Shown here: positions 1-59,398 of the stretch, one piece after another
Numbering within the stretch: position 1 is the first letter of the stretch
How the letters are laid out: each line of letters begins with the position of its first letter
Assembly (NCBI GenBank): GCA_017542305.1
Contig: JAFXXK010000026.1
Location: 1-59,398 of the forward strand
DNA length: 59,398 nucleotides
Direction of reading: 5' to 3'
From: a bacterium
Lineage (GTDB): Bacteria > Cyanobacteriota > Vampirovibrionia > Gastranaerophilales > Gastranaerophilaceae
Position numbers and translations under genes: made by a program
Notes under the pieces: model-generated
Told to the model about the DNA's origin: nothing
The model's database searches: none
The model's input: the letters and a program-made list of their open reading frames with translations, nothing else

Positions 1-2
1 AA

Positions 3-3000
3 GAAGTCAGAACTGTTCTTCAGGAAGAATTGCTCGCAAGTGATATATCTGACAGTGATATTCCGCACCAGTACCGCTCACTCTGGCAAAGCTGTAAAAC
101 TAAAGCCAGATATATCTTAGAAAGTCTGAAAGGGGATATGGTTAAGTTACCCCAAAATATAAAAACGAAATTAACAGAGCTTGTTTCTGAAATTAGATCC
201 ATTGCTAAAAATTCAGGTGCTAAGGTAATGGCTGATTTGGAAAGAATTGGGGTTGATATTGAAACTTCATATACTCCATCGGAAACTATACCGACCGAAC
301 CGGTAGAAGTCCCGACAGTATCCTCAAGACCGCACCATCCGAATCCGTTAGATGCTAATTATGGCATACAATATAAATCATTTATAGATACCGAAAGCCT
401 TGCAAACGGAGGTCAGATTGAAAAAAGATGGCTCGGGGATCATTATTCTCTCAGCAGACATACTGACAGTAACGGGGCTATAACAGGTTACACATACGAA
501 TTTGAATATAACGGTAAAACCATAAGTATTACTGCTGATAAAGACGGTAAATTGAACAGAATAAACAGTTCTTTCAATGAACCTCAATTTAGTGATGAGA
601 CAAGACATAATGTTTTTGACTACATTTGTGATGCATACTACAGAAGTCAGCATCTGGCAGATTTGCCTGATGAAGAAAGCTTTATTCAGATGTGTCTTGA
701 TGAAGTAATTGACCTTGCATCCGGCAAGAAAAAAACTCCAACTTTACTTATGAGTGAAGGCGATGTAATTGAAAAATATATGCATATAAAAGGAGGTTCA
801 ACTATACTTGAATCTTTGGTAAAACTTGCTGAAAATATCCATCAACAAAGAATTCAAGAATACAGTAATGAAAAATATACACATATGTCTTTAATTGGTG
901 AGAAAAACGGTACCCCGTCAGAAGAAGTTTTTATTGCAAAATTTAAGGAGCAGATAGAAACTGCAAAGACATTAGAAGAACTTTTAGAACTTGAACAGGA
1001 TATCTATTTATATAAACAAGCTATAAGTGCGAATAAAGCAGAATATAGTGATTTAGAAGCTTTATTACATAATAAAAAAGTTGAAATCGGAAACAATCCT
1101 GATGTACAGGCAAGTAAAATATCCCCTCAGGAAAAACTAAAAATCAAGAATAAAATATTGGAAATATGTGCAAAATATGAGAAGTATCCTGTTTTTGCAA
1201 CACATGTTCCGGATGATTTTTGGGAAAAATTTGACTATGAACACGCTGACAGACATATCAAGCATATTGAACAAATAGTTAAATATGATTATGATAACGG
1301 ATATCAAAGTGTTTGTAAAAACGGATATTTCTATTCATTAGAAGGGGCAGAAGTCTTTGATGAACTTGCTAACATGTTTCCTATTAAAGCAAGAGAAGGT
1401 TCTGTAAGAACCGCATTTGATTTGCATTCATCAGCATTAAGCGTTGAAGAATTTAATATTGCAAAAGCAAGAGGTTTATTTGATGACCCTAAATATGAAA
1501 AACTTACATCGTTTTCAATTAAAGAAGTTGTACAGTTATCTGATGAACAGTTTAACAATCCGCTACTGCAAACCTTTATGGAAAGAGGCTGCATATATAT
1601 CTCCGAAAACGCAGAAATCAACAGACTTATTGATTATGCAACTCAAAAAGGATTAGTTTCATCATATGAACTTTCGCAATTAGAAAAATATATTTTAGAA
1701 ATATCTGAAAATAATCCTGACAGAATAAAATATTTTGTTGATAAACTATGTACACTGCAAAGTAAAGATGCCATTGCAGAGTTTTATAAATACTCATCAC
1801 CCGAGGGCGGGGTTATTATGGTTGACCCGTCAGAAAATTATACCCGTAATACTTTGAGCTATGATAATTACTTTAAATATGCTGATTCCTGCGTATCCGA
1901 TAAATATTCAGGTTTTGGCAAAAATATCGGAATAATCAGTAAACTTGAAGAATATCAGACTCTACAAAGAATCAACGGCAACACAGATTACAGCTGGGAA
2001 CAAACTTATGAAACCCAAATTGCAAGATTACGTTCTATCATTGAACAATCCCCCGAAAGATATGTCAACGATGACAGTTTATGGTACGTTGATGAAGTTG
2101 CTCAGGCTATCAGAACATGTATTAAAAACGGTAAAATAAACTCAGATTTACTTTCTAAAGATAAGATGTTACTGAGATTAAAATCTCTGGAAGAATATGA
2201 TGAAGATAATTTGAATTCGTATATAGAAGTTCTTGATAAATTTTATGAAAACGATATTGCATCAATTGTTAGCAACAATGACGTTGAAGGACTAGAAGCA
2301 ATCATTAACGGTATAAGAACATCAGAAGTTAAACAAATTGCAGAAAACTTCTTCCACGAAAATGCAATACAGCTTGCATTAGTTTCAAACATAATGGATA
2401 AAGAAACCATAGACGTCCTTATGAGAAAACGTTTTGATGATGCGGAAGAATATTTGGACAGTTTAACCTGGTTCAGTTCTGAGGATTTGAATTTATATAA
2501 ATCATTATGCGAATCACTCAATGTTGACGGCAAACCGTTCTTACCTACCCAAAAACTTGAATTTATTGACTTAATCAGCGCATACGAAAACTGTAATCTT
2601 AGTAAAGCCAAAATGAATCAGATGATTGCCGAAAATAAAGTAGATTTAGGCGAACTTAACAGAGATTTATTCAACAGCGTAATGCAAAAATGCGGACTTT
2701 CAGACGCCGAAATTGCACAAATTCCGCTTGAAACTTTAATGAAATGGGATGTTAAATATGTTCACCTTCTTATTAAAGAAATTCAGAACAACGAAAATAA
2801 TGTCAAAGAAGTTCTGCAAGATATGATTAGAGCAGTAAATGCAGGTAAGTTTGAAGAATTTATTGCAGATACCTCAAACAAATACGGCAGAACAAATGCT
2901 CAGACCAAAGCAATGTTCGGCAAAACGAATATGAATTATGACAGCTGGGTAAAACCTCCAAAAGAAGCCGAAGTAAAATGTGTTCTGAAAGATCAAAATT

Positions 3001-6000
3001 TACACGCACTTGAAACAAAAGCAGGTGATATTGAGGAATATATTAATAAATTACCTCAGGCAGTATTAAAAGGATTTATTAAAAAACAATATCCGAATTT
3101 CATTCAAATGGTTAAAGACGATGCAGGTAACGAAGTAGCAAAATTTGTTATCCCGTCTGACATTAAATCGAGCAAAGCTAAATTAATTGAACTTGTTCAA
3201 CAATTATCAGACACTTCGGATAAAGGTCAAATTGCACAGGTTTGGAACAGAGCAAAAGGTAATCTTGAAAATGCCGATCCGAAACGTGTTGAAAATGCAA
3301 GAAATACCCTTACTATTTTAGACCACTTACAGGAAGACTTAAAAGCAATTTCTGAAATAAGTGAAGTTAAATCTTCAAAAACATTAAATGTAACAATAAA
3401 AATGTGGGACAGAAATCCGCAAAAGGACATCTATCAGGGTAACTATTCAACATGCTGTATCGGTATGGGCAACGGTAACGGTTCCGCTATGCCGCATTAT
3501 ATTATGGATACCGCGTACAATATGATAGAAATTGTAGATAACGTCAGCGGCAGACCTATCGGTAATGCACTATGTTATTTTGCAATAGTTGACGGCAAAA
3601 GAGCATTAATCATTGATAATATAGAAATTAATAACGGTCAAAAACCGTCTGCGGAAATCGGCAGAACTCTCAGAGATAAAATTGCGGAATATGCGGCAAA
3701 TGTAGCCAAAGCCGTAACAGGCAGAGAAGATACTCCTATATTTATGGGTGATAATTATAATGACGTTCCGACTAATGATTTAAAAGCAGAAACTCATAAA
3801 TTCCAATTTATCGGTAAAGTTGATAGTGATAATATCTATATGGATTTATATAACGGTTGGACAAGTACAAGCAATTTAACCGCAAAAGGGAAAATGCTCA
3901 GGTTAAATGCTACACCGTCAATGAAAGATGTTCCGGCACCATCTTCCGAAACTCCAGCTACACCGGCATCTCCAAAAATTTCCGTTGAACAGGAAGATAT
4001 AAATTATGATAACGTAAGACAGGATTTTGTTTTAGGATTTGGTTTATCAAGGACTGAAGAACATTTCCTGAATATGGTACAGGAAGCACAGAATGTTGAT
4101 GAATGTAAATACATTATATCAATGATAGAAAATGCTGATAATTCTTTCATTCAAAGACTGCAAAATCCTGACAAAATAATTCAGTCCGCAAGTGAAAAAA
4201 TGGCATCTCTGGAAAATCCTGAAACTAAAACTCAGCAGATGACAACAGTTGTTACTCCGCAAAAACTAATCGTTGCTTCAAATAGTCCTGTGATTTTCGA
4301 CAAATATAAGGCTCTTTCTGAAGCAGTTGACAATCCGATTTATGACTTTGATAATGCAAGATTTAAAGATAGTGCAAATGCAAGAGTATTGGAAAAAGTT
4401 ACTCCGCCGCAAAATGAAGAAGTTATTGAAGTATCTAATTATGAAAAAATTAATGGCAAATACCCCGGAACTATTGCAGCTACAACAACTTTAGACAAAT
4501 GTATTTATACTGACAGAATGGTTCAATGCGCTTCTCTTGTTGTAGTTGACAGGGCACACAATACTCAATCTTTAATCCACTGTTTCCCTGGAGATCAGAC
4601 CGATTGTGCAAAAGCAGTTATTGAACATATTTTATCGGGCAGTAACCCTGAAGATTTAGAGTTATCAATAGTTAATGGTTCTGAATATGCAACGATAACA
4701 ACTGTGCAGTTTTTACTCGACACCGTAAATGATTTGGCTAAAGGTGCAAAAGTTGAATTATGTAATTTCCCGAATTGGAAAGAACTGGGTATATCTGACA
4801 GAGCATTATTACTGAAAGACGGAAAACTCACCTGTTGTGATGCAAGAGAAGTTACCAACAAAAATACAAATCCAACAGAAAATATTACATACTACGAAAG
4901 AGGAGAATATCTTCCGCAAGAAGGTGTTCGTGATTACATTGTAAAATTAGTAAAAGCTGCAAAAACACCTGAAGCTGTTGCAGACCTTATAGATGAACTT
5001 CAGACAAAAGAAGAAGCCATTTATTTGTCTTATCATATACACAATATTGCTGCAGATAACAATTTCGATACGGGTCCAAAAGAAGGATTAATCCGATTAA
5101 TAGAAAATAAAGTCAGAACATTACCGGAATATAACAGCCAGCCTGAAACACCTGCACAAAATCTTACTCCGACGCAGCAGCGTTATTCTCAAATGGATAA
5201 AGAGCAGCTCATTGCGGAATACAGAAAATTAGCTTTAGAACTTAATGCAGGAGATTTATCTGCACTGCAAAAAATCGGAACTCTTTCCGAATATTTAGTT
5301 AAAGCGGGAGTAGATGTCCATGAGGCTCTACAGGATTTAACCGCTGATAAAACCCCGAACAAACCTCTGACAAAAGAGGAAGTTGACTCAAAATTATCAG
5401 AAATTCTTGACGATTATGAACATGAATACAACGAAGTTATAAAGAATTTTGACTATGAAAATGCAAACAGACATCTTCAACATCTTACTATGCTTACAGA
5501 ACATGATTCTAACAGAATATACGGAGCAAGTAAAAACGGCTACTTCTCATCCAAAGAAGGTGCCGAAATGTTTGATGAATTAGCCAAAAGATTTTCCGCT
5601 GAAAGAACTCCCGGCAGAATATCCCTGCTTGATCAGGCTATGGATGCATTAAGCGTTGAAGATGCACAAAAATTACTTCGACTCGGAGTACTTGACAATC
5701 CAAACATTAGTCCATACAGAATGGGTGAAATAGCAGAGTTATCAGAAGAAGAAATTGTCAGATTAAAACAGACTTCTGTATACAGAGCCGGTCTGTCGTA
5801 TGCTTCAGATAATGATGCAATTAATGATGTATTTATAATTCTTAATGATGTATCAAGACGAGGATATACCGCACATACGTTAAGGGAAATCGAAGCAGAG
5901 ATTAAATCAGCAGCAAATAATTCACCTGAAGAAATCGCAAAAATTTGTGACAAAATACAATGTCTTGATGATAAGTTAGACATATTTGAAAAAATGTTTG

Positions 6001-9000
6001 ACTACAGACATAAAGATGGTGACTTCGATTTGCAATGCTTTGTTGATAATATCGAAAGTATTTACGAACTTCTTCATAAAAGAGGTACTAAGTTAAACGA
6101 CTTTATGGACGATGCTTTTGACGGAGATATTGTAGATGTAATGAAAGCAATTAATAAGGATAACGTACATCTTGTTGAAAAATTAGTTAACGTTGACGGT
6201 ATCGACCAAATGACATTATGGCATTCTCTGGAATTTGCATCTACTCCTGAAAGAGTACATCACGTTGAAACAATAATTGACAAAATCCACTCAGGAGAAG
6301 AAACTGCAAAAGCATTGCCTTATGTAAAATACAGCGAACCTAACCCGAATGTTGTTCAACAAAAATATGCAGCATTACCGAAATATCCTGTAAATGAACC
6401 TCTTAGCGAACTTGTAGGAAAAACTTCACAAGGACAGGTTGTTGCAGTCGGAAATGATACATATATAAACCATAACGGTAATATGGTTAAATTAAACATG
6501 TCCGCAGCAATGTATGAAAAACTTTTCCCTGCTTACGAAACAGCATGTATTCAGCAAGGTCATGACACAGGTGATTGCTACTTCTTATCAGGTGTACTGT
6601 ATTCATTTATGCAAAATTCGAATGCAAAAATAGTTCTGCTTCAATGCATACAACAAGTCGGAAATGATATAGTTGTAACAATCCCTGGTTACAAAGATTA
6701 TCCGGTAACATTCAAAAACGGTGAAATTGAGCTTGGTGAAAATCACGCAACAACATCACTCGGTAACTTAATGCTTGAACAAACCTATGCAAAAGCAAGA
6801 TATGCTTCAAGTAACGGTATAGCAGATGCCAATTCGGTATCAGCTGATGAAGCTATGAAACATATTGAAGGCGGTATAATGTCAAATACTTATGATGAAT
6901 TTTTCCCTGCCGATTCAAAACAAAGTATTTCTTATACTATAGGTCTTAATCCTGCCAGAGATGAGGTACCCCGTAATTATGAAAATATTGAAAAAGAGCA
7001 GATGGCAACCGTACTTGACAAATATGCAGGCAGAACCGATGTTATATTAAGTGCAGGTTCAGGCTCCCGTGATGCAGGATATTTACCTGATTACGGGGTT
7101 GTTCCAAACCACGCTTATGCTATTGAAAGTATTGATAAGGCGGCCAGAACCGTTACTATCATAAATCCGGGTAATACTTTATACAGAATGACATTAAGTT
7201 ATGATCAGTTTACTGAATTTTTCAATATACTATCAGTAAAAGAGCTTGATACTACTCCGGTTTCCCCATCAGGCAAACCCCAAACCAAACAGCCTGTTAT
7301 CGAAAATATATCGGCAGCTCAAAATACAACCATAGAACAAAATATGACCGCTTTAAGCGAAATGACACTTACTCCTGATGCTTTACCGCAAGCCTATAAA
7401 GATATGTGGAACAGCTGTCAGGTTAAGGCAAAATATATTATTGAAAGTCTTGGAGGTAACGAATTAACTAATTCAATATCAGCAAAATGTAATGAACTTG
7501 TTGCTGATTTGGAAACTCTGGCAGGAGTTGCCAAAGAAGATGTTGCCGCACAACTTTCAGAAATAATAACTTCTTTAAAGGCCGGAATACAGGCAGCACA
7601 ACCTATTATTCAACCCGAAGCACAACCCGTTGTTGAAGAACCAAAACCGACACAATTAACAACAGAAGAAAACGTTACTCCTGCAGAAGAAAAATATCCT
7701 GTGGGAGAATTAAAGGAAAATACTCCGGCAACAGAACAGGAAGTTAGAAATATTTTAACAGAAATAGGCTTATCGGAAACCAGAATTAATGAAATCGTCA
7801 CTCCTGATAAAATGCCTGTATTAAGTCAGATAGCAAAGCCTTTCTATACAATATACAAGGAAGTATTATCAGACAATTTTAAAAAGATTTTCGGTTCTGA
7901 TATGATAACCGGAGTATTAGAGGATATATTGGGGAACGATAGAGGATTACCAACTGATTCGCTCTTCCAGAATTTAATAAAATATACAAATGAAGAAAAT
8001 CTTAAATATCTTGATTTAAAATTTGATAATGAATATGACGAAGTTACACTCGAAGCCTGCAAAGAACTGTTGGAAGATCCTAAACTTCCTATGCTTATGG
8101 AAAAATTGCCAATGGTCTATGAACTGTTTGGCAAAGTCGGAATATTCGATGTTGTTGATGTTCTAAAGAAAAATACATTAGATTACATTACAGAAGAAAA
8201 TCTGCTGTATATAAAAGAATTTAACTCAAAAGTACCCACTGATTTTAGATTAGGTATAGCAGATTGCAAAAATATTAATACATATGCTGATGATGTAATT
8301 CAAGATTACATTCAAACTGCTAATGAGTTTGCAAGAGTTTGTAATGGTGTTTCAATAGAATTACCTGCTACAAAAGACTTGGCTCAGATAACAGCTCAAC
8401 TCAAAACTGTTATAAGAATGGTTGAGACGTATCATATTGATTTGACCTGTACCTCAACTACATCACTAAAACTTAGTCAACTTGCGGATTTAGCGAATAA
8501 TCCTAAATTACCTCAGGTGGTTGAGATATTCAAAACAGTTAACCCTGAAGTAAAAAGACAAATTATCAATGACCTTGTAACAGGAGAAATTAGTGATATA
8601 AACGAAATTATTGCACAAATTTATGAATTTAAGCATTCCCAATTCGATATCAAACAGACAAGTGATTTAATAAGCAGAAACAGCTCTTTAATTGATGAAG
8701 GTTCTGTAACTACTACAAAACTTAAATTTATGGAGATAGTTAATAAAAATATTAAAGATTATACTTTCCAATTAAGACTTGATGATTGTAAAAAATTATC
8801 TGACGAAACAGAATTGACAGAAACCCTTGCTAACAGATATATTGCTGCTATAAATAAATTCAAATCTTATGATTCTGTAGACAGATACAGTTACAGATTA
8901 TACAGTTATGACAAAAACTACTTAGATAGCGGTATAAAAGGCTTTATCGAAAATTTAGAAAAGTTAAATACATTGTTAGAACAAGGTTTAAACCTTAAAA

Positions 9001-12000
9001 CTGCCGGCAATAATTGTCAAATTAATTTTGATGATTTAATGGCTTTAATACTAAAAACAACACCTGAAAACGTAATCAAATTTATTAACAAAATTAAGCC
9101 GGAAGCGAAAGATATCGCAATAGAAATGGCAAATGGAGGCAAAATTACAATAGATGAAAAAGGTGCAGAATTTATTAATGCATTATATGATAAATATGAA
9201 CATAACAAATATAAAATAAGAGACGTTTTAGAATGTGCTCAACCAAATAGTCAGGGGGTTATAGACTATGACGGAGTATTAGAGTTACTCAATTTAATTC
9301 AGCCGGATGCTAATATCAGTTTAAGACGTCAATGTTTAAATGTTCATAATGGTGATTATAAAGGTGCAAAAGATTTTTATAATCTTGTGAAAGATTTTAG
9401 CACAGAGATTTATGAAAATGCTGTAAAACTTGAACAAACCTCATTTGATGAAATGATTCAGGCATTCAATTTCGTAAATGAAAATAAGGTTTTTGAAGAA
9501 AAAGTCAGGACTAAGGCTTTAGAAAGTTTATTCTCTGTTGAACACTCGATGAATGTAGTTCAAAAACTTATGAACCTGCGTGATAATGTTTATCCTAATG
9601 AAACATTAGAAGAGTTATTAAATGATTATCGATATAACTACAGATACGAAATGCGTCAATACGCTGATAATACTTCTGTAGACGATTTCATTGCAAAAAT
9701 CAATTTCATCAAAGATGAACCTGAATTAAATTATACATTTAGCGGTCCGAAAATTAATGCTCAAATGCAAGTGGCAATGACAGACTTGCCGATTGAAGAA
9801 TTTAAGGCACTCTATAATGATTTAAAGGCTAAATATCCTGAAAAATATTTAACTGTAATGGATTATATCGCAAACTTCAATAAAGATTTTGCCTTAAAAA
9901 TAATAAATAAAGAAGGTGACATTAACGAACATGTCATAAAAATGATTGCCGGAGTAACTCCGGAAAATATATCTATAGTGGATGAATTGTATTCAGAACA
10001 TGGTATGTCACTTGAAGAACTCAATAAATGCAAAACCTATATAAATAAAAGTAATATTCAATACATAAGAGAATTAATTGCCGACAATGAAATTCCAAAA
10101 GAAACTATTGTTGTAGTCATGCCAAGTATTAACAAAAATAATGCTGAAGGAATAAAAAAATTAGCAAAAATAAAGACATTACCTGCGCAATATATTTATG
10201 ACATTGCCCGTCAAATAACAACTCAAAATGAAGCAAGTTTATTGATGTTATGCAATGACCCTGAATTTCCTAAAGATAAAATTGCAGATATTGCAAGTTC
10301 TCTTTACAATGAAAGAATCCCTTTATTCAAGTTTTTGTATGAACAAAAGATAAACCCTGATTGTATGTCATCTATTCTTAACAATTACAGCGGTAATCTT
10401 GAGGAAGTTCAACAAATAATTACAAGCGGAGAATTTGATAGTCATAAATTCTTAGCAGACTATAATACCAAATATTGGAGAGGTATTATTGATAAGGGTA
10501 TGACCCCTGATGCTATACCCGAAAAATTAAGACAGATGCTCCCTGCTTATGCACAAGCAAGAGATCCGCATATCATAGAAAATCATCAGCAGTTGTATGA
10601 GGATGCATACAACAACAGAACTCTGCTAAAAACCGGTCAGGATGACCTGACAGATAAGGATTTGGATGAAGTATTTCTTGATCTTGAAACCGTAGCAGCT
10701 TTAGATATTATGGGCATAGGCTATCTTGAAGCTGCATTCCCGTTAATGATAGACGTATTTGAAGATTTATGCGAAGATATTGCAAAAATAAAATTATCGG
10801 ATGAAAACCGTAAACTGCTGGAAGAAACTTTGACACCTGCTCATAGTGAAGAATATATTGCTATGGAAAAACAATTAAATGCTCTTAAAAAACAGATGAA
10901 TGAGCTTTTAGGCACAGAAGCTCTTAACAAAATAAGAGAACTGCAAAAACAAAAAGCTGATATCGAAGAACAAATTAAACAATTAAATTCAAAAATTGCA
11001 TTGTTAGACAAAGACAATCCCGCAATAGCAGGTATAAGACAGCAAATCAGGGAACTCCAGAAACAATCAAAAACACTTAACGGTCAAGCTCAAAGCTTAT
11101 ATCACACAAGCCCGAATGCTGCACAAATCAAAGAATATATGAATCAAATCAGCACTCTGGCAAAACAAATGAAAAATTACATTAAAGAACACAGTGGACT
11201 TGAACCACAGGATGTTGTTCTTAAAATGCGTGTTATTGCTTCCCTGAGTAACAATAATATGGTAAATGACAGTGAAATGACCGAGTTCATTAATTTATTG
11301 AGAAACCCGACTCCTGAAAATCAAAAAATTTGGGATGATAAAGTTAATACAAAAATCTATGAAAGAATTGGCGTAGAATACGATGAAATTCTTGCCAAAA
11401 AACTTGATTTATTAAGCTGTAAATATTTATCACAAATGTTTGTATCTTGTGACAATTTCTTTGATAATATGAAGATTTTAGTAAAACATATAAAAGCTAA
11501 CCCCGATAAGACAGTTGTCGAAGCACTCGATGAACTTCCTTTCAATATTGAAACAAAACGTCAGCTTGAAGCTTTAGGTATTGATTATGACAAATTTACT
11601 AAAGTTGACAAAAATTCTTATACAGAAGTTGAAGTTGAACTTAATGCAGATGAAGAAAAACAAAATGCTATACATAACCTCGAAAAAGATTTCAACGAAG
11701 AACCATTCCAAAACTTACCGGAAGAAATCAGAAACGGCATAATAAAAAGACTTAATGATATAGGTGTAACTCTGGAAAAGAAATATGAAGAAATCTTTGT
11801 CGGAGACGGCGAAGCTAACGGTACAAGAGATTATTTAAGACTTTACAGAAACGGAGAACCTATAAAATTTGAGGACATGGAAAAGATTATGTCCGTAATC
11901 AAAAAAGAAATCAGCAGCAAACAATTCTGGACCGTTCGTAATTCCGACAGTACAGTAGAAGCAGCAAGACAACATGTTTACAATCACCTGATAAAACTTC

Positions 12001-12563
12001 GTACAGCGGATGTACAATCTGCAAAAGCCGTTAAAGATGGTGAAGTAGCACACATAGAAGTCAGAAAAACCGATATGTACGATATCAAAAAGGCAATTGG
12101 TCTCGGAAATGACGGCGCATGCTGTACCGGTTTAGGCAAAAACTTCAATGAATGGTCAGCTCCTACATATATTATGAGCAAATGTATCGGTGCAATAGAA
12201 GTTGTTGACGGCAGCACATTCTGCGGAAATTCTATGATTTATATTGCATACGTTGACGGTAAACCTGCTCTTGTTATGGATAACATTGAGCTTAAACCTA
12301 AATATGCTTACAAAGATAAAATTCGTGATGCATTTATGGAATACGCAAAAAAACTTTGTGAAGAAATGGGCGTACCTGATTTACCGATATATGCAGGCCC
12401 GCACAGACATAAAATGAATATGACAATTTATCCGAAAGATACCCATACAATGCAGGTAGTCGGAAACAGCGGCGAACATAAAGTATATCTTGACTATGAC
12501 ATCGCAGGACACAGAATTGACGGAACAGAAACTGCCAAAATAGAAATGTACAGAATAAGATAA
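3..12563 (+). CDS. Giant multidomain protein (over 4180 residues, 5' end outside window), calpain-like and CheD-like domains
   Basis: One reading frame is open from the left edge to a TAA at 12563. The first usable start (TTG at 30) has no ribosome binding site and lies inside a module that recurs at 7371-7461, so the real start is upstream of the window. The protein is mostly alpha-helical, with no membrane span seen. In order: a short helical module (51-134), repeat B (1230-1551), a Cys-Cys module (3384-3860), a CheD-like region (about 4410-4860), repeat B again (5448-5757), a calpain-like protease (about 6400-7240), the first module again, a long Lys/Asn/Glu-rich helical region, a coiled coil (about 10850-11100), and a second Cys-Cys module at the C terminus. 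Size and modular composition suggest a secreted effector or toxin-like protein. That is inference; no secretion signal can be seen because the N terminus is missing. It ends just before a bidirectional terminator. Confidence 0.85.
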   Translation, partial: EVRTVLQEELLASDISDSDIPHQYRSLWQSCKTKARYILESLKGDMVKLPQNIKTKLTELVSEIRSIAKNSGAKVMADLERIGVDIETSYTPSETIPTEPVEVPTVSSRPHHPNPLDANYGIQYKSFIDTESLANGGQIEKRWLGDHYSLSRHTDSNGAITGYTYEFEYNGKTISITADKDGKLNRINSSFNEPQFSDETRHNVFDYICDAYYRSQHLADLPDEESFIQMCLDEVIDLASGKKKTPTLLMSEGDVIEKYMHIKGGSTILESLVKLAENIHQQRIQEYSNEKYTHMSLIGEKNGTPSEEVFIAKFKEQIETAKTLEELLELEQDIYLYKQAISANKAEYSDLEALLHNKKVEIGNNPDVQASKISPQEKLKIKNKILEICAKYEKYPVFATHVPDDFWEKFDYEHADRHIKHIEQIVKYDYDNGYQSVCKNGYFYSLEGAEVFDELANMFPIKAREGSVRTAFDLHSSALSVEEFNIAKARGLFDDPKYEKLTSFSIKEVVQLSDEQFNNPLLQTFMERGCIYISENAEINRLIDYATQKGLVSSYELSQLEKYILEISENNPDRIKYFVDKLCTLQSKDAIAEFYKYSSPEGGVIMVDPSENYTRNTLSYDNYFKYADSCVSDKYSGFGKNIGIISKLEEYQTLQRINGNTDYSWEQTYETQIARLRSIIEQSPERYVNDDSLWYVDEVAQAIRTCIKNGKINSDLLSKDKMLLRLKSLEEYDEDNLNSYIEVLDKFYENDIASIVSNNDVEGLEAIINGIRTSEVKQIAENFFHENAIQLALVSNIMDKETIDVLMRKRFDDAEEYLDSLTWFSSEDLNLYKSLCESLNVDGKPFLPTQKLEFIDLISAYENCNLSKAKMNQMIAENKVDLGELNRDLFNSVMQKCGLSDAEIAQIPLETLMKWDVKYVHLLIKEIQNNENNVKEVLQDMIRAVNAGKFEEFIADTSNKYGRTNAQTKAMFGKTNMNYDSWVKPPKEAEVKCVLKDQNLHALETKAGDIEEYINKLPQAVLKGFIKKQYPNFIQMVKDDAGNEVAKFVIPSDIKSSKAKLIELVQQLSDTSDKGQIAQVWNRAKGNLENADPKRVENARNTLTILDHLQEDLKAISEISEVKSSKTLNVTIKMWDRNPQKDIYQGNYSTCCIGMGNGNGSAMPHYIMDTAYNMIEIVDNVSGRPIGNALCYFAIVDGKRALIIDNIEINNGQKPSAEIGRTLRDKIAEYAANVAKAVTGREDTPIFMGDNYNDVPTNDLKAETHKFQFIGKVDSDNIYMDLYNGWTSTSNLTAKGKMLRLNATPSMKDVPAPSSETPATPASPKISVEQEDINYDNVRQDFVLGFGLSRTEEHFLNMVQEAQNVDECKYIISMIENADNSFIQRLQNPDKIIQSASEKMASLENPETKTQQMTTVVTPQKLIVASNSPVIFDKYKALSEAVDNPIYDFDNARFKDSANARVLEKVTPPQNEEVIEVSNYEKINGKYPGTIAATTTLDKCIYTDRMVQCASLVVVDRAHNTQSLIHCFPGDQTDCAKAVIEHILSGSNPEDLELSIVNGSEYATITTVQFLLDTVNDLAKGAKVELCNFPNWKELGISDRALLLKDGKLTCCDAREVTNKNTNPTENITYYERGEYLPQEGVRDYIVKLVKAAKTPEAVADLIDELQTKEEAIYLSYHIHNIAADNNFDTGPKEGLIRLIENKVRTLPEYNSQPETPAQNLTPTQQRYSQMDKEQLIAEYRKLALELNAGDLSALQKIGTLSEYLVKAGVDVHEALQDLTADKTPNKPLTKEEVDSKLSEILDDYEHEYNEVIKNFDYENANRHLQHLTMLTEHDSNRIYGASKNGYFSSKEGAEMFDELAKRFSAERTPGRISLLDQAMDALSVEDAQKLLRLGVLDNPNISPYRMGEIAELSEEEIVRLKQTSVYRAGLSYASDNDAINDVFIILNDVSRRGYTAHTLREIEAEIKSAANNSPEEIAKICDKIQCLDDKLDIFEKMFDYRHKDGDFDLQCFVDNIESIYELLHKRGTKLNDFMDDAFDGDIVDVMKAINKDNVHLVEKLVNVDGIDQMTLWHSLEFASTPERVHHVETIIDKIHSGEETAKALPYVKYSEPNPNVVQQKYAALPKYPVNEPLSELVGKTSQGQVVAVGNDTYINHNGNMVKLNMSAAMYEKLFPAYETACIQQGHDTGDCYFLSGVLYSFMQNSNAKIVLLQCIQQVGNDIVVTIPGYKDYPVTFKNGEIELGENHATTSLGNLMLEQTYAKARYASSNGIADANSVSADEAMKHIEGGIMSNTYDEFFPADSKQSISYTIGLNPARDEVPRNYENIEKEQMATVLDKYAGRTDVILSAGSGSRDAGYLPDYGVVPNHAYAIESIDKAARTVTIINPGNTLYRMTLSYDQFTEFFNILSVKELDTTPVSPSGKPQTKQPVIENISAAQNTTIEQNMTALSEMTLTPDALPQAYKDMWNSCQVKAKYIIESLGGNELTNSISAKCNELVADLETLAGVAKEDVAAQLSEIITSLKAGIQAAQPIIQPEAQPVVEEPKPTQLTTEENVTPAEEKYPVGELKENTPATEQEVRNILTEIGLSETRINEIVTPDKMPVLSQIAKPFYTIYKEVLSDNFKKIFGSDMITGVLEDILGNDRGLPTDSLFQNLIKYTNEENLKYLDLKFDNEYDEVTLEACKELLEDPKLPMLMEKLPMVYELFGKVGIFDVVDVLKKNTLDYITEENLLYIKEFNSKVPTDFRLGIADCKNINTYADDVIQDYIQTANEFARVCNGVSIELPATKDLAQITAQLKTVIRMVETYHIDLTCTSTTSLKLSQLADLANNPKLPQVVEIFKTVNPEVKRQIINDLVTGEISDINEIIAQIYEFKHSQFDIKQTSDLISRNSSLIDEGSVTTTKLKFMEIVNKNIKDYTFQLRLDDCKKLSDETELTETLANRYIAAINKFKSYDSVDRYSYRLYSYDKNYLDSGIKGFIENLEKLNTLLEQGLNLKTAGNNCQINFDDLMALILKTTPENVIKFINKIKPEAKDIAIEMANGGKITIDEKGAEFINALYDKYEHNKYKIRDVLECAQPNSQGVIDYDGVLELLNLIQPDANISLRRQCLNVHNGDYKGAKDFYNLVKDFSTEIYENAVKLEQTSFDEMIQAFNFVNENKVFEEKVRTKALESLFSVEHSMNVVQKLMNLRDNVYPNETLEELLNDYRYNYRYEMRQYADNTSVDDFIAKINFIKDEPELNYTFSGPKINAQMQVAMTDLPIEEFKALYNDLKAKYPEKYLTVMDYIANFNKDFALKIINKEGDINEHVIKMIAGVTPENISIVDELYSEHGMSLEELNKCKTYINKSNIQYIRELIADNEIPKETIVVVMPSINKNNAEGIKKLAKIKTLPAQYIYDIARQITTQNEASLLMLCNDPEFPKDKIADIASSLYNERIPLFKFLYEQKINPDCMSSILNNYSGNLEEVQQIITSGEFDSHKFLADYNTKYWRGIIDKGMTPDAIPEKLRQMLPAYAQARDPHIIENHQQLYEDAYNNRTLLKTGQDDLTDKDLDEVFLDLETVAALDIMGIGYLEAAFPLMIDVFEDLCEDIAKIKLSDENRKLLEETLTPAHSEEYIAMEKQLNALKKQMNELLGTEALNKIRELQKQKADIEEQIKQLNSKIALLDKDNPAIAGIRQQIRELQKQSKTLNGQAQSLYHTSPNAAQIKEYMNQISTLAKQMKNYIKEHSGLEPQDVVLKMRVIASLSNNNMVNDSEMTEFINLLRNPTPENQKIWDDKVNTKIYERIGVEYDEILAKKLDLLSCKYLSQMFVSCDNFFDNMKILVKHIKANPDKTVVEALDELPFNIETKRQLEALGIDYDKFTKVDKNSYTEVEVELNADEEKQNAIHNLEKDFNEEPFQNLPEEIRNGIIKRLNDIGVTLEKKYEEIFVGDGEANGTRDYLRLYRNGEPIKFEDMEKIMSVIKKEISSKQFWTVRNSDSTVEAARQHVYNHLIKLRTADVQSAKAVKDGEVAHIEVRKTDMYDIKKAIGLGNDGACCTGLGKNFNEWSAPTYIMSKCIGAIEVVDGSTFCGNSMIYIAYVDGKPALVMDNIELKPKYAYKDKIRDAFMEYAKKLCEEMGVPDLPIYAGPHRHKMNMTIYPKDTHTMQVVGNSGEHKVYLDYDIAGHRIDGTETAKIEMYRIR
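1230..1551 (+). repeat. Intragenic repeat B, copy 1
   Basis: This stretch of about 107 residues begins Phe-Asp-Tyr-Glu and contains the core KNGYF-S-EGAE-FDELA, then ALSVE and a QLSDEQ tail. It recurs at 5448-5757 in the same gene. The copies align without large gaps but are clearly diverged, so the duplication is old. No known family was recognised. Confidence 0.8.
3384..3860 (+). repeat. Cys-Cys module, copy 1 of 2 in the giant protein
   Basis: About 160 residues with the core YSTCCIGMG (Cys codons 3453 and 3456), then a beta-rich AIVDGKRALIIDNIEI strand pair and an amphipathic helix. A diverged copy closes the protein at 12051-12510. The order of strands and the long helix after the DNIE strand resemble a GNAT-type fold, but no acetyl-CoA loop is clear, so the function is unassigned. 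Confidence 0.75.
4410..4860 (+). other. CheD-like glutamine deamidase region inside the giant protein
   Basis: Within one beta-rich region a Cys (codon 4527-4529) follows a Thr by 6 residues and precedes a His (codon 4578-4580) by 17. The strands around them read CASLVVVD and SLIHCFPG. As I recall it, the catalytic set of Thermotoga CheD is Thr21, Cys27 and His44, which has the same spacing, and the surrounding strands fit that fold. CNF-type toxin deamidases share the fold. Activity and target are inferred, not shown. Confidence 0.5.
5448..5757 (+). repeat. Intragenic repeat B, copy 2
   Basis: Second copy of the module at 1230-1551. It shares the FDYE start, the HL/HI-rich helix, the KNGYF-S-EGAE-FDELA core, the ALSVE motif and an ELSEEE tail. 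It lies between the CheD-like and calpain-like regions of the giant protein. Confidence 0.8.
6400..7240 (+). other. Calpain-like (C2 family) cysteine protease domain inside the giant protein
   Basis: The motif GDCYFLSGV at about 6570 corresponds to the calpain signature GDCWLLAA, with the nucleophile Cys codon at 6576-6578 and upstream glutamines in place for the oxyanion hole. A His in NHAYAI (codon 7110-7112) and an Asn in IINPGN (codon 7164-7166) stand in the order and context of the calpain His (H-A/S-Y) and Asn (NPWG-like). All three catalytic residues are therefore present. No calcium-binding EF-hand or C2 segment was seen. Self-processing of the giant protein or cleavage of a target are both possible. 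Confidence 0.7.
12051..12510 (+). repeat. Cys-Cys module, copy 2 (C terminus of the giant protein)
   Basis: Repeats the module at 3384-3860. It has GACCTGLG (Cys codons 12120 and 12123), then YIAYVDGKPALVMDNIEL and a helix. The paired cysteines, the VDGK-AL--DNIE core and the C-terminal HKVYLDY strand match the first copy (DNIYMDLY). Retention of both cysteines in two diverged copies suggests they matter for function. Confidence 0.75.
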
Positions 12564-12572
12564 GAAGATATA

Positions 12573-12605
12573 AAATGACCTCTCAGTTTTTTTGAGAGGT
12601 CATTT
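12573..12605. terminator. Bidirectional rho-independent terminator
   Basis: A perfect 13-bp stem (aaatgacctctca / tgagaggtcattt) with a 7-nt T-rich loop and T-rich flanks lies between two convergent genes, so it can serve both strands. Confidence 0.9.
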
Positions 12606-12614
12606 CTTTTAATA

Positions 12615-14291
12615 TTATGCTTTGATGAGTTCTCTGACGTCTTTACGTTTAACTTTTCTTGTTGTCGTCTTTGGAAGTTCCTCTTTAGAAATAATAACAC
12701 TTGTCGGACGTTTATATGGTGCCAGATTTTGTGACAATGATTTAACGTCAAGTTTAACCATTCTGTCAATATCATCAGGTGAATAAGTGTTATACAATTC
12801 AGCTTTAGGTACAACTACCGCAGTAACTTCTTCCGTACCGTCTTTTGAGCCAAAACTTCTGGAAACTCCGAGTACACAAACTTCTGCGATATAGTTGCTC
12901 TTTTCTAAGATAGCTTCAACTTCTTCCGGGAATACTTTTTTACCGCCCTGAAGAACAATCATATTCTTAATTCTGCCTGTGATATGAATATGTCTGTCTT
13001 TATCCATACGGGCAATATCACCGGTGTGCAACCAGCCGTCTTTATCAATAACTTCTGCAGTTAATTCAGGCTGATTATGGTATCCCTTCATAACGGACGG
13101 ACCTTTCAAAAGTAATTCGCCGCTCTTTTCATCAATTCTTGCTTCAAAGTGTTTTAATGGCGGACCTACAGAAGCCAAGTCATTACGTTTATCCATATTA
13201 ACGGATACAACAGGACTCGTTTCAGACAGACCGTAACCCTGATATACTCTGAAACCGATTCTTTCATAAAATCTTCCGACATCAATATCCAACGGTGCAC
13301 CGCCTGAAATACATCCCATGAATTTACCGCCAAGATTATCATGAATTTTCTTAAACATAACTTTCTTGATAGCATAAGACGGAATAAATTTTGCCAAATG
13401 ATACAAGAATTTGAATCCGTATCTTGTCAAAGCAGGTGCGCTGTTAATTTCTTTTTCGATACCTGCTTTTAACAGTTTCAAAAATGCCGGAACAACAATC
13501 ATAAACTGAATGTGTTTTTCCTGCATAATACTTGTAATATCTTTTGGTTTAAGACTTGTTGTATAATAAATCGTATGTCCGAAATGCAGGAATGTTGAAA
13601 ATCCTACAGTCATTTCAAACAGATGATTCATCGGCAGAATTGAGAGCATAGTAATCTTTTCGCCGTGCGGAAGAATTACATTAATTGCATCGGTCAAATC
13701 TTCCAATTGGGCATTCATATTTCTGAATGAAATTTCAACCCCTTTTGGAGCACCTGTTGTACCTGATGTATAAATAATTAATGCCGTTGATTTAGAGCTT
13801 CTTTGTCTCCATTTGGCATCAAATTTGTCAGGCAAGTCATAAATGTTTTTAATATTGTCATCATTTGCGTGTTCGTCAATAAGTAAAATATACTTAATAG
13901 ACGGTACCGCTTTTTGTAATTTTAATGCCATATCCAGATAATGTTGAGATACAAGCATAATAGTCGGATTACAATCCGATAAAATAGAAGTCAATTCATA
14001 TTCCGAAAGTTTAATATCAAGCGGAACAGTAATTGTTCCGGTAAGTACGGAGGCAAAAACACATGCACCGTATTCCGGTTTTGATTCAGACAATATAGCA
14101 AGACACTCGCCTTTTTTAATATCCAAATCTTCAATTAAATGACGGGCAATTTTTCTTGACAGAAGACCTAAACCCCTGTAAGTAAACTCTTCCCAGCCAT
14201 ATTGAGTTTTAATCCCAAGAGCAACTTTGCCATCGTAGCAAGCTGTCTTTTCCTCCAATAATGATAAAATTTTGCTATTTCTTCGTTCCAT
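12615..14291 (-). CDS. AMP-forming acyl-CoA / acyl-ACP synthetase
   Basis: A member of the ANL adenylate-forming superfamily, activating a fatty acid with ATP to acyl-AMP and then to a thioester. It carries the phosphate-binding loop YTSGTTGAPKG, the YGLSETSP motif, the LHTGDIA motif, the hinge GRIKNMIVLQGGKKV and a C-terminal catalytic Lys in a TTRKVKR context. Length (558 residues) fits long-chain acyl-CoA ligases. The ATG at 14291 is preferred because AGGA lies 7 nt upstream; the ATG at 14297 would have only one base of spacing. No membrane domain or acyltransferase fusion is present. Substrate chain length, and CoA versus ACP as acceptor, cannot be decided from sequence. Confidence 0.9.
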   Translation of the reverse strand: MERRNSKILSLLEEKTACYDGKVALGIKTQYGWEEFTYRGLGLLSRKIARHLIEDLDIKKGECLAILSESKPEYGACVFASVLTGTITVPLDIKLSEYELTSILSDCNPTIMLVSQHYLDMALKLQKAVPSIKYILLIDEHANDDNIKNIYDLPDKFDAKWRQRSSKSTALIIYTSGTTGAPKGVEISFRNMNAQLEDLTDAINVILPHGEKITMLSILPMNHLFEMTVGFSTFLHFGHTIYYTTSLKPKDITSIMQEKHIQFMIVVPAFLKLLKAGIEKEINSAPALTRYGFKFLYHLAKFIPSYAIKKVMFKKIHDNLGGKFMGCISGGAPLDIDVGRFYERIGFRVYQGYGLSETSPVVSVNMDKRNDLASVGPPLKHFEARIDEKSGELLLKGPSVMKGYHNQPELTAEVIDKDGWLHTGDIARMDKDRHIHITGRIKNMIVLQGGKKVFPEEVEAILEKSNYIAEVCVLGVSRSFGSKDGTEEVTAVVVPKAELYNTYSPDDIDRMVKLDVKSLSQNLAPYKRPTSVIISKEELPKTTTRKVKRKDVRELIKA

Positions 14292-14407
14292 ACACATATC
14301 CTAAATAAATAATTTAACACTATATTCTATAACTATAATAGCCAAATGTCAATTATGTAAACATTATATACTGTATTTTAAAACTTGTCTTTACATATTT
14401 TAACTTA

Positions 14408-14436
14408 TTTACACCAACAGGCTATGGTTGTATTAT
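14408..14436 (+). promoter_or_regulatory. Predicted sigma70-type promoter of murA
   Basis: TTTACA, a 17-nt spacer, then TATTAT. The predicted transcription start (about 14443) lies downstream of the first in-frame ATG at 14428, which supports the internal TTG start of murA. Confidence 0.6.
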
Positions 14437-14481
14437 TATAGAAGAGTAAAGATTAGTAGGATATGTTTTCCGGAGGGAAAA

Positions 14482-15807
14482 TTGACAGATAAGTATTACG
14501 TTAAGGGAGGAACCCCTTTAAAAGGTGAAGTTGAAATTGGTGGCGCAAAGAATTCTGTATTGAAACTTATGGCCGCTGCAATATTGGCAAAGGGGTCTAC
14601 TAAAATATATAATGTACCTGATTTGACTGACGTTGAAATTATGCTGAGCGTTATTCAGGGATTGGGTGCAAAAACAGAATATGACAAGAAAGAAAAATCA
14701 ATAGTTATTGATTCAACAGAATTAACAAGCATTACCGCAAAATATGAGCAGGTCAGCAAAATGAGAGCTTCGTTCATTATTTTGGGCGCATTGATGTCAA
14801 GATGTAAAGAAGCTATTGTTGCGCTTCCGGGCGGATGTGCCATCGGTGAAAGACGAGTTGATTTTCATATCAGAGGTTTGGAAGCATTAGGTGCAAAGAT
14901 TAAGATAGAAAACGGTTATGTACACGCTAAAGCTTCAAAATTGACCGGTGCTGATGTTTATCTGGATATTCCGTCAGTCGGTGCTACAGAAAACATCATG
15001 CTTGCTGCAGTTCTTGCAAACGGTTCAACCCGTATCCAAAATGCGGCTCAGGAGCCTGAAATTGTCGATTTGGCAAATTTCTTAAATACTTTGGGTGCTG
15101 ATGTTAACGGTGCCGGCACTTCGGAAATTGTTATTAACGGTGTAAAACCTGAGGATTTACATCCGATAGAATATACTACAATTCCTGACAGAATTGAAGC
15201 CGGAACATTTATGACAGCAATTATTGCAACTCGCGGCAAAGGTATAATTAAAAATATTTATCCGGCTCACCTTACTTTCTTTAACGATAAACTGATAAAA
15301 ATGGGAGCAAGTATAAAGCTGCTTGAGCCTACCGTTATTGAAGTAAGCTGCAAAAACAGACTTAATTCAATTAACTTTGTAACTCAGCCATATCCCGGAT
15401 TTCCTACTGATTTACAATCTATGGCTATGGTTTTATTATCAACCGCAAACGGTGTCGGTATAATTACCGAAAGCCTGTACGAAAACAGATTTATGCAGGT
15501 ACCGGAATTACGCAGAATGGGTGCTGATATTCATCAGGACAGAAATCATGCTATTATTAAAGGTGTAAAAAAATTAACGGGCGCAGGTGTTGCCGCTTCC
15601 GACTTAAGAGCAGGTGCTGCACTTGTTGTTGCAGGACTTATGGCAGAAGGAACTTCTGTCATCGATAACTTACATCATATAGATAGAGGATACGAAAATT
15701 TCGAATCTAAGTTAAGATTGTTAGGAGGAAAGATTGAGAGAAGAGATGAAGAAATCGTTTCTCCCGACAAACTAACGGAGGGAATCCACAATGAATCCTA
15801 CTTATAA
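14482..15807 (+). CDS. murA: UDP-N-acetylglucosamine 1-carboxyvinyltransferase
   Basis: Transfers enolpyruvate from PEP to UDP-GlcNAc, the first committed step of peptidoglycan synthesis in the cytoplasm. The family signature GGAKNSVLKLMAA is at the N terminus and the fosfomycin-sensitive catalytic Cys stands in PGGCAIGERRVD. A later DLRAGAALV-AGL motif is also typical. Start chosen: TTG at 14482, preceded by GGAGGG with 4-nt spacing, giving 441 residues, close to the family norm. The in-frame ATG at 14428 would add 18 unconserved residues and lies before the predicted transcription start. The gene overlaps the next one by 17 nt. No Asp replacement of the Cys is present, so fosfomycin sensitivity is expected at the target. 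Confidence 0.95.
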   Translation: MTDKYYVKGGTPLKGEVEIGGAKNSVLKLMAAAILAKGSTKIYNVPDLTDVEIMLSVIQGLGAKTEYDKKEKSIVIDSTELTSITAKYEQVSKMRASFIILGALMSRCKEAIVALPGGCAIGERRVDFHIRGLEALGAKIKIENGYVHAKASKLTGADVYLDIPSVGATENIMLAAVLANGSTRIQNAAQEPEIVDLANFLNTLGADVNGAGTSEIVINGVKPEDLHPIEYTTIPDRIEAGTFMTAIIATRGKGIIKNIYPAHLTFFNDKLIKMGASIKLLEPTVIEVSCKNRLNSINFVTQPYPGFPTDLQSMAMVLLSTANGVGIITESLYENRFMQVPELRRMGADIHQDRNHAIIKGVKKLTGAGVAASDLRAGAALVVAGLMAEGTSVIDNLHHIDRGYENFESKLRLLGGKIERRDEEIVSPDKLTEGIHNESYL

Positions 15808-16129
15808 GCGTTGGTACGACCATGACCCATTGCTTCTGGAAGTAATCGAACTGTTAAGAAATTACCAGACAGAGCTCCATGCTCAGGCTGAAATTTTCTT
15901 GCACAAGATAGAAGAAAAAGTTTCAAAAGAAACGGTTGATAAGTTTTATGCAATGGTTAAACCTGTAAACGCTAATAACCGTTGGTATGATAAAGATCCG
16001 GTTATTTCAAGAACGGTTGAAATTTTGAGAATAGTTCCGCCGGAAGCTCAGAAGATTTGTGCCCAGAACTTTATCAGAACACTTAAAGAAATGGGTATTG
16101 AATACGAAAGTCCTAACGGTAACGGTTAA
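15791..16129 (+). CDS. Small protein with two RWYDxDP repeats, coupled to murA
   Basis: 112 residues, function unknown. It consists of two diverged copies of a unit of about 40 residues, each beginning RWYD(H/K)DP followed by a helical leucine-rich stretch, joined by a linker ending in NANN. No signal peptide, membrane span or enzyme motif. The ATG lies inside the end of murA (17-nt overlap) with GGAGG just upstream, so translation is probably coupled. This points to co-production with the peptidoglycan enzyme, though a functional link is inference. Confidence 0.8.
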   Translation: MNPTYKRWYDHDPLLLEVIELLRNYQTELHAQAEIFLHKIEEKVSKETVDKFYAMVKPVNANNRWYDKDPVISRTVEILRIVPPEAQKICAQNFIRTLKEMGIEYESPNGNG

Positions 16130-16150
16130 TTTAGAATACAAAAGTTTTGT

Positions 16151-16183
16151 AAAAAAGGCATGAATTATTTTCATGCCTTTTTT
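16151..16183 (+). terminator. Rho-independent terminator after the murA operon
   Basis: A 13-bp stem (aaaaaaggcatga / tcatgcctttttt) with a 7-nt loop, ending in seven T residues 20 nt after the small gene's stop. Confidence 0.92.
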
Positions 16184-16201
16184 ATAATGCAAATTTTGCA
16201 T

Positions 16202-16228
16202 AAAAAAAAACCACTCATTACTGAGTGG
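16202..16228 (-). terminator. Minus-strand terminator
   Basis: CCACTCA / TGAGTGG with a 4-nt loop. On the minus strand it is followed by nine T residues, so it terminates transcription entering from the ABC ATPase side, leaving an unusually long trailer of about 300 nt. Confidence 0.75.
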
Positions 16229-16229
16229 G

Positions 16230-16527
16230 TCGTTTTCTGCATCCTAATGGTCTCTTTTAGTGTTTATTATTTAGGAGTTTATATGTTTTTGGGGTTAATG
16301 AATCTATTTATATTTAGTGTTTCGACTACACTTAAATCTTACTTAATTATTATTGCACACATAATTTTAAATGTCAACAACTTGTTTTCATATTATTTTT
16401 AAATATCCGAAAATGCCGTTATAGTGTAGTTTTTACACTTTACAAAACTTAACAAATGGCTTGCATTTAACTTTTGCTTGGCTGTATTTGCATGCCAAAC
16501 CATGAAGAATTTGCCTGATTATTTTGA
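16230..16527. other. Intergenic region of about 300 nt, no gene recognised
   Basis: AT-rich and without a convincing reading frame on either strand. It lies between the minus-strand terminator at 16202-16228 and the stop of the ABC ATPase, so it would be transcribed as that gene's 3' trailer. A small hairpin (agtgta / tacact) is at about 16423-16439. No tmRNA, RNase P, SRP RNA or tRNA signature was found. Confidence 0.5.
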
Positions 16528-17520
16528 CTAATTAACTCTTTTTCCGTCTTTGTCAAACAAATAAATATCATCAGGATTAATTGATAAATCTATCTTTGAA
16601 TCAACTTGGGTTTCAGCAGATACTTTTGCGGAACATTTACTTTCACCGATATTAAAATACACTATTTTTTCAGAACCCAATAATTCCGTAATATCCACAT
16701 CCATTGTCAATTTGATACTTCCGCCTGTAATCATCTTTTCAGGACGTATGCCTGCTGTTAATCCGGCATATTTTTCGTCAAGAAGTTCCCCTTTTATAAA
16801 ATTCATCTGCGGAGAACCGACAAACCCTGCAACAAATGTATTTTGCGGATTATTATAAATTTCTTCCGGAGTATCAACCTGTTGGATATGACCTTTATCA
16901 AGAACAACAATTCTGTCACCCATAGTCAAAGCCTCTGTTTGGTCATGGGTTACATAAATAAATGTAGTTTGCAATTTTTCGTGTAGTTTTTTGATTTCAG
17001 AGCGCATCTGAACACGAAGTTTCGCATCAAGATTTGACAACGGTTCGTCCATAAGGAATACTTTAGGATTACGAACAATAGCACGGCCTAACGCTACACG
17101 TTGTCTTTGTCCGCCTGATAATTGTTTCGGGCGTCTGTCGAGATATTCGGTCAAATCAAGAATTTCAGCGGCTTCCTGAACTTTTTTATCAATAGTAGCT
17201 TTATCAACTTTACGCATTTTTAGACCGAACGCAATATTTTCTCTGACGGTCATGTGGGGATAAAGTGCATAACTCTGAAAAACAAACGCAATATCTCTGT
17301 CTTTAGGGTGAATATTATTTACTTTTTTATCCCCGATTAAAATTTCACCGTCGGAAATTTCTTCCAAACCCGCAATCATTCTTAGTATTGTTGATTTTCC
17401 GCAACCGGAAGCACCGACAAGAACTATGAATTCTTTGTCTTTTATCTCTAAATTAACACCGTCAATAACAACCTTTTTGTCGTATATTTTTTTTACGTTC
17501 TTTAAAATAACGTTACTCAT
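16528..17520 (-). CDS. Sugar-type ABC transporter ATPase (MalK/UgpC/MsmX family)
   Basis: Cytoplasmic ATPase subunit of a carbohydrate or glycerol-3-phosphate importer. It has Walker A GASGCGKST, Q-loop FVFQSYALYPHMTV, signature LSGGQRQRVALGRAI, Walker B VFLMDEPLSNLD, the H-loop YVTHDQTEA, and a C-terminal OB-type (TOBE) domain starting near GIRPE. The start at 17520 (MSNVILKN) aligns with family N termini. It overlaps the preceding gene by 8 nt (ATGAGTAA), which suggests translational coupling. No permease or binding protein is adjacent, so it may be a shared ATPase like MsmX. Exact substrate unknown. Confidence 0.92.
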   Translation of the reverse strand: MSNVILKNVKKIYDKKVVIDGVNLEIKDKEFIVLVGASGCGKSTILRMIAGLEEISDGEILIGDKKVNNIHPKDRDIAFVFQSYALYPHMTVRENIAFGLKMRKVDKATIDKKVQEAAEILDLTEYLDRRPKQLSGGQRQRVALGRAIVRNPKVFLMDEPLSNLDAKLRVQMRSEIKKLHEKLQTTFIYVTHDQTEALTMGDRIVVLDKGHIQQVDTPEEIYNNPQNTFVAGFVGSPQMNFIKGELLDEKYAGLTAGIRPEKMITGGSIKLTMDVDITELLGSEKIVYFNIGESKCSAKVSAETQVDSKIDLSINPDDIYLFDKDGKRVN

Positions 17521-18652
17521 CCTGTGGTACAGCTCCGTTTTCAACAGGTATAATTACACTAAATATGGTACCTTTCATAACCTCTGTCTGAAGCCAAATA
17601 GCACCGTTTAAAGTTCTGACTAATTCTTTTGCACTGCCTAAAGAAATGGAACGTACAAGATTTTTCTTATTAGCTTTATCAAGTTGGGTATAAGGTTCAA
17701 AAATACCTTCTACATCATTTTCCTGTAGTCCTATTCCGTTATCGCAAATTCTGATTAGCATATATGAAGTTTCGGTTGCACTCTTAATAGGTGTAATACC
17801 CATTTCTGCAACATCTTCCAACGATGGGTTAAATAACTCAATAGAAATATTTCCGATTTCGGTTAATTTGATTGAAATTTCCAAAATATTTTGCAAAATC
17901 ATCTTCATAGCAGTTTCATCACTATAAACAGTTTTGCTTGCGATATTTTCAAAATCGGTAGTTACATTAAGTTTTTTGGTAGTAATAGTAACTTCATTTT
18001 CTCTGATAACACTTTGGATAAGCTCCGTTATATCAAACAGCTGTAAATGTTTTTGGTACAACTGTGATTCAACCGATGCAAATTCAAAGAATTTATCCAT
18101 AAAATATAACAATTCTGTAGCATTTTTATTGATTATACGGACATATTTTCTTTGTTTGTCATTGATTTCTCCGCCCAAACCGTCATTTAATGCTTGTGAA
18201 AATCCTAAAATAGACTGAACCGGTGATTTAAATTCACTTGATAATTTAGTCAACATAAGGTTTTTATCTTTATTAAGGCGTCCTGTTTTTTCTGCCTGTG
18301 TTAAGATATGTGTCATTTCAGTTACATCACGAATAGTAATGAAATACTGTGTATCCAAAAGATTTGCACTCAATTCGATAAAAAATTCTTTATCATTTAT
18401 TGCTGCTCCGCCGATAACAGAAACATCTTTGCATGATGACTGGTAAGCCAATTCCATCCCCTGCGGAACAAAATCATCAAAATTATTTCCGGGAAAATCT
18501 TCTCTGGCTATTCCAAAAATTAAAGAAGCTTTGTTATTTACCCAAATGATGTTTCCTGTTTCTTCTTCTACAATAAATACCGCATCAGGCAGGTACATTA
18601 AAATATCTTTCGGATTAACTCCATTTTTGTTAAATAAATTTAATAGGTTCAT
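17513..18652 (-). CDS. PAS-domain histidine-kinase-like protein lacking the phospho-accepting His
   Basis: 379 residues: PAS domain (about 18-120), a coiled linker, a DHp-like helix and a GHKL ATPase-like domain. At the H-box, where kinases read LSHE(L)RTP, the sequence reads LSSEFKSP: Ser139 (codon 18236-18238) replaces the phosphorylated His. The N-box is also weak (QNILEISIK instead of N--NA-KF). The G1 box ICDNGIGLQ is intact, but the G2 region reads SISLGSAKEL rather than GLGL. No membrane segment and no response regulator nearby. It is probably a pseudokinase or scaffold acting through PAS sensing. It overlaps the ABC ATPase gene, suggesting a joint role. Confidence 0.85.
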   Translation of the reverse strand: MNLLNLFNKNGVNPKDILMYLPDAVFIVEEETGNIIWVNNKASLIFGIAREDFPGNNFDDFVPQGMELAYQSSCKDVSVIGGAAINDKEFFIELSANLLDTQYFITIRDVTEMTHILTQAEKTGRLNKDKNLMLTKLSSEFKSPVQSILGFSQALNDGLGGEINDKQRKYVRIINKNATELLYFMDKFFEFASVESQLYQKHLQLFDITELIQSVIRENEVTITTKKLNVTTDFENIASKTVYSDETAMKMILQNILEISIKLTEIGNISIELFNPSLEDVAEMGITPIKSATETSYMLIRICDNGIGLQENDVEGIFEPYTQLDKANKKNLVRSISLGSAKELVRTLNGAIWLQTEVMKGTIFSVIIPVENGAVPQDE

Positions 18653-18854
18653 AATCTTGCATTACTTTCTGTTATGTTATATAATAAATGATAACATAAA
18701 ATTTACGGGAAAAATTTTATATTAACTTTTGTAATTTTTTTTTTACAAAATAGCAAAAAACACAATTTCTGCGTTTTAAAGCAAAAAACGAGTAAAAGAT
18801 AATGACATAATGACCTTTGGGAGTAAAAGGTCAAAACCGGAAAGAGGTGCAACT

Positions 18855-19223
18855 ATGAGAGAAATTAACAACAATCAAAACAATTTGAATTTCCCAAAAG
18901 TTGAAGTGAAAAAAGAAATTCCCCAATCTGTAGAACTACCGAAAGCTGAAGAAGCTGAACAAGTTCAACCGTCAACGGAAAATCTATCTCTGGCACCTGA
19001 AGCCGTGATTGGACGTTCTCAGGTCCAAATGTCAGGAGTTAATAAAACTAACGCTAATATAGAGGCAGATATGAAAGCAATGTTAGAAAACCCAAATTCA
19101 GTTAAAAAAGCTGTTGATTTCTTTGATATAGCATATTCACACTTACAGGCAAAGGGTGATGAAAATGCCTATGAAAAAGCAGCCGTATTAACTAATGCTT
19201 TCAAAGATGACTTTTTAAATTAA
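18855..19223 (+). CDS. Small hydrophilic protein, unknown function
   Basis: 122 residues. The N-terminal half is disordered (Asn-rich, then Glu/Pro/Val-rich); the C-terminal half is helical. No signal peptide or membrane span. The start at 18855 follows AGAGGT at 6-nt spacing; an upstream in-frame ATG at 18810 has no ribosome binding site. No family recognised. Confidence 0.7.
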   Translation: MREINNNQNNLNFPKVEVKKEIPQSVELPKAEEAEQVQPSTENLSLAPEAVIGRSQVQMSGVNKTNANIEADMKAMLENPNSVKKAVDFFDIAYSHLQAKGDENAYEKAAVLTNAFKDDFLN

Positions 19224-19283
19224 TATCAGCTGCTGTTTTTATGTTTGAATAATTATATTACATAAATGTTTTATGTAATTACA

Positions 19284-20030
19284 TTATTTTGCACTTTCGA
19301 GATATTTAGAATAATTTTCCTGAATATGTTCTTTCATAGCTTTTGTTCTTTTGTCGGTTGATGGGTGATCTATCCAGAAATCAGGATAATTTTCCCCTAT
19401 TTTAGTCATAATAGACATTGCTGCATTCGGGTTATATCCTGCTTTTGTAACATAATCAATGCCCAATAAATCCGCATCAAATTCATGTACTCTTGAATAT
19501 TTATTCTGAGCTGCGGTTGATGCAAGATTTGAACCTATATCTGCTCCTTTTAATGCTATATCACTGACGCTGCTTGATTTTGTAAACCAGCTGACAATGG
19601 ATTTAAAAGCATTAACAAATGCATTACCTGCTACGTTTGCACCTACTGCTTTTATAACATGGTTACTTGAAGCATGCCCTAATTCATGTCCTATAATAAA
19701 TGCTAATTCATCAGCATTTTCACAACAGTCGATTATACCTTTATAAACAGTAACCGTATTTTCAATATCAGTAGAAGCATTATCTATATCCTGCATATCA
19801 ACCTTAAAAGTTATATTCTTTTTAATATTATTGCTTTTAACCAAATTATTGCCTATGGTATTTACCAAATCGGTTAATTCTTCATAAGACATATTTTTAT
19901 AAGGAGAAACAACCTGTATTTTTTCAATACTCGTATTAGTCTGTGTTTCCGCAGCTATTGCCTGATTCATACTTAAATTACATCCGAATAATATCGAAAT
20001 ACATAATGCTGATAATAACACTTTTTTCAT
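19284..20030 (-). CDS. M48-family zinc metalloprotease, probable lipoprotein
   Basis: A periplasmic protease of the HtpX/BepA/LoiP type, likely acting in envelope protein quality control. The N terminus (MKKVLLSALCISILFGC) is a lipoprotein signal with the lipobox LFGC. The zinc site is HELGH, with the third ligand in HEFDADLLG. The start at 20030 follows AAGGAGAG; an upstream ATG at 20078 has no such site and would bury the signal peptide. 248 residues, no TPR extension, so closer to LoiP/YcaL-like members than to BepA. Monocistronic. Confidence 0.9.
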   Translation of the reverse strand: MKKVLLSALCISILFGCNLSMNQAIAAETQTNTSIEKIQVVSPYKNMSYEELTDLVNTIGNNLVKSNNIKKNITFKVDMQDIDNASTDIENTVTVYKGIIDCCENADELAFIIGHELGHASSNHVIKAVGANVAGNAFVNAFKSIVSWFTKSSSVSDIALKGADIGSNLASTAAQNKYSRVHEFDADLLGIDYVTKAGYNPNAAMSIMTKIGENYPDFWIDHPSTDKRTKAMKEHIQENYSKYLESAK

Positions 20031-20178
20031 TTTTCTCTCCTTATATAAAACGTTGTTAATTATGATTATAATTCCCAATTACCAAAATGTAAACAAAAAT
20101 TTTTTAATTGACAAAGATTAACATCTGCACTAATATTCAAGTAGGTTTATTATTTATTATTTAAAAGGGGTTTTTAAT

Positions 20179-20622
20179 ATGATTAGTCCTATAAATATGA
20201 TAGGGGTACAAGTGCGTTCAAATATGCCGATTACTTTGGCTGATAAAAAAGAAAAATGTCAGACAATAACTCCGGTACAGGGAATGATACCTGTATTTGG
20301 GGCACAAGCATTATCACAAATGCCAAACGTAAAATTTACAGGCTATGGTCTTGACGATTTGAGTGCATACGCAAACAGCAACGATCCGTATCCGTCAGAA
20401 ATCGAACAGAGAAAATACCGATTAACAGTCAGCGCCGCAAAAGATATTGAACAAGGTGATTATTTGACCGCAATTAAAAAGAAAATCCATATTGCAGACA
20501 TTTGCAGAGCTCAGGGAAAAATGGAAGATGCCGATAAACTTATGGACGGAGCAAACAGACTCCTTCGTGAGCTTCCGAAATATCAAATTGTTGAAGCAAT
20601 CAACTTAATCAGTAATTATTAA
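20179..20622 (+). CDS. Lineage-specific protein with NVKFTGYG motif
   Basis: 147 residues, function unknown. An unstructured N-terminal region ends in KFTGY (residues 52-56), followed by a helical domain with a TPR-like pair of helices (AAKDIEQGDYLTAIKKK and ICRAQGKMEDADKLM). Start supported by AGGGG upstream. The F-T-G-Y motif recurs in the methyltransferase at 35838, and related F-x-G motifs occur in two other proteins here. Confidence 0.75.
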   Translation: MISPINMIGVQVRSNMPITLADKKEKCQTITPVQGMIPVFGAQALSQMPNVKFTGYGLDDLSAYANSNDPYPSEIEQRKYRLTVSAAKDIEQGDYLTAIKKKIHIADICRAQGKMEDADKLMDGANRLLRELPKYQIVEAINLISNY

Positions 20623-20705
20623 AGTAAATAAGGCAGGAGAAATGTTTAATGCCGGCAAAAATATTGCCGAAAACGTGTTTGACTGGATATTAATTCAATA
20701 TACTA

Positions 20706-20740
20706 AAAATAAGGTACGGTTTCCCGCACCTTATTTTATT
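20706..20740 (+). terminator. Terminator of the gene at 20179-20622
   Basis: Stem aaaataaggt-a-cgg paired with ccg-c-accttatttt (one internal mismatch), followed by T-rich sequence. Confidence 0.8.
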
Positions 20741-20793
20741 ATTTTTTCGCGATTTGTCTTACTCGCTCGCGCCAGACGCATACATATTTTGCT

Positions 20794-20822
20794 CAAAAAA
20801 AGAGGGGCGTTTCTGCCCCTCT
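20794..20822 (-). terminator. Terminator of fusA
   Basis: An 8-bp GC-rich stem (agaggggc / gcccctct) with a 6-nt loop, followed on the minus strand by seven T residues, 19 nt after the fusA stop. Confidence 0.9.
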
Positions 20823-20840
20823 CCTTTTCGCAAAATAACT

Positions 20841-21947
20841 TTATGCTTTGCTCGCTCCCGCTTTTTCGATGATTTCTTTTTCAACGTTTGCAGGAACTTG
20901 TTCGTATTTCTGGAATTCCATAGAGAATGTTCCACGACCCTGAGTATTAGATCTCAAGTCGGTTGCATAACCGAACATATTTGCCAACGGAACAATTGCT
21001 CTAACAATTACATTACCTGTGTTACCTTGAGGTTCCTGACCTTCAACACGGCCTCTACGACGAGAGATGTCACCGATAATAGTACCTGTAAATTCATCAG
21101 GAATTTCGATTTCAACCTTCATCATAGGTTCTAAGATACAAGGAGAAGCTTTCTTACAACCTTCTTTGATAGCCATAGAACCGGCAATCTTAAATGCCAT
21201 TTCTGAAGAGTCGACTTCGTGGTAAGAACCATCATAAAGTTCAACTTTAACGTCAATCATCGGGAATCCTGCTAAGATACCGCCTTCAAGAGCTTCTTCC
21301 ATACCTTTTCTTGCAGGTTCGATATATTCTTTCGGAATAGCACCACCGACGATTTTGTTTTCGAATACGAATCCTGCATTTTCTTCAGCAGGCATAATTC
21401 TAACTTTACAATGTCCGTATTGACCTTTACCACCTGACTGACGGATAAATTTAGAATCCTGATCAGCGTTGCCTCTGATAGTTTCACGATATGCAACCTG
21501 TGGTTTACCGATATTAGCTTCAACTTTGAATTCTCTTAACATACGGTCAACGATGATATCCAAGTGAAGTTCACCCATACCTGAAATAATTGTCTGACCT
21601 GTTTCAGTATCAGATTTAACTCTGAATGACGGATCTTCTTCAGCAAGTTTTTGAAGAGCAATACCCATCTTATCCTGGTCAGCTTTTGTTTTCGGTTCAA
21701 TAGCAACAGAAATAACCGGTTCTGGGAAAGTCATTTTTTCTAAGATGATAGGATCTTTTTCATCACATAATGTATCACCTGTAGTAGTATCTTTCAAACC
21801 AACTGCTGCACAGATGTCACCGGCGTATACTTCATTTTCTTCAAGTCTCTGGTCTGCATACATACGAACTAAACGAGCAATACGTTCTTTCTTTCCGTTA
21901 GTAGCGTTAAGAACATGAACCTGAAGTAATAACACCTGAATATACAC
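20841..21947 (-). CDS. fusA: Elongation factor G, C-terminal part (domain II remainder, III-V), out of frame with the N-terminal part
   Basis: Homology to EF-G begins at about 21914 ([15 protein letters not shown]) and runs to the stop, covering domains III, IV ([13 protein letters not shown]) and V ([13 protein letters not shown]). The coding is continuous and conserved up to a normal C terminus. The nominal GTG start at 21947 gives a few non-homologous residues and has no ribosome binding site. It belongs to the same gene as 21907-22929, separated by an apparent 2-nt deletion near 21915 (see findings). Confidence 0.85.
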
Positions 21948-22929
21948 GTAGGAAAGTTAAACGACCTACAAACGGGTCTGTCATAACTTTGAATGCCAAA
22001 GCTGAGAACGGTTCATCATCTGATGAATGTCTTTCAACTTTAGTGCCGTCTTCTAATTCACCTTCGATAGCTTTTACATCAACAGGTGACGGCATATAAT
22101 CAACAACGTTGTTCAATAACAACTGAACACCTTTGTTTTTGAATGCTGTACCGCAAGTTACAGGAACGATTTTGTTGTTACATACAGCACGTCTTAAACC
22201 TGCTTTTAACTCGTCAACGGTGATTGAATCAGGATCTTCAAAATATTTTTCCATTAATTCATCATCTTCACCTGCGATAGCTTCAACCATTTCATCTCTC
22301 ATTTGTTTAGCTTTGTCAGCTAATTCAGCCGGAATTTCTTCTTCCTTAATATCTGTACCAAGGTCGTTAGTATAAATTTCAGCTTTCATAGTCATAAGGT
22401 CAACTAAACCGACAAATTTATCTTCAGCACCGATAGGTAACTGGATAGGAATGGCATTTCCACCTAATCTTGTTTTAATTTGTTCAACAACACGGAAGAA
22501 ATCTGCACCTGTTCTGTCCATTTTGTTTACGAATACCATACGGGGAACTTCGTATCTGTTAGCCTGTCTCCAAACGGTTTCAGACTGAGATTGAACACCA
22601 CCTACTGCACAGAATACAGCAACAACGCCGTCTAATACACGAAGTGAACGTTCTACTTCAATTGTAAAGTCAACGTGGCCGGGGGTGTCAATGATATTGA
22701 TTTGGTGTCCTTTCCATTCAGCAGTAACAGCTGCAGACTGGATTGTGATACCTCTTTCTCTTTCCTGTTCCATAAAGTCGGTTACAGCAGCACCGTCGTG
22801 AACTTCACCGAGTTTATGAGTTTTACCTGTATAAAACAGGATACGTTCAGTAGTAGTGGTTTTACCTGCGTCAATGTGAGCAGCAATACCAATATTTCTG
22901 ATTTTTTCCAATGGAGTTTTTCTAGCCAT
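21907..22929 (-). CDS. fusA: Elongation factor G, N-terminal part (GTPase domain and start of domain II), frameshifted
   Basis: EF-G drives ribosomal translocation by GTP hydrolysis. This part has G1 [15 protein letters not shown]3 DTPGHVDF and G4 NKMDRTGAD, and enters domain II ([17 protein letters not shown]). It then ends at a premature TAA (21907-21909) because the frame shifts at about 21915. Start ATG at 22929 follows AAAGGA. Together the two parts make a full-length EF-G of about 696 residues with one frame break. As fusA is essential, either the base call is wrong here, or another fusA copy exists, or the strain has a true lesion. Confidence 0.88.
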
Positions 22930-23089
22930 TTTTCATTTTCCTTTATATTAGTGTACTCTCGCTATTTATAATTAAATTAATTAGCCATAATTGAATTATC
23001 CCATGAACATGGAATTTTTCAAGAAGGGTGTAAAGAAAAGTGAATAAAGCTCATAAATATTCAAATAAAAATATTTATAAATTTAATTT

Positions 23090-23118
23090 TTGCACTTCCA
23101 CTCTGTTTATTTTAAAAT
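23090..23118 (+). promoter_or_regulatory. Promoter of bioF, predicted leaderless
   Basis: TTGCAC, a 17-nt spacer, TAAAAT. The -10 ends 6 nt before the bioF ATG (23125), so transcription should start at or next to the start codon. No ribosome binding site is present. Confidence 0.65.
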
Positions 23119-23124
23119 CAAAAT

Positions 23125-24246
23125 ATGTTTGAAAGTTATGAAAAAACTTTAGCTGATTTAAAAGATGCGTCACATCTGCGTTCAGTAAGTAATTTCGAGC
23201 GTAAAGAAGGCAAATATATTTACGTTAACGGGCAAAAATTATTGAATCTTTCGTCAAATAATTATTTGAATTTTGCGGATAATCAAGATATAACAAGAGA
23301 GTTTCTAAAAGATACCGATTGTAAATATACCTTTGGCAGCGCAAGTGCAAGACTTTTGACCGGAACTTTGCCGATTTATAAAGAGTTGGAAAATTTAATC
23401 AGTTCGCTTTTCGGGACCGGAAAAACTCTGATTTTTAACAGCGGTTACCACGCAAATGTCGGAATTAACAGTACTATTGCAGGGAGCGGTGACGTAATTT
23501 TTTCGGATAAATTGAATCATGCAAGTATTATTGACGGGATGCAGCTGTCTAAAGGAAAATTTTTCCGCTATAAACATAATGATATAGAAAATCTTGAGAC
23601 ACTTCTGAAACGTGAGCGGACAAATTTTAAAAATGCGGTAATTGTTTCCGAAAGTGTTTTTTCAATGGACGGCGATATTGCAGATTTAAAAAAACTCGTT
23701 GAATTGAAGAAAAAATATAATTGTATTTTGGTAATAGATGAAGCCCATGCATTCGGAGTTTTCGGTAAAAAAGGTCTCGGTGTATCAGAAGAATTAGGCA
23801 TAATAAATGATGTCGATTTAATTGTCGGAACGTTTGGCAAAGCTATCGGCTCTATGGGTGCATTTGCAACAGGAAATGACGTTTTGATAAACTATTTAAT
23901 AAACAAAGCCCGTTCGTTTATTTTTTCTACTTCCCTGCCGCCTGTAAATATTGCATTTACAAAATGGATAATAGAAAAAAAACTGCCATATACTTACGAA
24001 AAAAGGATGAATATGCTTTCACTCGGCAAAAAAATGGGAAGCGAAAGTCATATTGTACCTTACATTGTGGGCGAAAACGACAAAACCGTAAAACTGAGTG
24101 AAATCCTGTTTCAGAACGGATATTTTACACTTCCTATTCGCCCTCCGACGGTACCGTCGGGAACTTCTCGTCTGCGTCTGTCCCTAACAGCCGACATAAC
24201 AGAGGAAGATTTGATAAAACTGAATGAAATATTACAGTATCGGTAA
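23125..24246 (+). CDS. bioF: 8-amino-7-oxononanoate synthase (biotin biosynthesis)
   Basis: A PLP enzyme of the alpha-oxoamine synthase family, condensing pimeloyl-ACP (or CoA) with L-alanine in the first ring-forming branch of biotin synthesis. It shows SNNYL, GSASARLLTG, FNSGYHAN, the PLP-contacting DEAHAFGVFG and the Schiff-base Lys in GTFGKAIGS. 373 residues, typical. Kbl (threonine pathway) is a close paralogue, but bioG and bioC just downstream support BioF. No bioA, bioD or bioB lies in the window. Confidence 0.9.
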   Translation: MFESYEKTLADLKDASHLRSVSNFERKEGKYIYVNGQKLLNLSSNNYLNFADNQDITREFLKDTDCKYTFGSASARLLTGTLPIYKELENLISSLFGTGKTLIFNSGYHANVGINSTIAGSGDVIFSDKLNHASIIDGMQLSKGKFFRYKHNDIENLETLLKRERTNFKNAVIVSESVFSMDGDIADLKKLVELKKKYNCILVIDEAHAFGVFGKKGLGVSEELGIINDVDLIVGTFGKAIGSMGAFATGNDVLINYLINKARSFIFSTSLPPVNIAFTKWIIEKKLPYTYEKRMNMLSLGKKMGSESHIVPYIVGENDKTVKLSEILFQNGYFTLPIRPPTVPSGTSRLRLSLTADITEEDLIKLNEILQYR

Positions 24247-24325
24247 TTTGTAAAATTAAATAAATTACATGCAAAAAAATTTTTTTACGAGATTTATATT
24301 GATAAACAGCCGGATTGGAGAAATT

Positions 24326-24796
24326 ATGAAAACAGATATGATACAAGCTTACAACCCCGAATTTACCGCAAGATGTAATTTTAGAGGGGATATAGATTCG
24401 CTCAGCATAGATCAGTTAAGAGAAATTCTTATACAATGCCGAAAAATCGGTACTATGCGTGATCAGATTGATATATTTATTCCTAACAAGAAAACTCATC
24501 CGGGTGGTATTATCCCTATGGCAGGTTATGTTGATGGTGAAATAAGAGCATTTATCGGTAAATATTCTCATGGCAAGGTTTATGAAGGAATTATAGAAGC
24601 TGTAAAGTTTGCTCAAAAAACGTTATTCCCGAAACATTTCCATAAAGAACCAATTTCGCTTAAATATCCAAACAAACAACCGTACAACCACAAAAAACAT
24701 TCCGAGCATAATAAAACCGATGTTATACCAAGACTTAAACACATCAACCATAAAGAATTTGATTTTGAAATTTCCGAACACCACAAAAAATTTTAA
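24326..24796 (+). CDS. Unknown protein with His/Lys-rich tail inside the biotin cluster
   Basis: 156 residues. N-terminal motif NPEFTARCNFRGD, a compact alpha/beta middle, then a C-terminal third very rich in His and Lys (HFHKEP, HKKHSEHNK, EHHKKF), which could bind metal or nucleic acid. Start at 24326 chosen for GGAG at 6-nt spacing; an in-frame ATG at 24269 lacks a site. It sits between bioF and bioG, but a separate promoter follows it, so a biotin role is doubtful. Confidence 0.75.
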   Translation: MKTDMIQAYNPEFTARCNFRGDIDSLSIDQLREILIQCRKIGTMRDQIDIFIPNKKTHPGGIIPMAGYVDGEIRAFIGKYSHGKVYEGIIEAVKFAQKTLFPKHFHKEPISLKYPNKQPYNHKKHSEHNKTDVIPRLKHINHKEFDFEISEHHKKF

Positions 24797-24817
24797 ATCA
24801 TTAAACATTAATTGATA

Positions 24818-24826
24818 TGGTATAAT
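24818..24826 (+). promoter_or_regulatory. Extended -10 promoter of bioG-bioC
   Basis: TGG-TATAAT forms an extended -10 element with no good -35. The start would be about 24833, giving a leader of about 25 nt before bioG. Confidence 0.55.
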
Positions 24827-24857
24827 AATTTTGTACAATTTAAGAATTGAGAGTATT

Positions 24858-25538
24858 ATGCAATATCATTGGCTGAACAAAAAAAACAACAGTAATCTGA
24901 TAATATTCTTTTGCGGTTGGAGTTTTGATTATAAACCGTTTGAACGCTTGGCATGCAATGACAATGACGTACTTGTCGTATATGATTACGGAGATATCGG
25001 AACAGACAATGAAGATATTATAAAATCATTTTCCGATTATAAATCTTTTACGCTGATAACCTGGTCAATGGGAGTTTATATAGCGTATTTACTGAAAAAC
25101 ACTTTACCGAATTTTGATAAAAAAATCGCAATAAACGGTACTCCATATCCTGTTCACGATGAATGGGGAATCCCGGTTAAGACGTTTGACTTAACGCTAA
25201 AATATGTTGATACGGGATTGCAGGGCAAGTTTCAGAAAAATTTATTCAAACGTCCTGAAGATTTTGAAAAATACCTTGAAACTCCGGTTGAAAGAACCAT
25301 AGAAAACCAAAAGACCGAGCTTATTGTGCTTGATAATTTCATTAGAAATCGTGTAATCAATTACGAAAGATTTTATGATTATGCTATAATCAGTGATACG
25401 GATAAAATTATTCCGACCCGTAACCAAAAAAGCTGTTGGGAAAATTTTGAAACACCTTATAAAGTTTTGAATAGCGGGCATTTCCCGTTTTATGAATTTA
25501 ACAGCTGGGAAGAAATTCTAAATGCAGACAGACCCTAA
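24858..25538 (+). CDS. bioG: Pimeloyl-ACP methyl ester esterase, BioG type (DUF452)
   Basis: Alpha/beta hydrolase that demethylates pimeloyl-ACP methyl ester and so ends the BioC-protected chain elongation. The nucleophile elbow reads TWSMGVY (Ser in W-S-x-G), and FFCGWSFDYKPF near the N terminus and the His in SGHFPFY are typical of BioG. About 226 residues, the usual size for BioG and shorter than BioH. Start at 24858 has GAGAG upstream. It overlaps bioC by 17 nt, so translation is coupled, and the pair catalyses entry and exit of the pimelate pathway. Confidence 0.85.
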   Translation: MQYHWLNKKNNSNLIIFFCGWSFDYKPFERLACNDNDVLVVYDYGDIGTDNEDIIKSFSDYKSFTLITWSMGVYIAYLLKNTLPNFDKKIAINGTPYPVHDEWGIPVKTFDLTLKYVDTGLQGKFQKNLFKRPEDFEKYLETPVERTIENQKTELIVLDNFIRNRVINYERFYDYAIISDTDKIIPTRNQKSCWENFETPYKVLNSGHFPFYEFNSWEEILNADRP

Positions 25539-26253
25539 AACAATAAAAAAACAGTTCAGAAAAAGCATCGGCAAATATGATGAAAATGCCGTTGTGCAGA
25601 ATATTATTGCCGAACGAATTGCTAAAATTTTATCGGAATATGAGTTTGAAAATGTTTTGGAAATCGGTGCAGGCTCGGGGCTGCTTACGGCACAAATTGC
25701 AAAACACATACGGTACAATGAATATTATGCAAACGATTTGGTTGAAAAATCAGAAGTTTATGTAAAAAAATATATCCCCAATGTTAAATTTTTCTCAGGC
25801 GATTTCAGAAAAATCAAATTTAATCAGAAATTTGATTTAGTGGTTTCTAACGCTGTATTCCAATGGTATGAGAATTTGGATAAGATTTTTGAGCAATGCA
25901 AAAATTTACTGAATCCCAACGGGGTATTGGCATTTTCGACATTTTCTCCTGATAATTTCAGGGAAATAAAAGCTATTACAGGATTATCACTTGAATATAA
26001 AACAGAGAAAGAAATAATATCTGTTTTGAAGAAAGATTTTGAAATAATTACGTCAGAAACCACTGAGCATAAAATGACTTTTGACAATCCGTTAAAAATA
26101 TTGGCACATATGAAAAATACGGGTGTAAATTCGTTATCTGACACAAAATGGGGAGTCAAAGAGGTTAAAGATTTTTGTGACAAATACAAAACACAATTCC
26201 CCGATTTGACACTAACCTATGCCCCGATAATTATAGCTGCCAAAAAAATATAG
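25522..26253 (+). CDS. bioC: Malonyl-ACP O-methyltransferase
   Basis: SAM-dependent methyltransferase that masks the carboxylate of malonyl-ACP so that fatty-acid synthase can build the pimeloyl chain. Motif I is LEIGAGSGLLT, followed by the acidic AND, then VVSNAVFQWYEN, a BioC-typical Q-W pair. 243 residues, family norm. It starts inside the end of bioG. The N terminus (KKQFRKSIGKYDENA-VQ) matches the BioC pattern F-R-A--Y---A-VQ. Confidence 0.9.
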   Translation: MQTDPKTIKKQFRKSIGKYDENAVVQNIIAERIAKILSEYEFENVLEIGAGSGLLTAQIAKHIRYNEYYANDLVEKSEVYVKKYIPNVKFFSGDFRKIKFNQKFDLVVSNAVFQWYENLDKIFEQCKNLLNPNGVLAFSTFSPDNFREIKAITGLSLEYKTEKEIISVLKKDFEIITSETTEHKMTFDNPLKILAHMKNTGVNSLSDTKWGVKEVKDFCDKYKTQFPDLTLTYAPIIIAAKKI

Positions 26254-26336
26254 TTTTATCCATATATATTACTAAACGGGCAATGTATTTTATCTCAATA
26301 CTGTTTAAACTTTCTCTGTAATCAGGAGGAAGGGAT

Positions 26337-26834
26337 ATGCAGAAAATTTTTATTTCATTTTTGGCAATATTTGTTTTAACAGGCACATCTGCGATTGCAG
26401 ATAATATAAAAAGAGTTGATAATGTTTATTACAAGTATCTGGGAACTTTAAACGGACAACCGGATACAGACAGACTTTTAGAAATAGAGAAAGCCCTGTA
26501 CGGACATACTTATGCCGAACAGGAATTACTGGCAAGAATTGAGCGGTTGGAAAATACTATTTATAACAGATATTATCCTGATTATACAATTGATCAACGA
26601 TTGAATAATCTGATTTATAATTACAACAAACGAAATCAAATAGCCCGAACAAACAGAATTAAACGTATAGTAAACGGTATAAATTCAACATTTGTCGGAG
26701 TTCCGACAGGGTTTACTCCGCCGATAAACGACCCTTACTATAATGGGTACGGCAGTTATTATTACGGAAATAACGGCTGGAGATATTATAATAACAATAT
26801 TGGCACGAGTTCGGGTATAAAAATTTTGGATTAA
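26337..26834 (+). CDS. Secreted small protein with paired Y/RL--LE motifs
   Basis: 165 residues with an Sec signal peptide (MQKIFISFLAIFVLTGTSAIA). The mature part has a helical segment with two related units (TYAEQELLARIERLE, then DYTIDQRLNNL) and a Tyr/Asn/Gly-rich tail. Strong ribosome binding site GGAGG. Probably periplasmic or surface-located; function unknown. Confidence 0.8.
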   Translation: MQKIFISFLAIFVLTGTSAIADNIKRVDNVYYKYLGTLNGQPDTDRLLEIEKALYGHTYAEQELLARIERLENTIYNRYYPDYTIDQRLNNLIYNYNKRNQIARTNRIKRIVNGINSTFVGVPTGFTPPINDPYYNGYGSYYYGNNGWRYYNNNIGTSSGIKILD

Positions 26835-26838
26835 ATGT

Positions 26839-27510
26839 CTATCTTTTTGCCGCAAGTTTGGCTCTTAAAATTGCGGCATAATCACGAAATTCCGCTTTCT
26901 TATCCATTTTGCCAAAATTTGTAGAATGTATTCTTCTGTCAGTTGAAACAATATCAATTTTTTTTATTTTTAAATTTGCCGAATCCATTTTAGACTGCCA
27001 TTCTATAATTTCGCCTGCCCGAAGAGTTTCACTAAACAAACCTATTTTATCGAAAGTATCTTTACGCATCAAAATAGCACCGGTAAATAATCCCCAATAC
27101 GGCTCGGATTTTATCGGAGTTTTTTCCCGTTCTTCTTCGGAAAGTTCAGGTGAATAAAAATCCTGAACTTTTGCTTCTACTGCGTAAATATCATTTTCTG
27201 AAGTTATTTCCTCATAGAGTTTTTGAAGTACTCCGTCCCTCATAATATCATCGTGGTCATGGAATAAGATATATTTGCCTGCTGCAATTTTTAATCCGTT
27301 GTTTTTAGCGATAACGGGACCTTTTGATGTATCATGCCGGATAATTTTACAACCGTATTTTTCTGCAATTTTAACCGTATCATCATCAGAACAGTCATCA
27401 ACAACAATTATCTCAACATCCATATTTTGTTGGAGTATTCCGTCAAGCGCCTGACTAAGGTATTTGCTGCCGTTTTTAACAGGTATGATTACGGAAATTA
27501 AATCGTTCAT
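26839..27510 (-). CDS. Family 2 glycosyltransferase (last gene of a five-gene operon)
   Basis: GT-A fold enzyme transferring a sugar from a nucleotide-sugar. N-terminal ISVIIPVKNGSKYL, IIVVDDCSDDDT and the metal-binding FHDHDD motif (a DXD variant). 223 residues, short, with no membrane segment. Its ATG overlaps the upstream stop by one base (TAATG), so it is co-translated with the second glycosyltransferase. Acceptor unknown; it could act on a polysaccharide or on a modified peptide or protein made by the operon. Confidence 0.9.
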   Translation of the reverse strand: MNDLISVIIPVKNGSKYLSQALDGILQQNMDVEIIVVDDCSDDDTVKIAEKYGCKIIRHDTSKGPVIAKNNGLKIAAGKYILFHDHDDIMRDGVLQKLYEEITSENDIYAVEAKVQDFYSPELSEEEREKTPIKSEPYWGLFTGAILMRKDTFDKIGLFSETLRAGEIIEWQSKMDSANLKIKKIDIVSTDRRIHSTNFGKMDKKAEFRDYAAILRAKLAAKR

Positions 27511-28475
27511 TATTTTTTCCTTCTTATATAACTTATTGCAACATTTTTTGAAAATTTTGAGATGTAATCGTCATAACTATTGGTTTCAGATATATTTTTA
27601 CAAAAGAATTTGTCAACATCAGTATAAATATTACTGTTCAAAATATACCCGCCCGCTTTCAGAAAATATTCTTTAAAAGCTGAATAGATATGTTCATTAT
27701 CAATACTAAATAACGGCATTGTATAATATATTTTTATATTTCTGCCAAGCAAACCGTGTTCTTTATAATAATCATATATCAATCCGAGAATATTGATAAA
27801 TTTATCACTATCCTGTCTGTGATTTGCAGTAATGGAAGTGTCATTTTTTCTGTAATAATAAGACGAACCGTTAAAGAAATAGACTTTTTGGGCATAGGCA
27901 AAAGAAACATAATGGAAAAAATTATCCTCATATATATAGCCTTCAGGAAATCTGATATTATACTTTTTTATTAAATTCGCATTATACAATTTACAACAAA
28001 GTCCGGAGAATATATTATGTGTATCTTTTTCCGTATCAATGTATGAATTATCAGAAATTGCAAGTTGTCCCGGCTGAAAATTATACGGGAAAAATTTGTC
28101 ATTATGAACAGAAATAACATTTCTGTTTATAATAATATCCGAACAAGTTTCATCCATAGTTTTTAACATTATTTCTAAATAATCATTATCTATCCAGTCA
28201 TCACTGTCAAGAAAATAGATATAATTACCTTCTGCAATATCAAGAGCATAATTTCTTGCGGCAGAAACACCTTTATTTTGTTCAAAATTGATAACTTTTA
28301 TTCGCTTATCTCTATCGGCATAATCCTGTAAAATTTTTAGTGAGTTATCTTCGGAAGCATCATTCACACATATAATTTCAATATCTTTTAATGCCTGACA
28401 AATCAAGCTGTCCATACATTTTGGCAGATATTCTTCATTATTATATACGGGTACAATAACAGAAATCTCTGTCAT
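27510..28475 (-). CDS. Family 2 glycosyltransferase
   Basis: 321 residues, GT-A fold: EISVIVPVYNNEEYL, IICVNDASEDNS and YFLDSDDWID with the DXD motif, and a basic C-terminal tail. It is not closely similar to its neighbour, so the two probably add different sugars. It starts 2 nt after the PqqD-like gene stop and overlaps the next gene by one base. Confidence 0.92.
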   Translation of the reverse strand: MTEISVIVPVYNNEEYLPKCMDSLICQALKDIEIICVNDASEDNSLKILQDYADRDKRIKVINFEQNKGVSAARNYALDIAEGNYIYFLDSDDWIDNDYLEIMLKTMDETCSDIIINRNVISVHNDKFFPYNFQPGQLAISDNSYIDTEKDTHNIFSGLCCKLYNANLIKKYNIRFPEGYIYEDNFFHYVSFAYAQKVYFFNGSSYYYRKNDTSITANHRQDSDKFINILGLIYDYYKEHGLLGRNIKIYYTMPLFSIDNEHIYSAFKEYFLKAGGYILNSNIYTDVDKFFCKNISETNSYDDYISKFSKNVAISYIRRKK

Positions 28476-28477
28476 AT

Positions 28478-28954
28478 TTACTTCTTCAACTCCATCTTGG
28501 CTTCACGGCGTGCAACATCTTCTTTATCTTCATTTAGTGAAGATTTTTCAGGTGACCAGCCTTCTTCTTCTTTTACTTCGTGTATCGGGTCGGCAAGCAA
28601 AAGCTCCTGAACATCTTTATATTCCGCTACAGTAGGAATAAATCCGTCTTCTGCAGCAATTGCTTCATCTATGGATACTTCAATGTTATTTTGAACATCT
28701 GAATCAGGAATAATTATTCCGTTTTTGGTAAGAAATTCCATATATTCATTGAATTTACTTTCCGCATCTTTGTTCCACGTTAATAATTTTTCGAGAATGT
28801 TTTCTGCTGAAACTCCGTTAATAAGATTTTCATACACTTCTGTACCTAATTTATTCATGCCGTAATATATACCCGTTTCGGAATTTATTATAATGGCAAT
28901 TCCGTCTGCAACATCCGCAAACATTTTTTCTTCATTTAATTTATAATTAGTCAT
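28478..28954 (-). CDS. PqqD-family protein (RiPP recognition element) with acidic C-terminal extension
   Basis: Residues 1-90 fit the PqqD fold: DVADGIAIIINSETGIYYGMN, LGTEVYENLINGVSAENILEKL, which is the winged-helix element that binds leader peptides in many RiPP pathways. Residues 95-158 form an acidic, probably disordered tail with the motif LLLADPIHEVKEEEGW. PqqD proteins are usually about 90 residues, so the tail is extra and could be a fused substrate or docking segment (inference). It overlaps the HPr-kinase-like gene by 8 nt. Confidence 0.75.
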   Translation of the reverse strand: MTNYKLNEEKMFADVADGIAIIINSETGIYYGMNKLGTEVYENLINGVSAENILEKLLTWNKDAESKFNEYMEFLTKNGIIIPDSDVQNNIEVSIDEAIAAEDGFIPTVAEYKDVQELLLADPIHEVKEEEGWSPEKSSLNEDKEDVARREAKMELKK

Positions 28955-29984
28955 CCTTATACTCCTTTAAAAATCTCTTTAAATACTCTACATTTTTGTA
29001 TATATCTCTGCATAAATACATCTTATAATATTTATAATTACTAATCATATCTATCAATTTTTTTATGGTTTTTGAATCGTACATATCTTTCATCTGTATA
29101 ACCGTCGAATGAACCATCTGTGTAATTGCACTGCCTTTTTCCTGTTTTGAACATTCAACAATTGACGGATTTTCTTCTTTTGAAAATTCAAGTGTCATAC
29201 AAAATTTTACAGGATATTTCTTCTTAAATTGATCGTGCATATTCGCAATATTAAATACATATTTATCTTTTCTGGCATTATTTGAAACAAATCTTGCTCC
29301 TGAGAGTTTATCATACATCTCATTATACATTTTCGGAGATAACGTAATGATAGAATATATCGGATACGCAAATAATTTATCATCCTCTTTTTCAATGGTT
29401 AAATAATCATCAGAAACATATTCAAACCCACTCAGCAAAGATAATACCGTTAGTGTTGATTTTCCTCTTTGTCCCCTTGCACAGAATAAAATACCTTTAT
29501 TATCAAAACCTATACATGCACCATGAACAAGAGCCGTTGAATCTGTTTTTAATATTTTGTTCAGAATATAAACAAAAATATGACCTTCTTTTACAAATTC
29601 TTCCGGTTCAAGATTGTTTACTCCGTAAAAGTATGTTTCTTCCTGCGGAACGCATAAAGTTGTAGTATTTTCCGTATACATGATGTGTGTTATACCCGTA
29701 TCGGAATCCGCATCAGAAACAAATAACTTTTTATTTTCATGTATATGTTCTATATCGTTTTCCTGCCATAAAATTATGGTTCCGTCATATTTCCAGGATT
29801 TTTCAAGTAATGTATAAGTAAGCTGTTTTTCTATATGCGGAATAAATAAATCCGAATAACATATCAGACGGACAATTTTCACACCCAAATCCAGATAAAG
29901 CGTTTTCTCATAAGAACTGTTTGCTTTAATATATTCAAGCAATTTTTTATCTGATATTTTTATCTTTTTGTCTTTATCTGTCAT
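28947..29984 (-). CDS. HPr-kinase-like P-loop protein
   Basis: 345 residues. The C-terminal half has a P-loop (LFCARGQRGKSTL) preceded by a His in VHGACIG and followed by YVSDDYLTIE, the layout of the HprK/P catalytic domain, though without the rest of a normal HPr kinase. HprK-like proteins next to PqqD and NTP_transf_5 nucleotidyltransferases recur in RiPP-type clusters; that association is established knowledge. It overlaps the upstream nucleotidyltransferase by 4 nt (ATGA). Likely an ATP-dependent kinase of peptide or sugar; substrate unknown. Confidence 0.75.
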   Translation of the reverse strand: MTDKDKKIKISDKKLLEYIKANSSYEKTLYLDLGVKIVRLICYSDLFIPHIEKQLTYTLLEKSWKYDGTIILWQENDIEHIHENKKLFVSDADSDTGITHIMYTENTTTLCVPQEETYFYGVNNLEPEEFVKEGHIFVYILNKILKTDSTALVHGACIGFDNKGILFCARGQRGKSTLTVLSLLSGFEYVSDDYLTIEKEDDKLFAYPIYSIITLSPKMYNEMYDKLSGARFVSNNARKDKYVFNIANMHDQFKKKYPVKFCMTLEFSKEENPSIVECSKQEKGSAITQMVHSTVIQMKDMYDSKTIKKLIDMISNYKYYKMYLCRDIYKNVEYLKRFLKEYKDD

Positions 29985-31168
29985 CCTATCAACCGTTGTT
30001 TTTCAAGTACTTCTTTTGCTAATTTTGGATTTTTACTTATTGTTTTCCGCCTATATAAAACATATTGAGGTCGGAATTTAAAATAATATATTAAATCATG
30101 CCACAAATTTTTAAATATATCACCGAAATTTAGAGAGTGGCTTCTTTTACGTAAACTCTTGATAAACCATTCATTATAGAGATACAAAATACTTCTTTCG
30201 CGAAACTCTTCAGTAAACATTTCAGGCAGTTTAGCGGAAACAAATCTGTTCAAAAACTCAATGGCAACCGCCACTTGCGGTTCCGTATTTGTTTTTATTG
30301 CATTTTGTCTTACTATATTCCAATCAAAATCCGGCTTTAAATTGATCAGATACATACTGTCAATAACAGAATATAAAATACTTTGAAAACTTGTTATTCT
30401 CGTCATATTTTTAACCAGATTTACAAGTAAAAGAAACATCATATCTTCAGGGCATGGCACATAAATATCATTGACATTAAAAACCGTTTCACTGTGTGCT
30501 CTTTTATAAATATCTTCATTGAAAGAATTTACCACATCGGATTGCATATCAAGCTTATGGTGAATATCCAATACATTAATATTTGCGTTTGGATCAATCA
30601 AATCTATACTGTGCTTACATTCCATATATTTATAACCGAAATCCAATGCTATCTTTTTTGCATTTTCATAATCTTTTGACGGAATAAGAATATCAATATC
30701 ACTCATTATTCTCGGAAATTCCGGATGATAATGTCTGAAAGCTCCACCTTTCATAATCAAAATATCAATATTTGCAGCTTTTAATGCCGTACAAACTCTT
30801 TTAAAATGGGACATCAAATTCAGATTACGAAATCTGTAATACTTTAATATACCGTTTAATCTTGGTTCTATATATACCGGATAATTTAATTCGGGATGAT
30901 TTTTCATAAAATAAGAGAGCATTAATGCCTTATGACCGCCCTCTGCCTCAATATCCCATTCTTCAATAAATTTATCCAAATCAGCCTGAGAAACATTCTC
31001 TTTCAAAAAAAGATTTATAAGTTTTTCATCATTTTTGGAAATATATTTATTTGCAAAAAAATCAACAACCTGCTGCAAAATAAAATCAACATCGGAATGC
31101 TTATTATCAAAATAAGCTTTCTTGATGTAATATTTAATGTCTCGCTTCCAATTTGGTACCGATTTCAT
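29981..31168 (-). CDS. Nucleotidyltransferase-family protein (NTP_transf_5-like)
   Basis: 395 residues. The core MKGGAFRHYHPEFPRIMSDID gives the nucleotidyltransferase signature G-x(n)-D-x-D (SDIDILIP), followed by VLDIHHKLD, which may hold the third acidic residue. Mostly helical flanks, no membrane span. First gene of the operon, with its own predicted leaderless promoter. NTP_transf_5 proteins are common companions of PqqD and HprK-like proteins. Reaction unknown (AMP or other nucleotide transfer is inferred). Confidence 0.78.
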   Translation of the reverse strand: MKSVPNWKRDIKYYIKKAYFDNKHSDVDFILQQVVDFFANKYISKNDEKLINLFLKENVSQADLDKFIEEWDIEAEGGHKALMLSYFMKNHPELNYPVYIEPRLNGILKYYRFRNLNLMSHFKRVCTALKAANIDILIMKGGAFRHYHPEFPRIMSDIDILIPSKDYENAKKIALDFGYKYMECKHSIDLIDPNANINVLDIHHKLDMQSDVVNSFNEDIYKRAHSETVFNVNDIYVPCPEDMMFLLLVNLVKNMTRITSFQSILYSVIDSMYLINLKPDFDWNIVRQNAIKTNTEPQVAVAIEFLNRFVSAKLPEMFTEEFRERSILYLYNEWFIKSLRKRSHSLNFGDIFKNLWHDLIYYFKFRPQYVLYRRKTISKNPKLAKEVLEKQRLIG

Positions 31169-31175
31169 AAATAAA

Positions 31176-31204
31176 CTTATATCATGAACTTATATAATAA
31201 GCAA
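31176..31204 (-). promoter_or_regulatory. Promoter of the five-gene operon, predicted leaderless
   Basis: On the minus strand: TTGCTT, a 17-nt spacer, TATAAG, then 7 nt to the ATG of the nucleotidyltransferase gene. No ribosome binding site. Confidence 0.65.
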
Positions 31205-31230
31205 ACACATATATATTTATAATAACCTCA

Positions 31231-31267
31231 AAACAAAATCCGCCCATATAGCCGGCGGATTTTGTTT
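31231..31267. terminator. Strong terminator upstream of the five-gene operon
   Basis: A perfect 14-bp stem (aaacaaaatccgcc / ggcggattttgttt) with a 9-nt loop. It ends the minus-strand pair at 31306-32177 and separates it from the operon downstream. Confidence 0.9.
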
Positions 31268-31305
31268 ATCTATATAAAATCACATTAAAATAGCAAATTC
31301 CCAAA

Positions 31306-31665
31306 TTAGCTCAATGCCATTAAAGCTTTTACTGAGCGTGCGTTATCCCTTACTTCTTCTTCTGAGTGGTTGTTTACTGTGTCTTCTAAAATTGTCATTG
31401 CTTCTGTTTTATCTTCCAATGAAAGTAATTCATTGATAGTAGTCATAGCAACAACTGTGCTAAGGTCATTAATACCTTTACCCTGATTTGAAATAACTAC
31501 TGAAAGAGAATCGTGAACATTTTTTCTGACCAATGCTCTGGAAGTTAATTCTCTTACTCTGTCTATTGCAGAGTTTGTACCAACTTCAGTTAATACGTTG
31601 ATAGACTCAGGGTCTGTGTGTATTGATAATGCTTCAATAATTTTTTCTACTTTGTTCATATTCAT
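31306..31665 (-). CDS. Small helical (HEAT-like) protein, unknown
   Basis: 119 residues, all-helical by pattern, with three helix pairs around TDPESINVLTEVG, VAMTTINELLSLEDK and EVRDNARSVKALM, reminiscent of HEAT repeats. AGGAGG 10 nt before the ATG. It is the second gene of a pair, 14 nt after its partner, and is closed by the terminator at 31231-31267. Function unknown. Confidence 0.78.
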   Translation of the reverse strand: MNMNKVEKIIEALSIHTDPESINVLTEVGTNSAIDRVRELTSRALVRKNVHDSLSVVISNQGKGINDLSTVVAMTTINELLSLEDKTEAMTILEDTVNNHSEEEVRDNARSVKALMALS

Positions 31666-31679
31666 AACTTAAATTCCTC

Positions 31680-32177
31680 CTATGCCGCAATACTTAAACT
31701 GTTGGTTAGTTCTGTTCTTAATGTATCAACCGGCATTGATGCGTACATTTTTACTTCTTTTGCATAATGAGCAGCTTCCCATTGAGATTTAATAGAATTT
31801 GTTAAATCTGTAATACCGGGAACTCTTGTTTCCTGCAAGAAATGCCATGCACTTGTAATTTCGTTTTTAACTCTGCCGCAAAATGCAGTAATGTTTTCAA
31901 TACCTTTTCTGAATGTCGGGAATGCATCACCTATAGAACCTACAAGAGCTGATGCCATTCTCTTAATTTTTGATGCGGATGGAGTTGTTCCGCCTGTAAA
32001 ACTTGTTGTATCAAATACGTCTGCTGTTAAAACATCTACTTTCATACCTGATGTTGCAAACGGATTGTAAGTTGTACCCGTAGTAACCTGATTCGATGGT
32101 CTGTTTGTAGTTGTTTCGTATTTACTGCCGTTGAAAAGACGGGGTAAAACACTTCCGATTTTAAATGAATCTGCCAT
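31680..32177 (-). CDS. Unknown protein with Thr-rich N-terminal region
   Basis: 165 residues: about 75 Thr/Ser/Asn-rich, probably disordered residues that include SFTGG, then helical segments (KRMASALVGSIGDAF, NEITSAWHFLQE). Start at 32177 chosen for AAAGGA 8 nt upstream; an in-frame start at 32201 would lie across the ribosome binding site. No signal peptide. Cotranscribed with the HEAT-like gene. Confidence 0.72.
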   Translation of the reverse strand: MADSFKIGSVLPRLFNGSKYETTTNRPSNQVTTGTTYNPFATSGMKVDVLTADVFDTTSFTGGTTPSASKIKRMASALVGSIGDAFPTFRKGIENITAFCGRVKNEITSAWHFLQETRVPGITDLTNSIKSQWEAAHYAKEVKMYASMPVDTLRTELTNSLSIAA

Positions 32178-32321
32178 TCTAATAATCCTTTCTTTCGTCA
32201 ATATGTAATATCTCTACACATAATAGAATAGCACACGATTTTTTATCGCCATCAACCTTTTGGAGGATTCTTTAAAAAATTTTTTGTACTTTTGTTGTAG
32301 ATTTTATGATAAACTTTTACT

Positions 32322-33101
32322 ATGAAAACAAAGGAATTTAATGAATTAGTAGAAGTAATAGCTAAATTAAGGGCTCCTGACGGATGTCCGTGGGACAGAG
32401 AACAAACTCACAAAACTTTAAGACCGAACATGCTTGAGGAAGCTTATGAAGCTGTTGATGCTATTGATTCGGGAGATATGAATAATTTAAAAGAAGAACT
32501 CGGTGATGTACTCTTACAGGTAGTTCTGCATGCTCAGATAGCCTCCGAAGAAAACGCTTTCGATATAGAAGATGTTGCCCGTGAACTGAAAGATAAACTT
32601 ATTCACCGGCATCCGCATGTCTTTGGTTCGGCAAAAGTTAAATCTGCTGACGATGTCATGGTTAACTGGGATAAACTTAAACAGGAAGAAAAAACGTACA
32701 GAAAATCCGTAATGGACGGAATTTCAAAATCACAGTCGGCATTAATGAGTGCACAAAAAATAAGCAAAAAAGCCGTAAAAGTCGGTTTTGAATGGCCAAA
32801 CGTAGAATCGTTATATGAATGTATCCAATCGGAATTTGACGAGTTTAAAGAAGCAGTCAGTGAAGGGGATAAAGAACACATGGAAGATGAATTCGGTGAT
32901 ATTCTTTTTGCAACGGTTAATCTTGCACGCTGGAATAAAATCGATGCCGAACAGGCACTTTTAAGAGCAAACAAAAAATTCATGACACGCTTCAGAAAAA
33001 TGGAAGAGCTTGCAACAAAACCTCTTACCGAATATTCTTTTGAGGAATATGATGCCTTGTGGAAGCAAGCAAAAAAGGATATTCGAAATGAAAAATTATA
33101 A
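32322..33101 (+). CDS. mazG: Nucleoside triphosphate pyrophosphohydrolase
   Basis: Hydrolyses NTPs or dNTPs to NMP and PPi, removing aberrant nucleotides. The two-domain MazG layout is clear: LRAPDGCPWDREQTH, the EExxE-type metal site EEAYEAVDA with EELGDVLLQV, and a second, weaker half with EDEFGDILFA. 259 residues, typical of the E. coli type. There is no obvious ribosome binding site; a GATAAA-type -10 lies 8 nt before the ATG with TTGTAC 18 nt further up, so the transcript may have almost no leader. The end overlaps the next gene by 14 nt. Confidence 0.93.
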   Translation: MKTKEFNELVEVIAKLRAPDGCPWDREQTHKTLRPNMLEEAYEAVDAIDSGDMNNLKEELGDVLLQVVLHAQIASEENAFDIEDVARELKDKLIHRHPHVFGSAKVKSADDVMVNWDKLKQEEKTYRKSVMDGISKSQSALMSAQKISKKAVKVGFEWPNVESLYECIQSEFDEFKEAVSEGDKEHMEDEFGDILFATVNLARWNKIDAEQALLRANKKFMTRFRKMEELATKPLTEYSFEEYDALWKQAKKDIRNEKL

Positions 33102-33414
33102 TGATAATAAAAAATATAACAGATTAGAAAAAATTACTATTGCTATTATTATAATATTGCTGCTTTTGTTTGGCTATTACACAATAAGGGATATATCAAC
33201 TTCGATAAGGATTGCCGTACTTCAGCATAATGCACGTCCTAAACAGGAAAATCCGACTATAAAGAAAATAAAAACTATTTTATATATGCCGATATACGGA
33301 CTTAAGATTGTTTTATTCGGCAGCGGTATTTATGCAGATATAGATGAGTATCAGGCTCCCGCACCCGCACCCGCTCCCGCACCGCAAAAACATAAACAAT
33401 ATGTAAAATTCTAA
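33088..33414 (+). CDS. Small single-span membrane protein with Ala-Pro repeat
   Basis: 108 residues. One transmembrane helix near the N terminus (ITIAIIIILLLLFGYY) with a basic cytoplasmic start, a second weakly hydrophobic stretch (ILYMPIYGLKIVLFG), and an (Ala-Pro)5 linker before a basic tail. The ATG at 33088 has AAGGA upstream and lies within the end of mazG, so translation is coupled. Function unknown. Confidence 0.75.
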   Translation: MKNYNDNKKYNRLEKITIAIIIILLLLFGYYTIRDISTSIRIAVLQHNARPKQENPTIKKIKTILYMPIYGLKIVLFGSGIYADIDEYQAPAPAPAPAPQKHKQYVKF

Positions 33415-33421
33415 TAATAAA

Positions 33422-33451
33422 AACAGGTCATTGAAAATTCAATGACCTGTT
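33422..33451. terminator. Hairpin between convergent genes
   Basis: A perfect 14-bp inverted repeat (aacaggtcattgaa / ttcaatgacctgtt) between the mazG pair and the acyl-CoA synthetase gene. The flanking T-tracts are weak. Confidence 0.75.
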
Positions 33452-33477
33452 CAGTTATATTTAGTTTTGCTGTTTAA

Positions 33478-35655
33478 TTAGCAATGTCCGCCGCAAGAGC
33501 AAGTTAATTCACCGCAACCGCATTGGCAGCCGAGTGCTTTCTTAGCATCTTCCATTTTAACCTTGATACGACCGTCAACGGCAATACCTTCACCGGTCTT
33601 TTCAGAGATTAATAACGGGTTGATATCCAACTCGGTAATGAAGCTGAAATCAGAAACCAATTGAGATAATCTCAACAATGTTTCCTGAATTTGATCCATT
33701 TGAGCAGGAGTTGTGCCTCTTGCACCTTCTAATAATTTATAAGCCTTAACTGACTTAATCATATCAGAAGCATCAACATCAGATAAAGGTGCCATTCTGA
33801 ATGTTACGTCTTTCATAACTTCAATGAATACACCACCTAAACCGAACATCATCATGTGTCCGTATTGAGGATCTGTTGCAACACCGCAAACCATTTCACG
33901 ATTACCTTTAACCATTTCCTGAATGATTACACCTTCCAAACCGTCGAGCAAACCTTTTGCATCAAGTTTAGAAATAAGGTCTTGGTATTCAGCTCTTAAC
34001 TGTTCTGCTGACTGAATGTTAACTCTTACACCGCCAACATCTGTTTTGTGAGATGTTGTCTTAGAAGTCATCTTCATTACAACAGGGTATCCGATAGAAT
34101 CAGCAATTGAAACTGCTTCATCTTCAGTTGTTGCAAAGCCTGATTTACATACTCTGATACCGTAAGCATCCAATACATCAATTGATTCACGAGTAGTTAA
34201 CTGTTCACGACCTTCAACCAATGATTGTTTAATGATGCTTGCAGCTTTTTCTTTATCAACATTGTAAGAAGGATAGTTACCAACAGGTCTTTCAATCCAT
34301 AATCTCTGCTGATTTAATCTGTGTAAACCTTCAGCAGCTTCTTCAGCGTACATAAAGAACGGAATATTAACATCCATATCAGATAATGCTGTGAAGAATT
34401 CTGACTTAGTCATGAATACACCGATAACAGGTTTTTGAGGATATTGAGATTTAATTTCCATTAATGCTTTTGCAACATCAATATCTTTCAAACCTAAGAA
34501 CGGTAAGTAAATACAAATAATCATATCTACGTTTTCATCAGCAATAACTGTTTCTAAAGTTTGTTTGTAGTGTTCGATAGGAGCTGAAGCTATCATATCA
34601 ATCGGGTTTTTAACTGATGCAGCAGCCGGTAAGAAGCTTCTTAATTTATCTTTTGTAGCATCAGAAATTTTAGCCATTTGCATACCGTATTCACATACAG
34701 CATCTGTAGCCATGATACCGGGACCGCCTGAGTTAGTGATAATAGCAACTCTGTCACCCTTCGGAATCGGGCAGTTAGCAAAAACTTTTGCTGTAGAGAA
34801 TAAATTCTTCAAAGAATATTCTCTTATAACACCTGATTGCATTAATAATGCGTTAGCAGCTTTATCAGCACCTGCTAAAGAACCTGTGTGAGAAGAAGCA
34901 GCACTTGCACCTGCAGCAGAACGACCTGCTTTTAATGCAAGGATAGGTTTCTTCTTAGAAATTCTTGAAGCTAATTTTCTGAAATTAGCAGGGTTTTGGA
35001 TTGATTCCATATACAACAACATTTGTTGAACGTCATCATCATTTTCCCAATATTCAAGAGCTGTTTCAGCATTAACGTCAGCCTGATTACCGATAGAAAT
35101 GAACTGAGCAAAACCTAAGTTCAGGTCTTTTAAGATATTCAGGATACCGCCGCCTAATGCACCGGACTGAGAAACAAATCCGATATGTCCTCTTTCAGGT
35201 AAAGATTCAGCGAAACATCCGTCCATTCTGATTTCAGGCAATGTGTTAACAACACCTAAGCAGTTAGGACCTACGCATCTCATACCGTATGCATTAAGTT
35301 TTTCAACTAATTGAGCTTCAAGTTCTGCACCTTCTTTGCCTGTTTCTTTGAAACCTGCAGTAATAATACAGATACCTTTGATACCCTTTTCATTACACTG
35401 ATCTAATGTTGATAAAACAAATTTTGAATTAACAACAATGATTGCCAAATCAACTTCACCGGGGATTTCAAGAACATTTGTATAAGCTTTCAAACCTTGA
35501 ATTTCTCCGCCTTTGGGGTTAACAGGATAAATGCTGCCTGTAAACTTGTATTCGGTCAATCTTTTCATAATGTCTGAACCGATTGTGTGGTCTTTTGTAG
35601 AAGCACCAACTACTGCAATCGATTTCGGTTTCATAATTTTGTCTAAAATAGTCAT
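33478..35655 (-). CDS. ADP-forming acyl-CoA synthetase (acetate-CoA ligase type), fused alpha and beta subunits
   Basis: 725 residues converting acyl-CoA + ADP + Pi to acid + ATP + CoA, giving substrate-level ATP in fermentation. Order: CoA-binding Rossmann domain (KPKSIAVVGAS), ligase domain with the phospho-His in SSHTGSLAG, a further CoA-ligase domain, then ATP-grasp (YPVVMKMTSK). There is no GNAT domain, so it is not a Pat-type acetyltransferase. The tail CQCGCGELTCSCGGHC holds six Cys plus one His and is not part of the usual family. Start at 35655 has AAAGGA at 8-nt spacing. Confidence 0.88.
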   Translation of the reverse strand: MTILDKIMKPKSIAVVGASTKDHTIGSDIMKRLTEYKFTGSIYPVNPKGGEIQGLKAYTNVLEIPGEVDLAIIVVNSKFVLSTLDQCNEKGIKGICIITAGFKETGKEGAELEAQLVEKLNAYGMRCVGPNCLGVVNTLPEIRMDGCFAESLPERGHIGFVSQSGALGGGILNILKDLNLGFAQFISIGNQADVNAETALEYWENDDDVQQMLLYMESIQNPANFRKLASRISKKKPILALKAGRSAAGASAASSHTGSLAGADKAANALLMQSGVIREYSLKNLFSTAKVFANCPIPKGDRVAIITNSGGPGIMATDAVCEYGMQMAKISDATKDKLRSFLPAAASVKNPIDMIASAPIEHYKQTLETVIADENVDMIICIYLPFLGLKDIDVAKALMEIKSQYPQKPVIGVFMTKSEFFTALSDMDVNIPFFMYAEEAAEGLHRLNQQRLWIERPVGNYPSYNVDKEKAASIIKQSLVEGREQLTTRESIDVLDAYGIRVCKSGFATTEDEAVSIADSIGYPVVMKMTSKTTSHKTDVGGVRVNIQSAEQLRAEYQDLISKLDAKGLLDGLEGVIIQEMVKGNREMVCGVATDPQYGHMMMFGLGGVFIEVMKDVTFRMAPLSDVDASDMIKSVKAYKLLEGARGTTPAQMDQIQETLLRLSQLVSDFSFITELDINPLLISEKTGEGIAVDGRIKVKMEDAKKALGCQCGCGELTCSCGGHC

Positions 35656-35837
35656 GACTTTAATCCTTTCTTGATTTATGACAATATTATAGTACAAAAA
35701 AAGAATTTTAGGGCAATATCAAAAAATAAACCATTTTTAAATTTATAATTTTTGTAAAATTTTCAGGAGTCAATTAGCAAAATTATTTTTGCCTCTGTCT
35801 TATAAAAAGCGGATAAAATAAACATCCGGAGGTTATT

Positions 35838-36833
35838 ATGCAAGTATATCCTATCCTAAATGTTAGAAATATTCCTACATATAACCCCATGAAATGTCAA
35901 CCATATTCAAAACCTGCCCAAGTTGATACGGTTGATTTTAAAAGATTCAATCCTGTTTTTACGGGATACAGAAATCTGTTAAAAATTAATCCTTACGAAA
36001 TGCTTTTAAATCCGAGTTCCGCAAATGCTCTGGAAGATTATATCCGTAACGGAATGTTTATCCACGTTAAACAAAGAGGAAACGAAAAATTCGGAGATAT
36101 TTTCTGGAATGAATTTTTAAAACTCAAAGTAAAATTTCAAAATTGCACAGATGCAGATGAGATTTATACTGAATTAAGAAAAGTTGCAGAGAATCTATCT
36201 TCTGTTGAAGAACTTGATACCGCTGCCAAAAAACAGGTTTTGGAACGTGCAGCCGCTCTGGGTTCGGTTGTAAGAAAACTTTTTGAAGAACACCATATAT
36301 TTATCAGACCGGAAAGTGTATATTTGGACATAGGCTGCGGAAACGGAGATGTCGCAAAATCTATTTCTAATGAATTAGGTTTTTCCGAAAAATCTGTTAA
36401 AGGGTTGGAAATACTTGAAAGAGATGATTTTTGTAATATAAGACGTTATAAGTTTGACGGACAAAATATTCCTAAAACATTTGAAAAATCCGATTTTGTT
36501 ACGGTATTTAATGTGTTACATCACACAAAAAGTGACAAAGAAGCAAAAAATCTTTTATCTTCCGCTTATGAAAATATGAACAAAGACGGTATTTTAATGA
36601 TAAGGGATCATAATGTCTATACTCCAAATGACATTAAATACTGGCAGGTTCGTCATCTTCTTCCTATAAGAGTTTCAAAAGTTGATCCGCCATGTCTTGT
36701 TCAGGATACGGTTTATCATTCTGCGGATGAATGGTTATCCACTCTCAGACATATAGGATTTAAACCAAAATTCGTTAAAACGGATAAAAAACACGACGAC
36801 ATATATTCTTTTTATCTTACTGTACAAAAATAA
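35838..36833 (+). CDS. SAM-dependent class I methyltransferase with lineage-specific N-terminal region
   Basis: 331 residues. Residues 1-45 are an unstructured leader ending in NPVFTGYRN; a helical domain follows; then a methyltransferase fold from about residue 150 with motif I VYLDIGCGNGDV, acidic LEIL, and the motif IV region FVTVFNVLHHTKS. The ribosome binding site GGAGG is clear. Substrate unknown. The FTGY motif is shared with 20179-20622. It converges with the radical SAM gene with 8 nt between. Confidence 0.85.
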   Translation: MQVYPILNVRNIPTYNPMKCQPYSKPAQVDTVDFKRFNPVFTGYRNLLKINPYEMLLNPSSANALEDYIRNGMFIHVKQRGNEKFGDIFWNEFLKLKVKFQNCTDADEIYTELRKVAENLSSVEELDTAAKKQVLERAAALGSVVRKLFEEHHIFIRPESVYLDIGCGNGDVAKSISNELGFSEKSVKGLEILERDDFCNIRRYKFDGQNIPKTFEKSDFVTVFNVLHHTKSDKEAKNLLSSAYENMNKDGILMIRDHNVYTPNDIKYWQVRHLLPIRVSKVDPPCLVQDTVYHSADEWLSTLRHIGFKPKFVKTDKKHDDIYSFYLTVQK

Positions 36834-36841
36834 GATTATAT

Positions 36842-37459
36842 CTATGAATATCCTGCCGGAATCCACTCTCTTGCACGGAATTTTGCACCAAGTTCCGCAG
36901 CAATCTGCTCGCATTTTTCAAGGTCAATATGGCGTCCTTTGTACCCTTCAACCACACTTGCAACAACATCAATTTTTTCATCCGAACATGCTTTGATAAA
37001 TTTTTTTACTTCATCGTAAGCTCCCTCGAATTTTGGTTGAGAAAGCTCATCATATTCTGCGCTGTCTTTTCCGTTAAGGCTTACCGAAAATTCATCAATC
37101 AAACCTTTTAATTCGGGAACAATATTTCTTTTATAAACAAAATTAGCATGCCCGTTAGTATTTACTCTTATTTTGGTGTCGGGATAATTTTCTCTTATAT
37201 ATTTGGCAACTTCTTTCAGAATATCTAATTTCAAAAGCGGTTCGCCATAACCGCAAAAAATAACTTCAGAGGAAATTTTAAAATTCTTTAATTGTTCAAT
37301 AACATCCTGAGCGGTAAAATCTTCATTATCAAGCCATAATGTCTGACCGCAAACATCATCTTTATCCTGTCTTAAACAAAAAATACATTCATTTGTACAT
37401 CTGTTTGTGAGATTTATATAAATTTTTCCGTATAATTCGTAAACTAAAGTATTTGCCAT
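36842..37459 (-). CDS. Radical SAM protein, TatD-associated type
   Basis: 205 residues. The [4Fe-4S] motif is CTNECIFC (C-x3-C-x2-C) in NLTNRCTNECIFCLRQ, followed by the SAM-binding GYGEPLL and the VNTNGHAN strand. The small size, the YELYGKIYINLTNRC start and the LWL motif fit the TatD-associated radical SAM family (TIGR04038-like). No TatD gene is adjacent here. No extra Cys cluster (SPASM) is present. Reaction unknown. Confidence 0.85.
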   Translation of the reverse strand: MANTLVYELYGKIYINLTNRCTNECIFCLRQDKDDVCGQTLWLDNEDFTAQDVIEQLKNFKISSEVIFCGYGEPLLKLDILKEVAKYIRENYPDTKIRVNTNGHANFVYKRNIVPELKGLIDEFSVSLNGKDSAEYDELSQPKFEGAYDEVKKFIKACSDEKIDVVASVVEGYKGRHIDLEKCEQIAAELGAKFRAREWIPAGYS

Positions 37460-37518
37460 AATAAATATCCCTTTGATAAAAGTATTACATACACATAACA
37501 GCTTTACAAGGGATTATT

Positions 37519-37938
37519 TTATTTGCTGCATTCGGGACATTTGCCATATATTTCAAATTTATGACCCGTAATTTTAAATCCCGTATTTTTTTCTAACTGA
37601 TGTTCAAGTTCAATAAAAGGACACATATCAATAGGTATCAGTTTTTTACATTCCGTGCAAATCATGTAATGTCTGTGTTCATCCTCAATTAATTCGTATA
37701 ATGCCTTGTCCCCGTCTTTTATAATTTCGTGTATAACTTTTGCCTGAAGCAATTTTTCAATTATGCGATACACTGTTGATAAAGCCAGAGTTTTGTTATC
37801 TTTTTTGGTAATCTGAAAAATTTCTTCCGCAGAAACAGGCGAAGTTGCAGCTTCTAAAATATTAATAATGCTATCCATATTTTTGGATTTCCTGAACTGA
37901 TTTAATTTTTTATCGTGATTATGTTCGCATTTTTTCAT
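37519..37938 (-). CDS. Fur-family metalloregulator
   Basis: 139 residues: winged-helix domain (SAEEIFQITKKDNKTLALSTVYRIIEKL, the Fur recognition helix pattern) and a metal-binding dimer domain with EDEHRHYMICTECKKL and a C-terminal CPEC, giving the two Cys pairs of a structural zinc site. It could be Fur, Zur or PerR; the residues do not decide. Its own predicted promoter makes a leaderless message. Confidence 0.9.
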   Translation of the reverse strand: MKKCEHNHDKKLNQFRKSKNMDSIINILEAATSPVSAEEIFQITKKDNKTLALSTVYRIIEKLLQAKVIHEIIKDGDKALYELIEDEHRHYMICTECKKLIPIDMCPFIELEHQLEKNTGFKITGHKFEIYGKCPECSK

Positions 37939-37944
37939 ATAAAG

Positions 37945-37972
37945 ATACTACCACATTTGCAAATTAAATCAA
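37945..37972 (-). promoter_or_regulatory. Promoter of the fur-family gene, predicted leaderless
   Basis: TTGATT, a 16-nt spacer and an extended -10 (TGG-TAGTAT), 6 nt before the ATG. No ribosome binding site. Confidence 0.6.
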
Positions 37973-37996
37973 ATATTTTTATATGAACTTATTGCT

Positions 37997-38347
37997 TTAC
38001 AGATTTAAAAAATTATAAATTTCTTCAAGTCGTTCCGTATCATGAATATGCCACCAGCCTATAAGAGTTTCAAAAGCCGTTGCCTGACGATATTCTGTCT
38101 GAATCTGACGTCTGCCGACAGGAATTGGAAGATTTCTCCCTCTGCGTGCAATATCTGCTTCTTCTTCTGTTAATACAGGTTCAAGTTTATGCAGACATTC
38201 AGCCTGATAAGAAGCCTTAACTTTTTCGGTTGTAAGTTTATGCAAATTACGGGGATTATTAGTCTGATATATGGTCTTTGAACGAATTTTCAGTTCCCAG
38301 ACGGCATCTCCGATATATGCATAGTTTTTTAAACTTATTTCTTCCAT
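37997..38347 (-). CDS. mrnC: Mini-ribonuclease III
   Basis: 116 residues: an RNase III catalytic domain without the dsRNA-binding domain, which matures 23S rRNA ends in the bacteria where it has been studied. AYIGDAVWEL holds the catalytic Asp, ARRGRN and YRQATAFETLIGWWH the remaining signature. It starts 9 nt after the GNAT gene's stop, so both are in one transcription unit with ribBA. Confidence 0.93.
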   Translation of the reverse strand: MEEISLKNYAYIGDAVWELKIRSKTIYQTNNPRNLHKLTTEKVKASYQAECLHKLEPVLTEEEADIARRGRNLPIPVGRRQIQTEYRQATAFETLIGWWHIHDTERLEEIYNFLNL

Positions 38348-38356
38348 AAAACCCGC

Positions 38357-39343
38357 TTATTTTTTAATCGGTAAATATGACTGAGGATAATTATAATCTT
38401 CTTTAAAACCGATATTACGATACATATTCAGGGCTTTAAAATTATTTGTTTCGGTTGTTGTATTAACTTCCGTAATGGGTCTCTCACCGTTATCAGCCAT
38501 TTTAATAAGCTTGCTGACAGATTTATGAAGCAGATGTTTTGACAACCCTTTGCCCTGATGAGCTCTTTTTATACCAAAAAGCGGGATATTTGCAATACTG
38601 CCGCCCGTAAGGTTCATAAAACATATACCAACAGGTTCATCATCATACAAAAGAACAGTCGATGCTTTCGGCAAAAATTCCGCATATACATTTTCGGTAA
38701 CTTTTGTCAAAATATCTCTGACACCTTTATCTGACTTAAATCTTGGATCAAACAAGGCATCTGCACTATTGTCAAAAGCTTCTCTTATAATATCAACTGC
38801 ATAACCGTAATACTCTTCATTCCATTCGACAAGTTTATATCCGTCTTCCAGTGACGGCAACTCTACGGATTTCATAATATCCCGTGAACTCGTTCCGAAC
38901 ATCATAAATCTCAGAACTACAATACCGATAAATTTAAATCCGAATTGAGCAATTTCATCTATTAATCCTTTTTGGCTTCCGAGCATCGGATAACAAACAA
39001 CTTTATCCCGTCTTACATTTTGGGTTTCACGCATAAATTCTTTTATTAAATAACGGCTTCTTTCTCCGATATTTTCCATTTTATATGAATGGATAATGTT
39101 CAGCTCTATGGCTTCCGATATTGATGTTGTATAAATCAAAAAAGCAGCCGGTATAGTATCTTCAAACAGAACAATACATTTTATCAAATCTTTTTCAACC
39201 GCATCGATAAAATCTTTATAATCTACGGGCGGAAGCTCAAATTTGTACTCCTCTGTTGCACATTCCTGAAAATCATTATAGATTGCTTCAAATCCTGCGT
39301 AATCGTTTTTTGTTATTAATCTTGCATCAAAATTCGTTGTCAT
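38357..39343 (-). CDS. GNAT-family N-acetyltransferase, two GNAT-like halves
   Basis: 328 residues. The C-terminal half has the acetyl-CoA loop in KRAHQGKGLSKHLLHKSV and the NTTTETNNFKALNMYRNIGF motif (N--A---Y--GF). The N-terminal half looks like a degenerate second GNAT fold, a layout seen in mycothiol-synthase-like proteins. Start follows AAGGAAAG. Acceptor unknown; its place behind ribE-ribBA does not identify it. Confidence 0.85.
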   Translation of the reverse strand: MTTNFDARLITKNDYAGFEAIYNDFQECATEEYKFELPPVDYKDFIDAVEKDLIKCIVLFEDTIPAAFLIYTTSISEAIELNIIHSYKMENIGERSRYLIKEFMRETQNVRRDKVVCYPMLGSQKGLIDEIAQFGFKFIGIVVLRFMMFGTSSRDIMKSVELPSLEDGYKLVEWNEEYYGYAVDIIREAFDNSADALFDPRFKSDKGVRDILTKVTENVYAEFLPKASTVLLYDDEPVGICFMNLTGGSIANIPLFGIKRAHQGKGLSKHLLHKSVSKLIKMADNGERPITEVNTTTETNNFKALNMYRNIGFKEDYNYPQSYLPIKK

Positions 39344-39356
39344 AATCTTTCCTTAT

Positions 39357-40565
39357 TTACAAAGTGTGGTGCATTTTTTCCTTTTTTGTATTCAGATAAT
39401 ATTTGTTATATTCTGTTACTTCGGACTCCACTTTTATTATATCATTAACAGATAATCCGTAACCGTTCAAACCAACGATTTTTTTCGGATTGTTTGTTAT
39501 CAGGTTAAATTCATTATATCCTAAATCTCTTATAATTTGTGCGCCTACTCCGTAATCTCTCAAATCAGGTTTAAATCCAAGTGAAATATTAGCTTCAATG
39601 GTATCCTGACCTTGTTCCTGCAATTTATATGCTTTAATTTTGTTGACAATACCAATACCTCTGCCTTCATGACCTCTCATATATACAACCGCACCCTTGC
39701 CGTATTTTTCAATCATACGCAATGCACCATGCAGCTGAGAATTGCAGTCACATTTTAAACTGTGAAAAATATCGCCTGTTAAACATTCGCTGTGAACCCT
39801 TACAAGCGGAATTTTGTTGCTGCCGTCATCTTTTACTAACGCAACATGTTCTTCTCCCGTAAGTTTATTTACATAACCGTATATGGTAAAATGTCCGTAT
39901 TTGGTCGGTAAATCAGCTTCAGCTTCACGGGAAATAAGTTTTTCGGATTTAAGTCTGTATGCAATAAGTTCGGCAACAGAAATAAATTTAATACCGTGTT
40001 TATCTGCAAACTGTCTCAGATAATCACGTCTTGCCATGTGACCGTCTTCCGTCATAATTTCACACATAATACCTGCCGGAGTATGTCCGCATAATTTTGC
40101 CAAGTCTACAACAGCTTCCGTATGACCTGTTCTTTGAAGTACACCGCCTTTTCTTGCAACGCATGGGAAGAGATGTCCGGGGCGTCTTAAGTCTGACGGA
40201 ACAGCATCGGGAGCTATTGCAACTTCAACCGTTTTTGCTCTGTCATAAGCCGAAATTCCTGTAGTAACACCGTATTTTTCATCAGCATCAATACTTACTG
40301 TGAATGCCGTTTTCATGGATTCACTGTTTTGTTCAACCATTTGCGGAAGCTCTAATTTCTGAGCAATTTCATTAGATATAGCCAAACAAACAAGTCCGCC
40401 TGCTTCACGAGCAATGAAGTTTACTATTTCGGGAGTAACCATTTGTCCCGAACAGATAATATCACCCTCATTTTCTCTGTCCTCATCGTCGGCAACTATA
40501 AGCATTTTGCCGTTTTTAAAATCTTCTATTGCTTCTTCAATATCGTCAAACTTGAAATTTGTCAT
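39357..40565 (-). CDS. ribBA: Bifunctional 3,4-dihydroxy-2-butanone-4-phosphate synthase / GTP cyclohydrolase II
   Basis: Makes both precursors of riboflavin. The N-terminal RibB domain has VADDEDRENEGD and RTGHTEAVVDL; the C-terminal RibA domain has the zinc ligands in HSECLTGDIFHSLKCDC and the MRGHEGRGIG catalytic loop. 402 residues, normal, both active sites intact. It begins 1 nt after the ribE stop. No ribD or ribH is present in the window. Confidence 0.96.
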   Translation of the reverse strand: MTNFKFDDIEEAIEDFKNGKMLIVADDEDRENEGDIICSGQMVTPEIVNFIAREAGGLVCLAISNEIAQKLELPQMVEQNSESMKTAFTVSIDADEKYGVTTGISAYDRAKTVEVAIAPDAVPSDLRRPGHLFPCVARKGGVLQRTGHTEAVVDLAKLCGHTPAGIMCEIMTEDGHMARRDYLRQFADKHGIKFISVAELIAYRLKSEKLISREAEADLPTKYGHFTIYGYVNKLTGEEHVALVKDDGSNKIPLVRVHSECLTGDIFHSLKCDCNSQLHGALRMIEKYGKGAVVYMRGHEGRGIGIVNKIKAYKLQEQGQDTIEANISLGFKPDLRDYGVGAQIIRDLGYNEFNLITNNPKKIVGLNGYGLSVNDIIKVESEVTEYNKYYLNTKKEKMHHTL

Positions 40566-40566
40566 A

Positions 40567-41208
40567 CTACATAAACCCGTTTTCTTTCAAAAAGTTTTCA
40601 TCTATTCTGCTATTATTATTGTCTGATGATAAAAATTTTTCAACGTATCGACCAAGAATATCCGTTTCAATATTAACAATTTCATTCATTTTTAACTGAG
40701 ATAATGTCGTATTTGAATATGTATGCGGAATAACTGCAACTTTGACTAACTGCCTGTTTACATCTGCAACTGTCAGACTTACGCCATTTATCGCAATTGA
40801 ACCCTTTTTGACAATATATTTTGTCATATTCTCAGGAACTTCAAACGTCAGATTATAAAACTCGGACAATTTTTCAGACGATATAAAAGTACCTTTACAG
40901 TCAATATGCCCCTGAACAATATGACCGCCCATTCTTGATGTAGGAGTTAATGCACGTTCAAGATTTACCGGTGTTCCGATTTTCATTTCCGGAAAATTGG
41001 TAATATTCAAAGTTTCGCTGCTTACATCAGCGGCAAAATAATTACTTCCAAGACTTGTTACAGTCTGACAGCAGCCGTTAATAGCAATACTGTCACCGAT
41101 TTTTGTACCGTCAAGAACTTTTGAGCATTCAATTTTTATCTTAGCTCCGTTACCAAAACGCTCAAATTCAATTACTTTACCTGTTTCTTCTATTATTCCC
41201 GTAAACAT
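40567..41208 (-). CDS. ribE: Riboflavin synthase, alpha chain
   Basis: Dismutates 6,7-dimethyl-8-ribityllumazine to riboflavin. Two lumazine-binding repeats: MFTGIIEETG at the start with SIAINGCCQTV, and MGGHIVQGHIDCKG with SIAINGVSLTVADV. 213 residues, normal. The first gene of the ribE-ribBA unit; the message is predicted leaderless, so there is no room for an FMN riboswitch. Confidence 0.95.
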   Translation of the reverse strand: MFTGIIEETGKVIEFERFGNGAKIKIECSKVLDGTKIGDSIAINGCCQTVTSLGSNYFAADVSSETLNITNFPEMKIGTPVNLERALTPTSRMGGHIVQGHIDCKGTFISSEKLSEFYNLTFEVPENMTKYIVKKGSIAINGVSLTVADVNRQLVKVAVIPHTYSNTTLSQLKMNEIVNIETDILGRYVEKFLSSDNNNSRIDENFLKENGFM

Positions 41209-41214
41209 AATGCT

Positions 41215-41223
41215 ATTATATCA
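41215..41223 (-). promoter_or_regulatory. Extended -10 promoter of ribE, predicted leaderless
   Basis: TGA-TATAAT on the minus strand, 6 nt before the ATG. No good -35 and no ribosome binding site. Confidence 0.6.
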
Positions 41224-41251
41224 TGATAATTTTATTGATGAAAGAAATCTG

Positions 41252-41280
41252 TTGCTGAATATTTTTTTTTGTAATAATAT
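41252..41280 (+). promoter_or_regulatory. Promoter of dnaN
   Basis: TTGCTG, a 17-nt T-rich spacer and TAATAT. The predicted start is about 41287, with AAGGAG then preceding the dnaN ATG. It is divergent from the ribE promoter. Confidence 0.6.
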
Positions 41281-41309
41281 ATTCTCATTAAATATTAAGG
41301 AGTAGGGAT

Positions 41310-42431
41310 ATGAAATTTGTTATTAAGAAGGAAGATTTATATAACGGTATTAAAATTGTTGAAAATGCAACAAGTACAAGAGCATTGCAGCCTGTATTAT
41401 TAAATATTTTAATTGAAACTGTAGATAAAAATACGGTCAAATTAATAGCAACCGATTTGGATTTGACTATTGTAACAGAAGTGGATGCACAGGTTGAAGT
41501 TGACGGAAAAATTACTTTACCTGCAAAAACGTTAAATGAAATCGTTTCGAAACTCGGTAACAAATTAATTACTTTTGAAAAAGAACCTGATTCTTCAATA
41601 GTAAATATCACCTGTCAAAATTCAAAATTTGATATTATCGGAATTTCCGCTAACGAATTTCCGCCGGAAGTTTATAATATCGATTTAAAAGAAGATGAAA
41701 GCTTTGAAATAGAAGTTAAACCGTTAACAAAAGCTGCAAGAAAAGCAGGTTTTGCCGCTGCCGGTTATGAAACCAGCAATCTTTTATCCGGTATTGTTTG
41801 TGATATTAACGGTCAAACTCTTGAAATAGCTTCAACAGATGGTAACAGACTTGCCCGTGTCAGAGAAATTGTTAAAAACAGTGATGACAAATCCCGTCAG
41901 CTAATTATTCCGGCTCGTACAATGAATGAATTCAGTAAGATTAGCGGATATATTGAAGAAGACAGTATAAAAGTTTATACCGAAAGAACAAAGGTCATAT
42001 TCAAATCTGCTAAAACAACAATGATTTCAAGACTCCTTGACGGTCAATTCCCTAAATATAATCAGCTTATCCCAACGGAAAGCCCTAAAAATGCAGTTGT
42101 TAATGTTAACGATTTAATTTCTGCATTAGACCGTGTTGCTATTATGGTTAATGACAAAACAAGTATCGTCAAAATGGAATTTGAAGATAATGTTTTAAAA
42201 CTTATGGCTGATACACCTGATTCCGGTAAATCAGAAGAAGAACTGGCTGTTAACTATGTTGCTGAACCGTTAACTATTGCTTTTAATTACAGATATGTTC
42301 TTGAAGCATTAAAGAATATGGATTGCGAAGAAGTTAAAATAGGTTTAAATACAGGTCTTTCGGCAACAGTATTCAAGCCAAACAATGATGAAGATTTTGT
42401 TTGTTTAATCATGCCTGTTCAAATCAGATAA
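41310..42431 (+). CDS. dnaN: DNA polymerase III beta subunit (sliding clamp)
   Basis: A ring-forming processivity factor with three clamp domains. The N terminus MKFVIKKEDLYNGI and the C-terminal IMPVQIR are hallmarks, with the central ATDGNRLA-type motif (STDGNRLARVR). 373 residues, typical. It is alone: no dnaA or recF adjoins it, so it does not by itself mark the origin. Confidence 0.96.
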   Translation: MKFVIKKEDLYNGIKIVENATSTRALQPVLLNILIETVDKNTVKLIATDLDLTIVTEVDAQVEVDGKITLPAKTLNEIVSKLGNKLITFEKEPDSSIVNITCQNSKFDIIGISANEFPPEVYNIDLKEDESFEIEVKPLTKAARKAGFAAAGYETSNLLSGIVCDINGQTLEIASTDGNRLARVREIVKNSDDKSRQLIIPARTMNEFSKISGYIEEDSIKVYTERTKVIFKSAKTTMISRLLDGQFPKYNQLIPTESPKNAVVNVNDLISALDRVAIMVNDKTSIVKMEFEDNVLKLMADTPDSGKSEEELAVNYVAEPLTIAFNYRYVLEALKNMDCEEVKIGLNTGLSATVFKPNNDEDFVCLIMPVQIR

Positions 42432-42501
42432 TTTTTTTATAAATTAATGAACAAATAATAAAAAAATACGTTATAATAATAACATACATCGGAGATGGAA
42501 A

Positions 42502-43542
42502 ATGATGAAAAAGTTTGTTATTTTATTAGCGGTATTTGTATTTTTTAATTCTGCAGCATATGCAACAAGTGCTTCAAGAAGAGCCATGTCTAATGCTGCC
42601 CGCTCAAACCATTCTCATCACAGCAGCTCACACAAAAGTTCAGGACATTCTCATTCGTCGGGTCATCATTCGGGCAGTCACCACTCCGGTAGTCATCATC
42701 CGAGTCATCATAGCAATTCATATTATAACAGTCATTATCATGACCATAGTTCTTCACAACCGGTTATCCTTACGGATTCCGTTCAGGAATTGAATGAAAT
42801 AAAATTTCCGAATTGTTATCAGCATTACGCAATAAAAGATACTACAACGGATTATTATTCTGACGGCTCAAAAAAAGTTTATACAAAATATACCCTTTAT
42901 AATTCTGATGGCGCAGTATTAGCCGAAAACTGCAAAGATTTAAAACATATTATATATGGAGGCAGACATTATTTTATAATAAATAATTCAAAAGGTTATC
43001 AATTGGTTGATGAAAATGCTGAACCAATAACCGAAAGAAAATATAATTATATGACCGAAACAGGTATAAACAGACTTATAGTAAGATCAAATGAAGACAG
43101 CGGTTTATTTTCCAACGGAAAATACGGCATTATTGATTTTGCAGAAAATGACATTATCCCAATTAAATACAGCAGTATAAATTCAATAGGTAATGATATA
43201 TTTATAACAAAACTGAACGGATATTACGGTATTACCGATATTGACGGCAATGAAATGATTCCAAATAATTGTGACAGTATTAAAAACATTCATAATGCAC
43301 TTTTGATAAAAAGATACGGTAAATACGGACTTGCAAATAAGTACGGAACCGTAATTCTCGGCACTAACTACGATAATATTAAAAAACTCGGAGATTACAT
43401 TTTAGTTAAAAAGAATAATATGTACGGTGTCTGGGATTCAAACGGAAAAATCATAAGTGAAATAATATATAAATCAATTAAACTTGACAGAAATATGCTT
43501 CACGGTAAAACCAATAACGATGAATGGGTTGATATAAGATAA
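42502..43542 (+). CDS. Secreted WG-repeat protein with His/Ser-rich region
   Basis: 346 residues. Signal peptide (KKFVILLAVFVFFNSAAYA), then about 50 residues almost wholly His, Ser, Gly and Asn (residues about 34-84), then about six WG-type beta repeats (units such as GKYGIIDF, GYYGITDIDGNEMIP, GKYGLANKYG, NMYGVWDSNGK). The His-rich stretch would bind divalent metals in the periplasm or at the surface. The ribosome binding site (GGAG) favours the first of the two ATGs. Function unknown. Confidence 0.82.
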   Translation: MMKKFVILLAVFVFFNSAAYATSASRRAMSNAARSNHSHHSSSHKSSGHSHSSGHHSGSHHSGSHHPSHHSNSYYNSHYHDHSSSQPVILTDSVQELNEIKFPNCYQHYAIKDTTTDYYSDGSKKVYTKYTLYNSDGAVLAENCKDLKHIIYGGRHYFIINNSKGYQLVDENAEPITERKYNYMTETGINRLIVRSNEDSGLFSNGKYGIIDFAENDIIPIKYSSINSIGNDIFITKLNGYYGITDIDGNEMIPNNCDSIKNIHNALLIKRYGKYGLANKYGTVILGTNYDNIKKLGDYILVKKNNMYGVWDSNGKIISEIIYKSIKLDRNMLHGKTNNDEWVDIR

Positions 43543-43550
43543 ATTAACTG

Positions 43551-43580
43551 TTTAAAACAGTATTCTTTTTATGCTAAAAT
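43551..43580 (+). promoter_or_regulatory. Promoter of the alcohol dehydrogenase
   Basis: TTTAAA, an 18-nt spacer and an extended -10 (TGC-TAAAAT); AAGGAG follows before the ATG. Confidence 0.55.
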
Positions 43581-43604
43581 ATATTCATAAATAAGGAGAA
43601 AGTT

Positions 43605-44570
43605 ATGAAAGCAGTTGTTTTTGATGAAGGATTAAAGTTAGATAACAATTACCCGAAACCTGTTCCAAATAAGGGTGAAGCACTTGTCAGAGTGACACTT
43701 GCCGGTATTTGTAATACGGATTACGAAATTACAAAAGGGTATATGGGATATAAAGGTATTCTGGGACATGAAGCCGTCGGAGTCGTTGAAGAAATTAACG
43801 ATGAAGATCAGTCATTACTCGGTAAAAGAGTTGTTGCAGAAATCAGCTACGGTTGTAAAGACCCGAGTTGTCCGTATTGTGCAGAAAAATTATACCGCCA
43901 TTGTCCTGACAGACATACTCTCGGAATTTGGAGAAAAGACGGTGTTTTTGCGGAATATTTCACAATGCCGTTGGAAACTTTGTTTGAAGTTCCCGATAAT
44001 GTTCCCGATAAACAGGCTGTGTTTGTGGAACCGCTTGCTGCTGCATGTGAAATTACCGAACAGCTTCATATAAAACCGTTTGAAAAAGTTATAGTATTGG
44101 GTGACGGTAAATTAGGTCTGATTACGGCATTAACTCTTAATGCCCAAAATATTGATGTTACTTTAATCGGAAAACATCAAAATAAGCTCGATATTGCCGC
44201 AGCTCAGGGTGTTGAAACAAAATTACTGCAAGATTTGCAAGTTGAAAAAATCTATGATGTAGTTGTTGAAGCTACCGGTTCTATTTCCGGATTTGAAACA
44301 GCTCTTGCCCTAACAAAACCAAGAGGTACTTTAGTTCTAAAAAGTACGGTTGCCGCTTCAAAAGAATTTAATCTTGCGCCGATAGTAATTGATGAAATTA
44401 CTGTACTCGGCTCAAGATGCGGACAATTTGGACCAGCATTAAGGCTTTTAAAATCAGGCAAAGTGGATTTTTCCCCGCTAATTTCGGCAATATACGGTGT
44501 TGATAATGCGCTGGAAGGATTTGAAAAAAACAAAGAAAAAGAAACTTTAAAAGTTCTTTTAAAATTTTAA
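43605..44570 (+). CDS. Zinc-dependent medium-chain alcohol dehydrogenase
   Basis: NAD(P)-dependent oxidoreductase. Catalytic zinc: Cys in GICNTDYEI and the GHEAVGVVEE motif. Structural zinc: four Cys in CKDPSCPYCAEKLYRHC. Rossmann region VIVLGDGKLGLITALTL. 321 residues, shorter than the usual 340-350. It resembles sorbitol/threonine-dehydrogenase-like members; substrate undetermined. Confidence 0.9.
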   Translation: MKAVVFDEGLKLDNNYPKPVPNKGEALVRVTLAGICNTDYEITKGYMGYKGILGHEAVGVVEEINDEDQSLLGKRVVAEISYGCKDPSCPYCAEKLYRHCPDRHTLGIWRKDGVFAEYFTMPLETLFEVPDNVPDKQAVFVEPLAAACEITEQLHIKPFEKVIVLGDGKLGLITALTLNAQNIDVTLIGKHQNKLDIAAAQGVETKLLQDLQVEKIYDVVVEATGSISGFETALALTKPRGTLVLKSTVAASKEFNLAPIVIDEITVLGSRCGQFGPALRLLKSGKVDFSPLISAIYGVDNALEGFEKNKEKETLKVLLKF

Positions 44571-44576
44571 ACATAA

Positions 44577-44601
44577 AAAAAGGCGGTTAAACCGCCTTTT
44601 T
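44577..44601. terminator. Bidirectional terminator
   Basis: aaaaaggcggt / accgccttttt around a 3-nt loop, with A-tract and T-tract flanks, between convergent genes. Confidence 0.92.
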
Positions 44602-44617
44602 AAATCTGTTATTTGCG

Positions 44618-44905
44618 TTATGATGACGAATCTTTTTTGAATAAATCTATAAAAGTACCGGCTGCAGCCGTACCTAAACCGATTATGCTTGACCAATCGG
44701 CTAATTTACTCCAAAAACCACCGCTATCCTGATCACAATTGCATTGTTGATCCCAATAATTAGGTGTATTAAAATTATTCTGAATATAAATGTTTGTTAC
44801 AGCGGGTTTTTTTGGCATTTTCCATTGCCCGGCAACTATACCATTATAGTTTGGTCGAGGTGTCGATATTCTTTGTGGATTTCTTTGAATCGGATTAAAT
44901 GTCAT
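44618..44905 (-). CDS. Small unknown protein under a repeat-operator promoter
   Basis: 95 residues: a Pro/Asn-rich N-terminal half, a CNCDQ cluster, then WSKLADWSSIIGLGTAAAGTF, a hydrophobic helix near the C terminus. AGAGG precedes the ATG. It has no homology to the protein at 56674-56958, but shares its upstream control region. Function unknown. Confidence 0.72.
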   Translation of the reverse strand: MTFNPIQRNPQRISTPRPNYNGIVAGQWKMPKKPAVTNIYIQNNFNTPNYWDQQCNCDQDSGGFWSKLADWSSIIGLGTAAAGTFIDLFKKDSSS

Positions 44906-44930
44906 TTTTAACCTCTTTTTTATACTCTTG

Positions 44931-44999
44931 TATATATAAAGTATATATCAATTACATAATTGCTTTTTTGTTTACATGTGTGTTAACATTTCTTAACAT
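44931..44999 (-). promoter_or_regulatory. Three-repeat operator and AT element upstream of 44618-44905
   Basis: On the plus strand: tatatataaagtat (44931-44944), then a 26-nt gap, then TTTACAT (44971), TTAACAT (44983) and TTAACAT (44993), with starts 12 and 10 nt apart. The same arrangement occurs at 56986-57053. The helical spacing suits an OmpR/PhoB-type response regulator dimer array (inference). Confidence 0.7.
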
Positions 45000-45162
45000 G
45001 TCGGAACGCTCATGGGGCATGCAATTCGCCCCTAAAGGGTTTTGAGATTTTACGGATTTTAATTGTGTTTTTCAATAACAAAATCATTAATATTACTTAA
45101 AAAATTAATTGAATATAAGCAAAAGATAATCGTTTTATGTTTTTATAAATATGTAGGTAAAA

Positions 45163-46857
45163 ATGGTTAGTCAACTGGATACAACTGTAAAATTTAAAGA
45201 ATTTACCCTTTCCGGCAGTAATAAAAACTACTATATGCAGCCGGATACTCCTGTTGCGCGCTCCGCAGCACCACAGCCTGCAACAACAGAAGATGAGGAT
45301 ATTGTTGTAATTTCAGATAACGGACAACCCATAAAAAAGAAAAGTCATAAAAAACGTAATTTAGCATTTGCGGTTGGAAGTTCAGCATTATTTGTCGGCG
45401 GCGGCGTAATGATGCTTATGAGAGGTTTGCCTAAAAATACCCAAAAATATTTGGAATCATTAAAGAAATTTATGGAAAAGAAATTAGAGAAATCTAATAT
45501 CAAAGGGGCTGACAGCTGGAGTGAATTTTGGGAATATTCTATCAGGAAAGTTGATTCATTCATAGAAAAATCTCAAAGTATAAACAATTTTACTTCATTA
45601 AAGGATATTGGGTTCAAATGGCTTATGGATAAGTCAAAACCGACAGCAAAAGCACACCAAAAAATAACCGATTTCTTTGAAAGGATTGCCAGAAGAACAG
45701 TAATAAAATCATATAAAAATACAAGACAAAAATTTGACAATATGTATCAGGCTTTTGACAAGCTGGATGAATCCATTTTGAAATCAAATCCTGATGAAAT
45801 TATTCAATATGAAGGAATATCCTATACAAAACGTCAATTAATAGATTTAGCAAAAAGTTACAGACAAACCGTAAAGGATTCTGTAGATGATTTTACTTCA
45901 ACAGGCTCTTTGCTCGGCAGGTATATGTATATTAAAAAAGCAACTGCGGCTCTGTATTCCCATTTCTGGGATAAATTATCCAATAATTTCTTATCAAAAG
46001 ACAATATTTTCCTGAAAAAAGAAATGTGGCAGACTTATATTCCCGATGTTCAGATAATGGCTAACAAAAAATCTCTGAATGAACAGGTTGCTGCAATAAG
46101 ACATTGTATCTCATATACGGATAAAGATAAAACCGAAATAATTTCAGGATATTTGAAAACTCTGAAAAACATGATTCCGCCTTCCGATAAAGACGGCTTA
46201 AGTTTAGTAAGGAAATTAGAGTGGTTTCTTGATAATCCTGAAGGTTTAACTGCAAATAAAGAAAACTTTATCAAAACTCTTAAAATGCTGAAAGAAAGAC
46301 CGTTTGAAAAAGGTTTGGAAGAAGCTGTTATTCAAAATCAGACAAAATTAAGAGAATCCAATATCAAATCAATATCTGATTTAATTGAGGGTAAAAACAG
46401 CGGTAAATTACAGAATATGCTTGCAATATACAAAAGTATTGCTCCGTATGAACTTGCACAATCTAAAGCCGAAAGTTCGGTAAGAAAGGCTGTAAGCTCA
46501 TTTGATAAAGCATTAAAAACAGAAACAACCGATTTCTTCGATAAAATTCGTGATTTAAGATTAGGTTCTGCTCCGACGGATATCTTATCAATTATTGCTC
46601 CTACCGCAATGATCGGATATGGTCTTAGCGAAGCTGCAGACAAAGATGAAAGAATTTCCGTTATGAACAAAGCGGGTATTCCTATCTTAGGTTCAATTGC
46701 AACATCAATATTCTGTACAACACGCTTAATTTCAGGCGGTTTATCACTTGCATTCGGTGCAATTACAGGTGCGATATTCGGGGTTATAGGCAGTAAAGTT
46801 GATGATGCAAGACTTGCTCATAAAGCAAAAAATCATACAAACGGTGAAGTTGCATAA
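45163..46857 (+). CDS. Lineage-specific membrane protein
   Basis: 564 residues. The disordered N-terminal region contains KFKEFTLSG, a basic stretch (KKKSHKKRN) and a transmembrane helix (LAFAVGSSALFVGGGVMMLM). A long charged helical domain follows. The C terminus has two or three hydrophobic helices (ILSIIAPTAMIGYG, GIPILGSIATSIFCTTRLISGG, LAFGAITGAIFGVIG) before a short basic tail. No enzyme motif. The divergent neighbour at 44618 shares the 257-nt upstream region, which also holds a small hairpin at 45014-45032 (ggggc / gcccc). Function unknown. Confidence 0.82.
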   Translation: MVSQLDTTVKFKEFTLSGSNKNYYMQPDTPVARSAAPQPATTEDEDIVVISDNGQPIKKKSHKKRNLAFAVGSSALFVGGGVMMLMRGLPKNTQKYLESLKKFMEKKLEKSNIKGADSWSEFWEYSIRKVDSFIEKSQSINNFTSLKDIGFKWLMDKSKPTAKAHQKITDFFERIARRTVIKSYKNTRQKFDNMYQAFDKLDESILKSNPDEIIQYEGISYTKRQLIDLAKSYRQTVKDSVDDFTSTGSLLGRYMYIKKATAALYSHFWDKLSNNFLSKDNIFLKKEMWQTYIPDVQIMANKKSLNEQVAAIRHCISYTDKDKTEIISGYLKTLKNMIPPSDKDGLSLVRKLEWFLDNPEGLTANKENFIKTLKMLKERPFEKGLEEAVIQNQTKLRESNIKSISDLIEGKNSGKLQNMLAIYKSIAPYELAQSKAESSVRKAVSSFDKALKTETTDFFDKIRDLRLGSAPTDILSIIAPTAMIGYGLSEAADKDERISVMNKAGIPILGSIATSIFCTTRLISGGLSLAFGAITGAIFGVIGSKVDDARLAHKAKNHTNGEVA

Positions 46858-46911
46858 GAATTTTATATGATAGAATTGTCCTGAATGAAACAATTATAAG
46901 GATATTTTATT

Positions 46912-47946
46912 ATGCCGCAATTTACGGATATTAACAACATAAGAGAAGATTTAGAAGCAAGAGAATTTGATATTTTGAGTGATATTGCAACAAAGGCAAG
47001 AAATTCTGCCGGCAGAAAAACAAAAGAGGAAGAGAGTCCTATAAGAACTTGTTTTCAACGTGACAGGGACAGAATACTTCATTCAAAAGCATTCAGAAGA
47101 TTAAAACATAAAACACAGGTATTTTTATCACCGTTTGATGACCATTTCAGAACCCGTTTAACTCATACTCTTGAAGTATCCCAAATTGCAAGGACACTGT
47201 CACGTTCTTTAAATCTGAATGAGGATTTAACAGAAGCAATATCTTTAGGGCATGACTTGGGTCATACTCCTTTTGGACACTGCGGCGAAGGCGTTCTGGA
47301 TGAACTCGTTCAGGGTGGATTTCATCATAATATCCAAAGTGTCAGAGTTGTGGAAGTTTTGGAAAATTTAAATTTATGCCGAGAAACAATTGACGGGATA
47401 CTAACACATACCTGGGGTTATACTCCAAAAACTCCCGAAGCGCAGGTTGTTCAGCTTGCAGATAAAATTGCTTATATTAACCATGACATAGAAGATTCTA
47501 TTCGTGCGGGAATTATTGCCGAATCTGATTTACCGAAAGATTGTATTGATTATTTTTCTTCAAATCAGAGTAAACGTTTAAACAAAATGATTATGGAAGT
47601 AATTTCCAATTCAATAGGTAAAGATAAAATCTCTATGAGTGAAGAAGGCTGGCACTATACTACAAAACTAAGAGAGTGGATGTTTCAGAATGTATATGTT
47701 GATTCACCCGCAAAATTAGAGGAAAAAAAGGCAAGTCGTGTAATAAGAGAATTGTATTTCCATTATTGCGAAATGCTTAAACCGGTATGCGAAGAAAGCC
47801 GCATAGAACGAGTTGTCACAGATTATATTTCTGGTATGACCGACAGGTATGCCGTTGAAAAATATAAAGAAAACTTTATTCCTATAGGTATTCACTGCGG
47901 CACAAGAGAAGATTACTTGTTTAAACTTGCTAATGTAATTGAATAA
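46912..47946 (+). CDS. dgt: dGTP triphosphohydrolase-like HD protein
   Basis: Hydrolyses dGTP (or other dNTPs) to the nucleoside and triphosphate. HD-domain metal ligands are in RLTHTLEV and SLGHDLGHTPFGHCGE, with a later His-Asp in YINHDIEDSIRAG. RAFRRLKHKTQV-type start (SKAFRRLKHKTQVF). 344 residues, the length of the bacterial dGTPase-like group. AAGGA upstream. Monocistronic. Confidence 0.92.
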   Translation: MPQFTDINNIREDLEAREFDILSDIATKARNSAGRKTKEEESPIRTCFQRDRDRILHSKAFRRLKHKTQVFLSPFDDHFRTRLTHTLEVSQIARTLSRSLNLNEDLTEAISLGHDLGHTPFGHCGEGVLDELVQGGFHHNIQSVRVVEVLENLNLCRETIDGILTHTWGYTPKTPEAQVVQLADKIAYINHDIEDSIRAGIIAESDLPKDCIDYFSSNQSKRLNKMIMEVISNSIGKDKISMSEEGWHYTTKLREWMFQNVYVDSPAKLEEKKASRVIRELYFHYCEMLKPVCEESRIERVVTDYISGMTDRYAVEKYKENFIPIGIHCGTREDYLFKLANVIE

Positions 47947-48018
47947 TGTAAATTTTAATTTATAAACTGTCAAATTTTCTGTTATTCGTGTTTTATTATG
48001 AATAGCAGGAGGTAAAGA

Positions 48019-48315
48019 ATGGAAGTAACATTAGCAGCAAATTATATGGGACAGAGACCAAGCGGTGATTATTGGGTAAACGTCAGAACTGCCAGACCAA
48101 GCGGAATGATTGGTGATGCAGGTGTTATCAGAAGATTTCAAAATGAAGAACAGGCAAAAGCATATGTAAAATTAATAAATAATACCCCGCTTACCAGTGA
48201 ACAGGAATATAAACTTTATCAGGATATGTTCGTTAAAGAAAAACCGGAACCTCAACAACCGTTAAACATCAGACATGAAGGTGATACGTTTGTTAAATCT
48301 GCCACAGCTAACTAA
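48019..48315 (+). CDS. Small soluble unknown protein
   Basis: 98 residues with a duplicated RPSG motif (QRPSGDYW and ARPSGMIG), a helical centre (NEEQAKAYVKLINN) and a disordered Pro/Gln tail. Strong GGAGG ribosome binding site. No family recognised. Confidence 0.72.
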   Translation: MEVTLAANYMGQRPSGDYWVNVRTARPSGMIGDAGVIRRFQNEEQAKAYVKLINNTPLTSEQEYKLYQDMFVKEKPEPQQPLNIRHEGDTFVKSATAN

Positions 48316-48406
48316 TTTTGATATTTTAAAAGTTATATAAAAACAGATTATGTTTATAAAAATTTTTATTATAAAATAATTTTATAATAAGAATTTGGAT
48401 TTTTAT

Positions 48407-49876
48407 ATGACAGCAGAGTGCCAAAACAAACTATCTACATTTATCGAAAAAATAAAAACTAAAAAATTTTTATATTGGTTTTTCTTATATTCTGTTATAG
48501 TTCTCGGAATAATTTTAAGAGTGGTTTTTTATCTGTATGACAAACCTTTTTGGTTAGATGAATGTAAATTAGCACTAAATGTCATTAATTCAAATAATTA
48601 TTTTATTCCGCTTGCGGATGATCAGGCTTCACCGGCTTTGTTTTTATATGTATCTAAAATTTTTTATTGGTTATCTCCGGATAAGGAATTAGGATTACGA
48701 TTTTTACCTTTGGTATTTTCGGTAACTTCAATATTTGTTTTTATTAAATTTGCCAAAAAGTACCTGCAAAAACCTGAAACTTTGTTATTTGCAGTTTTAC
48801 TGTTTTCTTTTGCATACCCGCTTATATATTATGCACAGGATTTTAAACAATACAGCGGAGATGTACTGTTTTTCTTATTAATTTTATACAGTTACTATTT
48901 CTTAGAAAAAATCAATTCTAAAAGAATGATGGTTATTGGTGCCGTTCTTTATTCTTTATTATTTTATATGTCTTATGCCTCATTTTTTGCTGAATTTGGT
49001 ATTTTTATGACATTGTTATTATTCAATCCGAAACAGTTTCGTAAATTATTATATATGTTTATACCAATTGTTCTCAGTGCTATAGCTTTTTATATTTGTT
49101 ATAAAAACGTGATAAGTATAGATATGCTTATATCTTTTTGGGATACGGGTTTTTTAACAACTGATATTAATTCGGATTTTTTACTTTTTAAAAATATTTT
49201 TAAATATAGTTTTGCAAATTGGATTCCTTTTATAATCTTTGGGGTTTCTTTATTATGTGCAGTTGTAAAAGATTCTAAAAATAAAAACATGTATCCGATA
49301 TTACTTTCATTACTTTCAGCTATGCTGTTATCATATTTGAAAATATATCCTATCCATTCGAGAGTAAGTCTGTTTTTAATTCCCGTATTTATAATATTTT
49401 TGGTAAAATGGATTGATTTTTTTAATTTAAAAAATAAGTATATATATTTCGCTGCTTTAGGTGTTTTCGTTTTTTATATAATGAATCCGATAATTATTAA
49501 GGACTATAATAAGATTTTCAAAAGAAATTTTGAGAATTTTGAGGATATAAGTACCCCGTTAAAAACAGCCGTTAAAATGGCAAAGAAAGATGATATTTTT
49601 ATAATTGCAGAGAGAAATAATGCTTTATATAACTATTATAAGCAGGATTTTATAATAAAAAATCCTGTTATTACAGAAAGAATTATTATATCAGAAGATG
49701 AATATATTGAAAATTTGAAATCTTACACGAAAGGTAAAGTATATTATTTAATTTTTGCTCACAACAAACATAAAGATAAACGTTTTAAAAATATATATAA
49801 ATGGGCTAAGAAACAGAAAAATTTTTACTGTAAAAAAGACAGATATAATAATGCTGTTATAAGATTTGAATTATAA
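48407..49876 (+). CDS. Family 39-type membrane glycosyltransferase (ArnT/PMT-like)
   Basis: About 489 residues with 10 or more membrane spans. The first periplasmic loop carries the acidic pair in KPFWLDECKLAL, the GT39/GT83 catalytic signature, followed by DDQASPALFLY and a family-typical hydrophobic core. It would transfer a lipid-linked sugar in the inner membrane to lipid A, protein or another lipid. There is no ribosome binding site. TATAAT at 48383-48388 lies 6 nt before an in-frame TTG (48395) and 18 nt before the ATG used here, so the message has little or no leader. The end overlaps tlyA on the other strand by 6 nt. Confidence 0.83.
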   Translation: MTAECQNKLSTFIEKIKTKKFLYWFFLYSVIVLGIILRVVFYLYDKPFWLDECKLALNVINSNNYFIPLADDQASPALFLYVSKIFYWLSPDKELGLRFLPLVFSVTSIFVFIKFAKKYLQKPETLLFAVLLFSFAYPLIYYAQDFKQYSGDVLFFLLILYSYYFLEKINSKRMMVIGAVLYSLLFYMSYASFFAEFGIFMTLLLFNPKQFRKLLYMFIPIVLSAIAFYICYKNVISIDMLISFWDTGFLTTDINSDFLLFKNIFKYSFANWIPFIIFGVSLLCAVVKDSKNKNMYPILLSLLSAMLLSYLKIYPIHSRVSLFLIPVFIIFLVKWIDFFNLKNKYIYFAALGVFVFYIMNPIIIKDYNKIFKRNFENFEDISTPLKTAVKMAKKDDIFIIAERNNALYNYYKQDFIIKNPVITERIIISEDEYIENLKSYTKGKVYYLIFAHNKHKDKRFKNIYKWAKKQKNFYCKKDRYNNAVIRFEL

Positions 49877-50683
49877 ATTTTCAAAAGCTGAATTTACTGT
49901 TTCAGAAATATTATATTCTGCAGCTGCACAATTTTCACCAAACGAAATCCAAACGAGATATTCAATATTACCAGATGGTCCTTTTATTGAAGAGTATGTC
50001 AGACCTTTTATTTTATAACCCAGAGATACCGCACAACTTATTACGTTATTGATAACTTCTTCGTGAACTTTTTTGTCTTTTACAACTCCGCCCTTTTCAA
50101 CTTTTTCTTTACCTGCTTCAAATTGAGGTTTTATAAGGCAAATCATTTCATGAAATTCGGGTTTTAAGAGTTTTTTCAAATTCTCAAAAACCTTTGTTAA
50201 CGAAATAAACGACATATCACTTACCAATAAATCGGCAACAGGTTCACTGTCAGCATAAATATCGGAATATTCGCAAATTCTGAGGTTTGTTTTTTCTATT
50301 ACCTTTACTCTGTTGTCCGAGCGGATTTTCCAGTCAAGTTGTCCATATCCTACATCTGCTGCGTAAACAAATTTTGCACCATTTTGAAGCAAACAGTCAG
50401 TAAACCCTCCCGTTGAAGCTCCTGCATCAATACATATTCTGTCCGTTACGTCAAAATTAAATGCATCCAAAGCTTTTTTCAGCTTAAAACCGCCGCGGGA
50501 AACATAAGGCATGGATTTTACAATTATTTCATATTCTTTATTCGGGTTAATCTGAAATCCTGCTTTTGTAATATATTCATCGTCAATTTTTACATGCCCT
50601 GCCAAAATTGCAGCAGCAGCCTTACTTTTTGTGTCAAAATATCCCAAATCGGTCAAATATTTATCCAAACGTTCCTTTGGCAT
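49871..50683 (-). CDS. tlyA: TlyA-family rRNA 2'-O-methyltransferase
   Basis: 270 residues. N-terminal S4 RNA-binding domain (ERLDKYLTDLGYFDTKSKA), then an FtsJ/RrmJ-type methyltransferase with motif I CIDAGASTGGFTDCLL and VSDMSFISL, typical of TlyA, which methylates 16S and/or 23S rRNA. Start 3 nt after the O-antigen ligase stop, so it ends a four-gene transcription unit. Haemolysin annotations of this family are historical. Confidence 0.92.
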   Translation of the reverse strand: MPKERLDKYLTDLGYFDTKSKAAAAILAGHVKIDDEYITKAGFQINPNKEYEIIVKSMPYVSRGGFKLKKALDAFNFDVTDRICIDAGASTGGFTDCLLQNGAKFVYAADVGYGQLDWKIRSDNRVKVIEKTNLRICEYSDIYADSEPVADLLVSDMSFISLTKVFENLKKLLKPEFHEMICLIKPQFEAGKEKVEKGGVVKDKKVHEEVINNVISCAVSLGYKIKGLTYSSIKGPSGNIEYLVWISFGENCAAAEYNISETVNSAFENL

Positions 50684-50686
50684 TGT

Positions 50687-52018
50687 TTATTCACCTGCGG
50701 TTTCATTGTTGTTAACGGCAATTGCTGACACAATTGCTGCCATTGCCCAAAAAATAAACTGTATTTGCGGTCTGAAAAATACTGTATCCACTAACCCGTG
50801 AATCATCATTGCGCATATTGAAATTACTGCAGTTGAAACAAAAATTATATCGGTCAGATTTTCGGATTTCAGGATAACTTTTATCCCGTCTTTTACCATT
50901 ACAATAATAAATCCCAAGAATGTAATAAGAGCAAAAATACCGCTCTCTACTGCTGTTTCAAGGAAAATATTATATGAACTTAGAGCATCAAAACCTGTTC
51001 TCATATACAGTCCGTATATTTCACGGAAATTTTTATTACCGACTCCGATTCCCAGAAGCCAGTTATCTTTAAACATTTGAACAGACGACTGATAAACGTT
51101 AAATCTGAATGAGTTTGAAGAATCCTGCCGCATTGCAAATATTGATAAAACTCTTGCTCTTAAAGAACTTACGAATAATAAAGCAGATGTTCCGAGAGCA
51201 AAACATAATGCGATTACGGATATAAACCATTTTTTAAATTTGTTCCAGAAGAATTTTCCGCAGACAAGGAATAATCCCAAAACTATTACCATACATCCGA
51301 TATAAGCACCTCTGCAGCCTGTTAAAAACAGAGCAATTATACTTAAAAATCCTAATACCAAAGAAATAATTGCCCGTTTATATCTTTTACCGATAGCAAA
51401 AAATGCACTCATACCAAACAATGCAGGAATACCGGCAACAAAATAGCCGCCGAGCAAATTCGGATTTAGCGGTAACAAGGTTCCGTAAACCCTTGTCATA
51501 ACCTGTTCGGGATTAAGTTTTGAAACATCCTGCCAGGTTGAAATTTCATCAACATGTGCAAAATTCTGCATAAAACCGACAATACTTTCAAAACTTACAC
51601 AAACTCCGATTGCCGTCAAAATATATGGTATATGATATTTATGATTTTTCAGGTAATGAACAACAGACACATAAAAACCAAGATATGTAACCGTTTTCAT
51701 AAACCCTTTAAGGCTTAATGCAAACAGACTTGAACCTGCAAGGCTGATTATTACAATCATAAAATAAGCTAAAAGCCATAATTCAAATTTATTAGCCTCA
51801 CATTTGTCATTTGGTTTTGTTAACAGCTGAACAAAAGTCAAAAAAACTGCGATTAATGCTACAAAACCTATAACATCAGAGGACATTACGGTTGACAATA
51901 AAAAAACCACAATTATTGATATGAAAATCAGCCTGTCCAAATTTTGTAAAAACAAGCTGTTTTCATATAAAATATTTAATTTTTCCTGAGTAAATTTAAA
52001 TAGACTATTGAACATCAT
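50687..52018 (-). CDS. O-antigen ligase / polymerase-like membrane protein
   Basis: 443 residues, about 11 spans. The Wzy_C-type core loop has FLTGCRGAYIG, a long periplasmic loop and NWLLGIGVGNKNFREIYG followed by HNIFLE-like SSYNIFLETAVESG. It would join polysaccharide to a lipid or protein acceptor at the periplasmic face. It overlaps the DUF4330-like gene by 14 nt. With the heptose kinase it indicates a surface glycan pathway. Confidence 0.85.
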   Translation of the reverse strand: MMFNSLFKFTQEKLNILYENSLFLQNLDRLIFISIIVVFLLSTVMSSDVIGFVALIAVFLTFVQLLTKPNDKCEANKFELWLLAYFMIVIISLAGSSLFALSLKGFMKTVTYLGFYVSVVHYLKNHKYHIPYILTAIGVCVSFESIVGFMQNFAHVDEISTWQDVSKLNPEQVMTRVYGTLLPLNPNLLGGYFVAGIPALFGMSAFFAIGKRYKRAIISLVLGFLSIIALFLTGCRGAYIGCMVIVLGLFLVCGKFFWNKFKKWFISVIALCFALGTSALLFVSSLRARVLSIFAMRQDSSNSFRFNVYQSSVQMFKDNWLLGIGVGNKNFREIYGLYMRTGFDALSSYNIFLETAVESGIFALITFLGFIIVMVKDGIKVILKSENLTDIIFVSTAVISICAMMIHGLVDTVFFRPQIQFIFWAMAAIVSAIAVNNNETAGE

Positions 52019-52583
52019 CGACTTTGTTTACGCTTGAATTAACGTCGTCTTTGATATCATCGTGGGTAACGGTAATATCTGAAACTGTACCGTTAAATTT
52101 GTAATCTTTTCCTTCCAGAGTGATGGGTAAACCCATTTTAATTTTGTTTCCGCCAACGACTGCACCGTCTTTGGTAATTTTTGCGTTATCGGTAAGGGTA
52201 ACTGCAATATCATAAACGTTTGGTTGAGAAACATCTTCAAGAACAAGAATATTCTTAGCTGCATTTTTTACATTGGAAATCATCGGCAATACAACCTGAC
52301 GACGTTCCATTTTTACATTTATAATATCTAAGTCTGAATACGGAACGTTTCTGATACTGATAAAGGTTTTTTCACCTGCATGGATAGGGTTAGTTCCGTT
52401 AGTTAAGGTTATTCCCCTCAAATAAACATCAAATACGATAGGGGAAGTTGTTTCGATTTGTTTATCAGCAGTTTGTCTGAAATTTTTAAAAGTAAAAAAT
52501 CCGACAACTAAAGCAATAATAATACCTGCAATAATAATCAAATCGAATGGTTTAATTTTTTTTAAAAATTCAAATTTTTCCAT
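52005..52583 (-). CDS. DUF4330-like membrane-anchored protein
   Basis: 192 residues: short basic N terminus, one transmembrane helix (LIIIAGIIIALVVGFF), then an extracytoplasmic beta-rich domain. The KPFDLIII start and the shape match the DUF4330 family that is frequent in Cyanobacteria. It lies between the heptose kinase and the ligase-like gene, so a role in polysaccharide export or assembly is likely but unproven. Confidence 0.7.
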   Translation of the reverse strand: MEKFEFLKKIKPFDLIIIAGIIIALVVGFFTFKNFRQTADKQIETTSPIVFDVYLRGITLTNGTNPIHAGEKTFISIRNVPYSDLDIINVKMERRQVVLPMISNVKNAAKNILVLEDVSQPNVYDIAVTLTDNAKITKDGAVVGGNKIKMGLPITLEGKDYKFNGTVSDITVTHDDIKDDVNSSVNKVDDVQ

Positions 52584-52592
52584 AAATTTCTC

Positions 52593-53597
52593 CTATAATT
52601 TTTCAACCGCTGACAGAAGATCATCAACAGTAGTAGTTGCACAGCCCCATTGTCTTACGACAATACTTGCGGCAACGTTTCCGATAATAGCGGCATAAAC
52701 AGGGTCTGCTCCTGCTGCCAATGCAAGAGAATAAACTGCCGTAACCGTATCACCGGCACCCGTAACATCAAACACTTCTGATTTGTTGAATACGGGAATT
52801 TTTGTATACTTATTATTTTTTTCGGTAACAAACATTCCGTCTGCTCCGCAAGTTATCAGTATTGCTTGAGCATTCGTTTGAGATAGAAGTTTGTCGCCTG
52901 CTTTTTTCAAATCTTCTTCGGTTTTTAATTCAAAACCGACTGATTTTTCGGTATCAGGTAAATTCGGGGTCATTGAAGTAATATTTTTGTAACTGCCCAA
53001 ATTTCTTTGAGCATCAACTATTATTTTCTTATTATATTTGTTTGCAAGTTCTATTGTTTTTTCAATAACTTTTGGAGTTAAAGTACCAATATGGTAATTA
53101 GAAAGAATTACTGTATCATGTTCCGGCATAGCTTTTTCAATATTTGAAATAACTTTTTCTTCCGTTTCCGGACTCAGCGGAGCATTTGTTTGACGGTCAA
53201 TTCTTACTATCTGCTGTGTTATTGAAGTTGTAATTGAACCTAAAATTCTGGTCTTTGTAATAGTTTTGCGTGACTTATCACGAACAACATATTTAGTATC
53301 AATATTAGCATCTTTAAAAGCCTGTTCAAGCTGGTCAGCCTGATAATCTTCACCAAAAACACCTATAACTGATACTTTACCGTTATTCAAGGTTGCAACG
53401 TTATGAGAAGCGTTTGATGCACCACCCAAAATCGGTTTTGTATGAGTGTGCTGTAAAATTAGAACAGGGGCTTCTCTTGAAATTCTTTCAGCATCACCGT
53501 AAACCATTTCATCCATTGCCAAATCGCCTACTACAAGGATTTTGGGCTCGGTTAATTTTTTTATATAAGAAACTAATTTTTCTTTATCTATATTCAT
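52593..53597 (-). CDS. hldA: D-glycero-beta-D-manno-heptose-7-phosphate kinase (HldA/HldE-N type)
   Basis: PfkB-family sugar kinase of 334 residues making heptose-1,7-bisphosphate for LPS or S-layer glycan cores. ILVVGDLAMDEMVYGDAERISREAPV is split over strands typical of RfaE; ASHNVA and the DVTGAGDTVTAV catalytic Asp are intact. The C-terminal nucleotidyltransferase domain of HldE is absent, so it is the one-domain form. First gene of the operon; a palindrome GTCAG-AATAAA-CTGAC at 53617-53632 lies just upstream. Confidence 0.86.
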   Translation of the reverse strand: MNIDKEKLVSYIKKLTEPKILVVGDLAMDEMVYGDAERISREAPVLILQHTHTKPILGGASNASHNVATLNNGKVSVIGVFGEDYQADQLEQAFKDANIDTKYVVRDKSRKTITKTRILGSITTSITQQIVRIDRQTNAPLSPETEEKVISNIEKAMPEHDTVILSNYHIGTLTPKVIEKTIELANKYNKKIIVDAQRNLGSYKNITSMTPNLPDTEKSVGFELKTEEDLKKAGDKLLSQTNAQAILITCGADGMFVTEKNNKYTKIPVFNKSEVFDVTGAGDTVTAVYSLALAAGADPVYAAIIGNVAASIVVRQWGCATTTVDDLLSAVEKL

Positions 53598-53616
53598 AAC
53601 TCAACTCTAAATGCAT

Positions 53617-53632
53617 GTCAGAATAAACTGAC
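53617..53632. promoter_or_regulatory. 16-bp palindrome upstream of the surface-glycan operon
   Basis: GTCAG, AATAAA, CTGAC, a perfect 5-6-5 inverted repeat 20 nt before the heptose kinase ATG. It could be an operator or an RNA hairpin in the leader; no family of regulator is recognised. Confidence 0.4.
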
Positions 53633-53670
53633 CTTTCAAAGGTTATCATGAATAACAGGAAAAATCAAAT

Positions 53671-53708
53671 TTGTAAGTTTTTACAAGTTTATTATTTTGT
53701 GTTCTAAT
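53671..53708 (+). promoter_or_regulatory. Promoter of the GNAT-like gene, predicted leaderless
   Basis: TTTACA (53680), a 17-nt spacer and TCTAAT, 6 nt before the ATG at 53715. A palindrome TTGTAA-GTTT-TTACAA (53671-53686) overlaps the -35 and could be an operator. Confidence 0.6.
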
Positions 53709-53714
53709 ATTTGT

Positions 53715-54371
53715 ATGAGAATCATGGCAATTGATAACACTAAATTTTGCGGTATTCCTGTTTCGGAAATTAAGATAAAAGGAATCAACTCTGATTACAA
53801 ATTATTTGATATTACAAGAAAGGATTTTGTTTTTTTGAATGATATGTATAAATCCGTTAACTTAAAAAATTTAGTACCTAATCTTAAAGAGAAAGATTTT
53901 GATATATGGAACGGTTTGTTAAAAAGTGCCATAGAGAGCAGCAAAAGCACAAAAAGAAAAGTTTTTATTGAAACTTGCGACAATACGCCATGCGGAATTC
54001 TTAACTACTCTGAAGAAGAAAAATATTTGCATTTGAATTATGTGATAGCCTTTCCAAACAAACCCGAATATCGTGTTCCATGTGCAGGGCAAATAATGAT
54101 GCACGAGCTTTTTAAAAGATTTCTTGAAGGTGAAAGACCATTTATTAAAATGCAGGCATTAAAAGAAAGTCCGTACGATCCAATTTCAAAATACCTTAAA
54201 TTAGGTTACAGAATGCTTGGCGGGGATAATTATACGGAAGAAATGAGTATAAATAAGGAACGTGCATTAATTTCATATTTAAGACAAAATGATTTTATTT
54301 TTACAAGACCGTTACTAAACCAACCTGAACAAGATTTAAGCAAAACTGTTAAATTATTATGTGATGCTTAA
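53715..54371 (+). CDS. GNAT-like protein with N-terminal KFCG motif
   Basis: 218 residues. Residues 1-30 hold DNTKFCGIP, related to the F-x-G motifs of other proteins here. The rest has a GNAT-like order: a strand KVFIETCDNTPCGILNY, LHLNYVIAFPN, then a helix GQIMMHELFKRFLE and a YRMLGGD turn. The acetyl-CoA loop is not canonical, so activity is uncertain. The ATG at 53715 is preferred because it lies 6 nt after the -10; there is no ribosome binding site. Confidence 0.72.
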   Translation: MRIMAIDNTKFCGIPVSEIKIKGINSDYKLFDITRKDFVFLNDMYKSVNLKNLVPNLKEKDFDIWNGLLKSAIESSKSTKRKVFIETCDNTPCGILNYSEEEKYLHLNYVIAFPNKPEYRVPCAGQIMMHELFKRFLEGERPFIKMQALKESPYDPISKYLKLGYRMLGGDNYTEEMSINKERALISYLRQNDFIFTRPLLNQPEQDLSKTVKLLCDA

Positions 54372-54379
54372 AAAATTTA

Positions 54380-54407
54380 AAAAATATTATCACATAATAA
54401 TATTTTT
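54380..54407. terminator. AT-only hairpin between convergent genes
   Basis: aaaaatattat / ataatattttt around a 6-nt loop, overlapping the end of the phosphohexomutase gene. Weak but placed to serve both strands. Confidence 0.55.
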
Positions 54408-55766
54408 TAATTCTTCTATTTTTTCAATACTGTTGCTTTCAAAATAGATTCTTAACAGCGGTTCTGTGCCGCTCGGACGAACAAGTATCCAGCTTGTATT
54501 ATCATCCAAATACATTTTTACACCGTCTTTTAAGTCTGTTTTTATTATTTTGTACTGACCGATTTCCTTTTTGTTTTTGAAATCTTCCAGAACAGGTTTT
54601 ATTTCTTCAATATTTTCTAACTTTTTATCAACCCTGTCATTATAAAATTTGCAGCCGACAAAATCATAAAGTTCTTTTTGTAATTCAGCAAGAGATTTGT
54701 TTTCATAAGCCATAACTTCTAAAATGAGTGAATTTGCCAATAAACCGTCTTTTTCGGGAATATGTCCCTGAATACTAAGACCGCCGCTTTCCTCACCACC
54801 AATAACAGGATTATATTTTCTCATTGCTTCTCCGACATGTTTGAAGCCTACGGCTGTTTCTATAATTTCTACTCCTAACTTTTCGGCAACTTTATCCAAC
54901 AGTAAACTTGCTCCGACTGTTTTTACAACAGAACCTTGTAAGTTTTTGTTTTTGGTTAAGTGGATAAGAAGTATTGCGATAATTTCGTTTGGTGTAACGT
55001 ACTCACCTAACTCGTTTATTACTCCAAATCTGTCTGCATCACCGTCATTTGCCAAACCAATCGAATTTGGAGTTGATTTAACTTTTTCTATCAAATCTTT
55101 TAAATATTTAGGTTTCGGATCAGGCATTCCGCCGCCAAAATTTTTGTCATGCTCCATATTCATAACATCGAATTTTATTCCGTGTTTTTCAAGAATATGG
55201 TCAAAATATCCTATACTTGCAGAATAAAATCCGTCAAAAATTATATTTGTATTTTTAAGTTCTTTTATTTTGTCGTAGTCAATTAATTTTTCTAATTGTT
55301 TTTCATATTCGGGTTGAAAATCATAAACCATTAAAGACCCTTGTCTTTGTTTTTCAATATTTTTATCAAGATTTTGAACAATTTTATCCGTGATATCACT
55401 CGTTGCAGGCCCTGCATAATCCGGAATAAATTTTATCCCTAAATACTCCGGCGGATTATGGGATGCCGTAAACATCAAGGCACATGCATTTAAAAGTTTT
55501 GCATTATAGGCTAAAACAGGAGTAGGTAAAATATTTTTACTGTATAATACTTCAAAACCAATATCTGCTAGTCTTTTGGCACAACGTAATGAAAATTCGT
55601 CAGCCATATTTCTCGGATCATAACCAATGATAATTTTTTTATCTATACCAAAAGTTTCAAAAACATATTTTGCAACCGCATCTGTTACTTTGTCAACATT
55701 TTCCGCAGTAAAATCCTGTCCTACAATTGCACGCCATCCGTCTGTACCAAATTTTATATTTCCCAT
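54390..55766 (-). CDS. Alpha-D-phosphohexomutase (phosphoglucomutase/phosphomannomutase)
   Basis: 458 residues, four domains. KFGTDGWRAIVG, the phosphoserine loop FTASHNPPEYLG, the Mg loop NDGDADRFG, the sugar-binding GGEESGGL and the phosphate-binding VRPSGTEPLLR are all intact. It interconverts hexose-1- and -6-phosphates for nucleotide-sugar synthesis. AGAGGA upstream. The sequence does not separate glucose from mannose specificity; GlmM is less likely, as its GTDG-RG start is not present. Confidence 0.92.
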   Translation of the reverse strand: MGNIKFGTDGWRAIVGQDFTAENVDKVTDAVAKYVFETFGIDKKIIIGYDPRNMADEFSLRCAKRLADIGFEVLYSKNILPTPVLAYNAKLLNACALMFTASHNPPEYLGIKFIPDYAGPATSDITDKIVQNLDKNIEKQRQGSLMVYDFQPEYEKQLEKLIDYDKIKELKNTNIIFDGFYSASIGYFDHILEKHGIKFDVMNMEHDKNFGGGMPDPKPKYLKDLIEKVKSTPNSIGLANDGDADRFGVINELGEYVTPNEIIAILLIHLTKNKNLQGSVVKTVGASLLLDKVAEKLGVEIIETAVGFKHVGEAMRKYNPVIGGEESGGLSIQGHIPEKDGLLANSLILEVMAYENKSLAELQKELYDFVGCKFYNDRVDKKLENIEEIKPVLEDFKNKKEIGQYKIIKTDLKDGVKMYLDDNTSWILVRPSGTEPLLRIYFESNSIEKIEELKNIIM

Positions 55767-55820
55767 ACCAATCCTCTTTTATTTGCGTTATAATCATACT
55801 TGAAATATGGAGTTTAGTAA

Positions 55821-56669
55821 ATGATGAATTTTGATAACATTTTAAGAATTGCATACCTGGGACCGGAAGCATCTTTTCCGGAAATTGCAAAAGATTATTT
55901 TTGCGAAAAATATAATATAAAAGCCTATCCGACATCTATGCCTTCAGTCAGACAGGTTATGGAATATGTAAAAGAAAATCCCGGAACTTTAGGTGTTGTT
56001 CCTGTTGAAAACTCCATTGTCGGTACTGTTAGAGAAACTCTCGATAATTTAATGCTGGATGAAAATTCAAATATTCAGATTTTATCGGAAGTTATTATAC
56101 CAATTCATTACTGTCTTTTGGCAAGAACCACAGAATTTTACAGTATTACGGGAATTATTGCAAATCAGCAGGCTTTAGGTCAATGTAATGATTTTATAAA
56201 ACAGGAAATGCCGAGAAATATGAATATTGTTGAGGCTACAAATCCGTCAGAAGCTGCAAGAAGTCTGCAAAATTATAATCTTACTTATGCCTCTATCGGT
56301 AGTAAAAAGATTGCTGAAGTTTATAATTTGAATGTTCTAAAAGAAAGTATCAATGATGATAAAACAAACCGTACAAATTTTATACTAATCGGAAATATTG
56401 AAACAGACCCTACTGGACATGACAAAACTACGGTTATGTTTACTACAGAAGACCGTCCGGGTGCTTTGATTGAAATATTGAATATTTTCTATGAGAATAA
56501 TATTAATCTTTCCTATATTTCTTCTCAGGTGTCAAAAAACAATGATAATAAATATATCTTTGTAGTAAGTTTTGACGGACATATTAAAGAAGAACATATC
56601 AATAACACCGTATCACAGGTAAAAGATAAAGCTGAATATTTCAAAATTATCGGTTCTTACGAAAAGTAA
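55821..56669 (+). CDS. pheA: Prephenate dehydratase
   Basis: Converts prephenate to phenylpyruvate in phenylalanine synthesis. The PDT domain has GPEASFPEIA, VVPVENSIVGTV and the N-x-T-x-F variant in TNRTNFILIG; the C-terminal ACT domain (RPGALIEILNIF, NLSYISSQVS) binds phenylalanine for feedback inhibition, as in the family. 282 residues, no chorismate mutase domain. GGAG precedes the ATG. The stop codon lies in a hairpin shared with the convergent gene. Confidence 0.94.
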   Translation: MMNFDNILRIAYLGPEASFPEIAKDYFCEKYNIKAYPTSMPSVRQVMEYVKENPGTLGVVPVENSIVGTVRETLDNLMLDENSNIQILSEVIIPIHYCLLARTTEFYSITGIIANQQALGQCNDFIKQEMPRNMNIVEATNPSEAARSLQNYNLTYASIGSKKIAEVYNLNVLKESINDDKTNRTNFILIGNIETDPTGHDKTTVMFTTEDRPGALIEILNIFYENNINLSYISSQVSKNNDNKYIFVVSFDGHIKEEHINNTVSQVKDKAEYFKIIGSYEK

Positions 56670-56682
56670 TTTCTTACTTTTC
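56661..56682. terminator. Hairpin built from two converging stop codons
   Basis: A perfect 9-bp stem (gaaaagtaa / ttacttttc) with a 4-nt loop. The TAA of pheA and the complement of the TAA of the opposite gene are the loop-proximal base pairs. It can act as a weak two-way terminator. Confidence 0.6.
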
Positions 56683-56958
56683 TAAAAATTTAAGAAATTT
56701 CTCTGCTAAACCTACTAAAAAATTTGAAACTGAACCTTCTTCTACTACCAATTGTAAATCTTTTTCTTTTGATAATTCGTCTTTTTTCTGTCCGAAAATA
56801 CTTTCGTCTAAGTACTGCCGTCGCTGATCTTTGTCTTTGTTTTTCTTACCCTGCTGCATATAACCAAGGTTACCGCCACCACCATCATTGTGCATACTGG
56901 CAGCTTCTCGAATCATTGGCTTTACGCCGCTTGCTAAGCTGAAGTTTAAATCACTCAT
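56674..56958 (-). CDS. Small unknown protein under a repeat-operator promoter
   Basis: 94 residues: a Gly-rich stretch (HNDGGGGNLGY), a very basic stretch (KKNKDKDQRRQ), then an acidic segment and a C-terminal amphipathic helix (NFLVGLAEKFLKFLEK). AAGG upstream of the ATG. It shares its control region with 44618-44905 but not its sequence; both end in a hydrophobic or amphipathic helix. Confidence 0.72.
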   Translation of the reverse strand: MSDLNFSLASGVKPMIREAASMHNDGGGGNLGYMQQGKKNKDKDQRRQYLDESIFGQKKDELSKEKDLQLVVEEGSVSNFLVGLAEKFLKFLEK

Positions 56959-56985
56959 AACATATAACCTTTTTTATTTTTCCCA

Positions 56986-57053
56986 TATATATAAAGTATT
57001 TTTATGTATTAAAATTGTTACATTTTTTCATGTTATTTAACATTTATTAACAT
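56986..57053 (-). promoter_or_regulatory. Three-repeat operator and AT element upstream of 56674-56958
   Basis: tatatataaagtat (56986-56999) is identical over 14 nt to that at 44931-44944. A 25-nt gap follows, then TTTTCAT (57025), TTAACAT (57037) and TTAACAT (57047), with the same 12 and 10 nt start spacing. The block reaches the end of the U32 peptidase gene. Confidence 0.7.
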
Positions 57054-57057
57054 GCTA

Positions 57058-58836
57058 TTATGCTTCTTTTATTACCATTTCACAATTTTTACAGTCAAAT
57101 ATAAGGTTATATTTTTTTCCTTTTTCATCGGTTAAATATAATTTTTTTGGGGATTTGCACATATCAAAAGCATATTTTAAACAATGTTTGGTTCTCATTA
57201 GTTCTTTTTCTTTAAAATTATTTTGGCTTTCCACAGATTTTTCTGTTACGTTACAACCGCAATTTTTGTAAAATTCTTCTGCTTCTTTATTGTGTATGTT
57301 TTCGTGATAATCAACATCTTTTTTCAAGTATTCTTTATATTTCAGGGGTTTTTGTATTTCTCTTTTGTAATTTTTTAGACGAATATTTTTTAAATCTTCC
57401 AATAATTTTCTTCTGTATTCATTAATTTCTGAAATTGGCATGAATGGAATTAAATCTGTTATTTTTATATTCTCAACATAAAAAATACTTTCACCTGCTT
57501 TGGACATTTGTTTTAAAAATGTTTCTTTCATTTTTTCAGGATTGTTTGATTTTTCTGTTGATTTTATTTTTATACTTGTTTGATTATTATTTTCATCTGC
57601 TGCAATTAATAAACCATTATTATATTCAATATTTACTGATATTTTTCTTGTTACTTTTGAGTTCGTTAATTTTTTATCATACTCAAAATCATAATTTCTG
57701 AAAATTTCAGTATTTGGTTTTATCTTTACTTTTTTATTTAAGAATATTTTTAAATTATCTACTTTATTTACTAAACAACCTTTTAATTCATTATTTTCAA
57801 AGTAGCAAATGCCGTCCTGATTATTCAGTTTTATTTTTTTATCGAGAATAAACCAACCATCAGATGATTTTAAAACTTTTCCTATATATTCTCCCTGCAT
57901 TTTAGGGGTTTCTATATTTGAGATTTTTTTTCGTTCCTTTAAAAAATAATCAGTAAAACCTCTGTTAAAACTTTTATTTACATCGGGCTCAAAATCAAAT
58001 AAAACTTTTCCGGATGATGTTTTTTCAGATACTTTATCAAGTTCTTTTCTGTAATATGCAACAACGTTTCTTACATAATTTATGTCTTTTAAACGGCCTT
58101 CTATTTTAAAAGATTTAACTCCGGATTCAACCAAATTTTTCAAATGTTTGGAAGCATTAAAATCTTTTAGTGAAAGTAAATATTTATCTTTTGCAATTAT
58201 ATTTCCTTTATCATCTGTCAGAGTATATTTTTTTCTGCATGGCTGAGCACATTCCCCTCTGTTTGCAGAACGACCGCCTATAGAATAACTCAGATAGCAT
58301 TGACCGCTGTAACTTACACATAAAGCTCCATGAATAAATGTTTCTATTTCGGTATCTGTGTTTTTACAAATTTCTTTTATTTTATCCAATGATAATTCTC
58401 TTGCCAAAATAACTCTTGAAAAACCTAAATCCTCTAAAAATTTAACCTTTTCATACGTTCTGTTATTACATTGAGTACTTGCATGTAACGGAATTGGCGG
58501 AAGTTCACCTTTTATTGCAAGATTTATTAAGCCCATATCCTGAACAATGATTGCATCAACTTCAATATCATATAATTGTGAAATCAATTCTTTTGCTTTG
58601 TAAATTTCATCATCTTTTAAAATAGTATTTACTGTCACATGTATTTTTACATTGTATAAATGGGCATATTCAACGAGTTTTTTTATATCTTCTGTATTAT
58701 TGCCTGCATTTTTCCTTGCACCAAAAGAATCTGCACCTATATAAACGGCATCTGCACCACTGTTTATTGCAGCAATACCTGTTTCTAAATCTTTTGCCGG
58801 AGCTAATAATTCTGTTTTAAAAATTTTCTCTTTCAT
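57058..58836 (-). CDS. U32-family peptidase-like protein
   Basis: 592 residues. The N-terminal U32 domain has TELLAPAKDLETG-AAINSGADAVY and the family signature with paired Cys in FIHGALCVSYSGQCYLS and RGECAQPCRKKY. The long C-terminal part matches the YhbU/RlhA (tRNA/rRNA hydroxylation) subfamily in order, ending with a CKNCE cysteine pair. In that group the Cys residues are thought to hold an iron-sulfur cluster. No ribosome binding site is evident. Confidence 0.85.
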   Translation of the reverse strand: MKEKIFKTELLAPAKDLETGIAAINSGADAVYIGADSFGARKNAGNNTEDIKKLVEYAHLYNVKIHVTVNTILKDDEIYKAKELISQLYDIEVDAIIVQDMGLINLAIKGELPPIPLHASTQCNNRTYEKVKFLEDLGFSRVILARELSLDKIKEICKNTDTEIETFIHGALCVSYSGQCYLSYSIGGRSANRGECAQPCRKKYTLTDDKGNIIAKDKYLLSLKDFNASKHLKNLVESGVKSFKIEGRLKDINYVRNVVAYYRKELDKVSEKTSSGKVLFDFEPDVNKSFNRGFTDYFLKERKKISNIETPKMQGEYIGKVLKSSDGWFILDKKIKLNNQDGICYFENNELKGCLVNKVDNLKIFLNKKVKIKPNTEIFRNYDFEYDKKLTNSKVTRKISVNIEYNNGLLIAADENNNQTSIKIKSTEKSNNPEKMKETFLKQMSKAGESIFYVENIKITDLIPFMPISEINEYRRKLLEDLKNIRLKNYKREIQKPLKYKEYLKKDVDYHENIHNKEAEEFYKNCGCNVTEKSVESQNNFKEKELMRTKHCLKYAFDMCKSPKKLYLTDEKGKKYNLIFDCKNCEMVIKEA

Positions 58837-58944
58837 AATTAAAAAACATAATAATACAAAATATCATCCAAATAAAGGATTAAAAAATATCTTTCAACAA
58901 TTAAAATAATATTGGGTCAGGTATAAAGTTTCGGGGTTAATTAT

Positions 58945-59175
58945 ATGGGTACGGAAGAAAAAATTATAAATAAATATTTTTCCGAAAACGACGGAGAATT
59001 ATCTTCTTCAATTACTCAAAGTTGGACAGAGCAGGCAATCGAGTGTTATTCAATAAATTGTGATTGCAAAAAATGTTCACTAAAAAACGGAAATTATTCA
59101 TTTAAGTGTCAGATGCCAAGAGTTATAAACGAATTAATAACTGTATTAGGAAAACCAACCATTAACGTAGCATAG
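58945..59175 (+). CDS. Small Cys-rich protein
   Basis: 76 residues with an acidic N terminus and five Cys (C-x4-C-x-C-x2-C, then Cys after KNGNYSFK), suggesting a zinc or iron-sulfur site. The helix MPRVINELITVLG closes it. The weak GGGG precedes the ATG. It could be a small DNA-binding or regulatory protein; function unknown. Confidence 0.68.
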   Translation: MGTEEKIINKYFSENDGELSSSITQSWTEQAIECYSINCDCKKCSLKNGNYSFKCQMPRVINELITVLGKPTINVA

Positions 59176-59194
59176 TAAACTCCTTTTTCCATCC

Positions 59195-59366
59195 TGTAGA
59201 AAACTACATGTTTTACTGTAGAAAACTCATGTTTTTTCTACAGGGTTATTTTTATTTTATTAATTTTTTGTTTTTCTACAAATTTTCTTTTTTTATTAAT
59301 TTGTTTTCTACATATTTTCTAAATATAAAAAATCAATAATAACAACATCAAAAATACTTTTCTACA
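59195..59366. repeat. Six copies of TTTTCTACA (two inverted) in an AT-rich tail
   Basis: Inverted copies start at 59195 and 59217; direct copies start at 59234, 59272, 59304 and 59358. The two copies at 59217 and 59234 form the terminator hairpin, but the others are unpaired. The motif differs by one base from TTTTCCACA, the form usually given for cyanobacterial DnaA boxes. Function is unproven. Confidence 0.65.
59216..59243 (+). terminator. Terminator of the Cys-rich gene
   Basis: A perfect 10-bp stem (ctgtagaaaa / ttttctacag) with an 8-nt loop, followed by a T-rich run. A near-copy of its left arm lies at 59194-59203. Confidence 0.7.
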
Positions 59367-59398
59367 AATATTTGCTGCTTATTATTATTGATTATTAT

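What the first reader, a model, noticed from the sequence alone, without database searches (positions are those of the whole stretch)
26839..31168. Candidate peptide-modification (RiPP-like) operon: nucleotidyltransferase, HPr-kinase-like, PqqD-like, two GT2 enzymes
Five genes overlap or abut (4 nt, 8 nt, gap 2, 1 nt), with one leaderless promoter and a terminator in front. PqqD-type recognition elements with HprK-like and NTP_transf_5 proteins mark RiPP clusters. Joined to two different glycosyltransferases, but with no visible protease, exporter or separate precursor, this looks like an undescribed variant that could make a phosphorylated or glycosylated peptide or glycan.
Basis: partly seen in the sequence, partly recalled or inferred. 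Interest (0 to 1): 0.8.

Follow-up and report, generated by a model that had tools for sequence, protein, structure and literature searches.

The report
Peptide-guided glycosyltransferase operon in gut bacteria
This is a conserved set of four genes (a kinase, a nucleotidyltransferase, a peptide-binding protein that carries its own recognition tail, and a dedicated sugar transferase), seen mostly in gut and rumen bacteria of several phyla, and it looks like an undescribed way to put phosphate and sugars on a protein or peptide.

Summary
The operon is real and more than chance. Its core recurs in genomes of about seven phyla by record title: NTP_transf_5, an HprK/PEPCK-fold kinase, a lasso-type RRE ("PqqD-like") and, recognised here, the small GT2 at 26839-27510 (GT2b). 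In 97 relatives GT2b (E 1e-30) occurs in exactly the 6 genomes with a strong PqqD match and in none of the other 91. Other glycosyltransferases between PqqD and GT2b vary.

A candidate substrate is built in: the PqqD-like protein ends in a segment (EYxDAQELL[LFYI]ADPIHEVxEExGWxP) that is its most conserved part and holds the [Y/L]xxP motif that lasso-type RREs bind. A second RRE is fused to the kinase in 34 of 75 kinase ORFs, never with DPIH.

The kinase, NTase and RRE module is known from paeninodin-type lasso peptides and LPPs. The built-in tail and dedicated GT2b are new; no B2-type peptidase passed its cut-off in 23 genomes. Best reading: RRE-guided phosphorylation and glycosylation of the tail as carrier. 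Against it: 10 of 74 tails have no Ser/Thr after the motif, and AlphaFold does not place the tail.

The parts
29981..31168 (-). NTP_transf_5 nucleotidyltransferase, 395 aa; core gene 1
   Evidence: PF14907 81.4 bits over cut-off 31.2; K140 G141, R153, M155, D157, D159, D201 and H203 invariant or kept in 90% or more of 39 rows (one of these rows, L069:8857-9969, is wrongly the kinase)
28947..29984 (-). HprK/PEPCK-fold kinase-like protein, 345 aa; core gene 2; no fused second RRE in this genome
28478..28954 (-). PqqD-like RRE with C-terminal tail, 158 aa; core gene 3
28547..28624 (-). conserved tail segment, residues 111-136, with [LFYI]xxP at residues 120-123 (28586-28597)
   Evidence: mean column entropy 0.57 against 1.92 for residues 35-85, in 63 sequences non-redundant at 85%; DPIH in 74 of 74 rows
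27510..28475 (-). GT2a, variable-part family 2 glycosyltransferase, 321 aa
   Evidence: PF00535 134.6 bits; the gene at this place is a GT2 in 49 of 58 proteins scanned, the window's included, but of differing sequence
26839..27510 (-). GT2b, dedicated small family 2 glycosyltransferase, 223 aa; core gene 4
   Evidence: PF00535 105.2 bits; match at E 1e-30 in the 6 relatives with a strong PqqD match and in none of the other 91; R192, R193, H195 and N198 invariant in 30 rows
31231..31267 (-). terminator-like hairpin in front of the operon, most likely ending the upstream gene 31306-31665
   Evidence: 31215-31285 folds at -23.6 kcal/mol against -10.5 (sd 2.53) in shuffles, z -5.18

Best explanation
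The operon encodes an RRE-guided phospho- and glycosyl-modification system. The PqqD-like protein is a lasso-type RRE joined to its own leader-like tail. The tail's [LFYI]xxP motif is held by an RRE: its own, that of a second molecule, or the tail-less RRE fused to the kinase in many relatives. The kinase phosphorylates the presented substrate, the NTP_transf_5 enzyme and its partner GT2b put a nucleotidyl or first sugar group on it, and the variable glycosyltransferases extend the glycan. The substrate most likely is the tail of the PqqD-like protein, which thus works as a protein carrier or primer for a variable glycan. Shown by sequence and models: the four-gene core, the folds, the conserved catalytic motifs, the conserved tail, the tail-less duplicate. 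Inferred: each catalytic step, the order, the acceptor, and the fate of the product.
For: Core linkage: within 77 loci the kinase is in 75 and NTP in 69. Of the 8 without NTP, 5 were searched genome-wide and 4 have it elsewhere. GT2b is in 48 of 77 loci and, of 15 further loci searched genome-wide, 13 have a strong copy outside the fetched piece. GT2b co-occurs with a strong PqqD match in 6 of 6 and 0 of 91 relatives, the six being in six genera. In L047, L050 and L057 GT2b and a second NTP gene sit side by side on the other strand. Tail: the most conserved part, although the scan patterns were N-terminal (the tblastn confirmation used the whole protein). P-3 residue L, F, Y or I, as in YxxP-to-LxxP recognition sequences (PMC12710340 section 7). 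The pocket Phe of PbaB1 (F83) aligns to residue 71, F in 69, Y in 3 and L in 2 of 74 (the pairing with the numbers of PMC13381572 section 8 is mine). The kinase-fused RRE lacks DPIH in 34 of 34. The kinase keeps His, Lys, Asp, Asp residues that I map to the set needed in lasso-tailoring kinases. The window's tail has Ser at P+15, where the LPP motif has its phosphorylated Ser. Precedent: the kinase phosphorylates a peptide Ser and the NTase is needed for hexoses on it in pseudomycoidin (PMC8498205 and PMC9266682 passages).
Against: The acceptor is not shown. 22 of 74 tails have no Ser at P+15 or P+16, and 10 of 74 have no Ser or Thr at all after the motif (six Bacteroidales-type and four Elusimicrobia rows), so a Ser/Thr-phosphorylated tail cannot be the rule in all lineages. 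AlphaFold gives residues 111-140 only 58-67 pLDDT, and I had no coordinates to test docking. The motif departs from the lasso and LPP consensus at P+2 (His, not Leu/Val). Near-invariance over phyla is unlike a natural-product core. L074 keeps PqqD (tail without GW) and GT2b, but no NTase was found in its genome and no kinase in its locus. L042 and L077 have the trio but no strong GT2b. In LPPs deletion of the NTP transferase changed nothing detectable. No glycan, export route or phenotype is known.
Confidence: 0.42

Rival explanations
1. Scaffold: the tail of the PqqD-like protein is a docking peptide that gathers kinase, NTase and GT2b, and the acceptor is another molecule, such as a growing cell-surface glycan or its lipid carrier. 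The kinase and NTase then cap or decorate a glycan.
For: Tails without any Ser/Thr (10 of 74). The neighbours are polysaccharide-type genes: of 126 genes between PqqD and GT2b 67 match GT2, 17 GT8, 9 GT4-type and 4 Caps_synth. An ABC2_membrane permease gene lies upstream of the kinase in L069 and of the NTP gene in L059, a Polysacc_synt gene lies in L081, and in the L069 genome the unlinked NTP gene lies beside an ABC ATPase gene.
Against: That ABC ATPase has no match at E 1e-40 in any of the 6 relatives with a strong PqqD match. The closest characterised systems act on peptides. The tail has the form of an RRE ligand and the kinase-fused RRE has lost it.
Confidence: 0.27
2. Ordinary RiPP pathway: a separate precursor peptide, peptidase and exporter lie elsewhere in the genome; the RRE presents that precursor and the tail is only structural.
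For: RRE, HprK-like kinase and NTase are the shared set of paeninodin and LPP clusters (PMC13381572 section 6). The window genome is only 78% complete. ORFs under 70 aa were not examined in the 77 loci, so a short precursor could have been missed.
Against: No lasso B2-type peptidase over cut-off in 23 of the 41 positive family genomes, 22 of the 23 at least 90% complete. The tail is found in those 23 genomes only in the PqqD-like gene, apart from one fragment in G048 and two weak matches. A merely structural role does not explain why the tail, of low model confidence, is more conserved than the fold.
Confidence: 0.2
3. Activated-donor route: the kinase and NTase make a nucleotide-activated small molecule (kinase gives X-P, NTase gives NDP-X) used by GT2b; the RRE protein is a regulator of the enzymes.
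For: Kinase plus nucleotidyltransferase is a common way to make NDP-sugars, and PEPCK-fold kinases acting on small molecules exist (both recalled, from no call).
Against: Does not explain why an RRE with kept groove residues and an LxxP ligand is the third core gene.
Confidence: 0.08

Closest known systems
LPP (linear polyphosphorylated peptide) RiPP family of Bacillota (PMC13381572, 2026; sections 6, 7, 8 and passages seen)
   Same: Discrete RRE, HprK-like kinase and an uncharacterised NTP transferase; the first clusters were found inside capsular polysaccharide loci; recognition motif of the same YxxP kind.
   Different: LPPs have separate precursors (YxxPxVLxHQxIxFETxxS), an SpI-like peptidase and an MsbA-like exporter. 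Here no separate precursor was seen, the recognition motif is in the RRE protein, a dedicated GT2b is part of the core, and the record titles are of other phyla.
Paeninodin/pseudomycoidin-type lasso peptide clusters (PMC8498205 and PMC9266682, passages seen)
   Same: HprK-like kinase K and nucleotidyltransferase N with an RRE; K and N give a phosphoglycosylated peptide.
   Different: No B2 peptidase over cut-off (0 of 23 genomes), no separate precursor seen; the cyclase was not searched for by itself.
Rumen lasso clusters of Butyrivibrio fibrisolvens (PMC7533575, passages seen)
   Same: Nucleotidyltransferase, HPr kinase, PqqD and a family 2 glycosyltransferase are reported in or near lasso clusters of rumen bacteria.
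   Different: Those clusters have lasso A, B, C and D genes and are Firmicutes; whether their GT2 is a GT2b homologue was not tested.
RRE-glycosyltransferase fusions listed by RRE-Finder and its successor (PMC7470986 and PMC12710340, passages and one section seen)
   Same: RRE domains joined to PF00535 glycosyltransferases were noted as possible new RiPP types.
   Different: Here the RRE is separate from the glycosyltransferase genes or fused to the kinase; an apparent RRE-GT2 frame in L039 runs through unknown residues and is not counted.
HprK-related kinase A and B (TIGR04352, TIGR04355) and SynChlorMet cassette (TIGR04248, TIGR04249)
   Same: HprK-like and PqqD-like proteins; that these form cassettes is recalled and comes from no call beyond the model names.
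   Different: The window kinase scores 22.7 and 25 bits against cut-offs of 200; the SynChlorMet models give 13.7 bits (PqqD-like) and 11.9 bits (kinase) against 100 and 125.
TbiB1 / TfuB1 lasso RREs
   Different: The window protein has about 70 further C-terminal residues with the conserved tail.

Membership tests
RRE / PqqD-like peptide-binding domain | winged-helix RRE fold | tested here: met
RRE / PqqD-like peptide-binding domain | score over Pfam PF05402 cut-off | tested here: not met
   18.8 bits against 23.4; the same model finds nothing in the whole own genome; so a divergent member by fold, not by the Pfam model
HprK/PEPCK-fold kinases | fold, P-loop and His-Lys-Asp-Asp set | tested here: met
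HprK-related kinase A / B (TIGR04352, TIGR04355) | score over NCBIfam cut-off of 200 | tested here: not met
   22.7 and 25 bits
NTP_transf_5 (PF14907) | score over Pfam cut-off | tested here: met
   81.4 against 31.2 bits
Lasso peptide cluster | B2 leader peptidase (PF13471) | tested here: not met
   over cut-off in 0 of 23 positive genomes; sub-cut-off matches in 3 of them
Lasso peptide cluster | macrolactam cyclase (Asn synthase-like) | not tested
   no genome search was run; not among the up to 25 families shown for the neighbours
LPP family | RRE, HprK-like kinase and NTP transferase together | tested here: met
   kinase in 75 and NTP in 69 of 77 loci; of the 8 without NTP, 5 were searched genome-wide and 4 have it
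LPP family | separate precursor with YxxPxVLxHQ leader | tested here: inconclusive
   no recurrent small gene noticed near the trio, but ORFs under 70 aa were left out and the leader motif was not searched for
LPP family | SpI-like signal peptidase | not tested
   no search was run; not among the up to 25 families shown
LPP family | MsbA-like exporter | tested here: inconclusive
   ABC exporters of about 600 aa, two of them cut by the contig end, lie within 3 kb after GT2b in 5 of 77 loci (L034, L044, L055, L062, L066), by reading of sequence except L055 (ABC_tran); none seen by reading in the window

The most novel reading that the evidence does not exclude
The PqqD-like protein is a self-presenting glycan primer: an RRE that carries its own leader and acceptor tail, which the kinase, NTase and GT2b prime with a phospho- or nucleotidyl-linked first sugar, after which interchangeable glycosyltransferases build a strain-specific glycan on it. 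That would be peptide-primed glycan assembly evolved from RiPP parts, shared sideways among gut bacteria.
Probability: 0.25. Interest if true: 0.9.

Novelty: new variant of a known kind. Interest (0 to 1): 0.62.

Why it matters
The role of the kinase, NTase and RRE module in capsule-type loci is an open question: the LPP paper states that the biological roles are unknown, and its authors speculate that the NTP transferase needs a partner encoded outside the core cluster (PMC13381572). Here a partner candidate is named: GT2b, which goes with the module in 6 of 6 positive and 0 of 91 other relatives, though two more distant loci, L042 and L077, lack a strong copy. The fused tail gives a ready substrate for a test, and the system links RiPP-type recognition to variable glycan clusters in uncultured bacteria of several phyla.

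Tried and rejected
Considered and dropped: (1) A PqqD-GT2 fusion in L039: the frame runs through unknown residues (XX), so it is not counted; the 465-aa frame of G105 was not looked at further. (2) Synteny test for an empty site: the flanking genes 25522-26253 and 31680-32201 are in 12 and 13 of 13 genus genomes, but on different contigs in the relatives that have both, so no empty site could be shown. No PqqD match is found in the 12 same-genus relatives. (3) Base composition: operon G+C 0.307 against a mean of 0.336 (sd 0.018, lowest 0.289) for pieces of that size in the window, not telling. (4) The ABC exporter as a fixed part: the ABC ATPase of the L069 genome has no match at E 1e-40 in the positive relatives. 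(5) PHROGs gave only two weak matches to families of unknown function. (6) Single-sequence searches of solved structures gave no convincing match for the kinase, and for PqqD only a weak one to TbiB1 (E 0.07) below two stronger but unrelated-looking rows; the profiles did better. (7) Whether the tail docks on its own RRE: the model came without coordinates; residues 91-110 are placed with confidence, 111-140 are not. HprK entries are not among the 50 rows shown; that is no evidence against an HprK fold. (8) Transfer between phyla: the kinase tree puts the Bacteroidota rows (starred) and three Pseudomonadota rows (not starred) among Gastranaerophilales rows, but these are draft or metagenome genomes and at least one title is doubtful, so transfer is likely, not shown. 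(9) Papers: nine searches of the held library found no paper on this operon; most subscription journals are not held, and the pseudomycoidin paper is not held.

Rows left out: alignment A7 has the window and 73 of 77 loci (L039 with unknown residues; L086, L091, L092 cut by contig ends). A8 holds 61 and A9 39 of the kinase and NTP proteins. The tail and peptidase searches were given 23 of the 41 positive family genomes.
Full report
What is there. Five minus-strand genes stand as described, with overlaps and gaps of 4, 8, 2 and 1 nt. A 14-bp hairpin in front folds far better than shuffled sequence (z -5.18), but it lies just past the end of the upstream gene 31306-31665 and most likely serves that gene. 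The leaderless promoter is a guess: promoter-like sites are as common as in shuffles (36 against 33.5). The window lies in a 1.7-Mb genome, 78% complete. The nearest rows of the kinase tree are rumen genomes, two of the five nearest being titled Gastranaerophilales.

Distribution. A scan of genome contigs with two N-terminal PqqD patterns gave 77 loci. By record titles they are Gastranaerophilales/Melainabacteria, Bacteroidales, Alphaproteobacteria and one Rickettsiales, Desulfovibrio, Elusimicrobia, Spirochaetes and a Planctomycetota bin, many from rumen or other gut samples. Within these loci the kinase is in 75 and NTP_transf_5 in 69. Of the eight loci without NTP in the fetched piece, five were searched genome-wide and four have it elsewhere. 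L036, without a kinase in the locus, lies at a place of G125 that has one on another contig. In the window's family 41 of 383 genomes match the PqqD profile and 39 match the kinase profile, two of them weakly; the 37 with a strong kinase match are all PqqD-positive. The four PqqD-positive genomes without a kinase match are two with only tail fragments (G153, G211), one weak match (G388) and one short-tailed copy (G397, the same place as L074).

A fourth core gene. The 223-aa GT2b (26839-27510) has matches at E 1e-30 in 6 of 97 relatives, and these are exactly the six with a strong PqqD match (G000, G023, G027, G028, G031, G048, in six genera); none of the other 91 has one (the seventh genome, G089, has only weak PqqD matches, best 5.7e-4). 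By my arithmetic the chance of such an exact overlap is about 1 in 10^9 if genomes were independent, which they are not fully. Among the 77 loci GT2b is found in 48, one of them cut by the contig end (42 of the 54 with at least 5 kb downstream). Of 15 loci that lack it and were searched genome-wide, 13 have a strong copy elsewhere (257 bits or more), L042 and L077 do not; the 14 others were not searched. Scores of small GT2s separate cleanly: 135 bits or more for GT2b, 89 or less for others. In L047, L050 and L057 a GT2b and a second NTP gene form their own pair on the other strand.

The variable part. Of the 48 loci, 40 have GT2b complete, downstream and not directly next to PqqD; in 39 of these (L073 was lost for want of a PqqD call) 1 to 9 same-strand ORFs lie between PqqD and GT2b, and eight loci also have opposite-strand ORFs there. 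Of 126 of these 128 genes scanned, 67 match GT2, 17 GT8, 10 aldo/keto reductase, 9 GT4-type, 7 DUF4422, 5 FkbM methyltransferase, 5 radical SAM and 4 Caps_synth. In L074 and L085 GT2b follows PqqD directly. The gene right after PqqD is a GT2 in 49 of 58 scanned, the window's included; ten +1 neighbours on the opposite strand had been left out. The picture is a fixed head and a mostly fixed GT2b around exchangeable sugar genes, as in glycan loci.

The tail. The PqqD-like protein has some 70 residues after the RRE. Residues 111-136 are its most conserved part: mean column entropy 0.57, against 0.66 for residues 1-34, 1.92 for 35-85, 2.34 for the linker 86-110 and 1.65 for 137-158, in 63 non-redundant sequences. 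DPIH is in 74 of 74 rows and GWx[PG] in 72. The scan patterns were N-terminal, so the tail was not selected by them, though the tblastn confirmation used the whole protein. The residue three before the Pro is L, F, Y or I. That is the form of the recognition sequence bound by PqqD- and lasso-type RREs, YxxP varying to LxxP (PMC12710340, section 7 read), and Y/WxxP is needed for binding in the LPP and lasso RREs (PMC13381572, section 8 read). The groove positions are nearly all hydrophobic; position 71, which aligns to the pocket Phe of PbaB1, is F in 69, Y in 3 and L in 2 of 74. In 34 of 75 kinase ORFs a second RRE is fused to the kinase. None of the 34 has DPIH, and the copy ends at about that point. 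The simplest story is duplication, with one copy keeping the tail and the other freed to hold it. In 23 of the 41 positive genomes the tail was searched for alone: it is in the PqqD-like gene and otherwise only in one fragment (G048) and two weak matches.

How it may work. In pseudomycoidin the HprK-like kinase phosphorylates a Ser and the nucleotidyltransferase is needed for one or two hexoses on it (passages of PMC8498205 and PMC9266682). In LPPs the kinase adds several phosphates to Ser-3 of the core, while deletion of the NTP transferase changed nothing detectable in the heterologous host and the authors think it needs an outside partner (PMC13381572, section 7 read). I propose that here the tail is the presented substrate, GT2b is the partner of the NTase, and the variable enzymes extend the glycan. 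The window's own tail has Ser at P+15 and P+16; P+15 is where the LPP motif has the Ser that is phosphorylated (my count). 52 of 74 tails have a Ser at one of the two.

What speaks against it. 22 of 74 tails lack that Ser and 10 have no Ser or Thr after the motif, so either the acceptor is another residue, or in those lineages the tail only docks the enzymes. The model leaves residues 111-140 unplaced. L069 (Bacteroidia) and L059 (Spirochaetaceae) have an ABC permease gene upstream, and in the L069 genome the NTP gene lies beside an ABC ATPase gene, which would fit a glycan as the product; but that ATPase has no match at E 1e-40 in the window's genome or the other five positive relatives. I therefore keep the scaffold reading as a serious rival.

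Known or new. The module is of a known kind. LPP clusters share RRE, kinase and NTase and were first seen inside capsule loci, and rumen lasso clusters with nucleotidyltransferase, HPr kinase and GT2 genes are in print (PMC7533575 passages), as are RRE-glycosyltransferase fusions (PMC7470986 and PMC12710340 passages). LPPs differ in having separate precursors, an SpI peptidase and an MsbA-like exporter, none of which was seen in the window operon; of peptidases only the lasso B2 type was searched for in genomes (0 of 23 over cut-off). PMC10352776, on Bacteroidales RiPP clusters, was seen in passages and showed nothing like this system in them. I found no paper on the tail-bearing RRE or on GT2b in the held library. 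Verdict: a new variant of a known kind, with a concrete test for an open question.

Noticed in passing
window 30-12563 (+): A single open frame of 4177 aa with internally similar stretches and a GDCYFLS motif of the calpain-like (C2) cysteine protease kind (recalled); possibly a giant secreted or effector-like protein.
   Followed up: no
window 20841-22929 (-): Elongation factor G (named by reading) is split over two overlapping frames, 21907-22929 and 20841-21947, so a frameshift or an assembly error in that region.
   Followed up: no
L023 / L013 (contig JAISCP010000069): The record title says Heliobacteriaceae, but a contig of the same length and match is in G031, a genome of the window's own family, so the title is probably wrong.
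   Followed up: partly
L026, L031, L037, L043, L047, L050, L057, L058, L064, L090: Transketolase-like genes (named by reading, not scanned) split in two halves recur in these ten clusters; aldo/keto reductases and radical SAM genes are common in the variable part. They may make or alter an unusual sugar.
   Followed up: no
L180 (G429:C9:189000-201000), 4840-8168: In a Bacteroidia genome an NTP_transf_5 gene and a second similar gene (no Pfam match) flank an ABC ATPase gene with a long C-terminal part, on another contig than the kinase-PqqD locus.
   Followed up: partly
L074 (same place as G397:C28): Apparently degenerate locus: PqqD with a tail lacking GW next to GT2b; no NTase found in that genome and no kinase in the locus.
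   Followed up: partly
window 23125-26253 (+): Biotin-synthesis-like genes (the last passes the BioC cut-off) lie next to the operon on the other strand; the BioC gene is in 12 of 13 genomes of the genus.
   Followed up: no
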